In this document: positions 1 to 64,000 of the stretch, in pieces | Layout of the letters: the number at the start of each line of letters is the position of its first letter | Numbering within the stretch: position 1 is the stretch's first letter | Origin: Halonotius pteroides | GTDB lineage: Archaea > Halobacteriota > Halobacteria > Halobacteriales > Haloferacaceae | Reading direction: 5' to 3' | Assembly (NCBI RefSeq): GCF_003605635.1 | Contig: NZ_QMDW01000009.1 | Span: 1-64,000, forward strand | DNA length: 64,000 nucleotides | Position numbers and translations under genes: made by a program | Notes under the pieces: model-generated | Seen by the model: the letters and a program-made list of their open reading frames with translations, nothing else | The model's database searches: none | What the model was told of the DNA's origin: nothing

Positions 1-225
1 GTGGTTCGCCGCCACCCATTCATAGGTTCATTCACCATGGCGAGTCACTCCCATGACTTGTCGACACATTTCGACCGGGTAGCGGTAGCCCTCGCGATCA
101 TGACTGGGTAGAACGAGTAGTATTGAACCCAAAAGCTGTCGCTGCCGCACCATTTTGGCCGCGATACCGGCGTACGTCGAATAACGTGAGTAGGAGACGC
201 TGCAAACGGCGGTATCGCTGTCGAC
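1..225. other. Left-edge region without a recognisable gene
   Basis: I see no supported gene here. Open frames through this stretch lack haloarchaeal-looking composition and run antisense into the next gene. It forms the 3' side of the DUF1508 gene. Confidence 0.5.
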
Positions 226-408
226 TTATTCGGCGTTAGCAACGTCGGCGTTGGCGGCGTTTTGTTTGACACTTTTGAGTCCTTGCGTGCACTTCTGGCG
301 GCTAGCATAGCCCTCACCGCTGTCGGCGATGATGTTGCCGTTTGTGTGGGCAAGTCGCCATTGCCACTGATCCGCGCTGTCGACGAAGAGTTCAAATGTT
401 GCTGTCAC
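226..408 (-). CDS. DUF1508 (YegP/HVO_2922-like) small protein
   Basis: A 60-residue protein that is almost entirely one DUF1508 domain. The typical pattern is visible: FELFVDSADQWQWRL near residue 5, then GNIIADSGEGY and the closing segment with KCTQGLKSVK. Known members form small alpha/beta domains, often as tandem repeats or dimers, and their biochemical role is not settled. The start codon is GTG; no in-frame ATG precedes the domain, and starting here gives the usual single-repeat length. The neighbouring minus-strand gene ends 40 bases upstream, so the two may share a transcript. Family assignment is firm; function is unknown. Confidence 0.8.
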   Translation of the reverse strand: MTATFELFVDSADQWQWRLAHTNGNIIADSGEGYASRQKCTQGLKSVKQNAANADVANAE

Positions 409-448
409 GGTGTGGTACTAGATCACACACATATGACTCTACCGGTGG

Positions 449-796
449 TCAGGACTGTTCGTCTGACCTCGGTGCTGTCAACTCGGCGTCAACAACGGTT
501 CCGTCCGGTTGTAGCGTCACATACCCAAGCGTGACCGTCTCGCCGGGCTCGCCGGTGGCGGCGATCGTTTGCAGCGTAGCCTCTTGATCAAGGTGTTCCC
601 ACGTCACATCTGCGACCAGCTGTTGAAACGCCTCTGGATCACGCCAGCCTGAATCGATCTCACTTGGCACGTGGACAACGAACCTGAGTTGGTCATCGGT
701 GACCTGTACGCCGACGACAAACCGATCGCCGTCGTCAGCGGCAGCCGTGTCAGCGTCAGGTTGTCCCGCCGTGTCGTCACGTCCAGCATCATCCAT
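449..796 (-). CDS. Haloarchaeal hypothetical protein (115 aa)
   Basis: Not recognised as a named family. It has an acidic, low-complexity N-terminus (about residues 1-25, rich in D, A, T and G), then a compact predicted alpha/beta segment with 'VGVQVTDDQLRFVVHVPSEI', and a C-terminal part with 'GETVTLGYVTLQPDG'. There is no signal peptide, membrane segment or metal motif. An ATG at residue 1 is preferred over an upstream TTG that would add nine residues. It diverges from the ychF homologue and precedes the DUF1508 gene on the same strand. Codon use and acidity resemble the neighbours, so it is probably a real gene. Confidence 0.6.
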   Translation of the reverse strand: MDDAGRDDTAGQPDADTAAADDGDRFVVGVQVTDDQLRFVVHVPSEIDSGWRDPEAFQQLVADVTWEHLDQEATLQTIAATGEPGETVTLGYVTLQPDGTVVDAELTAPRSDEQS

Positions 797-915
797 GGGT
801 CTCCGTTCGCCAAGCGACAGCAAAACCGCTGTGGGTTGGCCCTGTCATACGCTACCAGCCGGCGACGCGCCGACGGGTAGAACGGTTTTTGCCCGTCGGT
901 CGACCACCACGGACA

Positions 916-2106
916 ATGAGTTATCGCATCGGCTTGGTTGGCAAGCCATCGGTCGGCAAATCCAGTTTCTTCAATGCGGCGACGATGAATGATGTGCCGG
1001 AAGGGGCCTACCCGTTTACGACGATCGACCCCAGCGTCGGCGAGGCCTACGTCCGCGTCGACTGTGCGGCCCCAGAGTTCGACGAGAGCTGCAGCCCAAA
1101 CGTCGGCGTTTGTCGGGACGGCACCCGCTTTGTGCCAACAAAACTCGTCGATGTCGCCGGGCTGATCCCTGGCGCCCACGAGGGCAACGGGCTCGGCAAT
1201 CAGTTTCTGACCGATCTCAACGAGACCGATGTCCTGATTCATATTGTCGACTTCTCGGGGACGACCGACAGCGAGGGTGAACCCACCGAGGGCCACGACC
1301 CACGCGAGGATATCGATTTCCTCGAAACCGAACTCGACATGTGGTATCTTGATATCCTCGAAAAAGGCATTGAGAGCCACGAAACGACATATGAGGGCGC
1401 GGATGCAAAGATCGAGGTCGACCTCGCCGAGCAGATGAGCGCGTTTAAAACCAACAAGGATGAGATCAAACAGATCATCCTCTCGCTTGGCCTCGAACTC
1501 AACACCGACACGTGGGACGCCGCCGACCGCGAGGCCCTCGCCCGCGAGATCAGAAAGCGAACCAAACCAATGTTGATCGCGGCCAACAAGATGGACACCC
1601 CCGAGGCCCAAGCCAACTGGGACGAAATCACCGACGATCCCGGCTACGACCACCTCACGTTTGTGCCAACAAGTGCCCACGCCGAAGGAGCCCTGAAAAC
1701 GGCCGCCGACAACGGTGTTGTCGACTACACACCGGGCGACGACGACTTCGATATCGTCGGCGACCCCTCAACCGACCAGAGAGCCGGCCTCAAACAGATC
1801 CGGGAGTTCATCGTTGACTACGGCGGTACCGGCGTCCAGCAGGCGATCGAAACCGCGCTGTTCGATGTGTTGGGCTGTATCGCCGTCTTTCCGGGAAGCG
1901 CAAACGGAAGCGACGACAAAGACGGTGTCTTCCGGGATTGTTTCATTCTCCCTGCGGAGGCGACGACCGAGGACTTCGCGTACTTCCTGCACTCGGATAT
2001 CGGCGACGGACTCCTCCACGGTATCGACTGCCGAACTGAGCGACAGGTTGGTGCGGATCACGGCCTCGCCCACCGCGACGTAGTCGAGATTGTGTCGACC
2101 AACTAA
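916..2106 (+). CDS. ychF: Redox-regulated ATPase / Obg-like GTPase, YchF family
   Basis: A 396-residue P-loop ATPase of the YchF/OLA1 group, known to bind ribosomes and hydrolyse ATP. The Walker A motif GKPSVGKSSFF starts at residue 7. Switch/Walker B is seen as 'KLVDVAGLIPGAHEGNGLG', with 'ANKMD' as the NKxD-type motif, and the C-terminus carries the TGS-like region. The ATG is preferred to an upstream TTG because a T-rich TATA-like box (ggtttttgc) lies about 28 bases before it, giving a leaderless transcript. The length matches archaeal YchF. It converges with pncC, whose stop lies six bases away. Confidence 0.93.
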   Translation: MSYRIGLVGKPSVGKSSFFNAATMNDVPEGAYPFTTIDPSVGEAYVRVDCAAPEFDESCSPNVGVCRDGTRFVPTKLVDVAGLIPGAHEGNGLGNQFLTDLNETDVLIHIVDFSGTTDSEGEPTEGHDPREDIDFLETELDMWYLDILEKGIESHETTYEGADAKIEVDLAEQMSAFKTNKDEIKQIILSLGLELNTDTWDAADREALAREIRKRTKPMLIAANKMDTPEAQANWDEITDDPGYDHLTFVPTSAHAEGALKTAADNGVVDYTPGDDDFDIVGDPSTDQRAGLKQIREFIVDYGGTGVQQAIETALFDVLGCIAVFPGSANGSDDKDGVFRDCFILPAEATTEDFAYFLHSDIGDGLLHGIDCRTERQVGADHGLAHRDVVEIVSTN

Positions 2107-2112
2107 GCTGGC

Positions 2113-2670
2113 CTACGCCTCGGCGACATCATCGATCGCCTTCGATAGTGCGGTGAGTGCCTTAGTCGCAGTCATCGATTTCACCGCTGTGCGGTCACCA
2201 TCGAAAACATGGCGAGTCACACGCACAAACGACTCCTCGGTGCCCCATAGAGCGGCGTAGGCAACGCCGATGTAGACGAGACCGACCGGTTTCTCATCCG
2301 TTCCGCCGGTTGGGCCGGCAATCCCGGTCGTCGAGATCGCCCACGTTGTTTCGGCGGTATCTCGCATCCCTTGGGCCATCTCGGCGGCAACGGGCTCGCT
2401 GACCGCGCCGTGGGTATCGAGTGATTCCCGAGAGACACCGAGTGCGGTCTGTTTTGACCGGTTTGAGTAGGTGACGACGCCGCGATCAACATACGCACTT
2501 GCACCGGGGATATCGGTGAGTTGCGAACAGAGCAACCCGCCGGTGAGCGATTCAGCAACTGCCACCGTCTCTTTGCGAGCGGTGAGGCGGTCACCGAGCG
2601 TTGCTTCGATGGGTTCGGCGTCGGTGGGGGTACCCATATCGGGTGTCGTCGATCCGGCAGTTTGAATCAT
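2113..2670 (-). CDS. pncC: CinA-family nicotinamide-nucleotide amidohydrolase
   Basis: A 185-residue stand-alone CinA C-terminal (PncC) domain. The family deamidates nicotinamide mononucleotide to nicotinate mononucleotide in pyridine nucleotide salvage. Hallmarks are VAVAESLTGGLL near residue 35, 'GVVTYSNRSKQTALGV', and 'STTGIAGPTGGT' followed by 'KPVGLVYIG'. The N-terminal MoeA-like CinA half is absent, as in many archaeal and bacterial PncC proteins. The ATG start is preferred to a GTG four codons upstream. The first 20-30 residues are low-complexity and may be non-conserved. Confidence 0.88.
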   Translation of the reverse strand: MIQTAGSTTPDMGTPTDAEPIEATLGDRLTARKETVAVAESLTGGLLCSQLTDIPGASAYVDRGVVTYSNRSKQTALGVSRESLDTHGAVSEPVAAEMAQGMRDTAETTWAISTTGIAGPTGGTDEKPVGLVYIGVAYAALWGTEESFVRVTRHVFDGDRTAVKSMTATKALTALSKAIDDVAEA

Positions 2671-2707
2671 CGGATCGGCCACTGATTCTACTGTGGGCGC
2701 GGTTCGG

Positions 2708-2980
2708 TTATTCGATAAACAGTGAGTAGGTGATAATCGAAAAGCCGATCGCCGTCAGCACAGCATTGATAACGACCCCAACATCGAGGCCAACCTCAAG
2801 CAGTTGGTGGGCGATCCCGCCGAACAGCGCGCCAAGGGTGACAAACCCGAAGCCGATCATCAGCCCACGGAGAGATGGATCGCCCGTTCGCCGGTAGGCC
2901 TTAAACGCAAAGTAGGTGATCGCACTTCCCAACACGAGAATCGAAGCCATGACGCCGATGATAACTGTTTCGAGGTGCAT
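2708..2980 (-). CDS. Small three-helix membrane protein paired with a HTH regulator
   Basis: A 90-residue hydrophobic protein with three predicted membrane segments, at about residues 5-27, 40-60 and 64-86. A short basic loop (KAYRRTGD) follows the first helix. Its start codon shares one base with the stop of the winged-helix gene upstream (TAATG arrangement), so the two are translationally coupled. Such membrane-protein/HTH pairs recur in haloarchaea, where the membrane partner may sense or sequester the regulator; that role is inference. No enzymatic motif is present. Confidence 0.75.
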   Translation of the reverse strand: MHLETVIIGVMASILVLGSAITYFAFKAYRRTGDPSLRGLMIGFGFVTLGALFGGIAHQLLEVGLDVGVVINAVLTAIGFSIITYSLFIE

Positions 2981-3363
2981 TATGTCTCCTCCCGCATCTG
3001 CGTCCAGAGCTCTTCGAGCCGGCGATCGGCGGTCTGCTCGTCGGCCGGTCGCTCAGCGGTGACAACCAGCTGTTCATCGTCGTCGACAGACACGGTAATC
3101 TGATCAAAGCCACGGGCATACAACGTCGCATGCTGGCCACTGCGACGGATCTCCGTCGATTCTATCAACAGGTTAGCGTCGGTCAGGTGATCGAGCTTGC
3201 GGTACATCGTCGACAGGGGAATATCACACGCATCCGAGAGTTCGTTTGCCGTCATTGGTTCTGAGAGTTCGGTGATAATCGCTCTGGTAGGTTCGTCGCC
3301 GAGTGCGTTGAGAACCTCCTCGGTGGTAGGAGCATCGTCCCGTTGTGACGGGTCACGCACCAT
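2980..3363 (-). CDS. Winged helix-turn-helix transcriptional regulator
   Basis: A 127-residue ArsR-like winged-helix protein. The DNA-binding region is residues 15-75: 'VLNALGDEPTRAIITELSE', then 'MTANELSDACDIPLSTMYRK' as the helix-turn-helix and 'LDHLTDANLLIES' toward the wing. The remaining C-terminal half is an acidic beta-rich segment. The ATG chosen here removes a 22-residue extension and sits about 28 bases downstream of a TATA-like box on this strand (around 3388-3395), consistent with a leaderless mRNA. It heads the two-gene unit with the small membrane protein. The ligand is unknown. Confidence 0.82.
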   Translation of the reverse strand: MVRDPSQRDDAPTTEEVLNALGDEPTRAIITELSEPMTANELSDACDIPLSTMYRKLDHLTDANLLIESTEIRRSGQHATLYARGFDQITVSVDDDEQLVVTAERPADEQTADRRLEELWTQMREET

Positions 3364-3566
3364 TATGTGGCTGTTGTGACGAAGCGTGGATAAACGTACT
3401 CGTTCGACGACCGGTAGTATGATCCCCACGGTTGGAGACGCTGATCACCAGACGGCTCGTTGGTGTGTGCCCGCCAAACCACGGAGTTCGCGGCCGCGTT
3501 TCTGTCCCTGAAACCCGCGTGGGCGATTTATGTACTCCCACCCAGTTGGTTCCACTAGCATCCTCT

Positions 3567-3629
3567 ATGGATCATCCGCTCCACCACCCCGACTGTATTG
3601 ACCGCGTTCGCCGAGGAGGTGCCAGCTGA
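3567..3629 (+). CDS. 20-codon leader ORF with His/Cys cluster
   Basis: A very short open frame, MDHPLHHPDCIDRVRRGGAS, whose TGA stop shares its last base with the ATG of the next regulator gene (TGATG). A TATA-like box (tttatgta, 3527-3534) would place transcription start about 11 bases before this ATG, so it would be the first thing translated. Its 3' end contains GGAGGTG (3616-3622), a strong Shine-Dalgarno for the regulator gene. The H-x2-H-H-x2-C arrangement could bind metal. That it is translated is inference. Confidence 0.35.
   Translation: MDHPLHHPDCIDRVRRGGAS
3616..3622 (+). promoter_or_regulatory. Strong Shine-Dalgarno before the 112-aa HTH gene
   Basis: GGAGGTG lies six bases before the ATG at 3629, inside the preceding short ORF. 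Most genes here look leaderless and lack such a site, so it supports internal or re-initiated translation of the regulator. Confidence 0.6.
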
Positions 3630-3967
3630 TGCACACCCTCTCGACACGCCCTGAGCCAACCCCAGCCCAAACCGACGAGACCCGTGTCGTCGAGTTCGAT
3701 GATGACGCCTTCGGCGACGTGCTGGCAGCGATTCATTCCGAAACCGCCCGTGAGATCCTCCTGAGTGTCCGCGACGAGCCACTGACAGCCTCCGAGATCG
3801 CCGACCGCGTCGACACCTCGGTACAGAATGCGAGCTACCACCTCCGAAAGCTTGTCGACGCTGAGCTTGTCCGTGTCTGTGACAACGTCTACTCAGAAAA
3901 GGGGTGTGAGATGAAATGCTACCGCGCCGTCGACACGGCGTTGCTGCTCACCACTGAGTCCCGATGA
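3629..3967 (+). CDS. ArsR-type winged helix regulator
   Basis: A 112-residue HTH protein. The winged-helix core spans residues 30-90: 'VLAAIHSETAREILLSVRDE', 'LTASEIADRVDTSVQNASYH' as the recognition segment, 'LRKLVDAELVRV' and a short wing. Three C-terminal cysteines (VCDNVYSEKGCEMKCY, about residues 86-100) sit next to the wing and might respond to metal or redox, which is inference. A TGATG junction couples it to the leader ORF upstream. Its own TGA overlaps the ATG of the PadR-like gene by four bases (ATGA), so both regulators are co-translated. Confidence 0.82.
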   Translation: MHTLSTRPEPTPAQTDETRVVEFDDDAFGDVLAAIHSETAREILLSVRDEPLTASEIADRVDTSVQNASYHLRKLVDAELVRVCDNVYSEKGCEMKCYRAVDTALLLTTESR

Positions 3968-4260
3968 AAAAGTTGAGCGCGTTCCAACGCGATCTACTGT
4001 TTGTCGTCGACGGGATGGACGAGCCCTACGGCCTCGGGATCAAAGCCGAGCTTGAAGCCTACCGCGAGACGCCAATCAACCCGGGGCAGCTGTATCCGAA
4101 TCTTAACTCCCTCGTCGAACAGGGGTATCTCACCAAACAACGGAAGGACGACCGGACGAATCTCTACCTGCCGACAGACCGCGTCGCTGCGGCGATCGCC
4201 GACCGACGGAGATGGGAGGCCGAGCAGTGCACCGAAACGACGACACCGCCGTCACCGTAA
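3964..4260 (+). CDS. PadR-family winged helix regulator
   Basis: A 98-residue PadR-like protein: 'LSAFQRDLLFVVDGMDEPYG' forms the first helices, 'LGIKAELEAYRETPINPGQL' the turn, and 'LYPNLNSLVEQGYLTKQRK' the recognition helix and wing typical of PadR. A short polar tail rich in T, P and E replaces the long C-terminal dimerisation helix of full PadR proteins. It is co-transcribed with the ArsR-type gene by a four-base overlap. Its TAA stop directly abuts the stop codon of tbp on the opposite strand with no spacer. Confidence 0.85.
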   Translation: MKKLSAFQRDLLFVVDGMDEPYGLGIKAELEAYRETPINPGQLYPNLNSLVEQGYLTKQRKDDRTNLYLPTDRVAAAIADRRRWEAEQCTETTTPPSP

Positions 4261-4821
4261 TCAGCCCGACAACCCAAGTTCGGCGATCCGCTCGGTCATG
4301 TTTTCGACGCCGGCGGTCGCGTCTTCGGGCTTCTTGCCGCCGGTGATCACGATCTTCCCGCTGCCGAACAGCAGGATGACGACCTCGGGGTCATCCATCC
4401 GGTAGACTAGTCCGGGGAACTGCTCGGGTTCGTACTCGACATCCTCAAGTCCTAAGCCGATAGCGAGAGCGTTGAGATTGAGGCTGTCGCCGAGATCCGC
4501 ACTGGAGACGATGTTTTGTACCGTTATCTCCGGATCATCACCGACCGGGATGCCGAGGCCACGAAGCTTCTCGAAGACGATATCAAGCGCGCCGTGAACC
4601 TCATCGGTGCTGGCCGCGCCGGTACAGACGATCTTCCCCGACCGGAAGATCAACGCGGCGGCTTTCGGCTCCTGCGTGCGATACACCAACCCGGGGAAGT
4701 TGTCAGGGTTGAAATCTGCCCCCGGGATGTCGGTCGCAAGTGCTTCGAGATCGAGTTCCTGACCGATCCCTGTCGAGGCAACGACGTTTTGAATTTCGAT
4801 AGTTTCTGTCGGATCGACCAT
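4261..4821 (-). CDS. tbp: TATA-box-binding protein (TBP)
   Basis: A 186-residue archaeal TBP built from two direct repeats of the saddle fold. Repeat one (about 5-90) has 'IEIQNVVASTGIGQELDLEA', 'NFPGLVYRT' and 'ALIFRSGKIVCTGA'. Repeat two (about 95-180) has 'ITVQNIVSSADLGDSLNLNA', 'QFPGLVYRMDDPEVV' and 'LLFGSGKIVITGGK'. It recognises TATA boxes and recruits TFB and RNA polymerase. Haloarchaea often carry several TBPs; this full-length, canonical copy is probably a main one. A good TATA box stands about 42 bases before the ATG, so the mRNA would have a short leader. Confidence 0.97.
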   Translation of the reverse strand: MVDPTETIEIQNVVASTGIGQELDLEALATDIPGADFNPDNFPGLVYRTQEPKAAALIFRSGKIVCTGAASTDEVHGALDIVFEKLRGLGIPVGDDPEITVQNIVSSADLGDSLNLNALAIGLGLEDVEYEPEQFPGLVYRMDDPEVVILLFGSGKIVITGGKKPEDATAGVENMTERIAELGLSG

Positions 4822-4858
4822 ATGTCAGTAGTACGTTCGATGGGTAGGACACGAACCA

Positions 4859-4867
4859 ATATAAAAG
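4859..4867 (-). promoter_or_regulatory. TATA box of tbp
   Basis: On the minus strand this reads cttttatat. It is centred about 42 bases before the tbp ATG, which predicts a leader of roughly 15 nt. It is one of the stronger boxes in the window. Confidence 0.55.
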
Positions 4868-5464
4868 TGGTACATAAACGCCTGATAAAAGCGGCCGTCA
4901 CTATCGTCTGTGCGCCAGCAACGCAGCGTATCCCAGCGATCTAACGGCTTCGTCGACATCAACTCCACAGTGGCTACACCGACGTGGCAGCGAAGATAGC
5001 GGCTTATACCCGATCGGTGACCCCCACCAACGATGCGGCAGCAACGATCAAGCACACACCCACTGACGTTGGGCGAACCGCATTCAAAAACGAGGATGCG
5101 AACGCTCACCGCCGTATCGCTGGCGAGTGGGTTCAACGGTGTTGTCGACAAGCATGACTCGACAGTTCCTGACCAGCAGATCTGACAGTGCTGTCCACAC
5201 GGGGCTCACGACCGTCACCAACGGACGGCTTGACGGTGTCTTCGGGAGGATGGTTGCAAACACGACCCGCGTGGTGTTCGCTGGATGATGGACAAAGGAA
5301 ACAAATATTGCGTGTATATACGACGGTCACTGTGTGGGATGATTGGGTAAAAGCGGGTAACTGTGGCAATAGCGGTGTGTACTCGGGTTTATGACCGCTC
5401 AGCGATACCCCTGACGCTTACCGCCATCGGCCGGGATTTACGACTACCACTACAACATGAAATA
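4868..5464. other. Long intergenic region between tbp and the ABC transporter
   Basis: About 600 bases without a convincing gene. A 44-codon open frame (5154-5288, plus) has no homology I recognise. The right part holds an AT-rich element with the palindromic core GTATATAC (5314-5321) and, close to ssuA, a TATA-like box gatttacg (5435-5442). An unannotated small RNA cannot be excluded by eye. Confidence 0.4.
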
Positions 5465-6472
5465 ATGGTAGAGCAGACGCGCTTCTCTCGACGAGCGTAT
5501 GTTGCCGGCGTTGGATCAGCAGCTACCCTTGGTGTTGCTGGCTGCCTTGGCGGCGGCGATGATAGCGTAACAGTCGCACATATGCCGATTTTCCCGGATC
5601 TCCAGTACTATGTTATGGAGTCAGAGGACTATCTCGCGGAGATCGATGCCACAATCGACAACCAAGAGTTCGGCAATGGCCCCGATATCGTCCAGGCCAT
5701 GGGCGGCGGCGAGGTCGACATCGCGATGTTTGGGGTTGTTCCGGCGATGATCACCATCGACCGCGGCATCGGCGCGCAGGTGACAGCCGCCAACATCAAA
5801 GAGCCGATGGCGATCCTGACACACGACGAGTTCGCACCACTGTGGGACGAACACGGCAGCGATGCTTTCGACATCTGGGCCGACGAGAACGGCGAGCAGT
5901 TCACGTTCGGCACCTTCCCGCAGGGTTCAGTGCCGGATGTGTTGCTCCGCTACTGGCTCCAACAGGAGGGTGTTGATCCGGAAACCGACGTGACGATCAC
6001 AGGGATCAGCGGAGCCAACGCCGTGTTTCAGGCGATCGCCAACGGCGAGATCGATGGCGCGTCGATCATGGAGCCGGTTCCCTCCCGGGTCGCTGAGGAG
6101 GGGCTCTCCTATGAGACGTTCCGCACCTCGGCGGAGATCATGCCCGGCCAGCCGGCCGCGGTGACGCTGATGACCGATTCGGTTCGGGAGTCACCTGTTG
6201 CCACACAGTTTCTCAACCAACACGTTCGGGCGACGACGTTTATCAACGAAAACCCATCGGCGACAGCCGAGATCGTAGAATCCGGTATCGGGATGCCGGC
6301 CGAACAGGCCCAACAGGCGCTTGATGGGCCGTTGGCAAACTTCGTCACCGATCCCCGCGAGATCGAGGCTGGCACCGAAATCTTCGCCGAGTTTGCCGCC
6401 GACAACGGCCAAACAGACGAACAGCTCACACGCGATCAGATCTTCGACTACAGCATCTACGAGACCCTGTAA
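5465..6472 (+). CDS. ABC transporter substrate-binding lipoprotein, SsuA/NMT1-like
   Basis: A 335-residue solute-binding protein for a nitrate/sulfonate/taurine-type importer. The N-terminus has a twin-arginine motif (FSRRAYVAG, residues 6-14), a hydrophobic stretch and the lipobox GVAGC, so it is a Tat-exported lipoprotein anchored at the outer membrane face. The body shows the family's PBP-II pattern: 'HMPIFPDLQYYVMES', 'VQAMGGGEVDIAMFGV', 'TFPQGSVPDVLLRYWLQQEG' and 'GASIMEPVPSR'. The ATG used is 27 bases after a TATA-like box. The permease start overlaps its stop by one base (TAATG). The substrate is not certain: sulfonate, nitrate and pyrimidine precursors all remain possible. Confidence 0.88.
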   Translation: MVEQTRFSRRAYVAGVGSAATLGVAGCLGGGDDSVTVAHMPIFPDLQYYVMESEDYLAEIDATIDNQEFGNGPDIVQAMGGGEVDIAMFGVVPAMITIDRGIGAQVTAANIKEPMAILTHDEFAPLWDEHGSDAFDIWADENGEQFTFGTFPQGSVPDVLLRYWLQQEGVDPETDVTITGISGANAVFQAIANGEIDGASIMEPVPSRVAEEGLSYETFRTSAEIMPGQPAAVTLMTDSVRESPVATQFLNQHVRATTFINENPSATAEIVESGIGMPAEQAQQALDGPLANFVTDPREIEAGTEIFAEFAADNGQTDEQLTRDQIFDYSIYETL

Positions 6473-7278
6473 TGGCTACCGACGTTCAACAGGAGCCCGC
6501 GCCGACAACGAACGACGGCGAACTCCCAGTGGTCGGTATCGACCGCCGCCGGGCCGGCTTGGGAACCGTCGGCCTCGCGGGATTCCTCGGTCTGTGGTGG
6601 CTTGCAGCGCTATTCCAACCAGCCTACGTGTTGCCATCGCCAGCGGTTGTTGCCGAGGCGGCGGTCGCCGAATTCGCCAGCGGTGAGGTGTTTGTCGCTC
6701 TCGGCCAGAGCATCCAACACTGGATCCCCGGAACGATTATCGGCACCACGCTCGGCGTTGCCGCCGGGGTTGCACTCGGCTGGAGCTCACTGCTTGATGA
6801 TATCTCCTCACCGGTTGTTCGGACACTCCGGCCGGTGCCGCCGCTGGCGTTGATCGGGTTTGCGATCGCCTGGTTCGGGATCAACCACGCCGGGGCTGCC
6901 TTTATTATCGCTGTCGGCGCGTTTTGGATCAACTTCTATGCCAGCTACGGTGGCGTCGAGGGCGTCTCCGATGACCTCCTTGATGTGGCTCGGAGTCTCG
7001 GTGTCGACGGCGATCTCGCACTCATCAAAACGGTCGTGATTCCGGCGGCGTCCCCGGAGATCATGACCGGGATCCGAACGGGGATCGGCCGGTGTTGGAT
7101 GCTCGTCGTCGCCGCCGAGATCTTCGGCGTCCCCGGAATCGGGCGGCGAATCCTGCGGGCCTCAAACAATCTGCAGGTTGATGTTGTCATCACCTACATC
7201 CTCGTGTTGAGCATAATGTTCCTCCTTGTCGATATGGCCTACCGTGCCGTTCAAAAACGGGTGTTAGTATGGCGATGA
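6472..7278 (+). CDS. ABC transporter permease, SsuC/TauC-like
   Basis: A 268-residue BPD-type permease with about six membrane helices from residue 25 to the end. The cytoplasmic EAA loop that contacts the ATPase is seen as 'DDLLDVARSLGVDGDLALIK' followed by 'VVIPAASPEIMTGIRTG'. The first 20 residues are polar. It overlaps the binding-protein gene by one base and the ATPase gene by ten, so the three form one translationally coupled importer operon. Confidence 0.9.
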   Translation: MATDVQQEPAPTTNDGELPVVGIDRRRAGLGTVGLAGFLGLWWLAALFQPAYVLPSPAVVAEAAVAEFASGEVFVALGQSIQHWIPGTIIGTTLGVAAGVALGWSSLLDDISSPVVRTLRPVPPLALIGFAIAWFGINHAGAAFIIAVGAFWINFYASYGGVEGVSDDLLDVARSLGVDGDLALIKTVVIPAASPEIMTGIRTGIGRCWMLVVAAEIFGVPGIGRRILRASNNLQVDVVITYILVLSIMFLLVDMAYRAVQKRVLVWR

Positions 7279-8036
7279 CAGAGAGCGGCGGTTCGTCGGT
7301 GCAGGTCAGCGGCGTCAGCAAACGGTATGCGAGCGAACAGGGATCCGTCCGCGCGTTAGCCGATGTCACCTTTGGTGTCGACCCGGGTGAATTCGTGTGC
7401 ATTGTCGGCCCCTCCGGGTGCGGAAAAACAACGCTGTTTCGCATTCTGGCCGGCCTCGAACCGGCGACCCGCGGGCAGGTCACGCTCAATGACTCGGTGG
7501 TCACCGAGCCGACCCCAAACATGGGCATTGTCTTTCAGGAGTACCACCTCTTCCCGTGGCGAACTGTCCGGGGAAACATCGCCTTTGGGTTAGAGAAGGC
7601 TGTCGGCCTCGACGGCACCGATCGTGACCAACGCGTCCAACAGCTGATCGATCTTGTTGGCCTTGCAGGCTTCGAGGATAGCTACCCGAAATCGCTTTCC
7701 GGCGGGATGAAACAGCGCGTCGCGCTGGCGCGAGCGTTGGCGATCGATCCAGCCCTGCTTCTTATGGACGAGCCGTTTGGTGCGGTTGATGCCCAAACCA
7801 GAGAGCGCTTGCAGGATGAACTCCTCGACATCTGGCAGGAAACCGGGAAGACGATCCTGTTTGTCACACACGATGTCGAGGAGGCGGTCACGCTTGCTGA
7901 TCGCGTTGTCGTGATGGGGCGTGATCCGGGGCAGCTTCGTGAGATCGTCCCCATTGATATCGATCGCCCGCGATCGCGCACGGATGCGGCGTTTGGCACC
8001 TCTGCTGAGCGGGTACGGTCGCTCATCGAGAACTAA
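7269..8036 (+). CDS. ABC transporter ATP-binding protein, SsuB/TauB-like
   Basis: A 255-residue ABC ATPase with all motifs intact: Walker A GPSGCGKTT near residue 47, Q-loop 'GIVFQEYHLFPWRTV', signature LSGGMKQR, Walker B 'LLLMDEPFGAVD', and the H-loop in 'LFVTHDVEEAV'. The HLFPWRTV form is typical of nitrate/sulfonate/taurine importers. It energises the permease encoded just upstream. It ends eight bases before the stop codon of the convergent DUF63 gene, so the transcript must terminate inside or very near that gene. Confidence 0.93.
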   Translation: MAMTESGGSSVQVSGVSKRYASEQGSVRALADVTFGVDPGEFVCIVGPSGCGKTTLFRILAGLEPATRGQVTLNDSVVTEPTPNMGIVFQEYHLFPWRTVRGNIAFGLEKAVGLDGTDRDQRVQQLIDLVGLAGFEDSYPKSLSGGMKQRVALARALAIDPALLLMDEPFGAVDAQTRERLQDELLDIWQETGKTILFVTHDVEEAVTLADRVVVMGRDPGQLREIVPIDIDRPRSRTDAAFGTSAERVRSLIEN

Positions 8037-8044
8037 GCTGGCGA

Positions 8045-9196
8045 TTAGATCCCAAACGTCGCCCGCAACACGTCTCGCGTTCCAGGACCGAGCCCGACCG
8101 CCAACACCGCGATCAACAGCAGGATCGAGTACCGCGGCGACTCCTCGAGCAGGTCAGGCTCAAACACCCAGATGACGAACGTTGCTGCCGCCAATTTAAC
8201 TATCAGAAACGGCCACGTGTCGCCGGTGACCGCCAGCACAGACGGCGGCAACACCGCCCCGGTAATATCGACGACAGCCGCGTTTACCGGGTGTTTCGGG
8301 ACGAGATTCGCCCCCGCACCGAGCGCCGGCATCCAGTCGAGGCCGACGACGTTGGCGACGCCGTCAACCGAATGGCCCCACAACAACACCACGCCCATGA
8401 GGCCGGTGCCGGCGTTGATCGCCGGCGCGACCCGCTCGATGAGCAGCCACGTCGCCGCCGCCGAGATAGTCGCACCGATCGCCACCACCGCAAGCACCTG
8501 GGGTCGTAGACTGACATACGTCGTTGTCACCGCAAGATAGGTGAGATAGCCGACACTTGAAGCAACCAGCAGCACCCCAACTGCCGCGACCGGGTACTCG
8601 TAGGCGTCGACGACGCCGCGGTTCTCAAGGGCGACGCCGACGCCGACAGCCCCCAGTGTTATCGCAAACACCGTCACGTAGATGAACGGGCTGATGATGA
8701 GCGCGCTCACCGGAAAGGCGATCAGCGGCTCACTTCCCGCGGCGAGAGCGGCGATCCCCGCGTCTTCGATTGTGCGGAGCGCGCCGCCAAACAGCATGAA
8801 CGGGAACAGCGCGTAGAACAGCGATCGGCTGTCACCGATCGCAAGCCGGCGGAGCAGCAGGTAGACGCCGACGAGCGCGAGCAACAGGACAAGCACATAC
8901 CCACCCTCCGAGACGAGTGTGTAGCCCGGATACGCGACGATCTCGCCAGCCCGCTCGGCGGAACCACATTCGGCACCTGAGAAGAGATACGACACGTCGC
9001 CGTCGCGGATCACCGCACACTGCGCGCCGTTGCCGTCGGCGGCGACCGGCCCCCAGAAATACTGCCAGATGAAGCGGTCGTAAACCAACTCGCGGGCGAC
9101 CACCGCGCCGACAACGAGAACGGCGGTCAGTGTGCCGACAGCACCGAGCCACAGCTGTTCAGGGTCAGCATCGAACCGTGCGGGGAACCCGGCCAT
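8045..9196 (-). CDS. DUF63 family integral membrane protein
   Basis: A 383-residue polytopic protein with roughly ten hydrophobic segments. The DUF63 signature region is visible: '[13 protein letters not shown]', '[11 protein letters not shown]', '[11 protein letters not shown]' and '[18 protein letters not shown]'. The family is archaeal and without assigned function. Two cysteines in the extracytoplasmic loop (about residues 56 and 73) could pair. The start ATG gives a protein beginning MAGFPARF; a longer upstream frame is non-conserved and basic and overlaps the next gene. It lies downstream of, and on the same strand as, the inositol-phosphatase-family gene. Confidence 0.85.
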
Positions 9197-9275
9197 ACGA
9201 GCGTGTCCGGCCGAGACCAAATTGAGGGTTCCGGTCTCTGGTGGCTGGACAACACACCCGACCAACCGCGACGCC

Positions 9276-10079
9276 CTACACCGTGTTGTCGATACCGCGG
9301 GTTGCGGCCAACAGTGAGTCGTGTAGCCCACCGTTTGAGACAACCAACCCCTCGGAGTCGTGTCGCCACCGGTCGCCGTGGCGATCGGTGACCGTGCCGC
9401 CGGCCTGCCGGATGAGATGGACGCCGGCAACGCTGTCCCAGGGATACGAGACAAGGTTTGTGAACCCGCCGTCCAGCGACCCCGCGGCGATCAGCGAAAG
9501 GGTTGCCTGCGCGGAGCCGAACCGCCGAAGATCAGCATATCGCGTCACGAGTTCGCGTGTCGCTGCCGCGTACTGTGTGCGGTTGTCAGCGTCCCACAAC
9601 ATCAGCGGCGAGACAGTTGCCAGCTCCGGCTCGCTCGTTTTACTGACGCTGATCGCGGCCCCGTTTAGATACGCCGCCTCTCGGTCGGCGGTGTAGCTGT
9701 CGCCGAGTGCAGGTAGTACGACCGCCGCGCCGACCGGTTCGCCGTCCTCGACGGCGGCAACGGCAGTGCCCCACACGCGGTTGTCGTTGACGAAGTTGGT
9801 GGTGCCGTCGATCGGATCGACGATCCAGGCCGGCCCTGAATCCGGCACCGTCTTCAGCGCGTCATCTTCCTCACCGACAATCGGTTCGTTTGGGAACTCG
9901 GATTCGATGACCTCGATCACCCGGGCTTGGGCGTCGCGGTCGGCCTGCGTCACCACGTCGATATCGCTTGACTTGGTCTCGGTGGCGATATCAGTTCTGA
10001 ACGACTCAATGGCCAGTTCCGCCCCGGCGGTTGCGGCACGCCTTGTGACTCCTGGTCGGCTTGTGGCGTCTGCGTTCAC
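9276..10079 (-). CDS. Inositol monophosphatase family protein
   Basis: A 267-residue member of the Mg-dependent IMPase/FBPase-like phosphatase family. The metal-binding motifs are present: GEED near residue 69, DPIDGTTNF near residue 92, and WDSVAG near residue 220. Archaeal members hydrolyse inositol phosphates and sometimes fructose-1,6-bisphosphate or NADP. A dedicated FBPase gene exists further along, so an inositol-phosphate or general phosphatase role is more likely here. The gene precedes the DUF63 gene by about 80 bases. Confidence 0.9.
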
Positions 10080-10165
10080 GGGCTAGCTCTCGGCTGATGG
10101 TGGTCTATATCCGTCGGTTCCGACCGTCTTTTGTCGGTCGGCCTGTGTCACTGTATCACGTATCG

Positions 10166-10357
10166 ATGCGGGTATTCAGAAAGCTGCGCCGATGGCTCGC
10201 CAACAATATCGACACCGAGGCCAAATCTGCAACAGCTGATTCAGCCGACAGCGACGCACAAACCACAATCGACGACCCGGAAGCCACCTCACTTCGAGCG
10301 ATCAAACTGCCTGACTCGGAGCGAGAGGCATGCGATGCCGAGGAGCGCGAGCGTTAA
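10166..10357 (+). CDS. Possible small charged protein (63 aa)
   Basis: Not recognised. The frame encodes an amphipathic basic N-terminus (MRVFRKLRRWLANN) followed by an acidic, D/E/S/A-rich remainder. This bias toward acidic residues is what real haloarchaeal proteins show. It stands alone in the gap between divergent-facing minus-strand genes and has no clear promoter or Shine-Dalgarno. It may be a membrane-associated small protein or a chance frame. Confidence 0.35.
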   Translation: MRVFRKLRRWLANNIDTEAKSATADSADSDAQTTIDDPEATSLRAIKLPDSEREACDAEERER

Positions 10358-10381
10358 GCAGCCGAATCGGTGCTCACCAGC

Positions 10382-11050
10382 TCAGTCGAAGCGGACGCCA
10401 AGATCATGCAACCCGTCGTTGTTCATGGCAACGTTGATCAACAGCGGCGTTAGTGATTCGATCTCGGCGGCGTTGGCGAGTCCACCCGCATCGAGCGCGC
10501 GAAGCCCCTCGATATCCTCGGCGAGCCCGCTCACGGTCGCCTTCGCGTCGCCATCATCGGCAACGACGAGTGTGTCAATCCCCAGGTCGGAATCAAGATC
10601 CGCTAATCGCCCAGCAGCGAGATTGTGGAACGCGCCAACGACCGGCACCTCGTCGGGAGCTGCGGCGGCTGCGATGGCGGTCACGCTGCCGGCGTCGGGT
10701 GGATGGTAGTGAAATCCGTCCTCGTCGCGCTGCATGCCCGTTGCCGGAGAAATGATGATATCCCCTTCGGCCAGTGAGCCGGCGACAGCTTCGATGGTAT
10801 CAGCGACATGATACGGCGGAACAGCGACAACAACCATATCAGCACGGTCGGCTGCCATCGTATTTTCGAACCCCGTAACCTTCGCGTCGACCCCGCGGTC
10901 GGCGAGTTCAGTCTCGTAGTCGTTGGCCGCCTCGCGTGCCTTCTCAGGGTCGCGGGAGCCGATCACGATATCGTGGTCGGTGTCGTGGCCCCATCGGAGT
11001 GCCAACCCTTCGCCGATCTCACCGGTGCCGCCGAGTAGTGCGATTCGCAT
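10382..11050 (-). CDS. npdG: F420-dependent NADP reductase
   Basis: A 222-residue F420H2:NADP+ oxidoreductase, which moves hydride between coenzyme F420 and NADP. The N-terminal Rossmann motif is GGTGEIGEGLALRW (residues 7-20), followed by 'IVIGSRDPEKA' for the NADP phosphate, 'VVVAVPPYHVADTI' and 'VVGAFHNLAAGRLADL', which is characteristic of Fno/NpdG. Its length matches the family. It implies that the organism makes F420, as haloarchaea do. The gene stands alone, with a short gap on each side. Confidence 0.93.
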   Translation of the reverse strand: MRIALLGGTGEIGEGLALRWGHDTDHDIVIGSRDPEKAREAANDYETELADRGVDAKVTGFENTMAADRADMVVVAVPPYHVADTIEAVAGSLAEGDIIISPATGMQRDEDGFHYHPPDAGSVTAIAAAAAPDEVPVVGAFHNLAAGRLADLDSDLGIDTLVVADDGDAKATVSGLAEDIEGLRALDAGGLANAAEIESLTPLLINVAMNNDGLHDLGVRFD

Positions 11051-11109
11051 GGTTTCTGTGAGGGCTGTTTAGGGGTAAGGGTTACGCGACCGGCGGGCTG
11101 GCCCGGTAG

Positions 11110-11982
11110 CTAGTCCAGATTCCGCAGATACGCCGGAATGTCGTTGACCGAATCGAGCACCGCGGCCGCGCCAGCATCCTCAAAGGCCGCTCGGCCCTCC
11201 TCGCCGGTTAGCCCGCCGGTACGCACGCCGACCCCCTGATACTCGCGGCGGTCGGCTTCGGCGGCGTTGTTCGCGGTTCGTACGTCATCAAGCGTATCCC
11301 CGGCGAAGACGACTCGGTCGGCGTCGAACCGTTCGGCGAGTGTCAATAGGGCGTAGGGATGGGGTTTGCCCTGTTCCCAGTTATCCATGGTAAAACGGTG
11401 CTCGTCGGCGACCGAGAGGCCAACACGGTCGAGGGCAATCGTCGCCTCTGCGGCCGGTCGACCGGTGACGACACCGACAGCGTAGCGGTCGGTCAGCGTG
11501 GTCAACGTGTCGCTGTCGACAAGGACGGGCTCGTCGTGGATATATCCGTCCGCGTCGAACGGTGGTTTCTCGCCTTCCAGTTCCGCAAAGAGATCGCTCC
11601 CCAGATACAGTGCCTGAAACACGGTGCGGAGTCGACCCGGCTCCCACGCGTCAGTCACACTCTCATACTCGTCCGTCGTCAACTCGGATTTGAGCACCGT
11701 CTTCGTCGCTTCGAGGCCGCCGCCGGCGTCGGCGATGCGGTCGGCAAACGTCGGGACATCCTGCTCGAAGCCCTGCCGTCGAGCGAGGACGTAGAGTGCG
11801 ATCGCATCGGTGACCAGCCAGTCGTTGTTGAAGCCGCCGGCGTCTTTGAGCGGTTGAATCGCCGTGCGATCAAGCGTTTCGTCGTACACACGGCGCACCG
11901 ATTCGATGACGGCCCGGCGGTAGGAGTCGGCGACATCGATCAAGACGCCGTCGATATCCAACACGACAGCAAGCTCACGCAT
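11110..11982 (-). CDS. HAD-superfamily hydrolase (TIGR01548-like)
   Basis: A 290-residue haloacid-dehalogenase-fold protein. Motif I is [10 protein letters not shown] (residues 8-17, with catalytic Asp9 and Asp11), motif II is in 'VGVVTGRP', and motif III/IV is '[12 protein letters not shown]'. A long alpha-helical cap lies between motif I and residue 150. The domain layout resembles the archaeal/plant IA subfamily found alone or fused to histidine-pathway genes; the substrate is unknown. A clear TATA box (reverse complement of atataaaaag, near 12003-12012) stands 26 bases before the ATG, implying a leaderless transcript. Confidence 0.85.
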
Positions 11983-12144
11983 TGTTCTGATGATCGCCGG
12001 CCGATATAAAAAGCGTACCGAGACACCCGCGTCAAATCACGGGTCGGGCGTCGCCACGGAGCCATCGATCGGCGTCAGACAATCGCACGACGCCGAGGTG
12101 GTTGGGGCGTGAAATTTAAGAACCGGCTTGTCGTATAGAGTTTC

Positions 12145-12666
12145 ATGCATGCCGACATCGTGCCGATCGGGGATGTTCCTGCCCACGTCAAGCGCGAGTC
12201 GTCGGCTGTCCTGCGATCGGTCTACGACTGTGACGTGACCGTCCACGACAGCCAGTCGATCCCCGACGGCGCGTTCGACCAATCTCGGAACCAATACCGG
12301 GCCGAAGACTTCATCGAACTCGTCAGCCGTGTCGGCACCGGTGATACAAACATCGGCATTACCTCCAACGATCTCTATTATCGTCGCCGAAACTACGTCT
12401 TTGGGCTTGCGTATCTCAACGGCAACGGCTCGGTGATCTCAACACACCGCCTCCGGACATCCTCTGATGGGGGGATCACAAGCAAGCCGGAAGACGAGGT
12501 GTTTGCGGATCGCGTCCGAAAGGAGGTTGTCCACGAGATCGGCCACACCCTTGGGCTGGAGCACTGTGATAACTCGAAGTGTGTGATGAGCTTCTCGCCG
12601 ACCGTCCGCGAGGTTGACGTGAAAGAGGAGAACCTCTGTGGCTCCTGTAGTCGGATTCTGCGGTAA
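12145..12666 (+). CDS. amzA: Archaemetzincin (zinc metalloprotease)
   Basis: A 173-residue archaemetzincin. The catalytic zinc motif is HEIGHTLGLEH (residues 130-140), directly followed by the family's second cysteine site, C-x4-C-x-M (CDNSKCVM) with a downstream CGSC, which holds a structural zinc. The N-terminus shows 'IVPIGDVPAHVKRE'. Physiological substrates of archaeal members are poorly known. A TATA-like box (aaatttaag, 12112-12120) precedes the ATG by about 29 bases. The end converges with the DUF2797 gene. Confidence 0.93.
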   Translation: MHADIVPIGDVPAHVKRESSAVLRSVYDCDVTVHDSQSIPDGAFDQSRNQYRAEDFIELVSRVGTGDTNIGITSNDLYYRRRNYVFGLAYLNGNGSVISTHRLRTSSDGGITSKPEDEVFADRVRKEVVHEIGHTLGLEHCDNSKCVMSFSPTVREVDVKEENLCGSCSRILR

Positions 12667-12684
12667 CGTCACCTATTTCCGATC

Positions 12685-13482
12685 CTACTCAAACGACCCA
12701 AGACTCGACTGTAGCTCCCGGCTGCTGCGGCCTTCAATCAACTCATAGCCGACCAGCTCCCGCATATCGGTGGCGTACGTCGATCCGTCGCGGTCGACGA
12801 TCAGGAGTCGCCCTTTTGTGCCCTGCACGGTGCCGGCGGCGACCGTTTCGGCGACCGGCTGACTATCGAGGGCGAGTCCATACTCGAAATTGAATCGCTC
12901 AATCGGGGCAAATTCAGCCAGCAGTGTCTCCCACGCGTCGGTGTCAACCGCTTGCCCGAGCCCAGCCTGTTTGGTCGGCACCCGAACCCGATCCGGAATC
13001 TCGGTGGCGATCTCGGCTTCGCGCTCGCGGGCGATCCGGCCGTTTTCAACGGTTGCGATGTGGGCTCCCCGGTCGGCTCCCTGCTCGCGGAGGCGGGTGT
13101 CGAGTCGCCATTCTTTCGTGACGCCGACTTTGAACGTCGCCGGCGCAAACGCCGCGAGATAGATCGCATGGTCGTCGTGACAATCCATCTTGTCCTTCAG
13201 ACAGGTACCGGTACAGCGGGCACAGACCCACGTCTGGTTGTGATCCGGGCAGTACGGCGCGGTAGGATTCTCGCAGGCGATATGGCTGTCATCGTGGATC
13301 GTGCCCGCACAGTGCCGATCACCGAGGCTGTAGTCAAGTTCGGTGCCAGGATCGAGCGGCTGATAGGTGATCTCTTCGCTGACCGTGGTGGCGGTATCGG
13401 CAGCGTTGGTAGGCGCAGTACTGCCGCTGTTAGGGCTCACTATGAGCCCACCATCGGCGGCATCGTAGCCAACGACCTGCAC
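12685..13482 (-). CDS. DUF2797 family protein with Cys-rich and GIY-YIG-like segments
   Basis: A 265-residue DUF2797 protein with a GTG start. A Cys/His-rich zinc-ribbon-like region covers residues 58-102 (C58, C70, C78, C87, C90, C94, C101 and interspersed His). It is followed by 'IYLAAFAPATFKVGVT' (107-122), W125, R126, R130 and Glu154/Glu157, a layout like the core of GIY-YIG nucleases. The C-terminal third is alpha/beta without clear motifs. The family has no established function; nuclease activity is my inference from the pattern. It is isolated between convergent amzA and a CDF transporter. Confidence 0.8.
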   Translation of the reverse strand: MQVVGYDAADGGLIVSPNSGSTAPTNAADTATTVSEEITYQPLDPGTELDYSLGDRHCAGTIHDDSHIACENPTAPYCPDHNQTWVCARCTGTCLKDKMDCHDDHAIYLAAFAPATFKVGVTKEWRLDTRLREQGADRGAHIATVENGRIAREREAEIATEIPDRVRVPTKQAGLGQAVDTDAWETLLAEFAPIERFNFEYGLALDSQPVAETVAAGTVQGTKGRLLIVDRDGSTYATDMRELVGYELIEGRSSRELQSSLGSFE

Positions 13483-13555
13483 AACAGTGATTCGCTAGCC
13501 GGTAGTAAATTGCTGTCCCTTATCGGGCCGCTCGTCTCTTGTTGTCGCCGTCGAG

Positions 13556-14482
13556 CTATGACGTGTCGGTCACCGGCTGCGATGGTTCATCGCCGCCGTT
13601 TTTCCACTCGCCAAGTCCGGCCGGATCAAGGTGAATGTGGGCGTCGCCAACCTCGCCCATCCCGGTCAGCCGGGTGACGAGATCGGTTTCGATGTCGTGG
13701 GCCTCCGCGATGGTCAGCTCACCGTCGACCTCGACGTGGGCTTCGACCTCCAGGACGGTGCCATCGTAGAACACCGTCAGATCGTGGTAGCCTTTGATCG
13801 CGGCGTGGTTTGTGATGATCGACTCGATCTCCTCGCGTTTGCCGGCTGTGGGGGCCGCGCCGACAAGATAATCGAGGTTCTCTCGGCCGATCTCGACGCC
13901 CTGATAGATGACTAGCAAGCTGACGAGTGCGCCGGCGATCGGATCGAGCACCGGAAACCCCAGTCGAACGCCGACAACGCCGATGATCGCTGCGACAGTC
14001 GTGTAAATATCGTTGAGACAGTCTTTCGCTAAGGCGGCCAGCGCGGTTGAATCTACCCCGACGTTGGCCCGCTGGGTATACCAGTAGGCGAGATACATGT
14101 CGGCCATGGCAAATCCGAGCGCGCCGAGCAGGTAGTAGCTGAACTCAATGTCGGAGCCGGCGAGCAGGCCGCGAGCGGATTCAGAGAGTAGATAGCCGCC
14201 AAGCGCGACAATCACCGCTCCGACGAACAGCGCGGTCAACGGCTCGATACGGGTGTGGCCATGTGGATGGTTGACATCGGCTGACTCGTAGGAGCTGCTG
14301 CCCCAGACGAGGACAACGACGCTGGCGACGAGATCGGCCACCGAGTGGGCCGCGTCGGCGACGAGGGCGACTGAGCCGAACACGATGCCGACACCCCCCT
14401 CGGCGATAATCTTGGCGGCGTTAGCTGCAACGTTGACCCACGAGGCGTGTCGAAACCGGCGTTTGGCATCCCCGGGGTTCAT
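13556..14482 (-). CDS. Cation diffusion facilitator (CDF) transporter
   Basis: A 308-residue CDF protein that exchanges divalent cations such as Zn, Fe, Mn or Co for protons. Six membrane helices span residues 15-215. The metal site in helix 2 is 'ALVADAAHSVADLV' (H-x3-D), and its helix 5 counterpart is 'ALAKDCLNDIYTT' (D-x3-D). The cytoplasmic ferredoxin-like domain, residues 215-295, has 'GYHDLTVFYDG' and 'DAHIHLDP'. Metal specificity cannot be read with certainty; H/D plus D/D sites occur in Zn and Fe/Co exporters. Confidence 0.9.
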   Translation of the reverse strand: MNPGDAKRRFRHASWVNVAANAAKIIAEGGVGIVFGSVALVADAAHSVADLVASVVVLVWGSSSYESADVNHPHGHTRIEPLTALFVGAVIVALGGYLLSESARGLLAGSDIEFSYYLLGALGFAMADMYLAYWYTQRANVGVDSTALAALAKDCLNDIYTTVAAIIGVVGVRLGFPVLDPIAGALVSLLVIYQGVEIGRENLDYLVGAAPTAGKREEIESIITNHAAIKGYHDLTVFYDGTVLEVEAHVEVDGELTIAEAHDIETDLVTRLTGMGEVGDAHIHLDPAGLGEWKNGGDEPSQPVTDTS

Positions 14483-14596
14483 ATGAAAAAGTGTGGCAGA
14501 GGTAACTTGAGAGTTCGGGTTTCCCCGGTCTAACTTCGAGTTTTGACCGGTCTACCGACCGAATGCCGCAGAGTAACCGATCAAATCTTTCCGGAG

Positions 14597-15793
14597 TCAG
14601 TCGTTGATATTCCCGCTTGTCGCCGGCTGTGTCACCGTCTCTGTCTCGGTGGTATCACGATTGCTGACCGTGCGCTGTGGGAAGGGGATCGAGATCGACT
14701 CGGTGGCAAACCGTGATTTGACGCCCTCGACAACGCCGGCTGTCGCCCGCCACCGACGCTGTGGTGTCGGCGGGGCGATCCAAAACCGGATATCCAGCGT
14801 CACCGCTGACCCGCCGAAGGCGACAGGGAAGACCTGTGGCTCCGGGTTGCTTTCGACCATCGTCACCGCCTCGACGGCCTCGCGGGCGATCTCCTTTGCG
14901 CGTTCGGGATCATCCTCGTAGTCGATGCCGACCTCAACGTGGATGCGGAGTTTGCCGTCACGGCTCCGGTTTGTGATCGCTTGGTTGGCAACGTTGTCGT
15001 TCGGGATGACGACATGTTCGCCGTCGAAGTTTCGCATGATCGTGTTCATGATCGTGATCTTGGTGACGATCCCCTCCTTGTCGCCGATGGCAACCCAGTC
15101 GCCGATCTCGAAGGGCCGAGAGAACATGAGCACGAAACCAGCAAGCAGCGACCCAAGGGTCTGGCGGGCCGCAAACCCGATGACCACGCCAAGAATCCCG
15201 GCCCCGGCCAGCAGACTGGTGATATCAAGCCCCCAGATACTGAAGATCGCTACCACAGCACCGAGAATCAACGCGACCTGCAACACCCGCGTGAGAATCT
15301 GCTCTTGGTGGGCTGTGACGCGTTTCGTGTTGGCTGTATACTCCGTGACGGCATCGCGGATGAAGTCGTTGGCAACAACCGCTGTGAGGAGGACAAGTCC
15401 CGTCGTGACGAACTGCCCGATCGCCGGCAACGCGAGTTGTCCAAGTCCGACTAACTGGAGTGCCGTCGATATCTGCCCCCAAACAACGAGCAATACGAAC
15501 GTTGCCGCCGAGAGGACAGCCAATTGGACGAGTCGAACAAGGATCGTAATCAGGACACCGACCGGTGCGACCGCATCGACGCGTTCGAAGGTCTCGCTGG
15601 CGGAGTCGCCAAACCGACCCTTGGCCCACCCCGTCACAAACCGTCTGGTTCGGGTCGCCACCCGTGGGACAAGCAGTCCGGCGATCACCACCGCAAGCAG
15701 CGCGATGCCAAGGCTCGCCGCGATCCGCAGTTCCGTCGAGACGCCATCAACCAACAGCGACTCAACTCGCGTGGTGATGCCGGACACCGTCAT
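14597..15793 (-). CDS. Small-conductance mechanosensitive channel (MscS family)
   Basis: A 398-residue MscS-type channel that releases solutes on hypo-osmotic shock. Four or five N-terminal hydrophobic helices cover residues 10-180. The pore helix TM3 is glycine/alanine-rich ('LLAGAGILGVVIGFAARQTL'), followed by 'LGSLLAGFVLMFSRPFEIGD', the MscS beta domain with 'GIVTKITIMNTIMRNFDGEH' and 'IPNDNVANQAITN', and a short C-terminal alpha/beta domain. The ATG start is chosen over a GTG five codons upstream. It stands as a single gene. Confidence 0.93.
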   Translation of the reverse strand: MTVSGITTRVESLLVDGVSTELRIAASLGIALLAVVIAGLLVPRVATRTRRFVTGWAKGRFGDSASETFERVDAVAPVGVLITILVRLVQLAVLSAATFVLLVVWGQISTALQLVGLGQLALPAIGQFVTTGLVLLTAVVANDFIRDAVTEYTANTKRVTAHQEQILTRVLQVALILGAVVAIFSIWGLDITSLLAGAGILGVVIGFAARQTLGSLLAGFVLMFSRPFEIGDWVAIGDKEGIVTKITIMNTIMRNFDGEHVVIPNDNVANQAITNRSRDGKLRIHVEVGIDYEDDPERAKEIAREAVEAVTMVESNPEPQVFPVAFGGSAVTLDIRFWIAPPTPQRRWRATAGVVEGVKSRFATESISIPFPQRTVSNRDTTETETVTQPATSGNIND

Positions 15794-15886
15794 ACAAGTC
15801 TCTGACACTAAACGATAAAAACGATGCTGGTGTCGACAGACGCTGGTTGGCTACGACGGCGATACCGCGTTCGTCGTGAGGCCGCC

Positions 15887-16753
15887 TCAGTCGTGGGCGG
15901 CGAGTTTCGCTTCGACGGTGTCGATCAGCTCCTCGTTGCCGAGATGGACGGGCACGCGCTGGTGGAACCGTTCGGGCTCAACCGCAAGAATCGACTGGGT
16001 TCCGTCAGAGGAGACACCGCCGGCACACTCCACGATGTAGGCCATCGGAATCCCCTCAAACTGTAGTCTGAGTTTTCCGTTTGCAGCGGATTTCAGCGCG
16101 GGATACGAGAAGCTCCCACCGTAGGTCAACACCTGATTTACGTCAGCGACCATCGCTCCGCCGTAGCGGAGCTTGTACTCCTGTTCAACGTCGTCGATAA
16201 ACGCCGCAAAGCCCTCCGTCCAGTCGGGGACGCGGCCGCCCATACTGTAGACGGTCGGCTCGTCTGGGATCGTCACAGCATCGTTGATCACGTCGATCTC
16301 GCCGTCCTCGACGATGGCTTCGGTGACGCTGCCGTCGCGGGCGATATCCATCGTCAAGATCGGCCCGAAGAGGATGAAGCCCGAAGCCAGGAGCTCGTCG
16401 CCGCTGGCTGGAAGATCGCCTGCATAGACCGCGATGATCGTTCCCATCGGGCTGTTTGGCTTGATGTTTGAGGAGCCATCAAGCGGGTCACAGGCGATCG
16501 AGATATCGCCGCTGCCCACGTCGATCGGCTCGGCTTGCTCCTCGCTGGCGTAGGTACCAACGCCGTCGATGCCGCCGAGTGCCTCTTCGATTAGTTCGTC
16601 GGCGTAGGCGTCTGCCTCTAACCGTGTTTCGCCGCTGGGGTTTGTGTCGTCGCTTTTGACGCGCCGCCCCGGTAGTGAGGCGCGAATCTCAGGGGCAAGT
16701 TCCGCGAGCGTCTCGAAGATATCGTCGAGGATCACGTCCTGATCGCGACTCAT
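15887..16753 (-). CDS. fbp: Fructose-1,6-bisphosphatase (class I)
   Basis: A 288-residue class I FBPase that makes fructose 6-phosphate in gluconeogenesis. Metal and substrate motifs are present: 'ASEEQAEP' (near residue 70), 'CDPLDGSSNI' (residues 88-97), 'GSFSYPAL' and a C-terminal segment with 'CAGGVSSDG'. Its ATG shares one base with the stop of the fructose-bisphosphate aldolase gene upstream (TAATG), so the two consecutive gluconeogenic enzymes are translationally coupled. This is the bacterial/eukaryal-like family, not the archaeal bifunctional type V aldolase/phosphatase. Confidence 0.95.
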   Translation of the reverse strand: MSRDQDVILDDIFETLAELAPEIRASLPGRRVKSDDTNPSGETRLEADAYADELIEEALGGIDGVGTYASEEQAEPIDVGSGDISIACDPLDGSSNIKPNSPMGTIIAVYAGDLPASGDELLASGFILFGPILTMDIARDGSVTEAIVEDGEIDVINDAVTIPDEPTVYSMGGRVPDWTEGFAAFIDDVEQEYKLRYGGAMVADVNQVLTYGGSFSYPALKSAANGKLRLQFEGIPMAYIVECAGGVSSDGTQSILAVEPERFHQRVPVHLGNEELIDTVEAKLAAHD

Positions 16754-17577
16754 TAGCGTGCCTCAGGGTTGGTTGGTTCGACGCCCATCACGTCGAGTGC
16801 TTCGGTCACGCTAGCGTCTTCGAAGATGACCGCTTCGAGGCCATCAAGAATCTGTTCGGGGTTATCGCGCTGGAAGACGTTGCGACCGACAGCCAACCCG
16901 TTGGCACCGGCGTCCATCGCGTTGCGAACCGTCGTCAGGAAGTCCTGATCGTCGGTTTTCGAACCGCCGCTCATAACCACCTTCGAACCGGCGGCCTGGG
17001 TGACCGCATGCGACATCGCCGCCGGCGAGCCGGGATACTTTACCTTCGTGATATCCGCGCCGAGTTCAAGCCCCAGCCGTGTTGAGTAGGCGATCGTCGA
17101 GGGGGTGGTCGCGTTTTTCAGCCCCTGGCCGCGTGGGTATGACCACATGACGACGCCGAGACCGTGGTCGCGGGCGGCTTCTTGGGCATCACGGAACTCC
17201 TCGACCATTTCGATCTCGTGGTTGGAGCCGCCGTAGACGGTAAACCCGATGGCCTCCGCGCCGACCTCGACGGCGTTTTCGACCGTCCAGTTGACCGCCG
17301 AGTTTGGCTCGCCCATCCAGAGATTTGAGGTGCCGTTGAGCTTAGCCAGCAGGGTTACGTCGTCCTCGTAGGAGGGATAATAGCCCTCGGCGATCCCTTT
17401 CTGGACGGCGACCGCTGTCACCGCATCGTGGGTGCCGATCTCGAACACCCGATCCGGGTCGGCCGTTGCGGGGTTCGGTTCAAAGTCAACTGGCCCGTGC
17501 TCTAGGCCGTGGTCGTAGGCCACAATCAGGGACTTTTCGTTGCGCGTGATCGCGGAATCAGCACCTGGGATCATCAT
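16753..17577 (-). CDS. Archaeal class I fructose-1,6-bisphosphate aldolase
   Basis: A 274-residue DeoC/LacD-type aldolase that forms or splits fructose 1,6-bisphosphate through a Schiff-base lysine. Motifs include 'LIVAYDHGLEHGP' near residue 17, 'WSYPRGQG' and 'GADITKVKYPG' (the lysine region, about residue 178), then 'VVMSGGSKTDDQDFL' and 'GLAVGRNVFQRDNPEQ' for the phosphate grip. Start is ATGATG; a TATA-like box on this strand is centred about 23 bases upstream. It heads the operon with fbp, which supports a gluconeogenic role. Confidence 0.94.
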   Translation of the reverse strand: MMIPGADSAITRNEKSLIVAYDHGLEHGPVDFEPNPATADPDRVFEIGTHDAVTAVAVQKGIAEGYYPSYEDDVTLLAKLNGTSNLWMGEPNSAVNWTVENAVEVGAEAIGFTVYGGSNHEIEMVEEFRDAQEAARDHGLGVVMWSYPRGQGLKNATTPSTIAYSTRLGLELGADITKVKYPGSPAAMSHAVTQAAGSKVVMSGGSKTDDQDFLTTVRNAMDAGANGLAVGRNVFQRDNPEQILDGLEAVIFEDASVTEALDVMGVEPTNPEAR

Positions 17578-17594
17578 TTCATGGATCGGTGAAC

Positions 17595-17605
17595 TATACT
17601 AAAAG
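17595..17605 (-). promoter_or_regulatory. TATA box of the aldolase-fbp operon
   Basis: On the minus strand this reads cttttagtata. It is centred about 23-26 bases before the aldolase start codons, which predicts a leaderless mRNA. Confidence 0.5.
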
Positions 17606-17817
17606 TGCTATGGCACATGTTTGTGGCCTGAGAGATACGATTATGTATCTGTTTCCGATCTCGCCGCCGATATCCCGCTTTTCGGTGCGTTGCTCCGTGT
17701 GTACAGCCGCCGTTAATACAATGATTGTTCGTGTAGCTACCGATGGAATCAATCAATCGTCGGAATCCGAAACGTTGCTCGTCGGCTGGCAACGATCCGT
17801 CCCCGTCGGCGATCGGC

Positions 17818-18189
17818 TTACTCCTCGACCGGGAACGCCTCGTGGAGCGTATCGTGGGTGTCGCTCAGCCCCTCAAAGACGCTCTCGCCTTGGGCGGTCA
17901 GTCGGTGGATTGCCAGTTCGGCGTCGCGAACGGCCACAAGTCGCCCGCGAAGATAGTCGTACTCCGGGTCGTCTGGGTCTGCGGTGGCGATCTCTTCTTC
18001 AAGATCGACGAGAGCGGCATCGAGATGACGCTCGATCGCCGACAGCGTTTCCGCCTCGGCCAGCGCGCCGATCGGGCCGGTGAGATGGCCCTCCAGTTCG
18101 TTCTCTGCATGCTCGCGGGCCGCGGTGTCTTCGGTTCCCAGTACGTTCATCAAGCCGAGTTTGAGTGCTTCGAGTTCGTGACAGCTCAT
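17818..18189 (-). CDS. DUF3209 protein of the cobalamin operon
   Basis: A 123-residue, mostly helical acidic protein beginning MSCHELEALKLGLMNVLG, which matches DUF3209, a small family that keeps company with haloarchaeal cobalamin genes. Cys3 and His4 at the N-terminus are the only obvious metal ligands. It is the last gene of the tight cbiT-to-DUF3209 operon and starts five bases after the cbiX stop. Its position beside the chelatase suggests a role with cobalt or CbiX, which is inference from context only. Confidence 0.8.
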   Translation of the reverse strand: MSCHELEALKLGLMNVLGTEDTAAREHAENELEGHLTGPIGALAEAETLSAIERHLDAALVDLEEEIATADPDDPEYDYLRGRLVAVRDAELAIHRLTAQGESVFEGLSDTHDTLHEAFPVEE

Positions 18190-18194
18190 ATGGC

Positions 18195-19415
18195 TTACAG
18201 TGTTTGATCAACTAAGTCGCTGACGATGCGGTCGCGGTCAAGATGCGACGAGACAATGCGTTCGGTGTCATCCGCGTCGACGCCGCCGTACCAGACGTTT
18301 TCGGGGTAGACAGCGACGATCGGCCCTTCGCCACAGCGGCCGAGACACGAGCTTCGGGTGATGCGGGCGTCACACTGCTCGGAATCGCGGGCTGCCTGCC
18401 GGAGGCCCTCAAGAACAGCCGGCGCGCCGTCGGCCGCACAGGTCTGGTTGGTACAGACCGTGACGTGTTTTTCCGGGGCGTCGTGGGTGTGTGGCTCGTC
18501 GTCGATATCGCTGCGATCGGCGTGGGTCTCTTGATGGGTCAGCGCACGCAACATCGCTCGCGCGCCGCCGGTGTCCTCCTCGTAGCCGGTGAGATCGACC
18601 TTGTACTTGCAGGTGTCACAGGACATTTCGACGCTATCGGTGCGGGCCTCCTGCCAGCGGTCGCCGAGTACGTCCAACAATCGCGAATCAGTGCCGAGTG
18701 GGTCGCCAGCCAGCGCGTTGACGTACGGGTACTCGTCGTCGAACTCGTCGGTCCACTCCCGAATCCGACCGGTCAGGACGCCGTCGCCGAGCATGTAGGG
18801 GACAACGACGACGGCGTCCGGTCGCTGTTTGGCGAGTGTCGACAGCGAGTCGTCCAGCGTCGGCTCGGTGATCCCGATGAAGGAGGCTTCGACGGTGCTG
18901 AACTCACGGCCCTCATGTAGGAGGCGGGCGAGCTTGTGGAGATCAGCGTTGGCGTCGGGATCACTGGAGCCGCGGCCACAAACAACGACGGCGACATCGT
19001 CGTCTTCACGATCGACGCCGAGTTCTGACTCGACGGCGGCCGCGCGGTCGTCAAGCAGGTCGACGATAGCCGGGTGGATCCCGAGGTGTGCGCCGTTGTT
19101 GATCTCGACTTCCTGGGCTGAGCGTGCCCGCTGGACGGCCAACGGCACATCATTTTTGACGTGACTGGCCGCAAACAGCGAGAGCTGGACGACGGTGACC
19201 GAGCCGACGGAGCCGGCCAGTCCCTCGATGCCGTCCTCGATGGCTGGCTCGGCGAGCTCCAGAAAGGCGGCATCAACCGGGATCTCCAGGCGGTCTTCGA
19301 GCATCGCCGCTAGCTCGCGGACCTGCTCGTTTGACTTCTCGCGGCGGGAGCCGTGGCCGACCAGCAGGACGGCCTCGTTGTCGACGCTTTCGATGGTGTC
19401 GTGGAGCTGACTCAT
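18195..19415 (-). CDS. cbiX: Sirohydrochlorin cobaltochelatase CbiX with C-terminal [2Fe-2S] domain
   Basis: A 406-residue long-form class II chelatase that inserts Co2+ into sirohydrochlorin. Two CbiX halves are fused. The first keeps both metal histidines, in 'LLVGHGSR' (His21) and 'SLFAASHVKNDVP' (His85). The second, aligned at 'VVCGRGSSDP' and 'PYMLGDGVLTGR', has lost both. After a CDTCKYKVDL segment comes a histidine-rich linker and a thioredoxin-like ferredoxin domain (about 318-400) with 'VCTNQTC' and 'SSCLGRCG', able to hold a [2Fe-2S] cluster. It overlaps the upstream gene by four bases and is followed five bases later by DUF3209. Confidence 0.93.
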   Translation of the reverse strand: MSQLHDTIESVDNEAVLLVGHGSRREKSNEQVRELAAMLEDRLEIPVDAAFLELAEPAIEDGIEGLAGSVGSVTVVQLSLFAASHVKNDVPLAVQRARSAQEVEINNGAHLGIHPAIVDLLDDRAAAVESELGVDREDDDVAVVVCGRGSSDPDANADLHKLARLLHEGREFSTVEASFIGITEPTLDDSLSTLAKQRPDAVVVVPYMLGDGVLTGRIREWTDEFDDEYPYVNALAGDPLGTDSRLLDVLGDRWQEARTDSVEMSCDTCKYKVDLTGYEEDTGGARAMLRALTHQETHADRSDIDDEPHTHDAPEKHVTVCTNQTCAADGAPAVLEGLRQAARDSEQCDARITRSSCLGRCGEGPIVAVYPENVWYGGVDADDTERIVSSHLDRDRIVSDLVDQTL

Positions 19416-20134
19416 GCTTCGAACTGTGAGCGATCAAAGTCGACATCGGTTGCCTGATCGAGACTCTGCACCAGTTTGCGGCGGCGACTCGGCGCGAACA
19501 GGCCTGTTGCCGCCGTCTCCTCGTAGAGCCACATGCCGAACTCGGCGGCTGCGTCGTCGTCGACACCGAACCAGTAGCCGCCCGAAGAGGTCTCCGATAG
19601 CTCCCCGTACGGCGCCTCGGCAGGGCAGTCATCGAGCAGCTCCTGGACGAGTTCGAGCAGCGCGGCGTCGTCGTGGACAAACGAGACACCGACGGTGCCG
19701 CTGGAGGACTTGAAACAGATGGTGCCACAGCCCTCCAGGATGCCGCGCAGTAGATCGCGGCGGTGATCGGCGAACGCCCCGAAGCGGTAGTTGCCGCGGC
19801 CATCGACCGGGAGGCCGAGCGCGCCGCTCATCCCAAAGAGATCGTCGCCCGTAACCGCGACCGTGTACTCGTCTTCACTCTTCGTGATATCGGTGTTGTG
19901 CGCGTAGTCGCGGGTGGTTTGCTCGTGGTCGATCTCGCTGCCGACGATCTCGCTGAGCGTCTCGGCGGCGGCCTCGTCGTTGGTCGTCACGGTGAGGCGG
20001 TCACGCTCGATATCGCCGTTGCCGGCGACCCGGCCCCAGAAGTAGGCCGTCGCCGGGTGGCCCGCCAGCAGGTCGTCGGGAACGCCGACGCCGAGCGGTG
20101 GCCGGTCGGCTTCGGCCTCCTCGGTGGCGGTCAT
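19412..20134 (-). CDS. Cobalamin-operon protein with two degenerate LAGLIDADG-like motifs
   Basis: A 240-residue protein with no named function. Two similar halves each begin with a LAGLIDADG-like helix: FWGRVAGNG (residues 32-40), followed by DIERDRLTVTTND, and LRGILEGCG (129-137), followed by TICFKSSSGTVGVSF. In a homing endonuclease the eighth position of each motif is the metal-binding Asp; here it is Asn39 and Cys136. The fold may thus be kept without cleavage activity. No intein splice motifs are present. It overlaps the ferredoxin gene upstream and cbiX downstream by four bases each, so it is made together with corrin enzymes. Binding DNA, metal or tetrapyrrole are all possible. Confidence 0.8.
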   Translation of the reverse strand: MTATEEAEADRPPLGVGVPDDLLAGHPATAYFWGRVAGNGDIERDRLTVTTNDEAAAETLSEIVGSEIDHEQTTRDYAHNTDITKSEDEYTVAVTGDDLFGMSGALGLPVDGRGNYRFGAFADHRRDLLRGILEGCGTICFKSSSGTVGVSFVHDDAALLELVQELLDDCPAEAPYGELSETSSGGYWFGVDDDAAAEFGMWLYEETAATGLFAPSRRRKLVQSLDQATDVDFDRSQFEA

Positions 20135-20397
20135 TTCTCGACCTCCTCGACGACGATGGCGTTGGTCGGACAGGCCGCGGCGGCCTGCCGGGCCTCGTCG
20201 ATCCGATCGTCGTCGAAGGTGGCGATCACGTCGCCGTCTTCCTCTCGGATCTCGCCGTCGCCGTCGTACACTGGATCGCCCGCGGGGTCGATGGTGGCGA
20301 GGCCGTCGTCGTCCTCGACAAACCGCGGATCGCGAGTCAGGCAGGCGAAGATACCGTCGCAGGGCTCCTTCTTGAGGGTGACTTCGTAGGTTGTCAT
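20131..20397 (-). CDS. Three-cysteine ferredoxin of the cobalamin operon
   Basis: An 88-residue small ferredoxin. The cluster motif is C13-x5-C19 (CDGIFAC) with a late CP at Cys76 (AAACPTNAI). The cysteine normally found at position 16 is Ile, leaving three ligands, which fits a [3Fe-4S] cluster. The mid-section (residues 29-63) is an acidic insertion. The ATG chosen leaves one base after the cbiH2 stop; an upstream ATG would overlap that gene. The four-base overlap with the next gene indicates co-translation. It may feed electrons to a reductive step in corrin synthesis, but the partner is unknown. Confidence 0.85.
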   Translation of the reverse strand: MTTYEVTLKKEPCDGIFACLTRDPRFVEDDDGLATIDPAGDPVYDGDGEIREEDGDVIATFDDDRIDEARQAAAACPTNAIVVEEVEK

Positions 20398-20398
20398 G

Positions 20399-21334
20399 TT
20401 AGTAATCGTATTTCGTCTCGTAGCCACGCGGTGTGACCATCCGGTCGTCCCAGACGTAGGTCTCCTCGTTGCCGACGAGGATCGTCGTCGTCATGTCGAT
20501 GATCTCCGCTTCGCCGAGCGCCTCGAGCTCGCCGAGCGTCGTGATCATTACTTCCTCGTCCTCGCGGCCCGCGCCGTGAACGATGCCGACCGGCGTATCG
20601 GGGTCGCGGTGAGCGAGCAGGATCTCACAGCATTTCTGGAAGTTCTCGCGGCGCTTGCGGCTCCAAGGGTTGTAGATGACGATGGTGAAGCTCTCGCCGG
20701 CCGCCGAATGGAGCCGGGATTCGATCTCCGGCATCGGAACCAGATGGTCGGACAGTGAGATCGACACCGTGTCGTTGACCAGCGGCGCGCCCAGCAGCGC
20801 ACTGCATGACTGGGCGGCGGGGACGCCGGGGACGACCTCGTAATCGACCATCGAGGCGGTCGCCCCCTTCGATTCGATGATTTCGAGGGCCAGCCCCGAC
20901 AGGGCGTAGACGTTGGGGTCGCCGCTGCCGATGATCGCCACGTCGTTGCCGGCGAGCGCGCGGTCGATGGCCTCCTCCGTCCGGGAGACCTCGCCACACA
21001 TCGGCGTGTCGTAGAGTTCGTCGGCCTCCTCGGTGATCTCGTCGGGCAGGAGTTCGATATAGGTCGTGTAGCCGACGATGTGTTCGGCCTCCAGCAGCGC
21101 GGCGCGAGCGCGCTGGGTCATCCCCTCTGGATGACCGGGGCCGAGACCGACGGCCGTCAGCTGGCCGGGGTCGGCGTCGAAATCGTCGACCGTCGACCCG
21201 ATCTTCTCGTCGACCGACTCCTGTTTCGACGAGCCGTCGCTGGATTTCGCCGTACAGCCGCCAGAGTCGTCGCCTGTTGATTCGGTTGCCTGTTCCGTTG
21301 TCGTTTCCGCCGTCGTGTTGGTGTCCGTACTCAT
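20399..21334 (-). CDS. cbiH: Cobalt-factor III / precorrin-3B C17-methyltransferase (second copy)
   Basis: A 311-residue tetrapyrrole methylase. The SAM motif 'VGLGPGHPEGMTQRARAAL' starts near residue 62, with 'AIIGSGDPNVYALSG', 'VPGVPAAQSCSALLGAP', 'SISLSDHLVPMPEIE' and 'IYNPWSRKRRENFQK', all typical of CbiH/CobJ, which methylates C17 and contracts the ring. About 55 residues of disordered, D/S/T-rich tail with a lone Cys (SGGCTAKSS) precede the domain. The C-terminus 'VWDDRMVTPRGYETKYDY' matches archaeal CbiH. It lies two bases after cbiH1. Whether both copies do the same reaction is not known. Confidence 0.9.
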   Translation of the reverse strand: MSTDTNTTAETTTEQATESTGDDSGGCTAKSSDGSSKQESVDEKIGSTVDDFDADPGQLTAVGLGPGHPEGMTQRARAALLEAEHIVGYTTYIELLPDEITEEADELYDTPMCGEVSRTEEAIDRALAGNDVAIIGSGDPNVYALSGLALEIIESKGATASMVDYEVVPGVPAAQSCSALLGAPLVNDTVSISLSDHLVPMPEIESRLHSAAGESFTIVIYNPWSRKRRENFQKCCEILLAHRDPDTPVGIVHGAGREDEEVMITTLGELEALGEAEIIDMTTTILVGNEETYVWDDRMVTPRGYETKYDY

Positions 21335-21336
21335 GG

Positions 21337-22230
21337 TTAGAAATCCTCCACGTCACGCCCGCCGCGCGGGGTGACAAGGAACGTCCGGTAGTCGTTGCTC
21401 CAGGTTTCCGTTTCGTGGTTGCCGATGATCAGCGAGGTGCCCATCCCTGACACCTTGTCGTCGTGGGCGGTCGCCTCGCCGAGTGTCGTGATGACGTGGC
21501 TCTCGCCGTTGCGGCCGGCGTCGTCGCGGCCGGCGTCGTTGACGATCGAGACCAGCGCGTCGTCAGTCCGCTCCTCGCGGACGATGTCGACGGCCCTCTC
21601 GTAGTTACGCCAGCAGTTGTAGAGGACGATGACGAAATCGCTGATCGCGGCGGCGCGCAGTTTCTCCTCGATCTCTTCCCACCCGCGCCACTTGTCCGAG
21701 AGTGAAATCGTACAGAAATCGTTGCACAGCGGCGCGCCGACCATCGCCCCGCCGCCAAGCGCGGCGGTGACGCCGGGGACGATCTCGATGGGAACGTCCG
21801 TCGCGGCTTCCTCCTCGGCCATCTTGAAAATCAGGTCGGATTTGCCGTACACCGAGGGGTCGCCACCTGAGACGTGGGCCACGTCGTCGCCGGCGCGGAC
21901 GCGCTCGAAGGCGACCTTCGCCAGCTCGATCTGTCTGCCCATCGTCGAGCGGATGATCTCCTGTTCGTGGCCGTTCTCGCGGGTGACTCTACCCTCGTCG
22001 TCGACCTCCTCGGCGGGCGGCAGCGTGCCGTCTTCCCGCAAAAACGCCTGATAGAGGTCGGAGGCGATGACGCAGTCGGCTGTTTCGATGACTGTCTTTG
22101 CGCGTTTGGTCATGTCGGCCGGCAGGCCAGGGCCGATGCCGACCACCGAGAGGACGCCGAGGTCGTCGGGGCGGTCGGCCGCCGTCGCCGCGGTGTGCTT
22201 CCCGTCGGCATCGACTGAGTCGCTGCTCAT
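21337..22230 (-). CDS. cbiH: CbiH-like precorrin methyltransferase (first copy)
   Basis: A 297-residue tetrapyrrole methylase of the CbiH/CobJ type. Motifs include 'VVGIGPGLPADMTKRAK' near residue 29, 'HVSGGDPSVYGKSD', 'VPGVTAALGGGAMVGAP', 'TISLSDKWRGWEEIEEKL' and 'VLYNCWRNYERAVDIV'. Compared with the copy just downstream it has an insertion of polar residues after 'YQAFLREDGTLPPAEE' and changes in the substrate loop, so it may act on another intermediate. The start ATG overlaps the cbiG stop by four bases, which fixes the start and excludes a longer upstream frame. Confidence 0.88.
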   Translation of the reverse strand: MSSDSVDADGKHTAATAADRPDDLGVLSVVGIGPGLPADMTKRAKTVIETADCVIASDLYQAFLREDGTLPPAEEVDDEGRVTRENGHEQEIIRSTMGRQIELAKVAFERVRAGDDVAHVSGGDPSVYGKSDLIFKMAEEEAATDVPIEIVPGVTAALGGGAMVGAPLCNDFCTISLSDKWRGWEEIEEKLRAAAISDFVIVLYNCWRNYERAVDIVREERTDDALVSIVNDAGRDDAGRNGESHVITTLGEATAHDDKVSGMGTSLIIGNHETETWSNDYRTFLVTPRGGRDVEDF

Positions 22231-23228
22231 TGGCCGATCGCCACCGTCACCTCGTTGTCGTAGCTCTGTTTTTCGAGCAGGAGTTCCTGCTCGCGGCCGC
22301 CGGCGATGGCCGAGGCCTCCGAGATGCCCGGCCAGCCGATCAGTTCCTTCGATTTCGATGGGCTCGGTCCCTCGTGGTCGAGCAGGGTCTCCTTGTTGAA
22401 GACGACGACGCCGAGGTCGAGTTCCTCGGCGGCTTCGAGCAGCCCCTCCTCGTCTTCTTTTCGCGTTGCCGTCGCAACGAACTCCACATCGTCCATCTGG
22501 TAGTTGGTTTCGGCGAGGGCGTTCTCCCACGCCGTGATGAACGAGTCAGCGGCCGCGCCGGAGACGCTGCCGGTGCCGAGGACGATTCCCTCGTCTTTGT
22601 TCCGCTTCAGAACGGTCACGTCGTCGCCGACCAGCACGGCTTGTGGGCCGTCGAGCCGGGCGACGGGGCCGAGTTCGTCGTCCAGCACGGCGAGATTGGT
22701 CTGGATCGTCGAGCGGCCGTTGACGACGTGGGTGTCCATCGCCTTCGCGCGGGCTTCGACACCCTGCTTGCCGGCGGCCTCGCTCGCGGTCGTCATCGCC
22801 GGGATCGCGCCCATCGTGGCGAGATCCTGGGCGACCTGGTTCGCGCCGTGGTGGCCGCCGGTGATCGGGATCGCCCACGTGAGTTCCTCGTCGACGACAC
22901 AGATCGCGGGGTCGTCCCACTTGTCGTCGAGCAGGTGGGCGGTTTTCCGCATCGCAATGCCGCTGGCCATCAGGCCGACAAAGCAGTCGTACTCGCCCCA
23001 GTGCTCGTCGAAGACCTCGCCGTGGTACTCGATAATGTCGATGGACTCGTAGCGGTCGCCGAGTTCGGCCTCGATCTCTTCGGCGGTGTCCATCTTCCGA
23101 CCGAAGGAGATAATCGCGATCTCCTCGGCGACCTCGCCGTCGCTGTCGGGCGTGCTACAGTGGCCACCGCTGTCGGAGTTGTCGCTCGTCTCGCTGTTCG
23201 TCGTCGTGGATTCGTTATCCGTGCTCAT
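22227..23228 (-). CDS. cbiG: Cobalt-precorrin-5A hydrolase
   Basis: A 333-residue CbiG, which opens the delta-lactone of cobalt-precorrin-5A and releases acetaldehyde. The N-terminal domain has 'DCFVGLMASGIAMRKTAHLL', 'VVDEELTWAIPITGGHHGAN', and the C-terminal CbiG domain contains 'LGTGSVSGAAADSF' and 'GWPGISEASAIAGG'. The first 30 residues are an S/T/D/E-rich tail containing SGGHC, similar in style to the tail of cbiH2. Four-base overlaps with cbiF and cbiH1 place it firmly in the operon. Confidence 0.92.
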   Translation of the reverse strand: MSTDNESTTTNSETSDNSDSGGHCSTPDSDGEVAEEIAIISFGRKMDTAEEIEAELGDRYESIDIIEYHGEVFDEHWGEYDCFVGLMASGIAMRKTAHLLDDKWDDPAICVVDEELTWAIPITGGHHGANQVAQDLATMGAIPAMTTASEAAGKQGVEARAKAMDTHVVNGRSTIQTNLAVLDDELGPVARLDGPQAVLVGDDVTVLKRNKDEGIVLGTGSVSGAAADSFITAWENALAETNYQMDDVEFVATATRKEDEEGLLEAAEELDLGVVVFNKETLLDHEGPSPSKSKELIGWPGISEASAIAGGREQELLLEKQSYDNEVTVAIGQ

Positions 23229-24175
23229 TGGGTTGTCTCCGCTGGATCGGTCTGTTCGCTGTCCGTTGATTCGTTCTCTGCATCAGCCTCGCCATCGCTG
23301 TCGGGGCCACGATCAGCCCAGCCATCGTAGAGGTAAGATCGCTCGTAGCCCGCGCCGGTCACGGCGTCGCCGATGATCACCATCGCGGAGGCGCGGTAGC
23401 CGGCCTCCTCGATCTTGTCGCCGATGGTGCCGATGGTACCGACGAGTACGTCCTCGTCGGGCCAGGAGGCGTGGTAGACGACGGCGACCGGAATCTCGGG
23501 GTCGTGGCCGTCGTCGATGAGTCGATCCATCGTGTCGGCGACGGCGTGGGTACCGAGATAGATACAGGTCGTCACGTCGCCCATCTCGACAAACTCGCCG
23601 ATGTGGTCGTCCTCTTCGGTCAGCGTCTTGCCCTGCGGGCGGGTAAACGCGACGTGGTTCGAGACCTCGTTGAGCGTAAGCTGGGTTCGCAGGGTCGCAC
23701 TCGCCGCAAACGCCGAGGTGACACCGGGGATGAAGAACGTCGAGACGCCTTCATGTTCGAGGGCGTCCATCTGTTCGAGCGCCGCGCCGTAGATCGCCGG
23801 ATCGCCGCTGTGGAGTCGGACGACGTTGTCGCCGGCCTCGTGGGCGTCCCGCATCAGCGGGATCAACTCCTCGAGATCCTTACCGATTGAGCTGACCGTC
23901 TCGGCGTGGTCGCAGTATTCCTCGAGGAGTTCGCTGTTGACCAGCGAGCCGGCGTGGACGACAAGGTCGGCCTCTTCCAACAGTTCCTTGCCGGCGACCG
24001 TCAGCAGGCGTGGGTCACCGGGGCCGGCTCCGACGAACGGAATTCCCTCCTGCTCGTCGCCGGCATTGTGCTCAATGATCCGGTCGTCGAGTTCGGCGCG
24101 TCGCTGCTCGCCTTGGGCGTTGATAGCCGATTGTGGATCGGTGTCGTCGCCGTCAGTCTCAGCTGGCTCGCTCAT
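23225..24175 (-). CDS. cbiF: Cobalt-precorrin-4 C11-methyltransferase
   Basis: A 316-residue CbiF/CobM. Motifs: 'FVGAGPGDPRLLTVAGKELL' near residue 46, 'DLVVHAGSLVNSELLEEY', 'VRLHSGDPAIYGALEQMDA', 'IPGVTSAFAASATLRTQL' and 'IYLGTHAVADTMDRLID'. It adds the C11 methyl group during ring decoration. Both termini carry acidic, S/T/E-rich tails (about 40 and 25 residues), which is common in haloarchaeal versions. It overlaps cbiL and cbiG by four bases. Confidence 0.94.
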   Translation of the reverse strand: MSEPAETDGDDTDPQSAINAQGEQRRAELDDRIIEHNAGDEQEGIPFVGAGPGDPRLLTVAGKELLEEADLVVHAGSLVNSELLEEYCDHAETVSSIGKDLEELIPLMRDAHEAGDNVVRLHSGDPAIYGAALEQMDALEHEGVSTFFIPGVTSAFAASATLRTQLTLNEVSNHVAFTRPQGKTLTEEDDHIGEFVEMGDVTTCIYLGTHAVADTMDRLIDDGHDPEIPVAVVYHASWPDEDVLVGTIGTIGDKIEEAGYRASAMVIIGDAVTGAGYERSYLYDGWADRGPDSDGEADAENESTDSEQTDPAETTQ

Positions 24176-24891
24176 GCGCGCTCCCCCACCCCGGTCGCGT
24201 CGCCAAGCTCCTCGAATCGGGCGGTCGCGGGTTCGATATCGAGGTCGCGCTTGACCGCATACGCCAGCGTGTAGTAGTCGCGCTCGTCGATGTCCGCTGG
24301 ATCGTCAGTGATGACCGTCTCGCCTTGCTCCATGTAGAGCCGACGCCCGTAGGTTACGTCGTAGCCAGCGGCGACCAGCTTCTCGTGGGTCGCCGGTGCG
24401 TCGGTGATCTTGAACAGGATCATCCGGTCGGGGCCGGTCGGCGCGTGGCCGTTGGCAGCCTCCCGTAGCGCGAGCCCCGCGCCGGCTTCGATCTCGACAT
24501 CAAACGCGGTCGCAAACGCCGTCATCGCGCTGACGCCGGGGACGATCTCGACGTCAACGTCGGGATGGAACGCATCGAGCGTTCGCCGCAGATGGCCGAA
24601 CGTCGAGTAGACGTTCGGGTCGCCGAGCGTGACGAAGGCGGCGTCGTTGTCGCTGGCCTGCGGGGCAATCTCTGCGGCGGCCTCTTTCCACGCCGCCCGT
24701 AGCTTCTCCTCGTCGCGTGTCATCGGGAAGTCGAGGTCGCCGATTTTCGATTCCGGAACGTGGTTCAGCGCGACCGTCCGCGAGAGCCGGCCGGGCGAGT
24801 AGACCACGTCAACGCTTTCCAGCACCTCCTTGCCGCGCACTGTCACCAGGTCGGCCTGGCCGGGGCCGAGGCCGATACCGTAGAGTGTCAC
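24172..24891 (-). CDS. cbiL: Cobalt-factor II C20-methyltransferase
   Basis: A 239-residue CbiL/CobI. It begins directly with the SAM motif 'YGIGLGPGQADLVTVRGKEV' and continues 'DVVYSPGRLSRTVALN', 'VTLGDPNVYSTFGHLRRTL', 'IVPGVSAMTAFATAFDV' and 'ILFKITDAPATHEKL'. It methylates C20 of cobalt-factor II, the first methylation after cobalt insertion. It overlaps the cbiT stop by four bases (ATGA), so start and operon order are well defined. Confidence 0.94.
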   Translation of the reverse strand: MTLYGIGLGPGQADLVTVRGKEVLESVDVVYSPGRLSRTVALNHVPESKIGDLDFPMTRDEEKLRAAWKEAAAEIAPQASDNDAAFVTLGDPNVYSTFGHLRRTLDAFHPDVDVEIVPGVSAMTAFATAFDVEIEAGAGLALREAANGHAPTGPDRMILFKITDAPATHEKLVAAGYDVTYGRRLYMEQGETVITDDPADIDERDYYTLAYAVKRDLDIEPATARFEELGDATGVGERA

Positions 24892-25490
24892 CGTGTGGCC
24901 TCCGCTGGTTCGCCGTTGTCGCCGTCGCTTTCGTCGTCACTGCCGCTCGCACTGCCAACGAGCATGTAGACCGGGTTGTCGGAGTTGAAGCTCGTCGCGC
25001 CGGCGAGTTCGTAGCCGTGGCTGACCTGGAACTGGACGACCTCCTCTAAGATCTCTCGCTCGCGGAACGCCTCGGTCGCCTGGCCGGCGATTTCGAGCCG
25101 CGAGACGTTCATGACGATCCGGTCGACCTCGGTGTTGACGGCGTGATCGAGGACGGCCTCGAAGTTCCGGCTGCCGCCGAGAAAGAGGGCGTCGGCGTCC
25201 TCTGGCAGCCCCTCGGGGGCTTCGGCGTTTCGAAGGTCGATATCGGCGCTGATTGACTCCTTGTTGGCCGCAAGGTTCTGTTCGGTCACGTCGAGACGGT
25301 CGGCCTTGCGTTCGAGCGCGGTCACGCGGCCGGCGCGGCGAGCGGCTTCGATGGTGACCGCGCCGGTACAGGAGCCGACCTCAGCGAAGTGATCATCCGG
25401 GCCGAGGTCAAGTTTGCCGAGCGTGACCGACCGGACTTCCGACTTGGTCGGCCCCGCTTTGGCGTCATGTGGCAGTGCGATGGGCATCAT
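24888..25490 (-). CDS. cbiT: Cobalt-precorrin-6B C15-methyltransferase (decarboxylating)
   Basis: A 200-residue CbiT, which methylates C15 and decarboxylates the C12 acetate. The Rossmann SAM site is 'FAEVGSCTGAVTIEAAR' (about residues 36-52), with 'VTALERKADRLDVTEQN', 'ALFLGGSRNFEAVLDHA' and 'RIVMNVSRLE'. The usual GCGTG is GSCTG here. ATGATG begins the protein; a TATA-like element on this strand (caataaaacaa complement, 25510-25520) is about 25 bases upstream, so this is the promoter-proximal, leaderless first gene of the operon. It diverges from a TFS-like gene 199 bases away. Confidence 0.92.
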   Translation of the reverse strand: MMPIALPHDAKAGPTKSEVRSVTLGKLDLGPDDHFAEVGSCTGAVTIEAARRAGRVTALERKADRLDVTEQNLAANKESISADIDLRNAEAPEGLPEDADALFLGGSRNFEAVLDHAVNTEVDRIVMNVSRLEIAGQATEAFREREILEEVVQFQVSHGYELAGATSFNSDNPVYMLVGSASGSDDESDGDNGEPAEATR

Positions 25491-25509
25491 CACGACTCTC
25501 AAACCGAAC

Positions 25510-25520
25510 CAATAAAACAA
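25510..25520 (-). promoter_or_regulatory. TATA-like box of the cbiT operon
   Basis: The minus strand reads ttgttttattg. It is centred about 25 bases before the cbiT start, which predicts a leaderless transcript for the ten-gene operon. No cobalamin riboswitch-like B12 box was recognised between here and the divergent gene. Confidence 0.45.
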
Positions 25521-25647
25521 TTGTGCTTGGGGTAGAGAAAGTTAGCTTGTATCCGGATCACACTGACTACCGGAACCTAACGGTGTCCCGTTGCCGATAT
25601 CGCAGCACAGACAGCACGAACAAGTGTCTGGCACTCAGAGCGGTCAG

Positions 25648-25662
25648 AAATTAATAGATATA
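25648..25662 (+). promoter_or_regulatory. TATA box of the TFS-like gene
   Basis: AT-rich element aaattaatagatata, centred about 34 bases before the ATG. It predicts a leader of only several nucleotides and supports the ATG at 25690. Confidence 0.5.
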
Positions 25663-25689
25663 TCCGACACCCATACATGCACAACCTAT

Positions 25690-26007
25690 ATGAAATTCTG
25701 TGATGAGTGTGGGTCGCTGATGCACACGGAAGGTGACACCTGGGTGTGTCGCTCCTGTGCAAACGAGGAGTCGCGGGACGCCGAGGCAGAAGCGGCGATG
25801 ACGACCCGAGATGGACAGCAGAACGACGAAGCCCCCGCCGTCGCCGACGCGACCCAAGAGGCCAGTGAGACGGTTCAGGAGTCCTGTCCGGCCGAGGACT
25901 GCGACAGTGATCGGGCCACCTCCGAGATGATGCCGAAACCGGGCGGTTCCTACGAGGTTCGGCTGTTCACCTGCGTCGAGTGCGGTCACAAGTGGCGCGC
26001 GTCCTGA
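25690..26007 (+). CDS. TFS/TFIIS-like RNA polymerase factor lacking the acidic hairpin
   Basis: A 105-residue two-zinc-ribbon protein of the TFS/RPB9/TFIIS group. The N-ribbon uses C4, C7, C20 and C23 (MKFCDECGS..WVCRSC); the C-ribbon uses C66, C71, C95 and C98, ending CVECGHKWRAS as in TFS. In active TFS the C-ribbon hairpin carries an RSADEP-type Asp-Glu pair that drives RNA cleavage; here that stretch is SEMMPKPGGSYE, with no DE. So it probably binds RNA polymerase without stimulating cleavage. The linker (24-64) is acidic and disordered. A TATA box (25648-25662) lies upstream of the ATG. Confidence 0.85.
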   Translation: MKFCDECGSLMHTEGDTWVCRSCANEESRDAEAEAAMTTRDGQQNDEAPAVADATQEASETVQESCPAEDCDSDRATSEMMPKPGGSYEVRLFTCVECGHKWRAS

Positions 26008-26172
26008 CGGCGTCTTCTTCCTGCTGGGTCGTGGGCTTCACCCGCTGCATCTCCCTCTTGTACTCGCTTTCTCAGATGACGGTTGGCAACGAATATCAGG
26101 TGGCCATTGCCGCCCCAAACCTGCCTTTTCGCCTCCCTCGACGTCATCAGTACTCCGCTGACCACGCCCGTC

Positions 26173-27495
26173 TCACGGCTCGATCCGGTCGAGAAACCGG
26201 TCAAAGGCCCCGCTCGCGGCGTGCACGTGAGCGTAGGTCCCGAGCGAGTCGTAAGCCATGAGACCGTCGTGGTCGCCGTCGATGCCGTCGCCACGGCGCA
26301 CGTCGAATGCGAAGCGGGCGTCGCTGTCGACGCTGGCCTCCGAGTAGTGGAACTCGTGGCCACGGAGCGTTTCGCCACGGTCGGCCGTGAGCGTCCCTGT
26401 CGTCGCATCGAGTTCGATGTGATCGAGTGCCTGATACCGGTCACACATCGTCACGTCCGCCGGGAGAATCCCAGCCATCGCGTGACCCTCGCCGTCAGTC
26501 GTCGTCAGCGACTGCGCCATCGTCATCAGACCGCCGCACTCGCCGAACACCGACAGACCCTCGCTGGCGCGGTCGGCGAGATCGTCCAGCGTCGGCGACG
26601 ACGCCAACTCTTCGGCGTGGAGTTCTGGATACCCGCCCGGCAGATAGACGCCATCGCAGTCGGGGAGTGGATCGCCAGCGACCGGCGAGAACGTCCTGAC
26701 GGTTGCCCGCTCGCGGAGGCGTTCGACCGTCGCGGGATACCGGAAACAGAAGGCCGCGTCGCTGGCGACGGCGACAGTTGCGCTCGTCGGCTCGGCTGCG
26801 GGCGAGCCGGATGCGTCCATTTCGGCGTCGCTGCCTCTGGGTTCGCGCGCAACCTCGACCAGCCGTTCGGTTTCGAGGTTTTCGGCCGCCTCGTCGAGTG
26901 CGTCGTACGGGAGGGCGGCCTCGTCGCCCATTTCGAGACCGAGATGCCGATCCGGGATTTCGAGGTCGCTAGACGGTTGAATCCGCCCGAAATATGCCAT
27001 CTCGTCCGGCAGCGCGTCCCGAATCCCCTCGGCGTGGCGGCCGCCGTGGGCGCGCTGTGCGACGACGCCCGCCACGTCGATCTCGCGGTCGATGGTCGCC
27101 GCATACTCTCGAAAGCCGTAGGCCGTGGCGGCGACGCTCTCCATGCCGGCCTTGGCGTCGACGACGAGCACGACCGGCAGATCGAGGGCTTCGGCGACCA
27201 TCGCAGTGCTTGAGCCATCGCCGTCGTAGAGGCCCATCACCCCCTCGACGACGCAGATATCGCCCTCGCCGCGGGCGTAGTTGCGAGTAAGGCCGGCGTC
27301 GCCTTCGAGCCACAGGTCGAGCGTACGGGAGGGCCGGCCCGCAATCGCCTCGTGGTGGCTCGGATCGATGAAATCGGGGCCGGCTTTGGCTGGCTGGACG
27401 GAGTAGCCCGCGCCGTCGAGTGCGCGAATGATGGCGAGCGTGGCGACCGTCTTGCCGACGCCGGAGCTGACGCCGCCGAGGACGAAGCCGTTCAT
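26173..27495 (-). CDS. cbiA: Cobyrinic acid a,c-diamide synthase
   Basis: A 440-residue CbiA/CobB, which amidates the a and c side chains using glutamine and ATP. The N-terminal dethiobiotin-synthetase-like domain has the P-loop 'VLGGVSSGVGKTVATL' (residues 5-20) and 'DFIDPSHHEAIAGRPSRTLD'. The C-terminal glutaminase domain has the nucleophile in 'VFGECGGLMTMAQSL' and 'LRGHEFHYSEASV'. The ATG at the P-loop domain start is preferred over one 20 codons upstream. An 87-base gap separates it from vapC, so it may have its own promoter; its 3' end faces the TFS-like gene. Confidence 0.94.
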   Translation of the reverse strand: MNGFVLGGVSSGVGKTVATLAIIRALDGAGYSVQPAKAGPDFIDPSHHEAIAGRPSRTLDLWLEGDAGLTRNYARGEGDICVVEGVMGLYDGDGSSTAMVAEALDLPVVLVVDAKAGMESVAATAYGFREYAATIDREIDVAGVVAQRAHGGRHAEGIRDALPDEMAYFGRIQPSSDLEIPDRHLGLEMGDEAALPYDALDEAAENLETERLVEVAREPRGSDAEMDASGSPAAEPTSATVAVASDAAFCFRYPATVERLRERATVRTFSPVAGDPLPDCDGVYLPGGYPELHAEELASSPTLDDLADRASEGLSVFGECGGLMTMAQSLTTTDGEGHAMAGILPADVTMCDRYQALDHIELDATTGTLTADRGETLRGHEFHYSEASVDSDARFAFDVRRGDGIDGDHDGLMAYDSLGTYAHVHAASGAFDRFLDRIEP

Positions 27496-27582
27496 GCTGG
27501 TCTCTGGCTGGCTGACTGTGAGTGATACATTGTTGCGGTATACTGTGGTTGCCACCGAGTCATCAAAACCTGTTCGAAGCTC

Positions 27583-27987
27583 TCAGGAGTCCTTTCGGTA
27601 GGCATCGATATCGACGACGCGCCGGGTCTCGGGATGCGTGCAATCGCTGTCACTGGAGACGAGCGTCGCGTCCAGTTCGTCGGCGACTGCCACGACGAGC
27701 GCGTCAATCGCAGTCAGGTTTGGGCCTTCCGGGCCGATCTCGTCGGCGATCTCCGCCGCCCGGACGGCCGTCGATGCGTTTGTCTCGACGACATCGACCC
27801 ACGAGAGTTCGGCGCGTGCGTCCTCGATATCCGTGGGCGCGCTGCTGTGAACGGTGCCGAGCAGGTATTCGGTATAGATCGGTGCCGGAGCGACGAACTG
27901 TTCCTCGGCGTGATCAAGCAGGTACTCTGCGGCTGCCTCGACACCGTTGCCGTAATCGATCAGAAACGATGCATCGAGAACTCTCAT
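27583..27987 (-). CDS. vapC: PIN-domain ribonuclease toxin (VapC-like)
   Basis: A 134-residue PIN-domain protein. The acidic catalytic quartet is visible: Asp5 (LDASFLID), Glu40 (YTEYL), Asp95 (TAIDALVVA) and Asp113 (SSDSD). VapC toxins cleave tRNA or rRNA. Its ATG overlaps the vapB-like stop by four bases, the normal antitoxin-then-toxin order. The pair sits between cbiE and cbiA in the cobalamin region, on the same strand. All catalytic positions are intact, so it is likely functional. Confidence 0.9.
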   Translation of the reverse strand: MRVLDASFLIDYGNGVEAAAEYLLDHAEEQFVAPAPIYTEYLLGTVHSSAPTDIEDARAELSWVDVVETNASTAVRAAEIADEIGPEGPNLTAIDALVVAVADELDATLVSSDSDCTHPETRRVVDIDAYRKDS

Positions 27988-28235
27988 TCGTCGGTTCGGG
28001 CCTCTGTCATCGCCGATACGCGGGAGTCAGACTCTTGGTTTCCTCGCTCGTGAACCGCACGCATCGCCTCGGCACGATCCGTGCCGCTGAACGCCCCGAA
28101 GCCGGCGAGCAGGTCGCGGTCGTCGTCCAATAGCCGTTCGAGCACGTCGTTGAACGATTCGCCCTCGTGCCGCCGCTGTTCGAGTTCGCGTTTGACTGAC
28201 TCGCTAACACGAATCTGTTTGTTGGCTGTACCCAT
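27984..28235 (-). CDS. vapB: VapB-like antitoxin (haloarchaeal DUF7557-like)
   Basis: An 83-residue antitoxin. The N-terminal part 'KQIRVSESVKRELEQRRHEG' followed by 'ESFNDVLERLLDDD' is a ribbon-helix-helix-like DNA-binding region. The C-terminal part 'LLAGFGAFSGTDRAEAMRAV' is the toxin-binding segment commonly seen in haloarchaeal antitoxins paired with PIN toxins. It starts 41 bases after the cbiE stop and just below a perfect inverted repeat, as expected for autoregulation. Confidence 0.88.
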   Translation of the reverse strand: MGTANKQIRVSESVKRELEQRRHEGESFNDVLERLLDDDRDLLAGFGAFSGTDRAEAMRAVHERGNQESDSRVSAMTEARTDE

Positions 28236-28239
28236 TGTA

Positions 28240-28259
28240 TGTCAACGTAGTCGTTGACA
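28240..28259. promoter_or_regulatory. Perfect inverted repeat operator upstream of vapB
   Basis: TGTCAACG-tagt-CGTTGACA: eight-base perfect arms with a four-base spacer, ending five bases before the vapB ATG. An AT-rich box on the minus strand (gattaattc, 28261-28269) lies immediately upstream, so the repeat spans the predicted transcription start. This is the position expected for repression by the VapB or VapBC complex. Confidence 0.65.
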
Positions 28260-28276
28260 CGAATTAATCGTTTGGC

Positions 28277-29041
28277 TCACTCGACGTCTCGACGGACTGC
28301 CAGCACCGACAGATCCGAAAACGGCGTTGAGTCGGCTCCAGACCCGCCGGCATGGTCGGCAAGGTCGCCCAGCGAACGTCGACTGATCGACTCGTCGTCG
28401 TGAGTGAGCCTTTCGAGTACGAGCGCGTCCAGCGCGGAATCAGCACCTGCGTTGAGCAGGTTGGCCGCGATATCGCCGGGCATCCAGTCGAACGGCCGCG
28501 GCAACACGAGCAGGTGTCTGTCGCCGACGGCGGCTGTCAGCCGCGCGACATCGTCGCTGATGTCGCCACTCTTGTGCAGCGTGACGAACTCGGTGTCCTC
28601 CATCGGCGTGCGGGCGCGACTCGCCGCGATCTGGAGCGACGAGATACCGGGAATCACGCGAACCGGCCGGTCGACCACGTCCTGCACCTTGCCGACGAAC
28701 TGGTAGCCGGAGTGGTTTGGATCGCCCATCAGCACCGCCGTCCCGCGCTCGCCGCTGGCAACGCGGTCGGCGAACGTCGTCAGGGCCTCCCGTTCGTCCT
28801 TGTAACCGCAGGTCAACAGGTCGGCGTCGGTTTCATGGGTGATGAAGTCGACGACGGTCTCGAAGCCGACGACGACATCAGCGTCTTCGATAGCCTGCCG
28901 CCCCCGCGGCGTGAGATAGTCGAGATTGCCGGGGCCGATACCGACCGCGTGAACGGGGGCAGCGTCAGCATCGAGCGTTTCGGGTGCAGCCGCTGCAACG
29001 GTCGCCGGATCGGGGCCGGAATCGAGGTCGTACCCGCTCAT
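28277..29041 (-). CDS. cbiE: Cobalt-precorrin-7 C5-methyltransferase
   Basis: A 254-residue CbiE. After a 30-residue acidic/alanine tail the SAM motif 'VGIGPGNLDYLTPRGRQAI' appears, followed by 'DVVVGFETVVDFIT', 'VLMGDPNHSGYQFVGKVQD' and 'VIPGISSLQIAASRA'. It works with CbiT (the two are fused in CobL of aerobic organisms); here cbiT is encoded about 3 kb downstream. Its ATG overlaps the cbiC stop by four bases. It is the last gene before the toxin-antitoxin pair. Confidence 0.93.
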   Translation of the reverse strand: MSGYDLDSGPDPATVAAAAPETLDADAAPVHAVGIGPGNLDYLTPRGRQAIEDADVVVGFETVVDFITHETDADLLTCGYKDEREALTTFADRVASGERGTAVLMGDPNHSGYQFVGKVQDVVDRPVRVIPGISSLQIAASRARTPMEDTEFVTLHKSGDISDDVARLTAAVGDRHLLVLPRPFDWMPGDIAANLLNAGADSALDALVLERLTHDDESISRRSLGDLADHAGGSGADSTPFSDLSVLAVRRDVE

Positions 29042-29781
29042 GAGTTCGACTCCAGATCGATCTCGCCGTCGCGGGCGTCGCTGGCGACGTGGATCAACTC
29101 GTTTGTCAGCGCGGCCGCCAGCCCGCTGCCGCCGCGGCGACCGACGTTCGTGATCGCCGGCACGTCGTACTCGGCAGCGACCTCACGGATTCGCTCGCGG
29201 CTCTCGACGGCTTTCACGAAGCCGACCGGCGTGGCGACGACGACGGCCGGTCGGGTGCCGTTTTCGATACAGTCCGCGAGCGCGAAGGCGGCCGTCGGCG
29301 CGTTGCCAACAACGGCGATGGCGTCCTCGTAGACGCCCTGCTTGTCGAGTTCGAGCACCGACGCGGCCGTCCGTGTCATCCCCGTCTCCTTGGCGAGTTT
29401 TGCGCCGTTGCCGATGGCCTTGCGCTTCTCGCAGTTGTGGCCGCGGCCCGTCACGCCGGCTTTCGACATCGTGATATCGGTGACGATGGTCGTCTCGCCG
29501 TTGACGGCGCGTGCGCCGGCCCGGATCGGCGCGGCGGCGTCCGCGTTGCCGTCGCTGTCGGTGCCGGTGAACCGGAGTAGATGCTGGAACTCGATGTCGC
29601 CCATCGAATGGACGGCCTTCTGGCGGAACCGATCAGCAAGCGTCTCGTCGGGGACGAACCCCCGGACGATATCCATGCTCGTTTCGGCGATATCCATCGC
29701 CTCCTCGGTCGTCGCGCCGAGGTCGGCGTACTCGTCGTCGACGCCGTCGCTGTCGCCTGATGCCGCGTTCTGTTCAGTCAT
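29038..29781 (-). CDS. cbiC: Cobalt-precorrin-8 methylmutase
   Basis: A 247-residue CbiC/CobH, which moves the C11 methyl to C12 to give cobyrinate. Key parts are 'AVHSMGDIEFQHLLRF' with the catalytic His, 'IVTDITMSKAGV', 'AVVGNAPTAAFAL' and 'PAVVVATPVGFVKAVESRE', ending 'VGRRGGSGLAAALTNELI'. An N-terminal acidic tail of about 25 residues is present. It overlaps the cobN stop by eight bases and the cbiE start by four. Confidence 0.94.
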   Translation of the reverse strand: MTEQNAASGDSDGVDDEYADLGATTEEAMDIAETSMDIVRGFVPDETLADRFRQKAVHSMGDIEFQHLLRFTGTDSDGNADAAAPIRAGARAVNGETTIVTDITMSKAGVTGRGHNCEKRKAIGNGAKLAKETGMTRTAASVLELDKQGVYEDAIAVVGNAPTAAFALADCIENGTRPAVVVATPVGFVKAVESRERIREVAAEYDVPAITNVGRRGGSGLAAALTNELIHVASDARDGEIDLESNS

Positions 29782-32700
29782 CAGCAGCCTCCGGGGCTGG
29801 GTCGCTCGCTCGTGCTTCGAGGTCGCCCTCCACGCTGAGGTTGATATCGCGGAGCTGATCGACGGTTTCGTCGTCGGCGTCCCACAGCTCGCGGTCGATG
29901 GCCTCCAGCAGCGTGTCGGTGATCGATTCGAGCGCCCAGGGGTTCACGTCGCGCATCCATTTCTGTCTGTCGTCGTCGAGAGCGAACTTCTCGGCGACGT
30001 CTTCCCAAAGCGTGTCGCTGATGACGCCGGTGGTGGCGTCCCAGCCGAGCACGACGTCGACCGTCGTCGAGAGGTCGCCCGCGCCCTTGTAGCCGTGATC
30101 CTCCATCGAATCCAGCCAGTCGGGATTGAGGACGCGGGCCCGCATCGCCTTCCGGACTTTCTCCTCGTTGGTATACACGTCGACGTTCTCGGGGTTCGAG
30201 GAGTCGCCGACGTAGGAGGCGGGTTCGCTGCCCGAAATCTCGGAGACAGCCGAGATAAAGCCGCCGTGGAAGGCGTACCAGTCCGAGGAGTCGAGTTCGT
30301 CCTGCTCCATCGTGTCCTCGATTTTGACCGTCGCATCGACGCTCGATAGGCGTCGCTCGAAGCTGTCGTGGGCCTCGCTGACCTTCCCACGTTTGCCCAT
30401 CGCGTAGCCACCCCACTGGACGTACACGTCGGCCAGATCCGCGCGGTCGTCCCAGTTGCCCTCGTCGACGGCCTTGTTCGTGCCCGCGCCGTAGCCGCCC
30501 GGCCGGGTCGTGAAGACGCGCTCGGTCGCCGCGCTCTTGGCCTCGTCGGGATCGAGCCCTTCGGCTTCCAGCTCGTCGGCCTCCTCCTCGACGTGTTTCT
30601 TGATGTAGTTCATCTCGTGGGGTTCGTCCAGATCGACGACCGCCGAAACGGCGTCGTGAATGACACCGGCTGCGGCGGGGAACGCATCGCGGAACAGTCC
30701 CGAGACGCGTGTCGTCACGTCGATTCGTGGGCGGCCGAGTTCATCAAGGTCGATTGGCTCCACATTGTCGATCCGGCCAGCGTCCGTCCAGACCGGCCGC
30801 ACGCCCAGCATCGCCAGCACCTGACCGATGGTCTCGCCCTTCGTTCGCACCGTGGGCGTCCCCCAGGCGACGACGCCGATCTCCTCGGGATATTCGTCGT
30901 GTTCGTCGTGGTGGCGGTCGAGGACGCCCTCGGCGACGTTTTTTCCGACCTGCCACGCGTATTTCGCCGGCACCTTGCGCGGATCGAGTGTGTAGAAATT
31001 GCGCGCTGTCGGCAGCAGATCGACGCCGCCACGCGTCGGCGCGCCGGAACCGCCTGGCGGGACGTAGTCACCGTTGAGCGCGTCAGCGGTTCGGGGAATT
31101 TCGTCTTCGGCTCCCTGCACTCGCGGGGCGGCCTCCTCGCAGATGAACGCGAGTGCCTCCCGGAGGTCGTTGTGTGCGCCGGAACTCGCCCGCCCGTCGC
31201 CGAGCGTGTCGATATCGACGACGAGTAGATTGATGTTGACCTCGTCGTCGGGGCCGGCTTCTCGCTCGGAGTCCGGCACATCGAAGTCGTTGGCTGCGAG
31301 GGTTTCGACCAACTGCACACAGGTCTCGTGGACATAGTCGGCCGCCTCGGCGTATGTCATCCCGAGATCGTCGGCGTACTCGCCGGGACGGTTTCGCATC
31401 GCGTCGTAATCGACGCCTAGCGCGCCGGCGACGCTCTCGCGGAGGCTCGGCGTGTCGCCGTTTTCGAGCCGCGTGAGCGCGACCAGATACTCGACCAGCC
31501 GGTCGTCGACCGGCGGTTCGCTCATCGTATGCAGGCCGAGCCGGATCTGGGTCGTCTTTACGTCCGTCAGGTACTCGTGAACCCGCTCGACCAGTTCGTC
31601 GATCCCGACTTCGTCGCCATCGACATCGCCCTCGGCGAGCGTCGAGCCGGCCTCGTCGGGGCCGCGAACCTCCATCTGTTCGTCGATTTCGCCGCTCGTC
31701 CCGAGTTCGACCGCGAGATCGAGGTCGTCGACGCGCTCACGGATGAGGTCTTCGAGCTGTTCGCCGCTGTCGCTGCGGGCGTCTTCCATCCCCGCCTCGC
31801 GGTACTCATTGGCGAGTTCCTCCAACTCGCTGAGTTCGTCGTAGGTGCCGGCGTTGGCCATGACCGGCGTCAGGTAGTCGACGATGGCAGCGTAGGAACG
31901 ACGCTTCGCCTGGGTTCCCTCGCCGGGGTTGTTGACGATGTACGGATAGACGTTCGGCAGATCGCCGATCAGCTGGTCTGGCGCGCTCGCGCCGTTGAGC
32001 CCGACGGTTTTACCGGGCAGCCACTCCAGCGAACCGTGGGTACCGAGGTGGACGACGGCGTCGGCCTCGAAGCTGTTTCGCAGCCAGGCGTAGAACGCGT
32101 AGTAGTCGTGTGGCGGCTGGAGATCCGAATCGTGATAGACCTTCGCGGGATCCATCCCGAACCCGCGCGGCGGCTGGACGGTGACGAGCACGTTGCCGAA
32201 CTCCGCGCCAGGGATCGCAAACGGCCGGTCGGGTGGGTCGCCCCACTCCTCGGTGATGTTCTCCTGAAATCGCTCGTCGGCGTCGGCGAACCACTCGCGG
32301 TACTGGTCAGTGGAGACGACATCGACCGAGCGGTCACGCACGTCCTCAGGGGCGACCCAGCGGTTGTCCAGTGTGAGCTGGCTGGTGAGCGTGTCGATCA
32401 GTTGCTGGCCCGACGCTGGGCGGCTGTCGCCGAGGTCGTAGCCGCGAGCGTCGAGTTCCTCAAGAAGGTTGATCGTGCTCTCCGGGGAGTCGAGCCCGAA
32501 AGCTGTCCCGATACCGTCGTCGCTCGGCGGGTAGTTGTGCAGGACGACGGCGACGGTTTTGTCGTCGTTGTCGAGATAGCGGAGTCGCGCCCAGTTGACC
32601 GCCAGCCGGGCGGCGTGATCGACGCGCTCTTGGATCGGGAAGTGGTGTTTCGGCGCGCTGCCGATGTCGGCGGCGTCGTCCATACGCTCCTTGCCGGAGA

Positions 32701-33655
32701 TCGGATGGGTGATGACGTTGCCGTCGAACTCGGGGAGTGCGACCGAGAGGGCGAGTTCGAATCCCATCACGCCGGTGTCGCTGGCCTCGTAGCGCGACCG
32801 CGAGCGCATCGTCGTGATCGTCTGGAGAACGGGTACGCCGAGGCGGTCGAGGAAGACATCCTCGGCCGAATCGCCCTCGTCGCTCGCCGAGCGGCCGCGT
32901 TCGTCCATCGACAGCGAGAACATGAACGAGGAGAGGACGGCATCGACGACTGGCTCGCCGTCTTCCAGCAGCCAGTTGTCGGTCACCCACTCGGCGTTCT
33001 CCTGGCCCTCCTCGTCGGCGGCCGGATTACAGAAGACCGGAAGGGCGTTCGCACCCTGCGATTCGAGCGCGCGAACCTGTGAATCGACGTAGCGGGTGTT
33101 CTCGTGTGTCCAGTGAGATTCGTAAAACCAGATCGCAACGGTCGGTTTCTCGGGGTCGAACGTCTCGCGGAGGGCGTCGTACTCGATGCCGGGGTGGTCG
33201 GGGTGATAGACGCCTTCGGTCGGGAGCTCTGTCGGGTCGTCGTACTCGGTCTCGACGCCGCCGTACTCGCTGGCGAGGAACCGACAGCAGTGTTCGACGT
33301 TTATCGTGCCGCCGCGTTCCAGGTACTCGTAGATGTGGTCGCGGTCGGCGTCGGCGACGGAGGTGTCCTCGAAGGCGAAGGCGTCGCCGGTTCCCTTGAC
33401 GATCAGCGGGACGCCAAGTTCGCGCAGGCGATCGACAGCGTACTCGTAGCCGGGCATGCTGTCCTCGCCGCCGTGGAGCCAGAGAACGACCGCCGCCGCA
33501 TCTTCGCAGTCGTCGACGAACGCCTCCACGTCCGTCTGGTCGTCGAGGTCGCCCTCCGAGCGGACGATGAGATCGATACCATCGAGTCGGCTCGCCGCCC
33601 GCTGGACGGAGCCGAGTTCGTTTTCGGTTGCCGTATAGAGGCCAATCCGTGTCAT
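29774..33655 (-). CDS. cobN: CobN-type cobaltochelatase large subunit
   Basis: A 1293-residue CobN/BchH-family protein, the large subunit of an ATP-dependent chelatase that inserts Co2+ into a corrinoid (or Mg2+ into protoporphyrin in BchH). Recognisable blocks include 'WLHGGEDSMPGYEYAVDRLR', 'YESHWTHENTRYVDSQ', 'ITHPISGKERMD', 'VVHLGTHGSLEWLPGKTVGL', 'PVWTDAGRIDNVEPI' and 'VVLGWDATTGVISDTLWEDV'. The start is set at MTRIGLYTA; an upstream extension would run into the divergent gene. Its start codon lies 31 bases from that of the ChlI/ChlD fusion, its likely ATPase partner. CobS and CobT are not present in the window. Confidence 0.94.
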   Translation of the reverse strand: MTRIGLYTATENELGSVQRAASRLDGIDLIVRSEGDLDDQTDVEAFVDDCEDAAAVVLWLHGGEDSMPGYEYAVDRLRELGVPLIVKGTGDAFAFEDTSVADADRDHIYEYLERGGTINVEHCCRFLASEYGGVETEYDDPTELPTEGVYHPDHPGIEYDALRETFDPEKPTVAIWFYESHWTHENTRYVDSQVRALESQGANALPVFCNPAADEEGQENAEWVTDNWLLEDGEPVVDAVLSSFMFSLSMDERGRSASDEGDSAEDVFLDRLGVPVLQTITTMRSRSRYEASDTGVMGFELALSVALPEFDGNVITHPISGKERMDDAADIGSAPKHHFPIQERVDHAARLAVNWARLRYLDNDDKTVAVVLHNYPPSDDGIGTAFGLDSPESTINLLEELDARGYDLGDSRPASGQQLIDTLTSQLTLDNRWVAPEDVRDRSVDVVSTDQYREWFADADERFQENITEEWGDPPDRPFAIPGAEFGNVLVTVQPPRGFGMDPAKVYHDSDLQPPHDYYAFYAWLRNSFEADAVVHLGTHGSLEWLPGKTVGLNGASAPDQLIGDLPNVYPYIVNNPGEGTQAKRRSYAAIVDYLTPVMANAGTYDELSELEELANEYREAGMEDARSDSGEQLEDLIRERVDDLDLAVELGTSGEIDEQMEVRGPDEAGSTLAEGDVDGDEVGIDELVERVHEYLTDVKTTQIRLGLHTMSEPPVDDRLVEYLVALTRLENGDTPSLRESVAGALGVDYDAMRNRPGEYADDLGMTYAEAADYVHETCVQLVETLAANDFDVPDSEREAGPDDEVNINLLVVDIDTLGDGRASSGAHNDLREALAFICEEAAPRVQGAEDEIPRTADALNGDYVPPGGSGAPTRGGVDLLPTARNFYTLDPRKVPAKYAWQVGKNVAEGVLDRHHDEHDEYPEEIGVVAWGTPTVRTKGETIGQVLAMLGVRPVWTDAGRIDNVEPIDLDELGRPRIDVTTRVSGLFRDAFPAAAGVIHDAVSAVVDLDEPHEMNYIKKHVEEEADELEAEGLDPDEAKSAATERVFTTRPGGYGAGTNKAVDEGNWDDRADLADVYVQWGGYAMGKRGKVSEAHDSFERRLSSVDATVKIEDTMEQDELDSSDWYAFHGGFISAVSEISGSEPASYVGDSSNPENVDVYTNEEKVRKAMRARVLNPDWLDSMEDHGYKGAGDLSTTVDVVLGWDATTGVISDTLWEDVAEKFALDDDRQKWMRDVNPWALESITDTLLEAIDRELWDADDETVDQLRDINLSVEGDLEARASDPAPEAADD

Positions 33656-33656
33656 C

Positions 33657-33664
33657 TTTATAAA
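33657..33664 (+). promoter_or_regulatory. TATA box shared by the cobN / chlID divergent promoter
   Basis: A palindromic tttataaa centred 26-27 bases before the ChlI/D ATG, so that gene would be leaderless. On the other strand the box lies only two bases outside the cobN start codon, so TBP bound here should hinder cobN initiation. A separate cobN box would have to lie near 33675-33685, where only weak candidates exist. Confidence 0.5.
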
Positions 33665-33686
33665 CCAGCGTTGTAGTAACGCAAGT

Positions 33687-35894
33687 ATGGTTGCAGACCC
33701 GGCGATCAAAAAACTGTCGTCAATGCCTTTCCCGGCTATCGTCGGCCAGGATGATCTCAAACAGGTGCTGTTGCTCGCTGCGGCCCACGACGACCTCAGC
33801 GGCGCGGTCATCACCGGCGAGAAAGGCACCGCGAAATCGACCGCCGTGCGCGCCCTCGTCGATCTGCTGCCCGAACAGCAGGCTGTCGCCGACTGTCCCT
33901 ACGGCTGTGCTCCCGACGACCCAGCTAGCCAATGTGAGGACTGTCGCGCCCGCGATCGCGATGATCTTACCGTCGAGACACGACAGGTGCCGCTGGTCAC
34001 GCTGCCGCTTGGGGCGACCCGCGACCGCGTTGTCGGTACGCTGTCGGTCGAAGACGCGATGGCCGGCGACGCCGAGTTCGACCCTGGCCTGCTCGCAGCG
34101 GCTAATCGCGGCATCCTCTATGTCGACGAGATCAATCTGCTCGACGACCACCTGGTCGATGTTTTGCTCGATGCGGCGGCCAGCGGTGTCAACACGGTCG
34201 AACGCGACGGGATCAGCGTCTCTCACCCCGCGGAGTTCACGCTGATCGGGACAATGAATCCCGAAGAGGGTGACCTCCGGCCGCAGCTCCGCGACCGCTT
34301 CGACCTCCAGGCGACGGTGACGGGGTGTCAGGATCTTGCCGATCGTGTCGACATCATCGATCGCGCGCTTGCTGAGGGCGACGACGAAACCGTTGCCACG
34401 GAGTACGGCGATGCGGTCGCTGATCTCCGCGAGTCGTTGCGAGTCGCCCGCGAGTCAATCGACTCCGTGTCGCTGCCGACCGAGTTCAAGCAATCGATCG
34501 CCGAACTCTGTACGGAAGCCGGCGTCGACGGTCACCGCGCCGACATCGCCACGGCGCGAGCAGCGATCGCCTCGGCCGCGCTGGATGGACGCCCGAAAGT
34601 CATCGAATCCGACGTACAAGCAGCGGCGAGATACACTCTCCCCCACCGACTCAAGAGCCAACCCTTCGAGGAGCCGCCCGATCCAGAAGAGTTGCTTGAC
34701 GATCATTTCGACGACGAGGACACTGGTGGTGAGGATGATGCTGAAAGTACTGACGACAGCGATGTCGACGAATCAGGCGATGCCGAGGGCGCAGATTCAG
34801 CGGACGAAAACGAGGAGGCCGGTGGATCCGACGACGGCAACAACAGCACACGCGACGATGAAGCCGCTGACAACGGCGGTCGCGACACCGACAGCGAGGG
34901 GAGTGATGAGAATAATCAAAGCAAAGACCCAGCCCCCAGCGGGGCCGATAGTGGGTCGGATAGCGGGCAAGCCGATACTTCGGAACGCGGTGGAGACAGC
35001 GACGATGGAGACGACCCGGGATCGACTGAAAGCGACGATGAAACCGAGGGCACACCGCTCGTTCCCGGTCAGCAGCGGGCCGGCGTCGGCGACGCAACCG
35101 CGCCCGATATCGACGACACGGTCGACGAAGCCGATAGCGGCGAAAACAGCGGATCACCGGGACAACGCAGCCACCAGCAACAGGCTGGCGGTCGTGGAAC
35201 GCGCGTCCGCACCGAGCCAGCGACGGGCGAGGCCCCGGTCGATGCCGCCGCGTCGGTGCGGACGGCCGCGAGTCGTGGCCACAACCGAGTCGAAACCGAC
35301 GACCTCCAGCAGTCGGTGCGGGAGTGCGAGCAAGCAGCGAGTATCGTGTTTGCGGTCGACGCCAGCGCGTCAATGACGCCAGCGATGGAGACCGCGAAGG
35401 GCGTCGTCCTCGAACTCTTGCGGGACGCCTACGAGCAACGTGACGAGGTCGCCTTCGTCGCCTTTGGCGGCGACGATGCGGAGGTCTTGTTACCGCCGAC
35501 CCGGAGCGTCTCGCTGGCCGCGCGGCACCTCAAATCGTTGCCGACGGGCGATCGAACGCCGCTGCCGGCCGGCCTCTCGACGGCTGCCACAGTCCTCGAC
35601 GACGCCGACTCCTCACTTGGTGTGGCTGTCATTATCACCGATGGCCGGGCGAATGTCGCTGACGGGAGCCCAACGCAAGCGACACGCCGGGCAGCCGAGC
35701 AGTTGGCCGGTGTCGCTACCGCTGTTGTCGTCGTTGCGGCCGGTACTGCTGGTCGTGGGCTCATCCCGACAATCGTTGAGGTGGCTGGCGCGGAGACGGT
35801 GCCGCTGTCGAAGCTATCGCCACAGGTGGTCACTACTGCGGTGGCGCAGGCCCAGCAGGCCGGTGACGCTGGGCCGTCACAGCCTGAGTCCTGA
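33687..35894 (+). CDS. ChlI/ChlD-type chelatase ATPase with VWA domain (CobN partner)
   Basis: A 735-residue fusion of an AAA+ domain and a von Willebrand A domain. The AAA+ part (1-320) has Walker A GEKGTAKST (44-52), a cysteine set C70, C74, C83, C86, Walker B 'GILYVDEINLLDDHLVD' and 'GTMNPEEGDLRPQLRDRFDL'. An extremely acidic linker (about 335-480) follows. The VWA part has the MIDAS motif DASAS near residue 557 and 'GDRTPLPAGLSTAATVL'. In archaea such fusions take the place of CobS/CobT beside CobN. It is divergent from cobN with 31 bases between starts. A gap of 85 bases follows before gdh. Confidence 0.92.
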   Translation: MVADPAIKKLSSMPFPAIVGQDDLKQVLLLAAAHDDLSGAVITGEKGTAKSTAVRALVDLLPEQQAVADCPYGCAPDDPASQCEDCRARDRDDLTVETRQVPLVTLPLGATRDRVVGTLSVEDAMAGDAEFDPGLLAAANRGILYVDEINLLDDHLVDVLLDAAASGVNTVERDGISVSHPAEFTLIGTMNPEEGDLRPQLRDRFDLQATVTGCQDLADRVDIIDRALAEGDDETVATEYGDAVADLRESLRVARESIDSVSLPTEFKQSIAELCTEAGVDGHRADIATARAAIASAALDGRPKVIESDVQAAARYTLPHRLKSQPFEEPPDPEELLDDHFDDEDTGGEDDAESTDDSDVDESGDAEGADSADENEEAGGSDDGNNSTRDDEAADNGGRDTDSEGSDENNQSKDPAPSGADSGSDSGQADTSERGGDSDDGDDPGSTESDDETEGTPLVPGQQRAGVGDATAPDIDDTVDEADSGENSGSPGQRSHQQQAGGRGTRVRTEPATGEAPVDAAASVRTAASRGHNRVETDDLQQSVRECEQAASIVFAVDASASMTPAMETAKGVVLELLRDAYEQRDEVAFVAFGGDDAEVLLPPTRSVSLAARHLKSLPTGDRTPLPAGLSTAATVLDDADSSLGVAVIITDGRANVADGSPTQATRRAAEQLAGVATAVVVVAAGTAGRGLIPTIVEVAGAETVPLSKLSPQVVTTAVAQAQQAGDAGPSQPES

Positions 35895-35979
35895 ACACAG
35901 TTGTCCAGCCGCCGTGTGACAGCTGTCGATCGGCCACAAACGGCGATACAATTAACCCTCCTGCAGCCGCTTTTTCGCT

Positions 35980-37233
35980 ATGGCTGACCAAGCCAACCCT
36001 TTTGAAAGCCTACAGACACAGATTGAGGCGGCGGCCGCCTACACCGATGTGTCATCTGATATTATTGAGCGACTCAAACACCCCGAACGAGTCTTAGAGA
36101 CGAACCTCTCGATCGAGTTGGACGACGGCACGGTCGGGGTATTCAAAGCATTCCGCTCACAGTACAACGGCGACCGCGGGCCATATAAAGGCGGTATCCG
36201 GTATCATCCGGGCGTCACCCGCGATGAGGTCAAGGCACTCTCCGGCTGGATGGCCGCAAAATGTGCGATTGTCGATATCCCGTACGGTGGCGGGAAAGGC
36301 GGGATCGAGATCGATCCCGGGGAGCACAGCGAGAGCGAACTTGAGCGGCTCACCCGTGCGTTTGCGACCGAACTCCGTCCACTGATCGGCGAGGATCGAG
36401 ACATCCCCGCGCCGGATGTCAACACCGGCCAACGAGAGATGAACTGGATCAAAGACACCTACGAAACGCTGGAGCAGACGACTGCTCCAGGTGTCATCAC
36501 CGGGAAAGCCATCGACTCCGGCGGCTCCGAAGGGCGTGTTGAGGCGACCGGTCGGTCAACCATGCTGGCCGCTCGGGAGGCCTTCGAGTGGCTCGGTCGT
36601 GATCTCGCCGATGCGACCGTTGCCGTTCAGGGCTACGGCAACGCTGGTGCGACCGCCGCTCGGCTTATCGACGAAGCCGGCGGAACTATTGTTGCCGCCT
36701 CTGATTCGACCGGCGGCATCTACGATCCGGCTGGGTTTGATGCTGCTTCGGCCGCCGAGCACAAAGCCGAGACCGGCACCGTGGTCGGCTACAACGACAG
36801 CGAGGAGATCACAAACGAGGAACTGCTCACGCTGGATGTTGATCTGTTGGTTCCAGCGGCCCTCGAAAACGCGATCAACAGGTCGCTGGCCGCCGATGTC
36901 GAGGCTGACCTGATCGCCGAGGCCGCAAACGGGCCGATCACGCCCGCCGCCGACTCGGTGCTGACCGAGAAGGATGTCTACGTTGTCCCCGATATCCTCA
37001 CCAATGCCGGCGGCGTGACCGTCTCATACTTCGAATGGGTGCAGAACCGACAGCGGTTCTCGTGGACGGAAGCACGCGTCAACGACGAACTTGAACGGGT
37101 TATCACGACCGCCTTCGATGATCTCATCGAGGCGTTTGATGCTACCGAGACGCCGAATCTCCGCACCGCGGCCTACGTTGTGGCGATCGAACGGATCGTC
37201 AGCGCGTACGACCAGGGTGGCAACTGGCCGTAA
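35980..37233 (+). CDS. gdhA: Glutamate dehydrogenase
   Basis: A 417-residue Glu/Leu/Phe/Val-type dehydrogenase that interconverts glutamate and 2-oxoglutarate plus ammonia. Catalytic and substrate motifs are '[20 protein letters not shown]', '[17 protein letters not shown]' and '[16 protein letters not shown]'. The coenzyme Rossmann motif is '[17 protein letters not shown]'. Length and order match haloarchaeal hexameric GDHs. A TATA-like box (acaattaac, 35948-35956) is 28 bases before the ATG, giving a leaderless mRNA. The gene is monocistronic and converges on a thioredoxin-like gene with eight bases between stops. Cofactor preference (NAD or NADP) is not decided here. Confidence 0.95.
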
Positions 37234-37241
37234 CGGCCGCG

Positions 37242-37646
37242 TCACTCCCCTGTGGTGGCTGTTTCAGCGGTGGTTCGTTCGTTGAGGGTACGCCCAAGCG
37301 TTACCGCGATCGAGTCGGGGGCTGATTCGACAAACCGAGCGATTTCCTCACCATCATGCTCGACGACAACAGTCGGGATGTACTCAATCCCATATTCGTC
37401 GACGCCCGGCCCGGTCTTCGAGCCGTCATCGTTCTTTTCAACCGGGTAGTGTTCGATCCGGTCATTGTCGACACCGGCGTTATTAAGCGCCGCGCCGAAG
37501 GCCGGTAGCTGCTCCTGACAGTCGATACACCAGTCGCCGCCCCAGACGTGAAACGTGTAGTCGGCGGCCGCCAGCGCGGTGATCGCGTCCTCGCTGCCGT
37601 GGGTTGGTTCCCATCCGTCGGCCGGCGTCATCGTTTCTAATTCCAT
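37242..37646 (-). CDS. Thioredoxin-family protein
   Basis: A 134-residue thioredoxin-fold protein. The active site is WCIDC ('HVWGGDWCIDCQEQLPAF', about residues 34-51), with the cis-proline segment 'YIPTVVVEHDGEEIARFVES'. A WCxDC site differs from the classical WCGPC and is typical of haloarchaeal thioredoxin-like proteins, which probably act in thiol-disulfide exchange in the cytoplasm. There is no signal peptide. ATG 37646 is used, though ATG 37631 is also possible. It is divergent from cysK, next to a cysteine-synthesis gene. Confidence 0.88.
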   Translation of the reverse strand: MELETMTPADGWEPTHGSEDAITALAAADYTFHVWGGDWCIDCQEQLPAFGAALNNAGVDNDRIEHYPVEKNDDGSKTGPGVDEYGIEYIPTVVVEHDGEEIARFVESAPDSIAVTLGRTLNERTTAETATTGE

Positions 37647-37751
37647 AGCCGTTGTTGCCCGCCGCGAAATAAAACCCTCCCGGCGTCGGTGGTCGCGGTC
37701 GGTGTAGCCTCGGTCGTCATGCGTTTAGGCCTGAAACGCAAACCGCCGCCA

Positions 37752-38663
37752 ATGGACGACACTATCGTAGACACCATCGGCTCGCCGTTAGTCGAGGTCG
37801 ACGCCCCCGAGGGCGCGACCATCGCCGCGAAGATCGAGTCCCAAAATCCCGGTGGCTCCGCGAAGGATCGCGCCGCGCTGTGGATGATCGAGGCCGCCGA
37901 ACGCGACGGTGAGCTCACCGGCGACGACACCATCGTCGAACCGACAAGCGGCAACACCGGCATCGGGATCGCCATGGTTGGCGCGGCGAAAGGCTACGAT
38001 GTCCAGATCGTGATGCCGGCCTCGAAATCCCCCGAACGCCGGTCGATCATGCAAGCCTACGGGGCTGATCTTGAGCTCGTCGAGGGTGATATCTCCGACG
38101 CCAAGGATCGCGCTGATGAACTGGAAACAGAGCAGGGTTACGTGCAACTCCGCCAGTTCGATAACGCCGCGAACCCACGATCCCACTACGAGTCGACCGG
38201 CCCCGAAATCCTCGATCAGGTCGGCGACCGCGAGATCGACGCGCTCGTCGCGGGTGTGGGCACCGGCGGAACGATCACCGGTATCGGCCGCCGGCTCCGC
38301 GAGGCGTTCCCTGAGATAGAGATCGTCGCGGTCGAACCTGATGACTCTGCGGTCATTTCCGGTGACGAACCAACCGGCGATAGCTTCCAAGGGATGGGGC
38401 CGGGGTTTATCAGCCCGAATCTTGATACCGATCTGCTCGATGACGTTGACATCGTCTCCGCTGACGACGCCGAAGCCGAGTGTCGTCGCCTCGTGAGCGA
38501 GGAGGGGATCTTTGTTGGCCAATCAAGCGGGGCGTCAAACCTCGCTGCCAAGCACCTTGCCGAGCGATTGGTTGAGGATGGCCACGACGAGCCACTCGTG
38601 ATTACGGTTTTCTGGGACAGCGGCGAACGCTACGTCTCGACAGGAATGTTCGACCCCGAGTAA
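37752..38663 (+). CDS. cysK: Cysteine synthase (O-acetylserine sulfhydrylase family)
   Basis: A 303-residue PLP enzyme. The Schiff-base lysine is in 'NPGGSAKDRAALWMIEAA' (about residue 40); the substrate loop is PTSGNTGIG; the PLP phosphate loop is GVGTGGTITG; and the C-terminus has 'GIFVGQSSGASNLAA'. It makes cysteine from an activated serine and sulfide. The ATG lies 27 bases after a TATA-like element (cgtttag), which rejects a longer basic N-terminal frame. It is a single gene between divergent trx and convergent DUF5804. Confidence 0.93.
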   Translation: MDDTIVDTIGSPLVEVDAPEGATIAAKIESQNPGGSAKDRAALWMIEAAERDGELTGDDTIVEPTSGNTGIGIAMVGAAKGYDVQIVMPASKSPERRSIMQAYGADLELVEGDISDAKDRADELETEQGYVQLRQFDNAANPRSHYESTGPEILDQVGDREIDALVAGVGTGGTITGIGRRLREAFPEIEIVAVEPDDSAVISGDEPTGDSFQGMGPGFISPNLDTDLLDDVDIVSADDAEAECRRLVSEEGIFVGQSSGASNLAAKHLAERLVEDGHDEPLVITVFWDSGERYVSTGMFDPE

Positions 38664-38692
38664 CCGGCCTGATGGCGAGCGGGCGGATTAGC

Positions 38693-39139
38693 TCAAAATT
38701 CGTCTTCGCTCACCCGAACAACCACCGTTTCGTCGATATCCCGCAGATCATACTCCGGGATCTCGCCGTCGACACGGGTCACGTACATCGGCTCGACAAG
38801 TTGGTCGTCATCGACACCGTAGACACAGAGCCGTTGGTCGGTTTCCTCCGGTGGCAGTTCACGATCGCGGACAGCGGTCGCGAGATCGCGTGAGAGCCAC
38901 TCGGTCTCGCTAATGCTCGGCTCTTCGACGAGGGCGGTGTCGGCGAATCGAACCAGATACCAGTTGAGGTCGTTAAGCAGGGCGACCGCGGCCCCGAGGC
39001 TGACCGTCTCAAGCGCGATAGCGTTCTCGAAGGGCTGGCTCAGGTCGTAGGTTGATAAGGCGGCGCGTGCCGTCTCCCGGGAGAGCAGCTCGTATCTGAG
39101 ATCAACGTCGTCGCTCCCAACAAGACAGACACGGGTCAC
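38693..39139 (-). CDS. DUF5804 family haloarchaeal protein
   Basis: A 148-residue acidic protein that matches DUF5804, a conserved haloarchaeal family without known role. Typical segments are 'RVCLVGSDDVDLRYELLSRE', 'SLGAAVALLNDLNWYLVRFA' and 'LCVYGVDDDQLVEPMYVTRV'. The start is a GTG; a longer frame beginning upstream would overlap the sensor kinase gene and lacks family similarity. It lies 38 bases downstream of the kinase on the same strand and may be co-transcribed with it. Confidence 0.8.
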   Translation of the reverse strand: MTRVCLVGSDDVDLRYELLSRETARAALSTYDLSQPFENAIALETVSLGAAVALLNDLNWYLVRFADTALVEEPSISETEWLSRDLATAVRDRELPPEETDQRLCVYGVDDDQLVEPMYVTRVDGEIPEYDLRDIDETVVVRVSEDEF

Positions 39140-39177
39140 GCTCGGGGACAACAGGCCCCACAGTAAAGCGGTTTCGG

Positions 39178-40308
39178 CTACTCGGGATCGGTGCAAAACT
39201 CGAAGCGCGCGCCGCCGCTATCGGCATCAGTCACTGAGACTGTCCAGCCGTGGGCTTGGGCGATCCGCCGGACGATCGCCAACCCAAGTCCGCTGCCGGT
39301 ACCCGAGCTTGAGACGCCGGCCTCAAACACATCTCCCCGTTCGTCCGCCGGGATTCCATCGCCGTTGTCGGCAATGTAAAATCCCTTGCCGTCGGTGAGT
39401 TCCCCGACGGTAATCGAGAGGCCGTCTAACACGGAGTCGGCTGGCTCGTCGTCGCCGTAATCGTCCGGCAGGCCGGCGGCGATCGGGTTACCGCTGTCAT
39501 CGCTGTCGTCGCCGTCGCCCCCGTGTTCGATCGCGTTCCGGAAGAGATTCTCCAGCAGTCGCAGGAGGCGTTCCGGATCGGCATCCAGCTGCATCTCGGT
39601 GGCGACAGACAGCGTCTCGTCGTCGCCGCCGACGGTCTGCCACGCCTGGGTGGCGAGATCCTCGATGCCGACCGGTTCTGGATCGGTGACCTCGTTGCCA
39701 CCGCGGGCCAAGGCGAGTGAGTCCTCGATGATCTCCGACATCCGGTCGTGGGCGAACTCGACGTGGGCGATCAGCTCCTCGTCGACGGCGTCGTTGTCGC
39801 CGATGAGTTCCATATTGCCTTTGGCGACGGTCAGGGGGCTCCGGAGGTCATGGGAGACGACAGAGGCAAACTCCTCAAGCCGGTCGACCTGCCGCTCAAG
39901 TTCCGCGCCGCGGCGTTTGGTGCGTCGGCGCTCAACATCGAACAACCCAAAGGCGATGCCGAGGGCGGCTCCCCGGGCGGCGGCGGTCGTGAGTGCCCGA
40001 AGCAACTCGATCTCCGCGGCCCCAGCCGCATACAGCGACAGCGCGGTCAGCAGCTCAAAGCCGCCGATGGCAACGCTACCGGCGAGACACCACCCGGCTA
40101 GCCTGACGATATCCCAGTCGGGGCGGTCGGTGGTCTGGGCCCAGTAGCCCGCGCCGATAACCAGCACCGAAAATACCAGCGAAAGCACCCCATCGGTGAT
40201 CAGACCGACAGGAAAGTTGTAAGCGCCCTCGGTGATCCCATAGACCGTCAACTGGGCGGTCGCAACGCCGATCCCGGCGATCACCCCGATGCCCAGTTGG
40301 CGGCGCAT
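39178..40308 (-). CDS. Membrane sensor histidine kinase
   Basis: A 376-residue kinase. The N-terminal 125 residues form about four membrane helices with little outside them. A coiled-coil linker (124-148) leads to the HisKA domain with His153 in 'VVSHDLRSPLTVAKGNMELI', and the HATPase domain has 'LENLFRNAIEHGG', 'YIADNGDGIPADERGDVFE' and 'SSGTGSGLGLAIVRRIAQAH'. It probably senses a membrane or intramembrane cue and phosphorylates a response regulator encoded elsewhere; none is next to it. The acidic stretch between N and G1 boxes is a halophile-style insertion. Confidence 0.92.
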   Translation of the reverse strand: MRRQLGIGVIAGIGVATAQLTVYGITEGAYNFPVGLITDGVLSLVFSVLVIGAGYWAQTTDRPDWDIVRLAGWCLAGSVAIGGFELLTALSLYAAGAAEIELLRALTTAAARGAALGIAFGLFDVERRRTKRRGAELERQVDRLEEFASVVSHDLRSPLTVAKGNMELIGDNDAVDEELIAHVEFAHDRMSEIIEDSLALARGGNEVTDPEPVGIEDLATQAWQTVGGDDETLSVATEMQLDADPERLLRLLENLFRNAIEHGGDGDDSDDSGNPIAAGLPDDYGDDEPADSVLDGLSITVGELTDGKGFYIADNGDGIPADERGDVFEAGVSSSGTGSGLGLAIVRRIAQAHGWTVSVTDADSGGARFEFCTDPE

Positions 40309-40349
40309 GCCTCACTCACCTGCCGGCAGTCTCAAAACGGTACCGCTTT

Positions 40350-41552
40350 TCAGAACGTCGACAGCTCGCCATCGATGACCTGTCGGGTAATCTCGGTCAC
40401 GTCGCCGAGTTCTCGGTCGATGATCGCCTCGATCTCATCCGTTCGATCAGCGAGGGCAACGCCGTCGTCAGTGACGACCTGTGTGTCGGCAACGTGTGGC
40501 TGATCGATCGGTTGGCCGATCTGGCTCAACAGGCGTAACTGAAGATCACGGATCCCATCAACCTCGTCGACAACCGCTTCGGCGATCTTCGTCGACAGCA
40601 GATTGTAGATCTTGCCGATGTGGTTGACCGGATTTTTGCCGCTCGTGGCCTCCATACTCATCGGCCGATTCGGCGTAATAAGGCCGTTGGCGCGGTTGCC
40701 GCGGCCGACCGAGCCGTCGTCGCCCTGTTCGGCGGAGGTGCCGGTAACGGTGAGATAGATCGAGCCCGCCTCGTAGTCGTCGGCCGTGTTGACATCGACC
40801 GTTACCTCGCGGTCGGTGATCTCCTCGGCGAGATCGGTAACATACTCTCGAACCCCCTCGACGGCGTCGATGTAGGCGTCAAGATCGGCAATATACGCAT
40901 CAACCATGGCGGCGGCAACGGTGATCGTGATGTGGTCGCCCTCGCGTTTGCCCATGAGCTTCACGTCAGAGCCGAGCTCCGGGTTGTCGGCGACGTACTC
41001 GGTGTTGAGCTTGCGCTCGGCCGTGTGGACGATCTCCTCGGTTTCGGTCAACGGCGCGTGACCGACGCCGAAGGAGGTGTCGTTGGCCATCGGCACCGTT
41101 GTCCCGTCTTCACCGAAGACTTCCTGTAGATCGCCGGAGCCTTCGCCGAGTTTGACATCGACGATCACGTCGGTTCCGGGGTCGAGTTCCGGGATCGTCT
41201 CATCGAGATACTCCCGGGCCGCGGCCAAGGCGGTTGAATCAACCGGGAGCTGCTGGCCGTTGTACTCTGTTGTGGCGCGGCCAACGATCAGCAGATAGAT
41301 CGGCTCGATGACCTCGCCACCGTCGAAGGCGGGGGCGGCCCGTCCGGCGACCAACTGCGTCTCGTCGGTGTTGTAGTGCAGCACCTTGCCAACGCGGTCA
41401 AGATACAGTGTCGAGAGTGCGCGGGAGACCGCCTCTGCAACGCCGTCGCTGATCGAATCCGGGTGGCCAACGCCCTTGCGCTCGACGATCTCAACCGACT
41501 GATCCTCGACCGCCTGCCGGTCGAGTTCACTAACCTGTATATTACGACTCAT
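40350..41552 (-). CDS. mat: Archaeal S-adenosylmethionine synthetase
   Basis: A 400-residue archaeal-type methionine adenosyltransferase, which makes SAM from methionine and ATP. Motifs are '[20 protein letters not shown]' near residue 21, '[20 protein letters not shown]', '[12 protein letters not shown]', '[15 protein letters not shown]' and '[20 protein letters not shown]'. It provides the methyl donor used repeatedly by the cobalamin methylases in this window. The ATG chosen follows a TATA-like box on the minus strand by about 30 bases; a longer frame is cysteine/basic-rich and unlikely. Confidence 0.95.
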
Positions 41553-41624
41553 TGCCGGCTCTTTGCTATCGGTCGTGCTATAACTTGCGGAAACTTCTCG
41601 ACGGCACAAAATAACTATGAGACA

Positions 41625-42170
41625 TTAGTCGTCGGCAGCAAGCAACAGCCCAAGATACGAGGTTCGGATCTGCTCGTCGGGGTCGAGCCCGAGTTGTTCC
41701 AGGAGGTCGATCGCGTTCTCACGGGCAGCTTCGACCTCGGATTCGGGCACCTCGCGTTCGATCTCGGCGAACTCGCCGAGGCCATCGACCGCATCGAGGA
41801 CGACGGTATACTCCTCGAAGCTGTAGTACGTCCGGTCTTTTGCGACGGTGGCAGCGGGCTCGAAGCCCAGCCCTGCAAGCACACCTTGGAGTGCCTCGTC
41901 GTCGTCGACAACTGTTTCGTGTTCCTCCCGCGTTTTTGAGGCTGCCTCAACCAACGGCCCCTTGTAGGTGAGTTTTGTGACAGCATCGCCGTCGGATTCC
42001 TCCTCTCGACGGATGCGGAGGGCTTCATCCGTCTCCGCGAAGGAGCGATGCGGGGCATCATAGTAGGTATCAACCTGTCGGCGCGACTCGACGCGGTCGG
42101 CCCCCGCGGCCGTGAGTGCCTCCCGGAGGGACTCGTGGTCGACCCGGAGTTTGAGTTCGACTTCGTACAC
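41625..42170 (-). CDS. CYTH-domain protein (class IV adenylate cyclase-like)
   Basis: A 181-residue CYTH/triphosphate-tunnel protein. The defining E-x-E-x-K motif begins at residue 3 (YEVELKLR), with 'DTYYDAPHRSFAETDEALRI', 'AVTKLTYKGPLVE' and 'LDAVDGLGEFAEIERE' lining the tunnel. Members act as adenylate cyclases, thiamine triphosphatases or triphosphatases; archaeal substrates are uncertain. The start is GTG, placing the motif at the expected distance from the N-terminus. It diverges from the FKBP gene. Confidence 0.88.
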   Translation of the reverse strand: MYEVELKLRVDHESLREALTAAGADRVESRRQVDTYYDAPHRSFAETDEALRIRREEESDGDAVTKLTYKGPLVEAASKTREEHETVVDDDEALQGVLAGLGFEPAATVAKDRTYYSFEEYTVVLDAVDGLGEFAEIEREVPESEVEAARENAIDLLEQLGLDPDEQIRTSYLGLLLAADD

Positions 42171-42303
42171 GGCCGTCCCGACTACGCGGAGGTGAAAAAC
42201 TCCTGTGGCTTGTGAGGTTCGGCCGTCTGGGCAGCCTGCCGTTGGCACAGCGCCGTGGCCTCGAACCGTGCTTCTTAAGGGTACCTCGGCAGTGTATCGG
42301 GGT

Positions 42304-43284
42304 ATGAGTGAAAACGAGGCCGAGGCGACTGACGCCGACGACGCCGACGCTGAGGGGCTGCAAGACGGCGATTTCGTCGAGCTTGACTACACGCTTCGAA
42401 CGACCGACGACGACGATGTTATCGATACGACCCACGAGTCGGTCGCCGAGGAGGCCGGTATCGCCGACGAGGAGAACCGCGATTTCACCCCGCGGACGAT
42501 CATCGTTGGCGACGGCCACGTGTTCGAATCTGTCGATGAGTCGCTACGCGGCAGCGAGGTCGGCGACAGCGACAGTGTGACTGTCTCACCCGAGGAGGGC
42601 TTCGGCGACTACGACCCCGAGGAAGTCCAGACGGTCAGCGCCGACAAGATCCCTGAGGACGACCGCTACCCCGGCGCGACGGTACAGATCGACCGCCAGC
42701 AGGGCCACATCGAAACGATCATCGGCGGCCGCGCTCGCGTCAACTTCAACCATCCACTGGCCGGCGAAGAGCTCGAATACGACTACGAGATCGCCGCCGT
42801 CGTCGACGACCGCGAACAGCAAGCCGAGGGGATTCTCGGCATGCACCTCCAGGCGGTGCCCGACCTCTGGATCGAGACCGACGAGGTCGACGAGGAGGTC
42901 ACCGTCGAACCCGATGAGGACAGCGAGACTCCGGAGGAGTCTCTGGCAGACGGCGAAGCCGTCGACGACGAGGATGCCGAGCCGACGACGGAAACCCAGA
43001 CCGTCGAGAAGGAAACGCTGTACATCGAGGCGACTCAGCAGCTGACGATGAACCAACAGTGGATGATGGGGAAAACCCAGATCGCCCAGGAGATCACCGA
43101 CAAACTCGGCCTTGACCGCGTGATCGTCCAGGAGATCCTCGACGGCGGCGGCATGATGGGCGGCATGGGCGGTATGATGGGCGGCGGCATGGGTGGCGGC
43201 GATGTCGAGGAGGCCCTCGACGATGTCGACCTCGATGACGTCGACCTCGACGCCGACGAACTTGCCGAAAGTCTCGACGAGTAA
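42304..43284 (+). CDS. FKBP/SlyD-type peptidyl-prolyl isomerase with GGM-rich tail
   Basis: A 326-residue long-form FKBP. The SlyD-like FKBP domain (about 18-180) carries 'DFVELDYTLRTTDDDDVIDT', 'RTIIVGDGHVFESVDESLRG' and the inserted flap with 'YPGATVQIDRQQGHIETIIG' and 'RVNFNHPLAGEELEYDYEI'. A highly acidic linker (220-240) follows, then a second domain (246-285), and a Met/Gly-rich stretch of GGM repeats (about 281-302) before an acidic end. GGM tails are known from group I and II chaperonins. A TATA-like box (cttcttaagg, 42271-42280) precedes the ATG by 28 bases. Confidence 0.9.
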   Translation: MSENEAEATDADDADAEGLQDGDFVELDYTLRTTDDDDVIDTTHESVAEEAGIADEENRDFTPRTIIVGDGHVFESVDESLRGSEVGDSDSVTVSPEEGFGDYDPEEVQTVSADKIPEDDRYPGATVQIDRQQGHIETIIGGRARVNFNHPLAGEELEYDYEIAAVVDDREQQAEGILGMHLQAVPDLWIETDEVDEEVTVEPDEDSETPEESLADGEAVDDEDAEPTTETQTVEKETLYIEATQQLTMNQQWMMGKTQIAQEITDKLGLDRVIVQEILDGGGMMGGMGGMMGGGMGGGDVEEALDDVDLDDVDLDADELAESLDE

Positions 43285-43856
43285 GTTCGCTCGCGGATTC
43301 CATTTTGCTGGTGCCGTGTTCCGTCGTATTTGAACCATATTTTATTACCACCGATATCGAACAGTCGTCGAATCGATCTCAGCGACGAGATACTGAGTGT
43401 GGCTGTTGTCGCCATGGTCGATGAGCGATAACTGGACACTCGAATCGGTGTCGAACCCACCGTGGCACGCTGTTGGCACCAAGCAGCCGAATCCGATCAG
43501 TGACCGGCGGCCGAACCCCAGCGAGCACCCGATCGGCGGCATGCAATGAGACGGCACAACACCGCACACAGACGGTCAGTTCGGTTGGTGACCGGCTCGG
43601 TGGCAACCGCCCACAGCGTGTTGCGTCTACGATGACTGCGCTTGTGGCTGCCGTGGCAGCCCGTACCGCTGGTTTACTCACACCAGGGGTGGCGACCGCG
43701 AGATGCATACCCTGGGTGGTTGCGGATTAGTATCTAAAGCTCCGGCTTGTGATCGGAGTGTAGCTGTCGCCGGCAACCACATGCATGCAGTTGTCACTCG
43801 GCAGGTTCGGAACGCAAAGACTGTAGCGTGACCACTAGCCAGCCGGTGCTGAGACC
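43285..43856. other. Intergenic region without a supported gene
   Basis: About 570 bases between the FKBP and YlbF genes. Open frames here (for example 43379-43708 minus) are Arg/Pro/Cys-rich, unlike haloarchaeal proteins. No tRNA cloverleaf was recognised. AT-rich patches near 43330-43350 (atattttattacc) could serve as a promoter or termination site. Confidence 0.4.
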
Positions 43857-44231
43857 TCAGTCCTGACAGCAGCCGCCGGCCTCGCCGCCGAAATCAACCG
43901 CCAGCGGTTCGGAGATCGCCTTGTTGACCGCTTCGAGTTTGGTCTGGAGCTCCTCTTGGGCTTCGAGATACTCCTCCATCAGCGGCATGCTGTGGAGTTC
44001 TTCTTGGGCGTTCTGCACCTCACGCATCGACTGGCGGTCGGCTGTCCCGGCCTCTCGATCGAGCATGAACTGGTGGCGAAGCTCCTCAAACTCCTTGATC
44101 GCCTCCTGGGTTTCGGCGTCGTTTTCGACTGCCTCGCTGGCCTCGCGGAACGCCGTGTGTTCCGGACTGTCAGCGATCTTCTCGCCGAGTTCTCGACCCA
44201 GATCTTCCAGTGACGCGGTTTCAACGCTCAT
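43857..44231 (-). CDS. YlbF-family protein with C-terminal double cysteine
   Basis: A 124-residue all-helical protein of the YlbF/YmcA (Com_YlbF) family. The helical core 'LGRELGEKIADSPEHTAFRE', 'AQEELHSMPLMEEYLEAQEE' and 'LQTKLEAVNKAISEPLAVDF' is typical. It ends GGEAGGCCQD; the vicinal cysteines recall the [4Fe-4S]-binding cysteines of the bacterial Y-complex, although a single protein here supplies only two. Bacterial homologues regulate RNase Y; the archaeal role is unknown. It stands alone on the minus strand. Confidence 0.85.
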   Translation of the reverse strand: MSVETASLEDLGRELGEKIADSPEHTAFREASEAVENDAETQEAIKEFEELRHQFMLDREAGTADRQSMREVQNAQEELHSMPLMEEYLEAQEELQTKLEAVNKAISEPLAVDFGGEAGGCCQD

Positions 44232-44307
44232 AGTCGGTGTTAGTAATCGATTCGTTTCAATGTGCCGGACGGGTGGTCACGGAGCTTGCAGCATCGAACC
44301 CACCATG

Positions 44308-45090
44308 TCAGGCGATCCCGAGCCCACCGAGCACGAGTCGAACTCCGATGACCGATAGCAGGCCCAACACTGCGATCGCACGATGACGACTGTCTACCCG
44401 CCGGCGAAGCCGTCGACCGATCGCAACGCCGAGCACAGAGGGAACGACCGCCGCCACCGAGAGCGCGACGACCGCCGCCGACGGATACAACCCCAAGGCC
44501 CCGGCCGCGACGACGCGAACCGCGTTGATCCCGAGAAACACCATCGCGACGACGCTGACAAAGAGGCCATGCGAGAGGTCAAACGACCGGAGGTAGGCGA
44601 CAAGCTGAACCCCGACGTTGGTCGCGCCGAACAACAGCCCGGAGACGCCACCGACAACGAGCATACCGACCGTCCCCCCGCGGTCGATATCGCTGCCGCC
44701 GCCGAGGGAGGGCAGCGGCAGCGTCGACTGCCGGGAGCCCACGAACGCCAGCGTGAGAAGGCCCAACCCGACGCGGACTGGTGCGCTTGGCAGGCGGTCG
44801 ATAACGGCCATCCCGATGATCGTTCCTCCCAGAGCTGCGAGCATCAACGGCCAAAACCGCCGGCTACAACGGGTTAGCTCCGGGGCTGAGAGCTCGCTGA
44901 CGAGCGTTGCGTTCGCCGACAGGATCGGGATAATCATGAGGACGACCGCGGTTGCGGGCTCGATCACCGTTGCCAACGCCATCGTGCCGACGAGCGCAAA
45001 CCCAAAGCCGGCTACGCCGTTGACCGCCCCCGAGACCAACAACACAACCACGAGGATGACCAGCAACGACGGCGAAAAGCTGGCGATCAT
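44308..45090 (-). CDS. TauE/SafE family sulfite/anion permease
   Basis: A 260-residue membrane protein with about eight helices. The two family repeats begin 'LLVSGAVNGVAGFGFALVGT' and 'VGGVSGLLFGATNVGVQLVA', the G-x-x-x-G-(F/A)-G-x-G type pattern of TauE/SafE exporters. These carry sulfite, sulfoacetate or related organosulfur anions; specificity cannot be read from the sequence. It is a single gene. Confidence 0.9.
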   Translation of the reverse strand: MIASFSPSLLVILVVVLLVSGAVNGVAGFGFALVGTMALATVIEPATAVVLMIIPILSANATLVSELSAPELTRCSRRFWPLMLAALGGTIIGMAVIDRLPSAPVRVGLGLLTLAFVGSRQSTLPLPSLGGGSDIDRGGTVGMLVVGGVSGLLFGATNVGVQLVAYLRSFDLSHGLFVSVVAMVFLGINAVRVVAAGALGLYPSAAVVALSVAAVVPSVLGVAIGRRLRRRVDSRHRAIAVLGLLSVIGVRLVLGGLGIA

Positions 45091-45232
45091 CGGTGTCTCC
45101 TAACTGAGATGGTCGCAGTGCTGGCGGTCGGTCTTGCTGTCGTCGCTGGCGCGGGAGGATTCACCACAGTCAGCAGTCGCGCCGAGTTGAAATATGTCTC
45201 CCCCGATTGTGCACGCGGCATGCCTTGCCGCC

Positions 45233-45889
45233 CTACGACACCTGCGCGGTAACGAACTCGACGATAGCCTCGTGTTCGGCGGGGCCGATCCCGTGGCCGC
45301 CGGCGTAGCTCGCGTACTCGACGGCCGCCCCCAGCGTCGCAAATCGGTCGGCAGCGGCCTCTGTTCGGGTAGCGGGGATGATCTCGTCGGCGTCGCCAGC
45401 CGCGAGCAACACCGGTGTGTCGGCGATCCCGGCGGGGTCGACATCGCTGTGTGAGGCCGGCAGGTAGCCATGCAGGGCGACAACCCACTCGTAGTGGTCG
45501 GGGGCATCAAGCAGCAGCGAGAGGCTGGTGATCGCCCCCTGGCTGAACCCAAATAGGCCGATGTGGTCGGCGTCGATCCCGTAGGCCTCAACGGCGGCGT
45601 CGATACTTTCGGTGATCAGTTCGCGGCTGCGTTCGAAGTCAGCCGCGTCAGGTTGGCTCTGATGGAGTCCCCCACCGGAGAGGTCGAGGTCGTACCATGT
45701 GTAGCCGCCCTGCAGGCGATTCGGGGCCTGCAGGCTCACGATATGAAGGCTGTCCGGGAGCGATCGGGCGACGGGTAACAGATCCTCCTCGTTGGCACCG
45801 CGGCCGTGCAGTACGAAGACCGCGGGGGCCGGCTCATCGCTCGGGTCGTCAGGGGCGATATGAACATGTTCGAGTGGTAGATCGCTCAT
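45233..45889 (-). CDS. Carboxylesterase/phospholipase, alpha/beta hydrolase
   Basis: A 218-residue member of the phospholipase/carboxylesterase (EstB-like) family. The oxyanion segment is 'FVLHGRGANEEDLLPVARSL', the nucleophile elbow is GFSQG (near residue 115), the acid is in 'LLAAGDADEIIPATR', and the His is in 'YAGGHGIGPAEHE'. There is no signal peptide, so it is cytoplasmic. It probably hydrolyses short-chain acyl esters. It diverges from the Lrp-like regulator gene. Confidence 0.9.
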   Translation of the reverse strand: MSDLPLEHVHIAPDDPSDEPAPAVFVLHGRGANEEDLLPVARSLPDSLHIVSLQAPNRLQGGYTWYDLDLSGGGLHQSQPDAADFERSRELITESIDAAVEAYGIDADHIGLFGFSQGAITSLSLLLDAPDHYEWVVALHGYLPASHSDVDPAGIADTPVLLAAGDADEIIPATRTEAAADRFATLGAAVEYASYAGGHGIGPAEHEAIVEFVTAQVS

Positions 45890-46015
45890 AGTTCCTCAAG
45901 CCGGGCGGGCCACATTAATACGGGAGTAACATCGATGCCACCGATCTGCGGTCAACACCGACACCGCCGGCCACGCGGGGCGAAGTTATTTGCGGATACT
46001 GGCTTATCACCACCC

Positions 46016-46480
46016 ATGAGCGAGACACCCATCGACGAGGTTGACCAAGCGATCCTCCATGCCTTACAGGCGGACGCCCGCAATCTCTCGTCGGCCGACA
46101 TCGCCGAGCGAACCGACACCGCCGACAGCACGGTTCGCAAGCGTATCCAGCGGCTCGAAGCCGACGGTGTGATCAAAGGCTACAGCGCGGATGTCGACTA
46201 CGAGCAGTCAGGATACCCCCTCCGCATGTTGCTCTACTGTACGGCGTCGATCGCCGACCGCGGCGACCTGATCCCGGATATCTTGGCTATCGACGGCGTC
46301 ATCTCGGTACAGGAGTTGGTCACCGGCGAAAAGAACTTGCTTGTCACTGCGGTCGGTGAATCTGACGGCGATATCACGCCGGTCGCCCAGGAGCTGCTCG
46401 ATATGGGTCTGACCGTCGCCGACGAGGTGCTGGTTCGGAGCCACACAACAACGCCGTTCAGCGAGTTCGACTCGAAGTAG
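46016..46480 (+). CDS. Lrp/AsnC-family transcriptional regulator
   Basis: A 154-residue Lrp-like protein. The N-terminal HTH is 'DEVDQAILHALQADARNLSS' followed by 'DIAERTDTADSTVRKRIQRL' and 'EADGVIKGYSADVDYEQSGY'. The C-terminal RAM-like alpha/beta domain has 'VISVQELVTGEKNLLVTAVG'. The ATG follows a TATA-like box (agttattt, 45984-45991) by about 28 bases. It is a single gene converging with the amidohydrolase 27 bases away. The effector is not predictable. Confidence 0.92.
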   Translation: MSETPIDEVDQAILHALQADARNLSSADIAERTDTADSTVRKRIQRLEADGVIKGYSADVDYEQSGYPLRMLLYCTASIADRGDLIPDILAIDGVISVQELVTGEKNLLVTAVGESDGDITPVAQELLDMGLTVADEVLVRSHTTTPFSEFDSK

Positions 46481-46507
46481 CTCGTCTGCTGTGTGCAGCC
46501 TGTCTGA

Positions 46508-47524
46508 TCAGACGACGACCGCTTGGACATCTCGTCCGGTTGCCCGACGGACGACAGCCGAGATCGGATTGACTGTTCCGGAAAGATTGTCGGATTCCCC
46601 GTCAAGAACGAGCAGCGCTGCCCGCCGGCCGGGCTCGATCACCCCGCAGTCGAGATCGGCGATCTCCGCCCCAGCCTGCGTCGCCATCCGCAGCACCTCG
46701 CGGTCGCTCACGTCGTAGGTTTTCGCCGTAAACGCCATCTCGCGAAACATCGACGGCGAGTTGAGCATGACGTTATCGGTTCCAAGCGCGACAGTTGTGT
46801 GATCAAGCAACGCACGGATCGGTGGCCGCCCGACGTCGAGGACGGCGTTCGCGCGTGGACAGACCGCAACCGGAACCGCTTGGTCGGCCACCCGTTCGAG
46901 ATGCTCGGATGTGGCATGCACCATGTGAACCAGTAGTTCCGGCTCGTAGTCCAAGGCCGGGTGGATGTCGGTCGCATCCGGCTCACCGGCGTGGATGGCG
47001 AACGGTTTGTTCGCCTTGCGGGCGGCCGCACGCTCGTCGGTAAACTCGTCGTCGTTCGCGCCGCTGGCTCCGTAGCCGTCGGCGAGGTCGAGGACTGACG
47101 CCGGGCCGCTGCCGAAGATGACCGCGTCGGTTGCTGTCTCGCTGGCGGCTGTTCGAAGGGCCTCGGTGCCCGGCTCACCTGACTCCCGGAAATCGAGGTG
47201 TGCCACCGTGCCCGTCTCTTCCATGAGTTGAAGCGTGCGGCGCATCGCTGTGATGAGCTCCTTGCGGCTGGCGGCGGCGAGTCGCCGGTGTTTCTCACTA
47301 TCCGGTGGCGCGACCGCCGCATCCAACGAGAGGCCGACACCGGCTTCCTTGGCCACCGAATCGCCGATGTGGGTGTGGGCGTTGACAAACGCCGGCAGGA
47401 CGATATCGGTCGAGTCCGTGGCCGTCTCCTCGACGGCCGTAATCTGGCCGTCGTCGATGACGACCCGGCCACGAACCGGCCCAAAGCCCTCCCCGGCGAG
47501 GATCGTCCCCTCAAACTGTTGCAT
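46508..47524 (-). CDS. Amidohydrolase-superfamily deaminase-like protein
   Basis: A 338-residue metal-dependent amidohydrolase. The metal ligands appear as 'FVNAHTHIGDSV' (HxH, near residue 50), 'FAIHAGE', 'LLVHMVHATSEHLERV' and 'VALGTDNVMLNSP' (the active Asp). The overall order resembles cytosine/S-adenosylhomocysteine deaminases, but it is shorter and lacks the full substrate signature. The substrate is unknown; a nucleobase or pterin is plausible. It starts upstream of the AT-rich gap before dabB. Confidence 0.88.
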   Translation of the reverse strand: MQQFEGTILAGEGFGPVRGRVVIDDGQITAVEETATDSTDIVLPAFVNAHTHIGDSVAKEAGVGLSLDAAVAPPDSEKHRRLAAASRKELITAMRRTLQLMEETGTVAHLDFRESGEPGTEALRTAASETATDAVIFGSGPASVLDLADGYGASGANDDEFTDERAAARKANKPFAIHAGEPDATDIHPALDYEPELLVHMVHATSEHLERVADQAVPVAVCPRANAVLDVGRPPIRALLDHTTVALGTDNVMLNSPSMFREMAFTAKTYDVSDREVLRMATQAGAEIADLDCGVIEPGRRAALLVLDGESDNLSGTVNPISAVVRRATGRDVQAVVV

Positions 47525-47856
47525 ACCTCAGTCCACCAGTTCAGCCCCGATATGTGTTTCCACCACCGACGAACGAACGCTCTGGTCAAATATTCATCTG
47601 ATACGAACGGATTGGTAGTAAAAGGGGATACAAGCGATTTTTCGATCAGACCTATCGAAAACACGGCGGCCAGGATGGCTGACGACGACCTCACACCGCT
47701 GGTGTCGGCGTTGGATATCAAGCCAACGACCCGCTATGGGCGACCCCGGAGGATGCCACACCTTCGGCCGGCCGTCAACCATCGCCGATGTTGACCCGGT
47801 AGTTCGCCGGTGTCGACGGTGAGCCCCGCCGATTTGCTCGCCTGGCGAAACCGTAA
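47525..47856. other. Intergenic region between amidohydrolase and dab promoter
   Basis: About 330 bases with no firm gene. One short plus-strand frame (47675-47794) begins with an acidic MADDDLTPLVSALDIKPTTR that looks haloarchaeal but then turns Arg/His/Pro-rich, so it may be a chance frame or a gene remnant with a frameshift. Nothing else was recognised. Confidence 0.4.
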
Positions 47857-47926
47857 TGTTCTATAATATAGGTTTTAAGAACAATTTGATCGAATAAATA
47901 GATTTATTGCACAGTTTGTTCTATAT
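47857..47926 (+). promoter_or_regulatory. AT-rich promoter/operator of the dabBA operon
   Basis: A very AT-rich stretch in GC-rich surroundings. It has two direct copies of TGTTCTATA exactly 60 bases apart (47857-47865 and 47917-47925), an inverted half site AGAACA (47878-47883), and an inverted repeat AATAAAT-ag-ATTTATT (47893-47908). The latter is centred 26 bases before the ATG of a short ORF at 47927 and could serve as the TATA element. The repeated half sites suggest a dedicated regulator. Confidence 0.6.
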
Positions 47927-48016
47927 ATGAGCGAATGCGACCAGCATCCATCAGAGGCGGCGTTTCTGACGGATCGGGTGGTCGACCCAACCCATGACAG
48001 ACGGAACCCAGCGTAG
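47927..48016 (+). CDS. 29-codon upstream ORF overlapping dabB
   Basis: MSECDQHPSEAAFLTDRVVD plus nine more residues, ending at a TAG that lies 23 bases inside dabB in another frame. The AT-rich palindrome upstream is at the right spacing to start a leaderless transcript at this ATG. Ribosomes translating it would pass over the dabB start, so it could control dabB translation. There is no evidence for a function of the peptide itself. Confidence 0.35.
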   Translation: MSECDQHPSEAAFLTDRVVDPTHDRRNPA

Positions 48017-49487
48017 ATCAGTCGGATCGCTTCCCGAACCGAACGCCGCGTCATCGCGTGTGCCGGCCGCCCTTACCCGGTTCGTGTGGGCGATGTGGCT
48101 CGGCACGCTCGCCGTTGTGGCTGGTTTTGTTCGAACCGATCCGGCGTGGGCGGTTGATGGGCTCGTTGCCATCGATGGGCTGACGGTCGTCATGTGGTCG
48201 GTTGTCACCTTCTTCAGCGGGATTGTCCACAGCTACTCACGCCGGTATCTGGACGGCAACCCGAACAAAACGCAGTTTTTCGTGCGTATCTTCGCGTTCA
48301 CGATAGTTGTGATGGTCGTTGTCGCCGCCGACCACATCGCCCTGTTCGCGGCGGCATGGCTGGCGATGGGGCTGCTCATGGCCGAGCTGATCGGCCACGT
48401 CGATGGTTGGCCGCAGGCGCGGGCGGCTGCCCGGAGTGCGCGTCGGTACTTCGTCGGGGGGAGCCTCTTGGTCGCTTTCAGTCTCACACTCCTTTGGTCG
48501 GCGACAGGCGCGACCAGTGTGACCGGGATTCTTGACGCCGTCGGCGGCCTGTCGACGACAACCGCCCTGTTGGCGGCCGGCGGCCTCGTCGTGGCGGCGA
48601 TGATCCAGTCGGCACTGATCCCCTTCCACACGTGGGTGTTGTCGTCGATGACCGCGCCGACGCCGGCCTCCGCGCTGATGCATGCCGGCTTTGTCAACGC
48701 CGGCGGCGTCCTGCTCGTGCGGTTCGCGCCGGTCGTCACGGTTGAGCCGACGGTTATGCTTGCGATCGTCGCCATCGGCGCGGCCAGCGCGCTCGGCGGG
48801 AAGCTTCTGAAATCTGTCCAGCCGGATATCAAGGGCCAACTCGGCTGCTCGACGGTCGGCCAGATGGGCTTTATGCTCATGCAGGCCGGCCTCGGCTTCT
48901 TCCCGGCGGCTATCGCCCACCTCATTCTCCATGGGTTCTACAAAGCCTATCAGTTCCTCTCATCCGGCGGGGCGGTCGAACATACGACCCCTCAGTCGGT
49001 GAGCGATCACACAGTCGGCTTCAACGGCGTTGGCAGCATCATCGTGACCCTAGCGACCGGGCTGCTCGGCGGCGCGCTCTTTGCGGTTCTCACCGGCAAG
49101 GGCACGCTCGCCAACGGCGGCATCCTGCTGACGTTCTTTGTGACGTTTGCGACGTTGCATGCAGCCCGTAGCGCGGTCAAACACACCACGCTCCCGGCGA
49201 CGCTTCGCTACGGGGCCGTTCCGTTGGTCTTCTTCCCGGCGATCATCGTCTACGGTGCGGCCTATGAGGCGATCTCATTCCTGTTGGCCGATCTCCCGGT
49301 GGTCACGGCGACAACCGAGTTGACCCTCCTGCATGGCGCGATCGCCGTTGTCTTTGTCGGCACGTACCTCGCCATCGAGACGGGGGTTCACGAGGAGAGC
49401 GGCCGTCTCTATGTGGCACTGCTGAATCTGAGCCAACCGGTTGCTGACACGCTGCTGACGACCACGGAGGACTACAATGAGTACTGA
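47994..49487 (+). CDS. dabB: DabB-like proton-conducting membrane subunit (NuoL/MrpA-like)
   Basis: A 497-residue integral membrane protein with about 13-14 helices of the NADH-quinone oxidoreductase L/M family. Key features are 'FFSGIVHSYSRRYL', 'AAAWLAMGLLMAELIGHVDG', 'ALIPFHTWVLSSMTAPTPAS', 'ALMHAGFVNAGGVLLVRFAP' with the conserved helix-breaking Lys/His positions, and 'HGFYKAYQFLSSGG'. No other complex I genes are near. Linked to DabA, it forms the proton-driven part of an inorganic-carbon accumulation pump. The dabA ATG overlaps its end by 11 bases. Confidence 0.9.
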   Translation: MTDGTQRRSVGSLPEPNAASSRVPAALTRFVWAMWLGTLAVVAGFVRTDPAWAVDGLVAIDGLTVVMWSVVTFFSGIVHSYSRRYLDGNPNKTQFFVRIFAFTIVVMVVVAADHIALFAAAWLAMGLLMAELIGHVDGWPQARAAARSARRYFVGGSLLVAFSLTLLWSATGATSVTGILDAVGGLSTTTALLAAGGLVVAAMIQSALIPFHTWVLSSMTAPTPASALMHAGFVNAGGVLLVRFAPVVTVEPTVMLAIVAIGAASALGGKLLKSVQPDIKGQLGCSTVGQMGFMLMQAGLGFFPAAIAHLILHGFYKAYQFLSSGGAVEHTTPQSVSDHTVGFNGVGSIIVTLATGLLGGALFAVLTGKGTLANGGILLTFFVTFATLHAARSAVKHTTLPATLRYGAVPLVFFPAIIVYGAAYEAISFLLADLPVVTATTELTLLHGAIAVVFVGTYLAIETGVHEESGRLYVALLNLSQPVADTLLTTTEDYNEY

Positions 49488-51954
49488 ATCCACGATCGAT
49501 GACAGTATCGACGCCGCGGCAACCACGGTCGGCTCCCTCTGGCCAATCCACTCGTTTGTGACAGCCAACCCGTTGTCGGGGTTTGAAGACCAACCCTTCG
49601 AAGAGGCAGTCGCGCAGGCGACCGATCTGTTGGGTGGCCGCGGCTACCCCAGCGCGGAGACGTTCCGGACAGCACTCGATTGCGGTCAGATCGACACTGC
49701 GATCCTCCGGTCAGAACTTGCATCGCGTGGCTACGAGGCCAAGCCAGACACACTGCTCGACCGGTTGGCCGACGCCGACACCAACACCGATTCCGACACC
49801 GCCACCAACGATGATATCGACCGTGTTGATGCGGTTCTCACCAAGTGGCTGGCGGCCTTTCTCGACGAGGGCCGGTCACACTGGTCGATGCCGAACCGCG
49901 AGGCGGGCTTTTATACCGCCTTCCGCGGGCTGGCCGACCACGACGGCGAGATCCCAAACAACGGCGTCGTTGCCGACCTGCCGGCCTCGCCGACAGCGGC
50001 CATCGAGGCTGTGGTTGACTCACACCCAGAGCACCAGTGGGAGTCGATCATCGAGGAACAGCTGGCCGCGTTGCCTGGCTGGACGGGTTTTATCAAGCAA
50101 CGGGCTACCGACGACGGCGAGTGGCAGTCGGCGTACCCGATCACGCTTGCGGGCTACCTCGCGGTACGGCTGTCGTTGCTGGACGGCTTCGGTGTCGACA
50201 TTGAGCCATCAGATACTGAACCGACACCTGACGCTGTCGACGAGATCGCCGCGGCGTTTTTGAGCGCGTGGGAGGCGACCTACCGCGATGAGCTGGCTGA
50301 TGTTGTCGCCGCCGAAAGCGCGAGCAAGCAGATCGGCGACAGCACGGCGGCCGACGACAGCGAGACGGCCGCTGAGAACGGGGCGGCCGCCGAGGGGGCG
50401 TCTTCAGCCCGCCCGGATGCACAGCTGACCTTCTGTATCGACACACGCTCGGAGATCATCCGTCGTCACATCGAGGCGACCGGGAACTACGAAACCCACG
50501 GCTACGCCGGATTCTTCGGCGTCCCGATCGAGTACGACGGCTATGACGCAGACGTGTCGGTCGATGCCTGTCCGCCGATTCTCGATCCACAACACCGGAT
50601 CACCGAGCTTCCAACCGACGACGAGACCCAAGCCACCTACGACCGCTTGGCGGGCATCAAAGCGGCCGCTGCGGAGGCCATCGAGACGCTCAGAGCTAAC
50701 GCGGCGAGTGCCTACGGATACGTTGAGAGCGCCGGCAGCGGCTACGGCCTCGCCTTAGCGGCGCGCACGCTCGTCCCCGGGCGTGTCCATGATCTCTTGG
50801 ATGCCGTCGACGACGCCGAACCCGACACCCACGAGTTCTGCGAGCCGATGGTGCACCACCAACACACCTACGCCGGCGACCTCCCGGTCGGGCTGACCGC
50901 CGACGAAAAGGTTGAGTACGCCGCCACGGCCTTCGATCTGATGGGCATCGAGACGTTCGGCCGCGTGGTTGCCTTCGTCGGCCACGCCAGCGAGACGGTG
51001 AACAACTCATACGAGTCGGGGCTGGACTGTGGGGCCTGTGCGGGCAACCCCGGCGGGCCGAACGCCCGCGTTCTGGCAGCGATCTGCAACGACGACGAGG
51101 TACAGGCTACACTCCGCGAGCAAGGCCATGAGATCCCGGATGACACCGTCTTTGTGGCCGGCGAACACACCACCACGACCGACGAGATCGAACTGTATGA
51201 CGGCGACGTGCCTGCAAGCCACGCCGACGAACTCCAGCAGCTCCGCGTGGATCTCCGGACGGCCCGCGAAGCCGCGACCGCCGAACGCGCCGACACGATG
51301 GCTGCTGACACCACCGATGGCGTCGGCGAAACTGAACGCCGCGCGGCCGACTGGGCCGAGACCCGCCCCGAGTGGGGGTTGGCCGGCAACGCCGCCTTCG
51401 TCATCGGGCCGCGGGAACTCACCGCGGATGTTGATCTTGACGGTCGTGCGTTTCTTCACTCCTACGACCACACGACCGACCCTGATGGCGACGCCCTCGA
51501 AGCGATCCTCACGGGGCCGATGGTCGTCACCCAGTGGATCAACAGCCAGTATTACTTCTCGACGGTCGATTCCGGCGTCTACGGCAGCGGCTCGAAGATC
51601 ACCCACAACCCTGTCGGCAACGTCGGTGTCTACCAGGGCAACGGCGGCGATCTTCTCGCCGGGCTCCCGCTGCAGTCGGTGGCTGCCGGGCCCGACGAGC
51701 CATACCACCAGCCGCTCCGTCTCTCGACGGTCGTTCACGCGCCGGTTGCCAATGTCACCGACATCCTTGCCGACCACGAGGAGCTCACAACCCTGCTGGA
51801 CAACAGCTGGCTGTCGTTGACGGTCGTCGATCCAACCCGCGAGCACGACGCCTTCCACTACGACGGCGACCTATCGTGGACAAGCGGCACAGAGATCGAC
51901 CCGACTGCCGATGAGGCCGACCCGGCGACGCCAACGGCTGCTGCTGACGACTAA
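49477..51954 (+). CDS. dabA: DabA inorganic carbon transporter subunit (DUF2309)
   Basis: An 825-residue soluble DUF2309/UPF0753 protein related to beta-carbonic anhydrases. It starts 'AATTVGSLWPIHSFVTANPL', typical of the family. The zinc site can be read as Cys320 and Asp322 (FCIDTRSE), His503 (FVGHASETVNNSYES) and Cys518 (DCGACAGNPGG); the 15-residue His-Cys spacing equals that of characterised bacterial DabA. Two acidic insertions (near 100 and 290-315) are halophile-style. With DabB it should hydrate CO2 vectorially and trap bicarbonate. The gene follows dabB in one operon; no carboxysome or Rubisco gene is in this window. Confidence 0.93.
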   Translation: MSTESTIDDSIDAAATTVGSLWPIHSFVTANPLSGFEDQPFEEAVAQATDLLGGRGYPSAETFRTALDCGQIDTAILRSELASRGYEAKPDTLLDRLADADTNTDSDTATNDDIDRVDAVLTKWLAAFLDEGRSHWSMPNREAGFYTAFRGLADHDGEIPNNGVVADLPASPTAAIEAVVDSHPEHQWESIIEEQLAALPGWTGFIKQRATDDGEWQSAYPITLAGYLAVRLSLLDGFGVDIEPSDTEPTPDAVDEIAAAFLSAWEATYRDELADVVAAESASKQIGDSTAADDSETAAENGAAAEGASSARPDAQLTFCIDTRSEIIRRHIEATGNYETHGYAGFFGVPIEYDGYDADVSVDACPPILDPQHRITELPTDDETQATYDRLAGIKAAAAEAIETLRANAASAYGYVESAGSGYGLALAARTLVPGRVHDLLDAVDDAEPDTHEFCEPMVHHQHTYAGDLPVGLTADEKVEYAATAFDLMGIETFGRVVAFVGHASETVNNSYESGLDCGACAGNPGGPNARVLAAICNDDEVQATLREQGHEIPDDTVFVAGEHTTTTDEIELYDGDVPASHADELQQLRVDLRTAREAATAERADTMAADTTDGVGETERRAADWAETRPEWGLAGNAAFVIGPRELTADVDLDGRAFLHSYDHTTDPDGDALEAILTGPMVVTQWINSQYYFSTVDSGVYGSGSKITHNPVGNVGVYQGNGGDLLAGLPLQSVAAGPDEPYHQPLRLSTVVHAPVANVTDILADHEELTTLLDNSWLSLTVVDPTREHDAFHYDGDLSWTSGTEIDPTADEADPATPTAAADD

Positions 51955-52056
51955 CGGTGCCAACCTGCTTTTGTCGGTGGCCACCGGCGATGAAATGATC
52001 GTGACAGTGTAGCGATAACGCCGTGGTTATACGGCTTCGACAGATATGAGACTGTA

Positions 52057-53115
52057 ATGAGCCACGACGCCAGCGACGATGGCTACTCCGAGGGTGACCT
52101 TCGAAACACGGGGATGGATCTCCGCCACGATCGTGAGTGGGATTACGAACTCGAACGCATCGTCGACGAGATTGAGGAACGCGATGCCGAGAAGGTCGGC
52201 CTCCAGTTCCCCGAGGGCCTCAAGCGCCGCGGCCCAGCTGTCGCCGACGATCTCCGGGAAGTCGTTGACGACGATGTGACGATCCTCCTTTCGGGCCAAC
52301 CGTGTTACGGAGCTTGTGATCTCGATACCTATCTCATGCGCCGGACGGACGTGTTTGTTCACTTCGGGCACTCCCCGATGAAGGAGTCCGATCAGATCAT
52401 CTATGTCCCGCTGTTCTCCAACGTCGATCCCTTCCCGATTCTCGAAGACTCGCTGGACGAACTCCCCGATCCCGACGACGACCCCGCAGTCGGTCTCGTG
52501 ACGACCGCCCAGCACATGAACCGCTTCGGCGAGATGGTCGAATGGCTGGAGGAACGCGGCTATGAGGTACATACCCGCAAGGGTGACGACCGCCTGACCT
52601 ACGAGGGACAGGTACTCGGCTGTAACTACGCGTCCGCCGATATCGACGCCGACCAGATCCTCTACGTCGGTGGCGGGAAGTTCCACCCGATGGGGCTGGC
52701 GATGGAACATCAGGACAAACATGTTGTCATCGGCGACCCCGTCAACAACGTGGTGACGATCGCCGATCCCGACCAGTTCCTCAAAGAGCGGTATGCGACC
52801 GTTCACAAGGCGATGGACGCCGAGAAGTGGGGTGTCATTTTCTGTACCAAGATCGGGCAAGGTCGCTGGGAGAAAGCCGAGGAGATCCTCGAGAACAACG
52901 AGAACGCCTACCTGATCACGATGGACGAGGTCACCCCTGACCGCCTGTTGAACTTCGATATGGATGCCTTCGTCAACACCGGCTGTCCGCGGATCACAAC
53001 CGACGACGGCCCGCAGTTCCACAAGCCGATGGTGACCCCCGGCGAGTACGAGATCGCTATGGGCAACAAACCGCTGGACGAACTCGAATTCGACACGTTC
53101 CACGGCACGTGGTGA
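52057..53115 (+). CDS. dph2: Diphthamide biosynthesis enzyme Dph2 (archaeal)
   Basis: A 352-residue archaeal Dph2, the [4Fe-4S] SAM enzyme that transfers the 3-amino-3-carboxypropyl group to a histidine of elongation factor 2. The three cluster cysteines occur in 'LLSGQPCYGACDLDTYL', 'VLGCNYASADID' and 'FVNTGCPRITTDD', in the expected order. 'VGLQFPEGLKRR' is the family's N-terminal signature. A TATA-like box (ggttatac, near 52025-52032) precedes the ATG by 28 bases. It is a single gene; the sensor kinase on the other strand ends 26 bases downstream. Confidence 0.94.
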   Translation: MSHDASDDGYSEGDLRNTGMDLRHDREWDYELERIVDEIEERDAEKVGLQFPEGLKRRGPAVADDLREVVDDDVTILLSGQPCYGACDLDTYLMRRTDVFVHFGHSPMKESDQIIYVPLFSNVDPFPILEDSLDELPDPDDDPAVGLVTTAQHMNRFGEMVEWLEERGYEVHTRKGDDRLTYEGQVLGCNYASADIDADQILYVGGGKFHPMGLAMEHQDKHVVIGDPVNNVVTIADPDQFLKERYATVHKAMDAEKWGVIFCTKIGQGRWEKAEEILENNENAYLITMDEVTPDRLLNFDMDAFVNTGCPRITTDDGPQFHKPMVTPGEYEIAMGNKPLDELEFDTFHGTW

Positions 53116-53141
53116 GGCGGTCGGCGGTCGTCAGCGACCGA

Positions 53142-54923
53142 TTACTCCTGTGATACTTCTCTCTCGCTTTGCGCTTTGTCGTCAACAGCAGACCGAACTC
53201 CGGTGATCTCGAATCTGGCCCCACCGTCGTTGCTGTCGGTCACGGTGATCTCCCAGTTGTGGGCGGTGACAATATCCTGTACGATCGCCAGCCCGAAGCC
53301 GGTGCCACCGCTCGCAGCGGTGTAGCCGCTTTCGAATACGTCGTCGTGGTTGGTCGCGTCGATCCCGGTGCCATCATCGGCCACATAGAAGCCGGATCGC
53401 TGCCCGGCATCGGAGGCCAACTCGCCATCGCCAAGCACGCCCACACGCACCGTAACCGGTGTCTCATTATGTTCGGCGGCGTTTACATAGAGATTCTCGA
53501 AAACCTGTACCAACCGATCACGGTCGGCTGCAATCTCGATGTCCGCAGGGACGGACACCCGAAGTGTACACTCATCAACATCGCTGTACGTCCACGCTGT
53601 CCGGGCCGCTGCCGCAAGGCCGACCGGCCCGGTTGCGTCGATCGTCTGATTCGTTCGGGCCATCGTGAGCAGATCATCGATCATCGACTCCATCCGTGTC
53701 AACGCCGCCTGGGCGTCCTCGATCTCCTCGCTGTCGGACGCCCAGCCGGCGATCTTGAGTCGGCCTTTCGCCACGTTGAGTGGGCTCCGGAGGTCATGGG
53801 AGACGATGCTGGCGAACTCGTCGAGATGCTCGTTTTGCTCGCGGAGCTGTTGTTCACGCGCCTTGCGTTCGGTGATCTCGTGGAGTCGTATCAGTTGTCC
53901 GGTCTCTGTGTTGGTTCCGTCTTCGATCGGCATGCTGTCGACGGTAAATGTCCGTTCTGTCCCGGCTTTCGAGAGCGTTGTCTCGCCTGATCCAGCTGTG
54001 GTAAACCAGTCGACTGGCTCGGGAAACGGTGCAAAAAACCTTGCTGCGGCCATCCCACGCCACCCTGCTGGGGCGTCGACCAACTCTCGCGCCGCGGGAT
54101 TGCAGTCGACGACGCGCTGGTGGTCGTCGAGCATGACCACCGGATCAGCCAACTGTTCGACAAGCTGTTTCCGCCCGATAGGGGCGACTGCAAGCAGTCG
54201 ATACCGAAATATCGCGACCGCGAATGCGACAGCGGTAACGCCAAAGGAGACATGTGTGAGATTCCACTCTGGTGGGAGAAGTCCCGCAAAGAGTAACGAG
54301 TTGACGCCTAGTATCGCGCCGATACCGACCGCAAGGGCAACTGCTTGTCCGCGGTATATATCGCCTCGATTGGCCAGAAGATACCGAACGACAACTCCAC
54401 CACTTCCGATCATCAGTACGTATCCGTACAGTTGAAGGCCCCGAAATGCCGGTTTGAGCGTGAGATCGAGAACCACCCACTCCGAAAAGGTGACCCCAGC
54501 GATCGTCATCGGCCCTTGGGTGGTAAGCCCATCGTGTGCAATCATGACCGTTGGGTTGAACAGCACGGCTGTCGCAAGAACTCCAATCGTCGCTACTGCA
54601 ACCCCTGCTGTCTTTCGGTTTACCCAGCGGGTGTTTTCTGTATATGCCAGCGCAAACCACGCCACCGAATAGAACAGCCCGGGAACAAGAACGACATTGC
54701 CGAAATTATTCCCCGCAAAGATGAGAGCCGGGACAGTTACAACATTGATGAAGATGGCCGTGAGTTGCCACACACAGATCACAAACAAGAGCACGATGAA
54801 GGCGCGAAGCTCCGGTGTCCGTCCGCGTCGATGATACTGCCGGAGCGAGTAGACCAGCAGCGACGCCGCGACCAGCAGGATCCCCACGAAGACGGGCACC
54901 TCCGGTTGCAGTTGAAACGTCAT
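53142..54923 (-). CDS. Histidine kinase with N-terminal 7TM sensor and PAS domain
   Basis: A 593-residue hybrid sensor. Seven membrane helices (about 10-245) match the archaeal/bacterial 'histidine kinase N-terminal 7TM' module. A PAS domain follows (about 250-350: 'LADPVVMLDDHQRVVDCNPA'), then HisKA with His376 in 'IVSHDLRSPLNVAKGRLKIA', and HATPase with 'FENLYVNAAEHNE', 'YVADDGTGIDATNHDDVFES' and 'GGTGFGLAIVQDIV'. There is no adjacent response regulator. The catalytic half closely resembles that of the kinase at 39.2-40.3 kb, suggesting paralogues with swapped sensors. Confidence 0.92.
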   Translation of the reverse strand: MTFQLQPEVPVFVGILLVAASLLVYSLRQYHRRGRTPELRAFIVLLFVICVWQLTAIFINVVTVPALIFAGNNFGNVVLVPGLFYSVAWFALAYTENTRWVNRKTAGVAVATIGVLATAVLFNPTVMIAHDGLTTQGPMTIAGVTFSEWVVLDLTLKPAFRGLQLYGYVLMIGSGGVVVRYLLANRGDIYRGQAVALAVGIGAILGVNSLLFAGLLPPEWNLTHVSFGVTAVAFAVAIFRYRLLAVAPIGRKQLVEQLADPVVMLDDHQRVVDCNPAARELVDAPAGWRGMAAARFFAPFPEPVDWFTTAGSGETTLSKAGTERTFTVDSMPIEDGTNTETGQLIRLHEITERKAREQQLREQNEHLDEFASIVSHDLRSPLNVAKGRLKIAGWASDSEEIEDAQAALTRMESMIDDLLTMARTNQTIDATGPVGLAAAARTAWTYSDVDECTLRVSVPADIEIAADRDRLVQVFENLYVNAAEHNETPVTVRVGVLGDGELASDAGQRSGFYVADDGTGIDATNHDDVFESGYTAASGGTGFGLAIVQDIVTAHNWEITVTDSNDGGARFEITGVRSAVDDKAQSEREVSQE

Positions 54924-55189
54924 ACTTGCGCGACTGCTGTGCAGTTATTCCAGCTGAACAATCAAAATAGTATTGAATAGTTAAGAAATATACATTTGCT
55001 GTTCAAATTTTACACCGCATACTCCGGCAAGCGTCCTCAGCCCATTGCGTAACTGTCGGGTGTACACCGGATGGTCTTGAAAACGGCCGCTGTGATCGGT
55101 GTGTCTCGCATCTCTCAGTCTCACCGGGTGACCCCACACACTGAGAACCAAGCTAACAGTTCATATGCCTGCAAGCCGAACACGTGTGT

Positions 55190-56155
55190 ATGCAAACTGT
55201 TGTTGTCAACGACGATCCGATGATCCGCGCTGACGCCCTGCGTCACGTACTCGGCGATGACGTGACAGTCGAGGTCGCTGACCTGCAGACGACTGAGGAT
55301 ATCACCGAGACAGCAGCCGATGCCACGGCCCTTGTTGTCGATGTCCAGACCGATGTTCCGGCCGCGGTCTTCGAAGCCTGTGAGAATCTGGAGATCGTCG
55401 CTCGCGCAGGCGTCGGCGTCGACGGCGTTGATATCCCAGCCGCAGCCGACCACGGCGTCACCGTCGTCAATGTGCCTGATTACTGCCGCGAGGAGGTCTC
55501 GACACATGCGGTCTCGTTGCTGTTGGCCTCGATCCGGCGACTCAACGTCTACGATCGGTCGGTCAAAGGCGGCCGCTGGGATTGGGCGGATGGCGCGCCG
55601 ATCCATCGCCTCACCGGCGAAACCGTTGGCTTCCTCTCGTTTGGCCAACTCGCCAAGGCGACCGCCGAGAAGCTTGCCGGGTTCAACTGCGACATCGTCG
55701 CCGCCGATCCGTACGTTGAGGCCGACGAGATGGCAGCCCTCGGCGTCGAGAAGGTGCCGCTCGACGAACTGCTCGAAACAGCGGATCACGTCTCGGTGCA
55801 CGCGCCGCTGACCGATGATACCCGCCACCTCTTCGACCGCGATGCGTTCCGCAAGATGAGCGAGACTGCTGTCCTCGTCAACGTTGGCCGTGGCCCGATC
55901 GTCAAAGAGGACGCCCTTGTGTGGGCGCTTGAAAACGACGAGATCGCCGCTGCCGGGCTCGATGTCCTCGAAGACGAGCCGTTGACAGACTCGTCGCTGG
56001 CCGACCGCGACGATGTCATCCTGACGCCGCATACCGCCTTCTACTCCGAGGAGTCGCTGACAGATCTCAACGAACACATCGGTCACGATATCCGCTCGGT
56101 TTTCGACGGCGAGGAACCAGCAGGCTACATCGATCCCGAGGCCGACTGGCTGTAG
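55190..56155 (+). CDS. D-2-hydroxyacid dehydrogenase family protein (CtBP/SerA-like)
   Basis: A 321-residue NAD-dependent dehydrogenase. Catalytic residues are visible: Arg in 'EIVARAGVGVDGVDI', Glu in 'DVLEDEPLTDSS' and His in 'ILTPHTAFYSEESL'. The coenzyme loop reads VGFLSFGQLAKATA rather than the usual GxGxxG, so two glycines are replaced by Ser and Ala. Substrates in this family range from phosphoglycerate to other 2-hydroxy acids, and none can be assigned. The ATG is 27 bases after an AT-rich box; a GTG two codons earlier is less likely. Confidence 0.87.
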   Translation: MQTVVVNDDPMIRADALRHVLGDDVTVEVADLQTTEDITETAADATALVVDVQTDVPAAVFEACENLEIVARAGVGVDGVDIPAAADHGVTVVNVPDYCREEVSTHAVSLLLASIRRLNVYDRSVKGGRWDWADGAPIHRLTGETVGFLSFGQLAKATAEKLAGFNCDIVAADPYVEADEMAALGVEKVPLDELLETADHVSVHAPLTDDTRHLFDRDAFRKMSETAVLVNVGRGPIVKEDALVWALENDEIAAAGLDVLEDEPLTDSSLADRDDVILTPHTAFYSEESLTDLNEHIGHDIRSVFDGEEPAGYIDPEADWL

Positions 56156-56219
56156 CTGCGTCGCCTCGGCTCTGACCGCGACGGCAACGTTTAGAACCAA
56201 CCGGGTCGCATACCCGCAT

Positions 56220-57059
56220 ATGACAGTCAGCGATTGGGGCGATTGGTTGCCGACCGCCGTCGCCGACGCCGACCCCGAGACCGTCGCCGTCTGGTATCTC
56301 GGCTGCAATGGCTTTGTGATCAAAGGCAGTGAGGGCACAACGATCTGGATCGATCCCTACGTCGGGCTGGGTGATCCGCCGCGGACGATCCGGATGATCC
56401 CGGTGCCGTTCGATCCCGAGGATGTGCCGGCGTCCGAAGCCGATGCCGTGTTGGCAACGCACGAGCACACCGACCACACCCACGGCCCGAGTCAGGGGCC
56501 GATTCTCGAACGGACAGGCGCGGAGTTTTATGGCCCCGATGACAGCCTCGCGGTCGCCTTTGACGACGAGAATTGGCTCGACAGCTACGACATCACCGAG
56601 TCACAGTTCACCGAGGTCACAGAGGGTGACCGTATCGAGGTCGGCGAGTTCACGATCGATGTCGTTGAAACACAGGACGCCGATTCGACCCACCCGGTCG
56701 GCTACATGATCCAACATGAGTCGGGAACGATCTTCCATGCCGGCGACAGCAAGCCCGCCGACAATTTCGCCGATCTTGGCGAGGAGTACGATATCGATCT
56801 CGGGATGCTCGCCTTCGGGGCGATCGGCAATATCCCTGACAAGGAGACCCGCGAGCCGGGACGAACGAAGTGGTATGCGACCGAAAACGAGACGATCAAA
56901 TCGGCGTCGGATCTCCAACTCGATCGATTGCTGCCAACCCACTGGGATATGTGGAAAGGGATGACCGCCGATCCAACTGTGCTCCACCACCACGCTGCGT
57001 CCTATGGGTATCCCCAAGCGTTGGAGATCGTCGAGGTCGGTGACCGCGTCGAGTTGTAA
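56220..57059 (+). CDS. MBL-fold metallohydrolase (UlaG-like)
   Basis: A 279-residue metallo-beta-lactamase-fold protein. The dinuclear metal motif is THEHTDHTHG (near residue 80), with 'VVETQDADSTHPVGYMIQHE' and 'IFHAGDSKPADNFADLGEEY' supplying further His/Asp ligands, and 'LLPTHWDMWKG' near the C-terminus as in UlaG-type lactonases. The substrate is unknown; L-ascorbate 6-phosphate lactonase activity is a family precedent but not supported by context. A TATA-like box (cgtttaga, 56189-56196) lies 28 bases before the ATG. Confidence 0.88.
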   Translation: MTVSDWGDWLPTAVADADPETVAVWYLGCNGFVIKGSEGTTIWIDPYVGLGDPPRTIRMIPVPFDPEDVPASEADAVLATHEHTDHTHGPSQGPILERTGAEFYGPDDSLAVAFDDENWLDSYDITESQFTEVTEGDRIEVGEFTIDVVETQDADSTHPVGYMIQHESGTIFHAGDSKPADNFADLGEEYDIDLGMLAFGAIGNIPDKETREPGRTKWYATENETIKSASDLQLDRLLPTHWDMWKGMTADPTVLHHHAASYGYPQALEIVEVGDRVEL

Positions 57060-57152
57060 CGAGAGTAGATCGCCCAACTGCCGGCTTACTGTTACCCCAC
57101 TCGTTTGTGTGTTGTAGAAGGCTGTTCGTACAGATTAAAGGAAAACACCGGC

Positions 57153-57164
57153 GTGTATATACAC
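57153..57164. promoter_or_regulatory. Perfect 12-bp palindrome GTGTATATACAC
   Basis: Found in the gap before the 69-residue gene and followed directly by further AT-rich sequence (atataatgg). A related core, GTATATAC, occurs upstream of the ABC operon at 5314-5321. It could be an operator or a TATA-like element; I see no proof of either. Confidence 0.4.
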
Positions 57165-57282
57165 ATATAATGGCATTTCGATTCGCACACCAACAGTTAA
57201 CTCTGTAGCAAACATATGTATATTCGAAGTAGCAGCGCAGACAGCACAACGAGCGCTGTGTAACAGTACGGAGAACAACACA

Positions 57283-57492
57283 ATGATGACTGACTACGAC
57301 TTCCCGGTGTGGTTCTGGGATCCGGAGACGACTGACAAAGACCGCAACGACTGGATGACCCGAGAGCGGTGTCGCCGCCAGGCGATGCGACAGCAGACTG
57401 CCTACCGCCGTCGCATGGAGCAATCGGCCGAACGACGGGCACGCCGCGACGCAGCCAACCCCGCGACGGTGGCTGTCGAAGAATACCGATAG
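57283..57492 (+). CDS. Small Arg-rich haloarchaeal protein (69 aa)
   Basis: A short protein beginning MMTDYDFPVWFWDPETTDKD and continuing as an Arg/Gln/Ala-rich helix (ERCRRQAMRQQ...RRRMEQSAERRARR). It is not recognised by name. Unlike most genes here it has a Shine-Dalgarno, GGAG nine bases before the first ATG, and an AT-rich box (catatgtatattcg) about 60 bases upstream, implying a leadered mRNA. The basic helix with an aromatic N-terminus suggests nucleic-acid or membrane contact, which is inference. Confidence 0.6.
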   Translation: MMTDYDFPVWFWDPETTDKDRNDWMTRERCRRQAMRQQTAYRRRMEQSAERRARRDAANPATVAVEEYR

Positions 57493-57620
57493 ACCCTCTT
57501 ACCGCCCCGGTCGACGACATTTGCGTGGCAGTCGCTGACGGTGGGCGTTGCCGGGCATCGGCGGTGTGTGACCGTCCACCAGCCCGCATATTTTAAGTCA
57601 CTGGTTGAGTAGTCCTTTTT

Positions 57621-60122
57621 ATGAGCCAGGGGCCAGACACGGATGACCTCGTGACGGTGTCCAACGACGGCGTTGTCGTTGAGAAGACCGTCACGGCCGA
57701 GGAGTTCCCCGTCCCAGCCGTCGCGTTTACACTCACGTCGAACACGGATGTGCCGATCCATGTTCGACTCACCGACCAGATCCCGAGTTCCTTCCCGATG
57801 GAGCGGGTCGGCTTCCATCCTGACTACCACAGCGACGCGTGGACGGCCTACAAGAACCATCGGGTCGAGTTCGAACAACCCCTCGACCCAAACGAGACGA
57901 TCGAAACCGTCTACGGCATCCGGACTGACAACCCCGAAGAACTGCAGCAGTTCCTGACCGAACCCACGATCAAAGAGGTCGCCACCGCTGGGGACGACCC
58001 CAACGATATTGAGGGGGTGCTTGGCCCAGACAACAGTCAACTCATCCGTGACGTGCTGGCCGGTGAACGCTCCTCACTCCCCGGTGCAGACGCCAGCGAT
58101 TCCCCGCTCGATGGCCCCACCGATCCCAGCGAGTCGGATGTCGACCCTGAAACACCACCCGCAGACGCGACCGAGAGCAGCCACACCGATGATGACGGCA
58201 GCGACAGCGAGGAGGCGGTGGACGACATACCATCGCCCGACGTTGCCGATGACCCCGTTGACGCGGGGCCGCCGACCGACGACGGTGTCGGTACCGACGA
58301 GTCCGCAAGCGACCCACCAGCAGCCAACGACGATGGATCCGACACCGGTGACATCGAGCCCATCGATAGCGACTCAGCAGCCGCTGACGACGCCACCGAA
58401 CCGGAAGCTGCCGGTAACGACGCCGCCGATGACGATCCCGATATCGACCCGATTGATGGTGTTGATATCGACGCCGATCCAACCGAGACCGACGACGAGT
58501 GGGGGCCAGCAACCGGGCCCGATGCTGACAGCGATTCGACCGAAGACGACGAGTGGGGAACCGAAACCGGCCCTGACGCGACCGACGGTGATGCGTCACC
58601 CGCCGAGAGTGAGTCAGTAGCCGACGAGACGGCCGCTGTGGAGGCTGACTCGGAGGCGGTCGATGACGCGGAATCCGCTGTCGCCGACGAAATGTCGGCT
58701 GACGACGCGGCGCCAGCCGACCCAACAGCGCCTGACGACGGATCGCCATTTGATGATGCCGATAACGAACAGCCGGTTGCCGCCGCCGAGGATGCCGATG
58801 ACACCGATGCTCCCATTCGGGACACCACGTCGGTGACTGACGCGGACGCCGACGACAAGGATTCGATCGACGATAAAACGGATCGTCACGCCGACGACGT
58901 TGAGACGGCCGCCGATCTCGACGTCGCTTCCGAACCGGATACCGAACCCACCGATGACGGTGCTGAATCGATTGCGGCAGCTGTCGACGACGCCGACGGT
59001 GTCGACACGGAGAAAACTGCCGATGACGGTGCCGAGCCCGCAGTGACCGCCGACAACGACGATGCCGTTGAGGAGGACGCTATGACACCTGATTCTGATT
59101 CTCATCCCGACGACGAGCCTGTTGCAGCGACAACTGACACCGAGCCAACAACCGCGGCGACCACCGACACCCCTGAGGGGATCGCCGCAGCCCTTGCTGC
59201 GGAACTCCGTGAAGGAACGATCTCCGAGGCGGATCGTTCAACGATCAAATCCGAACTCGGATTAGGGCTCCCCCGGAGCGCGGAGGTGCGGATCGAACGC
59301 CTCCAATCACAGGTTGAGGATCTGGCCGCCTACACCGACGCCCTTGAGGCGTTCATCGATGACCGCGGGACGAGCGACGACATCCTTGATGACCTCCGCG
59401 ACGATGTCGACGGGCTCTCAGCGACTGTCGGGACGATAGAAGAGGAGCTGGCGGCCGACACCGCCGATCGTGAGGCGCTTGAAGCCTCGGTTGACTCGCT
59501 TGAGACCGAGGTTGAGACGACAACTGATGAGCTTACAACCCTCTCGGAGACGGTCGACAGCCACGAGCGAAGCCTCGACGATATCGAGTCCGACATCACC
59601 GTCCTCGATGAGCGACTGGACGAGACCGACGACACCGCAACCGAGGCGGCGGAGACAGCCGACACGGCTCACGCGACGGCCACCGACGCCGAGGCCGCCG
59701 TCGATGCGGTCGAAGACGAGCTTGACGATGCTGTCTCGGAGATCGATGCCGTCGTCGACGAGGTTGACTCCCTTACCACTACGATTGACACCGTCGACGA
59801 CAGCGTCACCGACATCGAGGGAACAGTCGAGACGCTTGAGGACTCGGTTGCCGCCCTTGATGATGCCGTTGTCGACAGTCAAGCTGAGATCGACGAGCTC
59901 GGTGCCCAACTCGACTCGGTCGAGGCTGAGCTTGGCGCGGACATCGACTCGCTCCGAGAGACGCTCGGCGAGGTCGAACGGCTGGTGGATGCCGCCGCCG
60001 ACGAAGACGACATCGCCGCCATCGAAGCCCGGATCGACGATGTCGAAGATGGGGTCGAAACCCTCGAACAGTTCCGTGAAGGCCTCAGTTCTGCCTTCGG
60101 CGGCGTTGGCGACGACAGCTAA
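57621..60122 (+). CDS. Long acidic protein with C-terminal coiled coil
   Basis: An 833-residue protein of unknown function in three parts. Residues 1-140 form a beta-rich domain ('VVVEKTVTAEEFPVPAVAFT', 'VPIHVRLTDQIPSSFPMERV'). Residues 150-530 are low-complexity and extremely acidic (D, E, A, T, S, P), with a short tandem repeat around DDEWG-x2-TGPDA (about 291-318). Residues 535-815 are a long heptad-rich coiled coil, preceded by 'ELGLGLPRSAEVRIERLQ'. There is no membrane segment. The layout suggests a filamentous or scaffold protein. A TATA box (atattttaag, 57588-57597) gives a leaderless transcript. The HisG-like gene begins 75 bases later. Confidence 0.85.
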   Translation: MSQGPDTDDLVTVSNDGVVVEKTVTAEEFPVPAVAFTLTSNTDVPIHVRLTDQIPSSFPMERVGFHPDYHSDAWTAYKNHRVEFEQPLDPNETIETVYGIRTDNPEELQQFLTEPTIKEVATAGDDPNDIEGVLGPDNSQLIRDVLAGERSSLPGADASDSPLDGPTDPSESDVDPETPPADATESSHTDDDGSDSEEAVDDIPSPDVADDPVDAGPPTDDGVGTDESASDPPAANDDGSDTGDIEPIDSDSAAADDATEPEAAGNDAADDDPDIDPIDGVDIDADPTETDDEWGPATGPDADSDSTEDDEWGTETGPDATDGDASPAESESVADETAAVEADSEAVDDAESAVADEMSADDAAPADPTAPDDGSPFDDADNEQPVAAAEDADDTDAPIRDTTSVTDADADDKDSIDDKTDRHADDVETAADLDVASEPDTEPTDDGAESIAAAVDDADGVDTEKTADDGAEPAVTADNDDAVEEDAMTPDSDSHPDDEPVAATTDTEPTTAATTDTPEGIAAALAAELREGTISEADRSTIKSELGLGLPRSAEVRIERLQSQVEDLAAYTDALEAFIDDRGTSDDILDDLRDDVDGLSATVGTIEEELAADTADREALEASVDSLETEVETTTDELTTLSETVDSHERSLDDIESDITVLDERLDETDDTATEAAETADTAHATATDAEAAVDAVEDELDDAVSEIDAVVDEVDSLTTTIDTVDDSVTDIEGTVETLEDSVAALDDAVVDSQAEIDELGAQLDSVEAELGADIDSLRETLGEVERLVDAAADEDDIAAIEARIDDVEDGVETLEQFREGLSSAFGGVGDDS

Positions 60123-60197
60123 GCCTCGGTCGCGTTGAATCGTTTGTTGGCCGCGAAAACGGAATCCGTTTAGTCGGGGACGACAAGTGTTGAGCTA

Positions 60198-61097
60198 ATG
60201 ACCGCGACGATCCCGGTTGCCGTCCCCAGAAAAGGCCGGCCGCTGGAGGCGGTGCTCGAACGCATCGCTGCCGTAGCCGATGTCGACGCCCTCGCAGACA
60301 GCATCATCTCCACGCTGCGCTACGAGAAGGCCCTCACCAAAGGCACGAAAACGGCCGACGCGGGCCCCTACGAACGGTTGGCCGACTACAGCGAGACAGA
60401 TTCCCCCCACACCCCGGAGTATACGCTGCTGCGTGACGACCGAGAGGGGTTCCCCCGGCGAGTGGTTTTCGATAGCCTCACCGTCGCACTCGATGGGATC
60501 GACCTTCGGCTGATCGGCCGCGAGGAGCCGTTTCGGGCGCTGCGAACCCATGAGTTCGCTCTCGGCTTCGACAGCGCGGATCTGGTGCTCGAAGAGGTCG
60601 TCGAACTCCGGAAAGCGGGTGTTGGCTCACTTGCTGAGATCAACGCACGCATCGATCCACATGACACCGATGTCGCCGTCGTCACCGGCCTCGGCGATAC
60701 TGTCTATCATACGCTGTTGGCAACACCCGGAGTCATCGGCGGGACGGCAACACTTGACCGTGAGTTTGTTGCCGACTACGAGGGGCCGCTGTGCATCTCG
60801 CCGCGGTACGAACGCCTCGTTGAGGCTGTTCTTGGAACGCGAGCGACCGATGGTGTCGAGTTCGTCTATCCGAGCGACGCCGCCGAGGAGGAAGCCGCGA
60901 TCACAGAGGCCGGCCTTGGGGTCTACCTAACGGTCACCGGGTCGACAGCCAGAGAGCACGGCCTCGTGCTCGGCGAGCACCTGTTCCCGAGTGAAACGGT
61001 GCTGATGGAAAACACGGTTGAGGCCGACAGCGAGGCCGATGCGATCAAAACACTGCTCACCGAGCCCGCTACCGAGACCGCCTTACAGGTCGGGTAA
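60198..61097 (+). CDS. HisG-like uncharacterised protein
   Basis: A 299-residue protein with an opening 'IPVAVPRKGRPLEAVLERI' like that of ATP phosphoribosyltransferase, followed by 'LRLIGREEPFRALRTHEFAL', 'GFDSADLVLEEVVELRKAGV' and 'TVYHTLLATPGVIGGTATLD'. These fit a periplasmic-binding-protein-like two-lobed fold, but the phosphate-binding loop of true HisG is not evident, so the enzyme assignment is withheld. A TATA-like box (ccgtttag) precedes the ATG by 27 bases. Its stop codon abuts the stop of mrp on the other strand without a spacer. Confidence 0.7.
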   Translation: MTATIPVAVPRKGRPLEAVLERIAAVADVDALADSIISTLRYEKALTKGTKTADAGPYERLADYSETDSPHTPEYTLLRDDREGFPRRVVFDSLTVALDGIDLRLIGREEPFRALRTHEFALGFDSADLVLEEVVELRKAGVGSLAEINARIDPHDTDVAVVTGLGDTVYHTLLATPGVIGGTATLDREFVADYEGPLCISPRYERLVEAVLGTRATDGVEFVYPSDAAEEEAAITEAGLGVYLTVTGSTAREHGLVLGEHLFPSETVLMENTVEADSEADAIKTLLTEPATETALQVG

Positions 61098-62156
61098 CTA
61101 CTGTTCCGGCGTCGTTTTCGCGTGCGTGTTGGCCTGTTGTCGCCGAACGATACCGATATTGTTGGCGACACGTTTGGTCATCGCTTGGAACGCGGTTGCT
61201 GTCTCGCCATCCGATCGGACGATCGGCTCGCCGCCGTCGCCGCCGGCTCGGATCGCCGGATCGAGTGGGATCGCCCCAAGGAAGGGGAGATTTTCCTCGT
61301 CGGCAAACTCCTTGCCGCCGCCGCTGCCGAAGATATCGTGACTGCCGCCACAGTCAGGACACCGGAACGACGACATGTTTTCGACGATCCCCAACACCGG
61401 CGTTTCGTGCTCGCCGAACATGCGTAACCCCTTGACGGCGTCGTCAATCGCCACCTCCTGTGGTGTCGTGACGATCACAGCCCCCGTTAGTGGCAGCGTT
61501 TGAAGAACTGTGAGCTGTGTATCACCCGTTCCCGGCGGCAGGTCGACGACGAGATAATCAAGCTGGCCCCATTCGACATCCTCGACCAGTTGGGTCAGCA
61601 TCTTGTGTACCATCGGCCCACGCCAGATCACCGGATCATCGGGGCCGACAAGGAAATCCATGCTCATCAGCTTGAGGCCGTACTGCTCGGGGGGGATCAG
61701 CGTCTTGTCGTCGGTTGCCTCCGGGGCGTCCTCGCTGTCAACCATGCGGGGGACATTCGGCCCGTAGATATCGGTATCGAACAGCCCGACTCTCGCGCCG
61801 CGCTTGGCGAGGCCAGCAGCGAGGTTCACCGAGACCGTTGATTTCCCGACACCGCCCTTCCCGGAGGCGACAGCGATGATATTTTGAATATTGGGGAGTA
61901 CCTCCTCGTCGGTGTGGAGCCCCGGCGGCATCGCCGCGGTCAACTCGATCTCGCGGTCGATGTCGGCAACGGCGGCCCGCACCCTGTCGGCGATCTGTGA
62001 TTCATTGGGGGCATACGGGGCACCGAGCGCAAGCGAGAGCCGGATCGTCTCGGCGTCAACGTCGATCGCGTTGACCAAGCCAAGCGAGATGATATCGTCG
62101 TCGAGATCCGGATCCTCGACGCTCGACAGCCGCGACCGCACCTCATCGGGGTTCAT
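61098..62156 (-). CDS. Mrp/NBP35-type P-loop ATPase with N-terminal MIP18 domain
   Basis: A 352-residue iron-sulfur cluster carrier ATPase. A DUF59/MIP18 domain (about 1-78) precedes the ATPase. The deviant Walker A is GKGGVGKST (99-107), then 'GARVGLFDTDIYGPNVPRMV', 'YLVVDLPPGTGDTQLTVLQT', 'IVTTPQEVAIDDAVKGL' and a CPDCGG motif in the family's C-terminal region, where the CxxC binds a bridging cluster. It likely delivers Fe-S clusters to apoproteins. It is a single gene on the minus strand. Confidence 0.95.
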   Translation of the reverse strand: MNPDEVRSRLSSVEDPDLDDDIISLGLVNAIDVDAETIRLSLALGAPYAPNESQIADRVRAAVADIDREIELTAAMPPGLHTDEEVLPNIQNIIAVASGKGGVGKSTVSVNLAAGLAKRGARVGLFDTDIYGPNVPRMVDSEDAPEATDDKTLIPPEQYGLKLMSMDFLVGPDDPVIWRGPMVHKMLTQLVEDVEWGQLDYLVVDLPPGTGDTQLTVLQTLPLTGAVIVTTPQEVAIDDAVKGLRMFGEHETPVLGIVENMSSFRCPDCGGSHDIFGSGGGKEFADEENLPFLGAIPLDPAIRAGGDGGEPIVRSDGETATAFQAMTKRVANNIGIVRRQQANTHAKTTPEQ

Positions 62157-62207
62157 ACTGATAGGTCGGCGAGTCCGTTGAATAAGGGTTTGGTACCGGG
62201 TGTGGCC

Positions 62208-63002
62208 TCAGTCCGCGCTCCCGCCGTCGATCAGCGTCCCCGGCGCGTCGCCGGCCAGAAACGCGCCAACAGCGTCAGGGCCGAAGATACGCGCTGGCCG
62301 TGCCAACGCGAGTAACTCCTCAACCTTGCCGGCCATCCCACCGCTCACATCGGTTGAGTCGCTGTCGCCTAACGCGGCAGCAACCGACTCGAAGTCGGTG
62401 ATCGAGTCGATCACGTCGCCCTCGCTGTCAAGGACGCCCGGAACCGTCGAACAGAGCCCAACCCGTGCGGCATCAAGCCGCTCGGCCAGACCTGTCACGA
62501 GTTCGTCGCCGCTGAGCACTGTGACCCCCTCCCCAGCGTGGGCGATCACATCGCCGTGCAGCACGGGCACAAAGCCCTCAGCGCGGAGGCCCCCAACAGC
62601 AGCCGTCGGCAACGACACCGCCGCGTCGTCGTCACGAGCGACTGCTGACAGGGGATGGACGGGAACAGCCGCCACGCCGGCGGCGTGTAAGCGGTCGACG
62701 ACGACACCGTTCAGCCGTTTCATCGCGCTGTGGATCGCTGTTACTGCCGCCGGATCATGTGTTCCTTCGGTCGTCGAGACACCGTGTTCGGACGCATGGA
62801 CGTGCCCGAAGCTGCCGCCGCCGTGAACGATGAGTAGGTTTGCTTCGTTGCTCTCGTGATTGATCGCCGCGGACTCGGCGATCGCTTCGACCGCCGCCGC
62901 GAGCGCGTCGTTGTCGACTGTTTCGGGCGTCTCCTTGTCGGTGATGACGCTCCCACCGAGTTTGAGAATCGTTAGGTTATCGCTCCCGCTTGTGTCGCTC
63001 AT
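62208..63002 (-). CDS. ipk: Isopentenyl phosphate kinase
   Basis: A 264-residue amino-acid-kinase-fold enzyme that phosphorylates isopentenyl phosphate to IPP. It has 'LTILKLGGSVITDKETPETV' near residue 9, the diagnostic 'LIVHGGGSFGHVHASEHG' with the catalytic His, 'VPVHPLSAVARDDDAAVSLP' and 'DVSGGMAGKVEELLALA'. Its ATG shares one base with the mevalonate kinase stop (TAATG), so consecutive mevalonate-pathway enzymes are coupled. IPK marks the haloarchaeal mevalonate variant through phosphomevalonate decarboxylation. Confidence 0.95.
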   Translation of the reverse strand: MSDTSGSDNLTILKLGGSVITDKETPETVDNDALAAAVEAIAESAAINHESNEANLLIVHGGGSFGHVHASEHGVSTTEGTHDPAAVTAIHSAMKRLNGVVVDRLHAAGVAAVPVHPLSAVARDDDAAVSLPTAAVGGLRAEGFVPVLHGDVIAHAGEGVTVLSGDELVTGLAERLDAARVGLCSTVPGVLDSEGDVIDSITDFESVAAALGDSDSTDVSGGMAGKVEELLALARPARIFGPDAVGAFLAGDAPGTLIDGGSAD

Positions 63003-64000
63003 TATTCGTCCTCCACGCGAACGCCGTCGGTGGCGAGCTCGGCGCGAAACGCCTGCTCACAGCCCGGCGTATACTGCAGACTCGTCTGGGTTTCAGTGGT
63101 TGCATCGAGGGCGACGATACAGCCACCACCGCCCGCGCCGGTCAGCTTTGCCCCATCCGCGCCGGCCTCACGGGCGGCCCAGACCATCGTATCCAGCGAC
63201 CGCGAGGAGACACCGAGTGCCGACAGCAGCCCGTGGTTGATATCCATTAGCTCGCCGAGTTCACCGATCAGCTCCGCGCTGGGGTCGCTGTCGGGGTCGG
63301 CCGCCGACAGCAACGACTCGCCTTCCCTGACAATGTCGCCGATGGCGTCGACCGTATCGGCCGCAAACCCATAGCGGTCGCGCAGCGAGCGCACGCCGGC
63401 GACGAGTTGGCCGGTGTCACCCGCGCCGCCATCGAAGCCGACGACGAAGGGGAGTTCCGGCGTCTCAAGCCGGCTGCAGTCGTCGCCCTCGACGCGGACA
63501 GCTCCCCCCATCGCCGAACAGAACGTGTCGGCTCGGGAGGCTTGGCCGTCCTGGACATCGTACTCTGCTTGGTAGGCGCGGTTCGCAAGCTCACGGCGGT
63601 CAAGTGGCTCGCCCAGCGCGCGGGTTGCGGCGTCGATGCCGGCGACGACGACGGCGGCCGAGGAGCCAAGCCCCGCCCCAAGTGGGATCTCGCTGTCGAC
63701 GGCAATATCGAAGCCGGCGGCCGGCGCGTCGGCGGCCTCCCGAGCCTGTTCGACGGCGGCATCAACGTAGCCGGTTGCGGCTTCGATCAGCGGCTTCGGC
63801 ACGTCTACATCGGGGCCGCTGGCCGGCGAGTCGGCGTACTCAACGGCAAACCCATTCAGCGTGAGATCCTGGGCCTCGACGCGGACGTGACCGTCGTCGC
63901 GCGGTTCGACCGTGACAGTCGCGCGTTTCTCGATGGCACAGGGGACGGCTGGCTCGCCGTAGACAACGGCGTGTTCGCCAAAGAGATACACCTTCCCTGG
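63002..64000 (-). CDS. mvk: Mevalonate kinase (truncated by window edge)
   Basis: At least 330 residues of a GHMP kinase. The N-terminus is cut: the reading frame continues to the edge and reads PGKVYLFGEHAVVYGEPAVP, so the internal GTG near 63990 is not the true start. The ATP loop is 'DSEIPLGAGLGSSAAVVVAG', with 'DTFCSAMGGAV' and the C-terminal 'KLTGAGGGGCIVALD' motif. It makes 5-phosphomevalonate for archaeal membrane lipids, and is followed by ipk with a one-base overlap. Confidence 0.94.
   Translation of the reverse strand, partial: PGKVYLFGEHAVVYGEPAVPCAIEKRATVTVEPRDDGHVRVEAQDLTLNGFAVEYADSPASGPDVDVPKPLIEAATGYVDAAVEQAREAADAPAAGFDIAVDSEIPLGAGLGSSAAVVVAGIDAATRALGEPLDRRELANRAYQAEYDVQDGQASRADTFCSAMGGAVRVEGDDCSRLETPELPFVVGFDGGAGDTGQLVAGVRSLRDRYGFAADTVDAIGDIVREGESLLSAADPDSDPSAELIGELGELMDINHGLLSALGVSSRSLDTMVWAAREAGADGAKLTGAGGGGCIVALDATTETQTSLQYTPGCEQAFRAELATDGVRVEDE

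Follow-up and report, generated by a model that had tools for sequence, protein, structure and literature searches.

What does a stand-alone protein with the fold of a homing endonuclease do in the middle of a haloarchaeal cobalamin operon? The question is raised by a gene of Halonotius pteroides in the window, the whole stretch of 64,000 nucleotides that was analysed. The gene belongs to a run with the order cbiT-cbiL-cbiF-cbiG-cbiH1-cbiH2-fer-LAGLIDADG gene-cbiX-DUF3209 (Table 1), with cbiA, cbiE, cbiC and cobN located upstream of the run, from 26173 to 33829. The open reading frame reported in the initial annotation is real and lies on the minus strand. The four-base overlaps described on both of its sides were read in the window sequence, as ATGA with the ferredoxin gene and ATGA with cbiX. 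The start of the ferredoxin gene is probably an internal ATG near 20397, and that of cbiT probably an ATG near 25490.

Table 1 Coordinates of the LAGLIDADG gene, its parts and its neighbours in the window
Feature	Position	Strand	Basis
DUF3209 protein, relative of solved TTHB059 (2EHW)	17818..18189	-	PF11483 E 2.6e-52
CbiX cobaltochelatase, MSCDTC motif and C-terminal [2Fe-2S] thioredoxin-like domain	18195..19415	-	PF01903 E 1.9e-47, PF01257 E 4.9e-7
LAGLIDADG-fold protein gene, 240 aa, stand-alone	19412..20134	-	ORF call, AlphaFold2 model, fold matches, ATGA overlaps
W188, last strand of second half	19571..19573	-	W in 112/116 relatives, Y in 4/116
C140-F-K142, first strand of second half	19709..19717	-	C140 and K142 each in 116/116 relatives
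LAGLIDADG-like helix 2, residues 119-136; last residue C136, second catalytic acid position	19727..19780	-	AlphaFold2, residue counts, LAGLIDADG_3 alignment
LAGLIDADG-like helix 1, residues 27-39; last residue N39, first catalytic acid position	20018..20056	-	AlphaFold2 secondary structure, residue counts
Ferredoxin (Fer4_15), directly upstream of LAGLIDADG gene in surveyed loci	20131..20427	-	PF13459 E 6.4e-14
cbiH2	20399..21334	-	PF00590, gene order
cbiH1	21337..22230	-	PF00590
cbiG	22227..23228	-	PF11760, PF01890
cbiF	23225..24175	-	PF00590
cbiL	24172..24891	-	PF00590
cbiT, first in run	24888..25520	-	Weak methyltransferase matches, synteny with annotated cbiT
Promoter dyad AAGCACAATTGTTT, family form AAACAAAATTGTTT, upstream of cbiT	25515..25528	-	Conserved in relatives

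LAGLIDADG fold and loss of the catalytic acids

A LAGLIDADG-type fold had been proposed from two helix-like segments, FWGRVAGNG and LRGILEGCG, each followed by a beta-rich segment. Structure prediction and fold comparison recovered this two-fold architecture. An AlphaFold2 model, for which 40 relatives served as input, reached a mean pLDDT of 87 and a pTM of 0.84. Its helices (H) and strands (E) are H27-39 E40-43 E46-51 H54-64 E68-77 E80-95 in the first half of the protein and H119-136 E137-142 E147-154 H157-168 E187-191 H193-204 H207-210 H215-227 in the second. The two halves are pseudo-symmetric, of the form alpha-beta-beta-alpha-beta-beta, and are joined at two LAGLIDADG helices. The segments FWGRVAGNG (residues 32-40) and LRGILEGCG (residues 129-137) close helices 27-39 and 119-136, and each is followed by beta hairpins and another helix, as in a LAGLIDADG half. 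A Foldseek search of the PDB returned 49 matches with E<=0.001. Their names are those of LAGLIDADG endonucleases, inteins that carry an endonuclease, a maturase of the LAGLIDADG type and WhiA (I-Tsp061I, WhiA, bI3 maturase, I-DmoI, PI-SceI/VMA1, TliVMA, PI-PfuI and I-WcaI). The best match was I-Tsp061I (2DCH, E 8e-8), followed by WhiA (3HYI, E 2.5e-7); TM-scores of the matches, normalised to query length, were moderate (0.38-0.58). Homing-endonuclease and intein proteins were also numerous among the matches in a viral library.

Evidence from profiles is independent of the AlphaFold2 model and agrees with it. PF14528 (LAGLIDADG_3) matches 24 of the 40 relatives (best E 2.5e-4), the window copy being unmatched. 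Alignment by hhalign of the family profile with haloarchaeal LAGLIDADG_3 domains gave an E of 3e-4 and placed C136 opposite the catalytic Asp. Its score was 31.4, whereas the highest score among 150 column shuffles was 27.3. Because of the 49 PDB matches, the LAGLIDADG_3 profile score unreached by the 150 shuffles and the PF14528 matches, the likeness goes beyond chance, and a LAGLIDADG fold of the 240-residue protein is nearly certain. Single-sequence searches of Pfam, NCBIfam and the PDB with the window copy gave nothing, and a profile search of PDB sequences with the gene family gave no usable match. Rusticyanin matches in sequence searches of the gene product were dismissed as noise. Profile comparison of the N-terminal and C-terminal halves detected no likeness between them (E 0.41); a repeat at the sequence level is no defining need for old pseudo-dimers, in which the symmetry is structural.

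In an active nuclease of this type an acidic residue closes both LAGLIDADG helices. Here position 136 is Cys in 115 of 116 relatives and Ser in one, and position 39 is occupied by S (63), D (40), N (7), A (4) or G (2). The earlier reading of Asn and Cys at the catalytic positions was therefore right for Cys, which marks the family, and wrong as a general statement for Asn, which is peculiar to the window copy and a few others. The gene occupies one operon position across haloarchaeal families, and the mobile context of introns, inteins or scattered sites was not found there. Since the second catalytic acid of a LAGLIDADG fold has been replaced by Cys, and the first position holds Ser, Asp or Asn, the protein is domesticated and almost surely non-cutting, as had been supposed; it is also strongly acidic (17 K+R vs 47 D+E). 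Residues C140, K142, G149, S151 and W188 presumably face the concave, formerly DNA-contacting side, judging by strand alternation and the contact pattern of I-CreI. Binding of a metal or a tetrapyrrole, which had also been suggested, may occur and would fit the invariant Cys136, Cys140 and Lys142 and the conserved Trp188; the role of Cys136 and Cys140 may be structural.

Operon position, distribution and a probable link to oxygen

A search of genome contigs yielded 69 loci of the family. The order cbiH2-fer-LAGLIDADG gene-cbiX is conserved in the surveyed loci, with DUF3209 usually next after cbiX. Among 145 Halobacteria genomes the gene is found in 75 of the 79 that carry CbiG and in none without CbiG. 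A search of 393 genomes of the phylum detected no homologue beyond the Halobacteria, and none was detected on bacterial plasmids. The link of the gene to cobalt-early corrin synthesis is strong, and the tie to cobalamin genes, first noticed in the window, applies to the homologues in general but not to one divergent relative (genome G134), located outside the B12 cluster. Some relatives bear the NCBI label 'cobalamin biosynthesis protein' (e.g. WP_254270146.1). In the account of the Haloferax volcanii cobalamin cluster given in PMC8305020, HVO_B0055 is listed as a cluster gene with function unassigned, and four such genes are proposed as candidates for two pathway gaps. Gene order makes HVO_B0055 the apparent counterpart of the LAGLIDADG gene. 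Among the papers searched, no other one contains the HVO_B0055 identifier, and none links LAGLIDADG with cobalamin biosynthesis.

Several clusters show peculiarities of their own. A cluster segment is present twice on a single Haloarcula rara plasmid (L064 and L065, NZ_CP119786.1), and the B12 cluster of genome G099 is divided between two places (L125, L126), with a second cbiG that is divergent and a LAGLIDADG gene in altered form. A PQQ-like beta-propeller protein, probably HVO_B0052, ends several haloarchaeal B12 clusters (L121:15304-16581, L124:5662-6963).

Four of the 79 CbiG genomes lack the gene (G008, G060, G441 and G294). COX1, the heme-copper oxidase, is missing from 4 of the 145, and from 4 of 391, genomes of the class, and three of these four carry CbiG. 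No CbiG genome other than these three (G008, G060 and G441) is without COX1, and all three are without the LAGLIDADG gene (Fisher p 5e-5). Also missing from them are fer, DUF3209 and the CbiX Fe-S domain; their CbiX is His-tailed. The missing oxidase, together with small size in two of the three, fits the strictly anaerobic, sulfur-respiring haloarchaea (PMC5437934). Absence of the gene from the three oxidase-less B12 makers tested suggests that it was probably re-used for B12 synthesis in air. In a tree built from cbiH1, cbiH2 and cbiX the clusters of the three genomes group as sisters (support 0.997), so that the contrast between aerobes and anaerobes may go back to one event or to gene transfer; no more than one or two evolutionary events underlie the aerobic link. 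The fourth genome, G294, is an aerobe with COX1 and holds both forms of CbiX. Its His-tailed CbiX (L121:12703-13644) lies exactly in the place of the gene, with fer on one side and the Fe-S CbiX on the other. The gene is therefore dispensable in an aerobe, and the second CbiX in its place ties its role to the CbiX step.

The two forms of CbiX end in a C-terminal Fe-S domain or in a His-rich tail, and they combine with the other genes in several ways. In locus L056 fer and the LAGLIDADG gene are present while the only CbiX of the cluster is the His-tail form. In G134 the pieces lie in three places, with fer in the cbi cluster, the Fe-S CbiX and DUF3209 on another contig and the LAGLIDADG gene on a third. 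This divergent copy (L123:9826-10422, 198 aa) keeps the Cys residues of the second half and is flanked by two cation diffusion facilitator genes, with a rhodanese gene adjoining. DUF3209 was found in 76 of the 145 genomes, namely the 75 with the LAGLIDADG gene and G294. This set equals exactly the 76 CbiG genomes with COX1, and DUF3209 occurs in 0 of the 3 without COX1. Its predicted structure matches TTHB059 (2EHW), which is encoded next to CbiX in Thermus; relatives also occur on Leptospira replicons. DUF3209 is a candidate aerobic partner of CbiX. As Thermus has the Fe-S CbiX and DUF3209 without the LAGLIDADG gene or fer, the CbiX part is separable, and the differing arrangements in L056, G134, G294 and Thermus show the same for the CbiX-DUF3209 and fer-LAGLIDADG gene pairs. 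Both pairs track aerobic hosts.

Alternative roles

It had been suggested that the protein regulates the cobalamin operon, as a domesticated LAGLIDADG protein that, like WhiA, still reads DNA. WhiA is the known precedent of such domestication (PMC3781837) and ranks second among the PDB matches, DNA binding is the ancestral trait of LAGLIDADG proteins and the conserved concave face would also suit it. Moreover, the cbiT promoter is overlapped by a palindrome, AAACAAAATTGTTTTA, that is strongly conserved. The four CbiG genomes that lack the gene nevertheless all retain this palindrome (L119, L120, L121 and, in a weaker form, L122), and its survival there is evidence against a dedicated repressor. 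The C-terminal HTH domain of WhiA is absent, the 240 residues being taken up by the LAGLIDADG fold and short tails, with no Pfam match. The marked acidity of the protein and the location of its gene inside the operon, translationally coupled to ferredoxin and the chelatase, also argue against regulation. The suggestion is weakened by these findings and we regard a regulatory role as unlikely. In Halorussus (L169) a MarR-family gene is located upstream.

Somewhat more doubtful still is that the protein, alone or with ferredoxin, fills the CbiD (EC 2.1.1.195) or CbiJ (EC 1.3.1.106) gap, as follows from the suggestion in PMC8305020. CbiD and CbiJ were found in none of the 145 Halobacteria genomes, the gene is among the four unassigned ones of the Haloferax cluster and the adjoining ferredoxin would suit a reductase. 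However, G008, G060 and G441 have the corrin set without CbiD, CbiJ, the LAGLIDADG gene and fer, so that the gene is not needed for these gaps; G294 likewise manages without it. The protein shows no sign of a binding site for SAM or NAD, it has no Pfam match to a CbiD or CbiJ family and its fold matches are LAGLIDADG proteins. Apart from the nucleases, LAGLIDADG proteins are not known to have enzymatic activity. Regulation and gap filling are both less likely than an accessory function linked to ferredoxin and CbiX. Highly improbable is a homing endonuclease still at work, or a recently degraded remnant of one sitting in the operon by accident: the fold, the PF14528 kinship and the Asp retained at the first catalytic position in 40 of 116 relatives would allow it, but the near-invariant Cys at the second position, conservation over the whole protein length, the constant operon place without scattered insertions and the absence of an intein or intron context argue against it.

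Proposed role and comparison with known systems

A LAGLIDADG protein that has lost its nuclease site has taken a fixed place in the haloarchaeal cobalamin operon of the cobalt-early (CbiX/CbiG) type. The explanation that we favour, with about evenly balanced confidence, is that it serves there as an accessory to ferredoxin and CbiX for corrin synthesis in air. It would most likely act off DNA, in contact with the adjoining ferredoxin and the CbiX cobaltochelatase. The former active site and the concave sheet, lined by Cys136, Cys140, Lys142, Trp188 and small residues, may hold a cobalt-tetrapyrrole intermediate or cobalt. Electrons from ferredoxin would keep the held cobalt-tetrapyrrole or cobalt reduced, and the oxygen-sensitive early corrin steps could thereby run in aerobic cells. 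More tentatively, we propose that a homing-endonuclease fold has turned into a metabolic protein that does not bind DNA, with cobalt or a cobalt-tetrapyrrole at the old nuclease site, and that together with ferredoxin it adapts the anaerobic, cobalt-early B12 route to oxygen. If true, this would be a rare recruitment of a selfish-element nuclease fold to primary metabolism, perhaps the first with a role off DNA. The protein is a concrete candidate for the means by which archaea living in air manage the oxygen-sensitive cobalt-early pathway, and the analysis sets the LAGLIDADG gene apart from the CbiD and CbiJ gaps. The genetics of Haloferax volcanii make these points directly testable.

The protein can be compared with four known systems. 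HVO_B0055 of H. volcanii, like the window gene, sits between cbiX and ferredoxin, but its description in PMC8305020 assigns it neither function nor fold. The LAGLIDADG endonucleases (I-Tsp061I 2DCH, I-DmoI and PF14528 inteins) share the two-fold alpha-beta-beta-alpha-beta-beta architecture, the two LAGLIDADG helices and a C-terminal RK-type motif. The present protein differs from them in the change of the helix 2 acid to Cys and of the helix 1 acid to Ser, Asp or Asn, in its fixation in a metabolic operon and in its acidity. WhiA (DUF199, 3HYI) is likewise a domesticated and presumably non-cutting LAGLIDADG protein, but it is a bacterial transcription factor with a C-terminal HTH, whereas the protein studied here is haloarchaeal and has no HTH. 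The cobalt-early operon of Thermus (pTT27) resembles the haloarchaeal one in its aerobic host, its CbiX with an Fe-S tail and the adjoining DUF3209, and differs in that CbiD is present while a LAGLIDADG protein and a small ferredoxin are not listed there.

Follow-up and report, generated by a model that had tools for sequence, protein, structure and literature searches.

The window analysed here (i.e., the whole stretch of 64,000 nucleotides of Halonotius pteroides DNA) carries a vapBC toxin–antitoxin pair within a cobalamin cluster whose minus-strand gene order is cobN, cbiC, cbiE, vapB, vapC, cbiA, cbiT, cbiL and further cob genes. We consider it very probable that this pair is a self-contained cassette that entered the cobalamin operon once, that regulates itself as predicted from its upstream region, and whose location is incidental to the B12 pathway. 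The features involved are, in the direction of transcription:

28277..29041, minus strand: cbiE, cobalt-precorrin-7 C5-methyltransferase, upstream flank (NCBIfam NF004457, 406 bits, cut-off 302)
27496..28276, minus strand: inserted cassette, full extent, absent from the Halonotius genomes G061 and G023
28260..28275, minus strand: promoter-like BRE/TATA element CCAAAC-gATTAATtcg (clade consensus)
28241..28258, minus strand: putative two-box operator GTCAAC-N6-GTTGAC, boxes 12 bp apart, core of a 20-nt dyad (conservation)
27984..28235, minus strand: vapB, 83 aa VAPB_antitox-family antitoxin (Pfam VAPB_antitox), amino terminus MGTANKQIRVS
27583..27987, minus strand: vapC, 134 aa PIN-domain toxin (Pfam PIN)
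26173..27495, minus strand: cbiA, cobyrinic acid a,c-diamide synthase, downstream flank (NCBIfam NF010471, 800 bits, cut-off 693)

A complete VapBC module in a biosynthetic operon

The initial annotation of this DNA had recognized a complete PIN toxin with its antitoxin, and both proteins indeed scored above the cut-offs of their Pfam families (VapC against PIN PF01850: 40.5 bits, cut-off 23.6, E 4.9e-10; VapB against VAPB_antitox PF02697: 49.5 bits, cut-off 27.9, E 7.4e-13). The vapB gene lies directly upstream of vapC and is joined to it by a 4-nt ATGA overlap, both genes forming one operon. In an alignment of eight homologues, the acidic residues D5, E40, D95 and D113 of VapC were invariant, and we take these to be the four conserved acidic PIN residues of VapCs. 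The AlphaFold model of VapC was confident (pLDDT of 90), and its top PDB match among solved VapCs was VapC of VapBC15 (4chg_A, Foldseek E 1.4e-6). Four conserved acidic residues have been described as a feature of VapCs (PMC6118392).

Other searches returned less. VapC scored 36 bits against the NCBIfam model TA_toxin_VapC (NF047959), below a cut-off of 80 that is the equivalog cut-off for one subgroup and does not define the whole VapC family, and the match of VapB to the NCBIfam VapB model was also under its cut-off. PADLOC gave no match for the pair, and phmmer against PDB sequences found no relative of VapB and a single, chance-level match for VapC. The AlphaFold model of VapB was poor (pLDDT of 58.5), with helices at residues 12–22 and 28–37 and no beta strand called. 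Ribbon-helix-helix antitoxins consist of an N-terminal beta strand and two helices that make up a dimer; for this protein, such a fold is a candidate at best.

When H. pteroides (genome G000) was compared with Halonotius roseus, dN/dS amounted to 0.147 for VapB, 0.191 for VapC and 0.095 for cbiA, the latter value indicating purifying selection; VapB and VapC are likewise under selection, and all three are kept functional. In its gene order, 4-nt overlap, Pfam families, PIN acidic residues and VapC fold, as well as in having an operator (here assigned by conservation) next to the antitoxin start, the pair is like VapBC type II systems, and judging from these sequence features it is a complete, ordinary module of that type in an unusual place. 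It is unlike typical VapBC in that it sits inside a biosynthetic operon, and in belonging to a haloarchaeal subclade whose two-box GTNNAC operator, with a pitch of 12 bp, follows a BRE/TATA-like element. The PIN toxin fold is also shared with FitAB of Neisseria gonorrhoeae, solved on DNA (PDB 2bsq, Foldseek E 4.9e-5), a system known for antitoxin–operator autoregulation. FitAB differs in organism, sequence and operator; for the present VapB, a ribbon-helix-helix fold is a candidate at best.

Cobalamin synthesis clusters have been described for Halonotius, including H. roseus F9-27 (PMC6719526), and thus for the same genus and the same gene cluster as in the window. The legend of Figure 5 in that paper has the non-conserved genes of the cluster drawn in white, and a word search of its main text retrieved neither "toxin" nor "VapC". 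In the open-licence literature, from which many journals are absent, we found no paper on a VapBC in a cobalamin cluster and no description of a haloarchaeal VapB operator.

A probable single insertion at a gene overlap

The collection contained five Halonotius genomes, i.e., that of the window (G000), H. roseus F9-27 (G045), G061, G023 and G073. VapBC was present between cbiE and cbiA in G000 and H. roseus. In G061 and G023, the site was empty and the cluster intact, with the TGA of cbiE lying inside the ATGA that starts cbiA. This direct overlap bears out the initial annotation in its claim that the pair interrupts the cbiE–cbiA order, and the check it had proposed, i.e., whether related genomes keep the pair at this locus, had a divided outcome: H. 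roseus keeps it, while G061 and G023 are without it. G073 was left out at this junction, its cbiE being interrupted by a gap in the assembly and by a transposase-like ORF (L074 1-1500).

The cassette, consisting of promoter, operator, vapB and vapC, would have entered the operon at a former ATGA overlap of cbiE with cbiA. The spacer in front of vapB is 41 nt long in the window, and the one between vapC and cbiA 87 nt. In H. roseus, the latter spacer measures only 22 nt, and cbiE continues as far as a TAA that falls within the cassette's TATA-like element.

The VapBC proteins of G000 and H. roseus formed one clade (support of 0.978 and 100), and the nearest VapBC of G061 sits elsewhere, both in the tree and in the genome. 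A tree on four cob genes likewise placed G000 with H. roseus (DNA: 0.999 with FastTree and 89 with IQ-TREE; protein: 0.661). However, a tree that included G073, and was limited to cobN and cbiC, paired G000 with G073 (FastTree 0.999) and left H. roseus outside, which makes the branching order within Halonotius tentative. Going by these trees, a single acquisition in the common ancestor of H. pteroides and H. roseus is the simplest reading. Synonymous divergence between the two was higher for vapBC (0.515) than for cbiE, cbiA and cbiC (0.348; 95% CI for the difference, 0.07–0.27), which could mean that the history was more complicated than one insertion; contributions to the excess could come from a lower GC3 of vapBC, from an older split or from recombination. 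With empty sites available in the same genus, the locus offers a clean before-and-after case for the entry of a toxin–antitoxin cassette into an operon at the overlap of two genes.

Two GTNNAC boxes in front of vapB

A perfect 20-nt dyad, TGTCAACG-tagt-CGTTGACA, occupies positions 28240-28259 and is separated from the vapB start by 4 nt. The initial annotation had located it exactly between a TATA-like box and the antitoxin start, and the coordinates agree, with an ATTAAT box (28263-28268) on one side and the vapB ATG (28235) on the other. This box is part of the CCAAAC-gATTAATtcg element, which presumably serves as BRE/TATA; a similar promoter-like element, CCCAACGACTAAG, precedes vapB of clade members elsewhere. 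Haloarchaeal promoters have BRE/TATA boxes ~27 nt before the starts, and their transcripts are often leaderless. The exact dyad was unique in the window, where four matches were found when up to three mismatches were allowed (versus 0.45 expected from shuffling), and it was also unique in the whole 3.0-Mb genome.

When 148 genomes were searched for exact matches to GTCAACG-N4-CGTTGAC, 17 sites were obtained, two of which (G029:C32 and G030:C3) had no locus and were left out. Among the 15 that were opened, nine were located just before vapB and six in long frames. The pattern read backwards, used as a control, gave a single forward match apiece in 12 genomes. Members of the clade were also found on haloarchaeal plasmids, and nine of 15 plasmid records were used (leaving out H9, which equals L063, and H11-H15, which were partial or weak). 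The exact dyad was rejected as the conserved operator, as among these nine plasmid loci, which had served as a first hold-out, one had it exactly and three with at most two mismatches; a reading as two separate boxes was therefore adopted.

Two GTNNAC boxes were present within 48 nt of the start in 32 of the 34 loci of the VapB subclade to which the dyad belongs, with a spacing of 12 bp in 28 loci, 13 bp in three and 11 bp in one. Shuffled sequences gave 0.13 of 34. L048 was scored as a miss because its assigned start codon is probably too far upstream. The second box read GTTGAC (inverted, as in the window) in 14 loci, GTCAAC (direct) in 15 and otherwise in three. Since the nine plasmid loci had prompted the two-box rule, they do not count as a hold-out for it. 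In a further search, extended to 243 genomes of the order, 29 loci were obtained, 26 of which had the 12-bp pair, and after removal of eight loci with upstream DNA already examined, the pair was present in 19 of the 21 new loci that served as hold-out.

Conservation thus points to two GTNNAC boxes 12 bp apart as the conserved feature, the second being inverted or direct and perfect symmetry being one of two states, and it identifies the dyad as the putative operator of this VapB subclade. The "perfect operator" of the initial annotation accordingly holds up as the putative operator of VapBC, in that the repeat is found again next to related vapB genes whose loci are otherwise unrelated; its perfect symmetry is not conserved.

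In other VapB subclades, two GTNNAC boxes were found in 12 of 28 loci and the 12-bp pair in eight, mostly as GTATAC with MSKSIRV proteins. Upstream of the vapB genes of this MSKSIRV subclade (L025, L023, L028 and similar loci), the arrangement was GTATAC-N6-GTATAC, i.e., with the same 12-bp pitch, and this common pitch suggests a general layout of haloarchaeal VapB operators. That the type of box follows the VapB subclade supports VapB as the predicted reader of the site. From the 63 loci listed, 53 deduplicated pairs were kept; antitoxins for which no VapC was recognised (e.g., in G102, G078 and G069) fell away. No relatives were detected in the viral contigs searched or in phages. One copy, in the MAG QS_9_67_17 (L062 5249-5641), has an in-frame stop in VapC and may be decaying, or the assembly may be wrong.

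The outcome is a testable operator rule for haloarchaeal VapB (two GTNNAC boxes at 12 bp, the second in either orientation, subclade-specific), which corrects the notion of a perfectly symmetrical dyad as the decisive feature, and which would help to find vapB genes and to annotate their starts.

Antitoxins bind DNA as dimers, in the major groove. By analogy with known VapBC systems, VapB or the VapBC complex would bind the two boxes that separate the TATA-like box from the vapB start, and in doing so would block transcription, so that the vapBC operon represses itself. When VapB is degraded, VapC would be set free to cleave RNA and repression would be lifted. Operator binding and autoregulation have been described for VapBC complexes (PMC4803016). 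For the present pair, DNA binding, autorepression and RNase toxicity are predicted.

Location of the cassette and expression of cbiA

The family was surveyed in 148 genomes, of which 73 had cbiE (E ≤1e-30) and 117 had cbiA (E ≤1e-60). Coordinates read by hand placed cbiA directly downstream of cbiE on the same strand in 31 genomes, with gaps of 0–84 nt in 20 and of 1.0–2.2 kb in nine, and with VapBC in two. These two, both Halonotius, are the only ones of the 73 cbiE-bearing genomes to have this VapBC at the cbiE–cbiA junction. Neither VapB nor VapC was found in any of the seven long-gap loci that were opened, and five of these seven contained a same-strand ORF of ~260 aa that by eye was CbiX chelatase-like.

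When 75 neighbourhoods of cbiE (two of them centred on cbiA) were scanned with a home-made VapC profile, only G000, G045, G029 and G060 gave matches. Together with G043:C11:583255, from among the Pfam matches listed, this makes at least five PIN genes near cbiE, two of which belong to the sister Halonotius genomes. Given 492 PIN genes in the 75 genomes, 2.8 would be expected within 10 kb of cbiE (Poisson P for five or more, 0.15). The frequency of PIN genes there is about as expected, and the location therefore needs no special explanation; it looks incidental to the B12 pathway.

The cbiA gene is still under purifying selection and must either be read through or own a promoter. The cassette might have taken over cbiA, which would then be the third gene of the vapBC transcript, with repression and its relief making the synthesis of cobyrinic acid a,c-diamide depend on growth state. 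The insertion disrupted the ATGA overlap by which cbiA was probably coupled to cbiE, and the 22 nt of H. roseus leave little room for a separate cbiA promoter outside vapC. Against this, cbiA may simply be covered by read-through of the cob transcript from upstream, and the 87-nt spacer of the window is AT-rich in places and could accommodate a promoter for cbiA. VapBC may control cbiA, but such a takeover seems unlikely. It seems slightly less likely still in the more elaborate form in which a toxin–antitoxin promoter replaced the cbiE–cbiA translational coupling, leaving cbiA distal in an autorepressed vapBC operon and B12 synthesis following antitoxin turnover, and in which the boxes form a readable VapB code of GTNNAC pairs with a 12-bp pitch and a subclade-specific middle dinucleotide.

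Toxin–antitoxin modules have a general post-segregational role, and the pair sits inside the cobalamin cluster, which the initial annotation took as a sign that it could stabilise the cluster against loss. An addiction module of this kind is very improbable and was rejected as unsupported: G061 and G023, two close relatives without the pair, keep an intact cluster around an empty site, VapBC occupies the junction in only two of the 31 genomes with linked cbiE and cbiA, and the number of PIN genes within 10 kb of cbiE is close to the expectation. The empty sites with intact clusters amount to half of what the initial annotation had named as refuting its reading.

Cobalamin genes also neighbour VapBC in two other genomes. 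In Haloarcula mannanilytica (L068 3072-7694), a VapBC of the same subclade is located between cobO (ATP:corrinoid adenosyltransferase, 3072-3722) and a CbiP-like cobyric acid synthase gene (6216-7694), in the company of a lipoprotein-like ORF. In G029 (L183 8848-9535), a VapBC of a different subclade lies directly upstream of cbiE and is missing from the same place in the sister genome G001. Both placements would fit a preference of VapBC modules for inserting in cobalamin loci. Such a preference is most improbable, however, and was rejected, as the enrichment over the 75 neighbourhoods was not significant and owed two of its five PIN genes to sister Halonotius; cob genes were near clade members in only two of 29 contexts of up to 20 kb (L061 of H. 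roseus and L068), and within ~1.5 kb in none of the 29 loci of the further search. These other cobalamin-locus placements are either chance events, about as many as expected, or leads. A cobalt or cobalamin regulator as reader of the dyad, suggested by its position inside the cob cluster, is scarcely credible and was rejected, as there is no second exact dyad in the genome and the same boxes recur before vapB where there are no cob genes.

The interval between cbiA and cbiT is much shorter in the window than in H. roseus, where it contains a mechanosensitive-channel-like gene (L061 7043-7633) of which no counterpart was listed among the ORFs of the window interval. The latter interval does contain, inside the minus-strand cob cluster, an RPB9/TFS-like zinc-ribbon gene on the plus strand (25624-26007; Pfam RPB9), and H. 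roseus has the same ORF.
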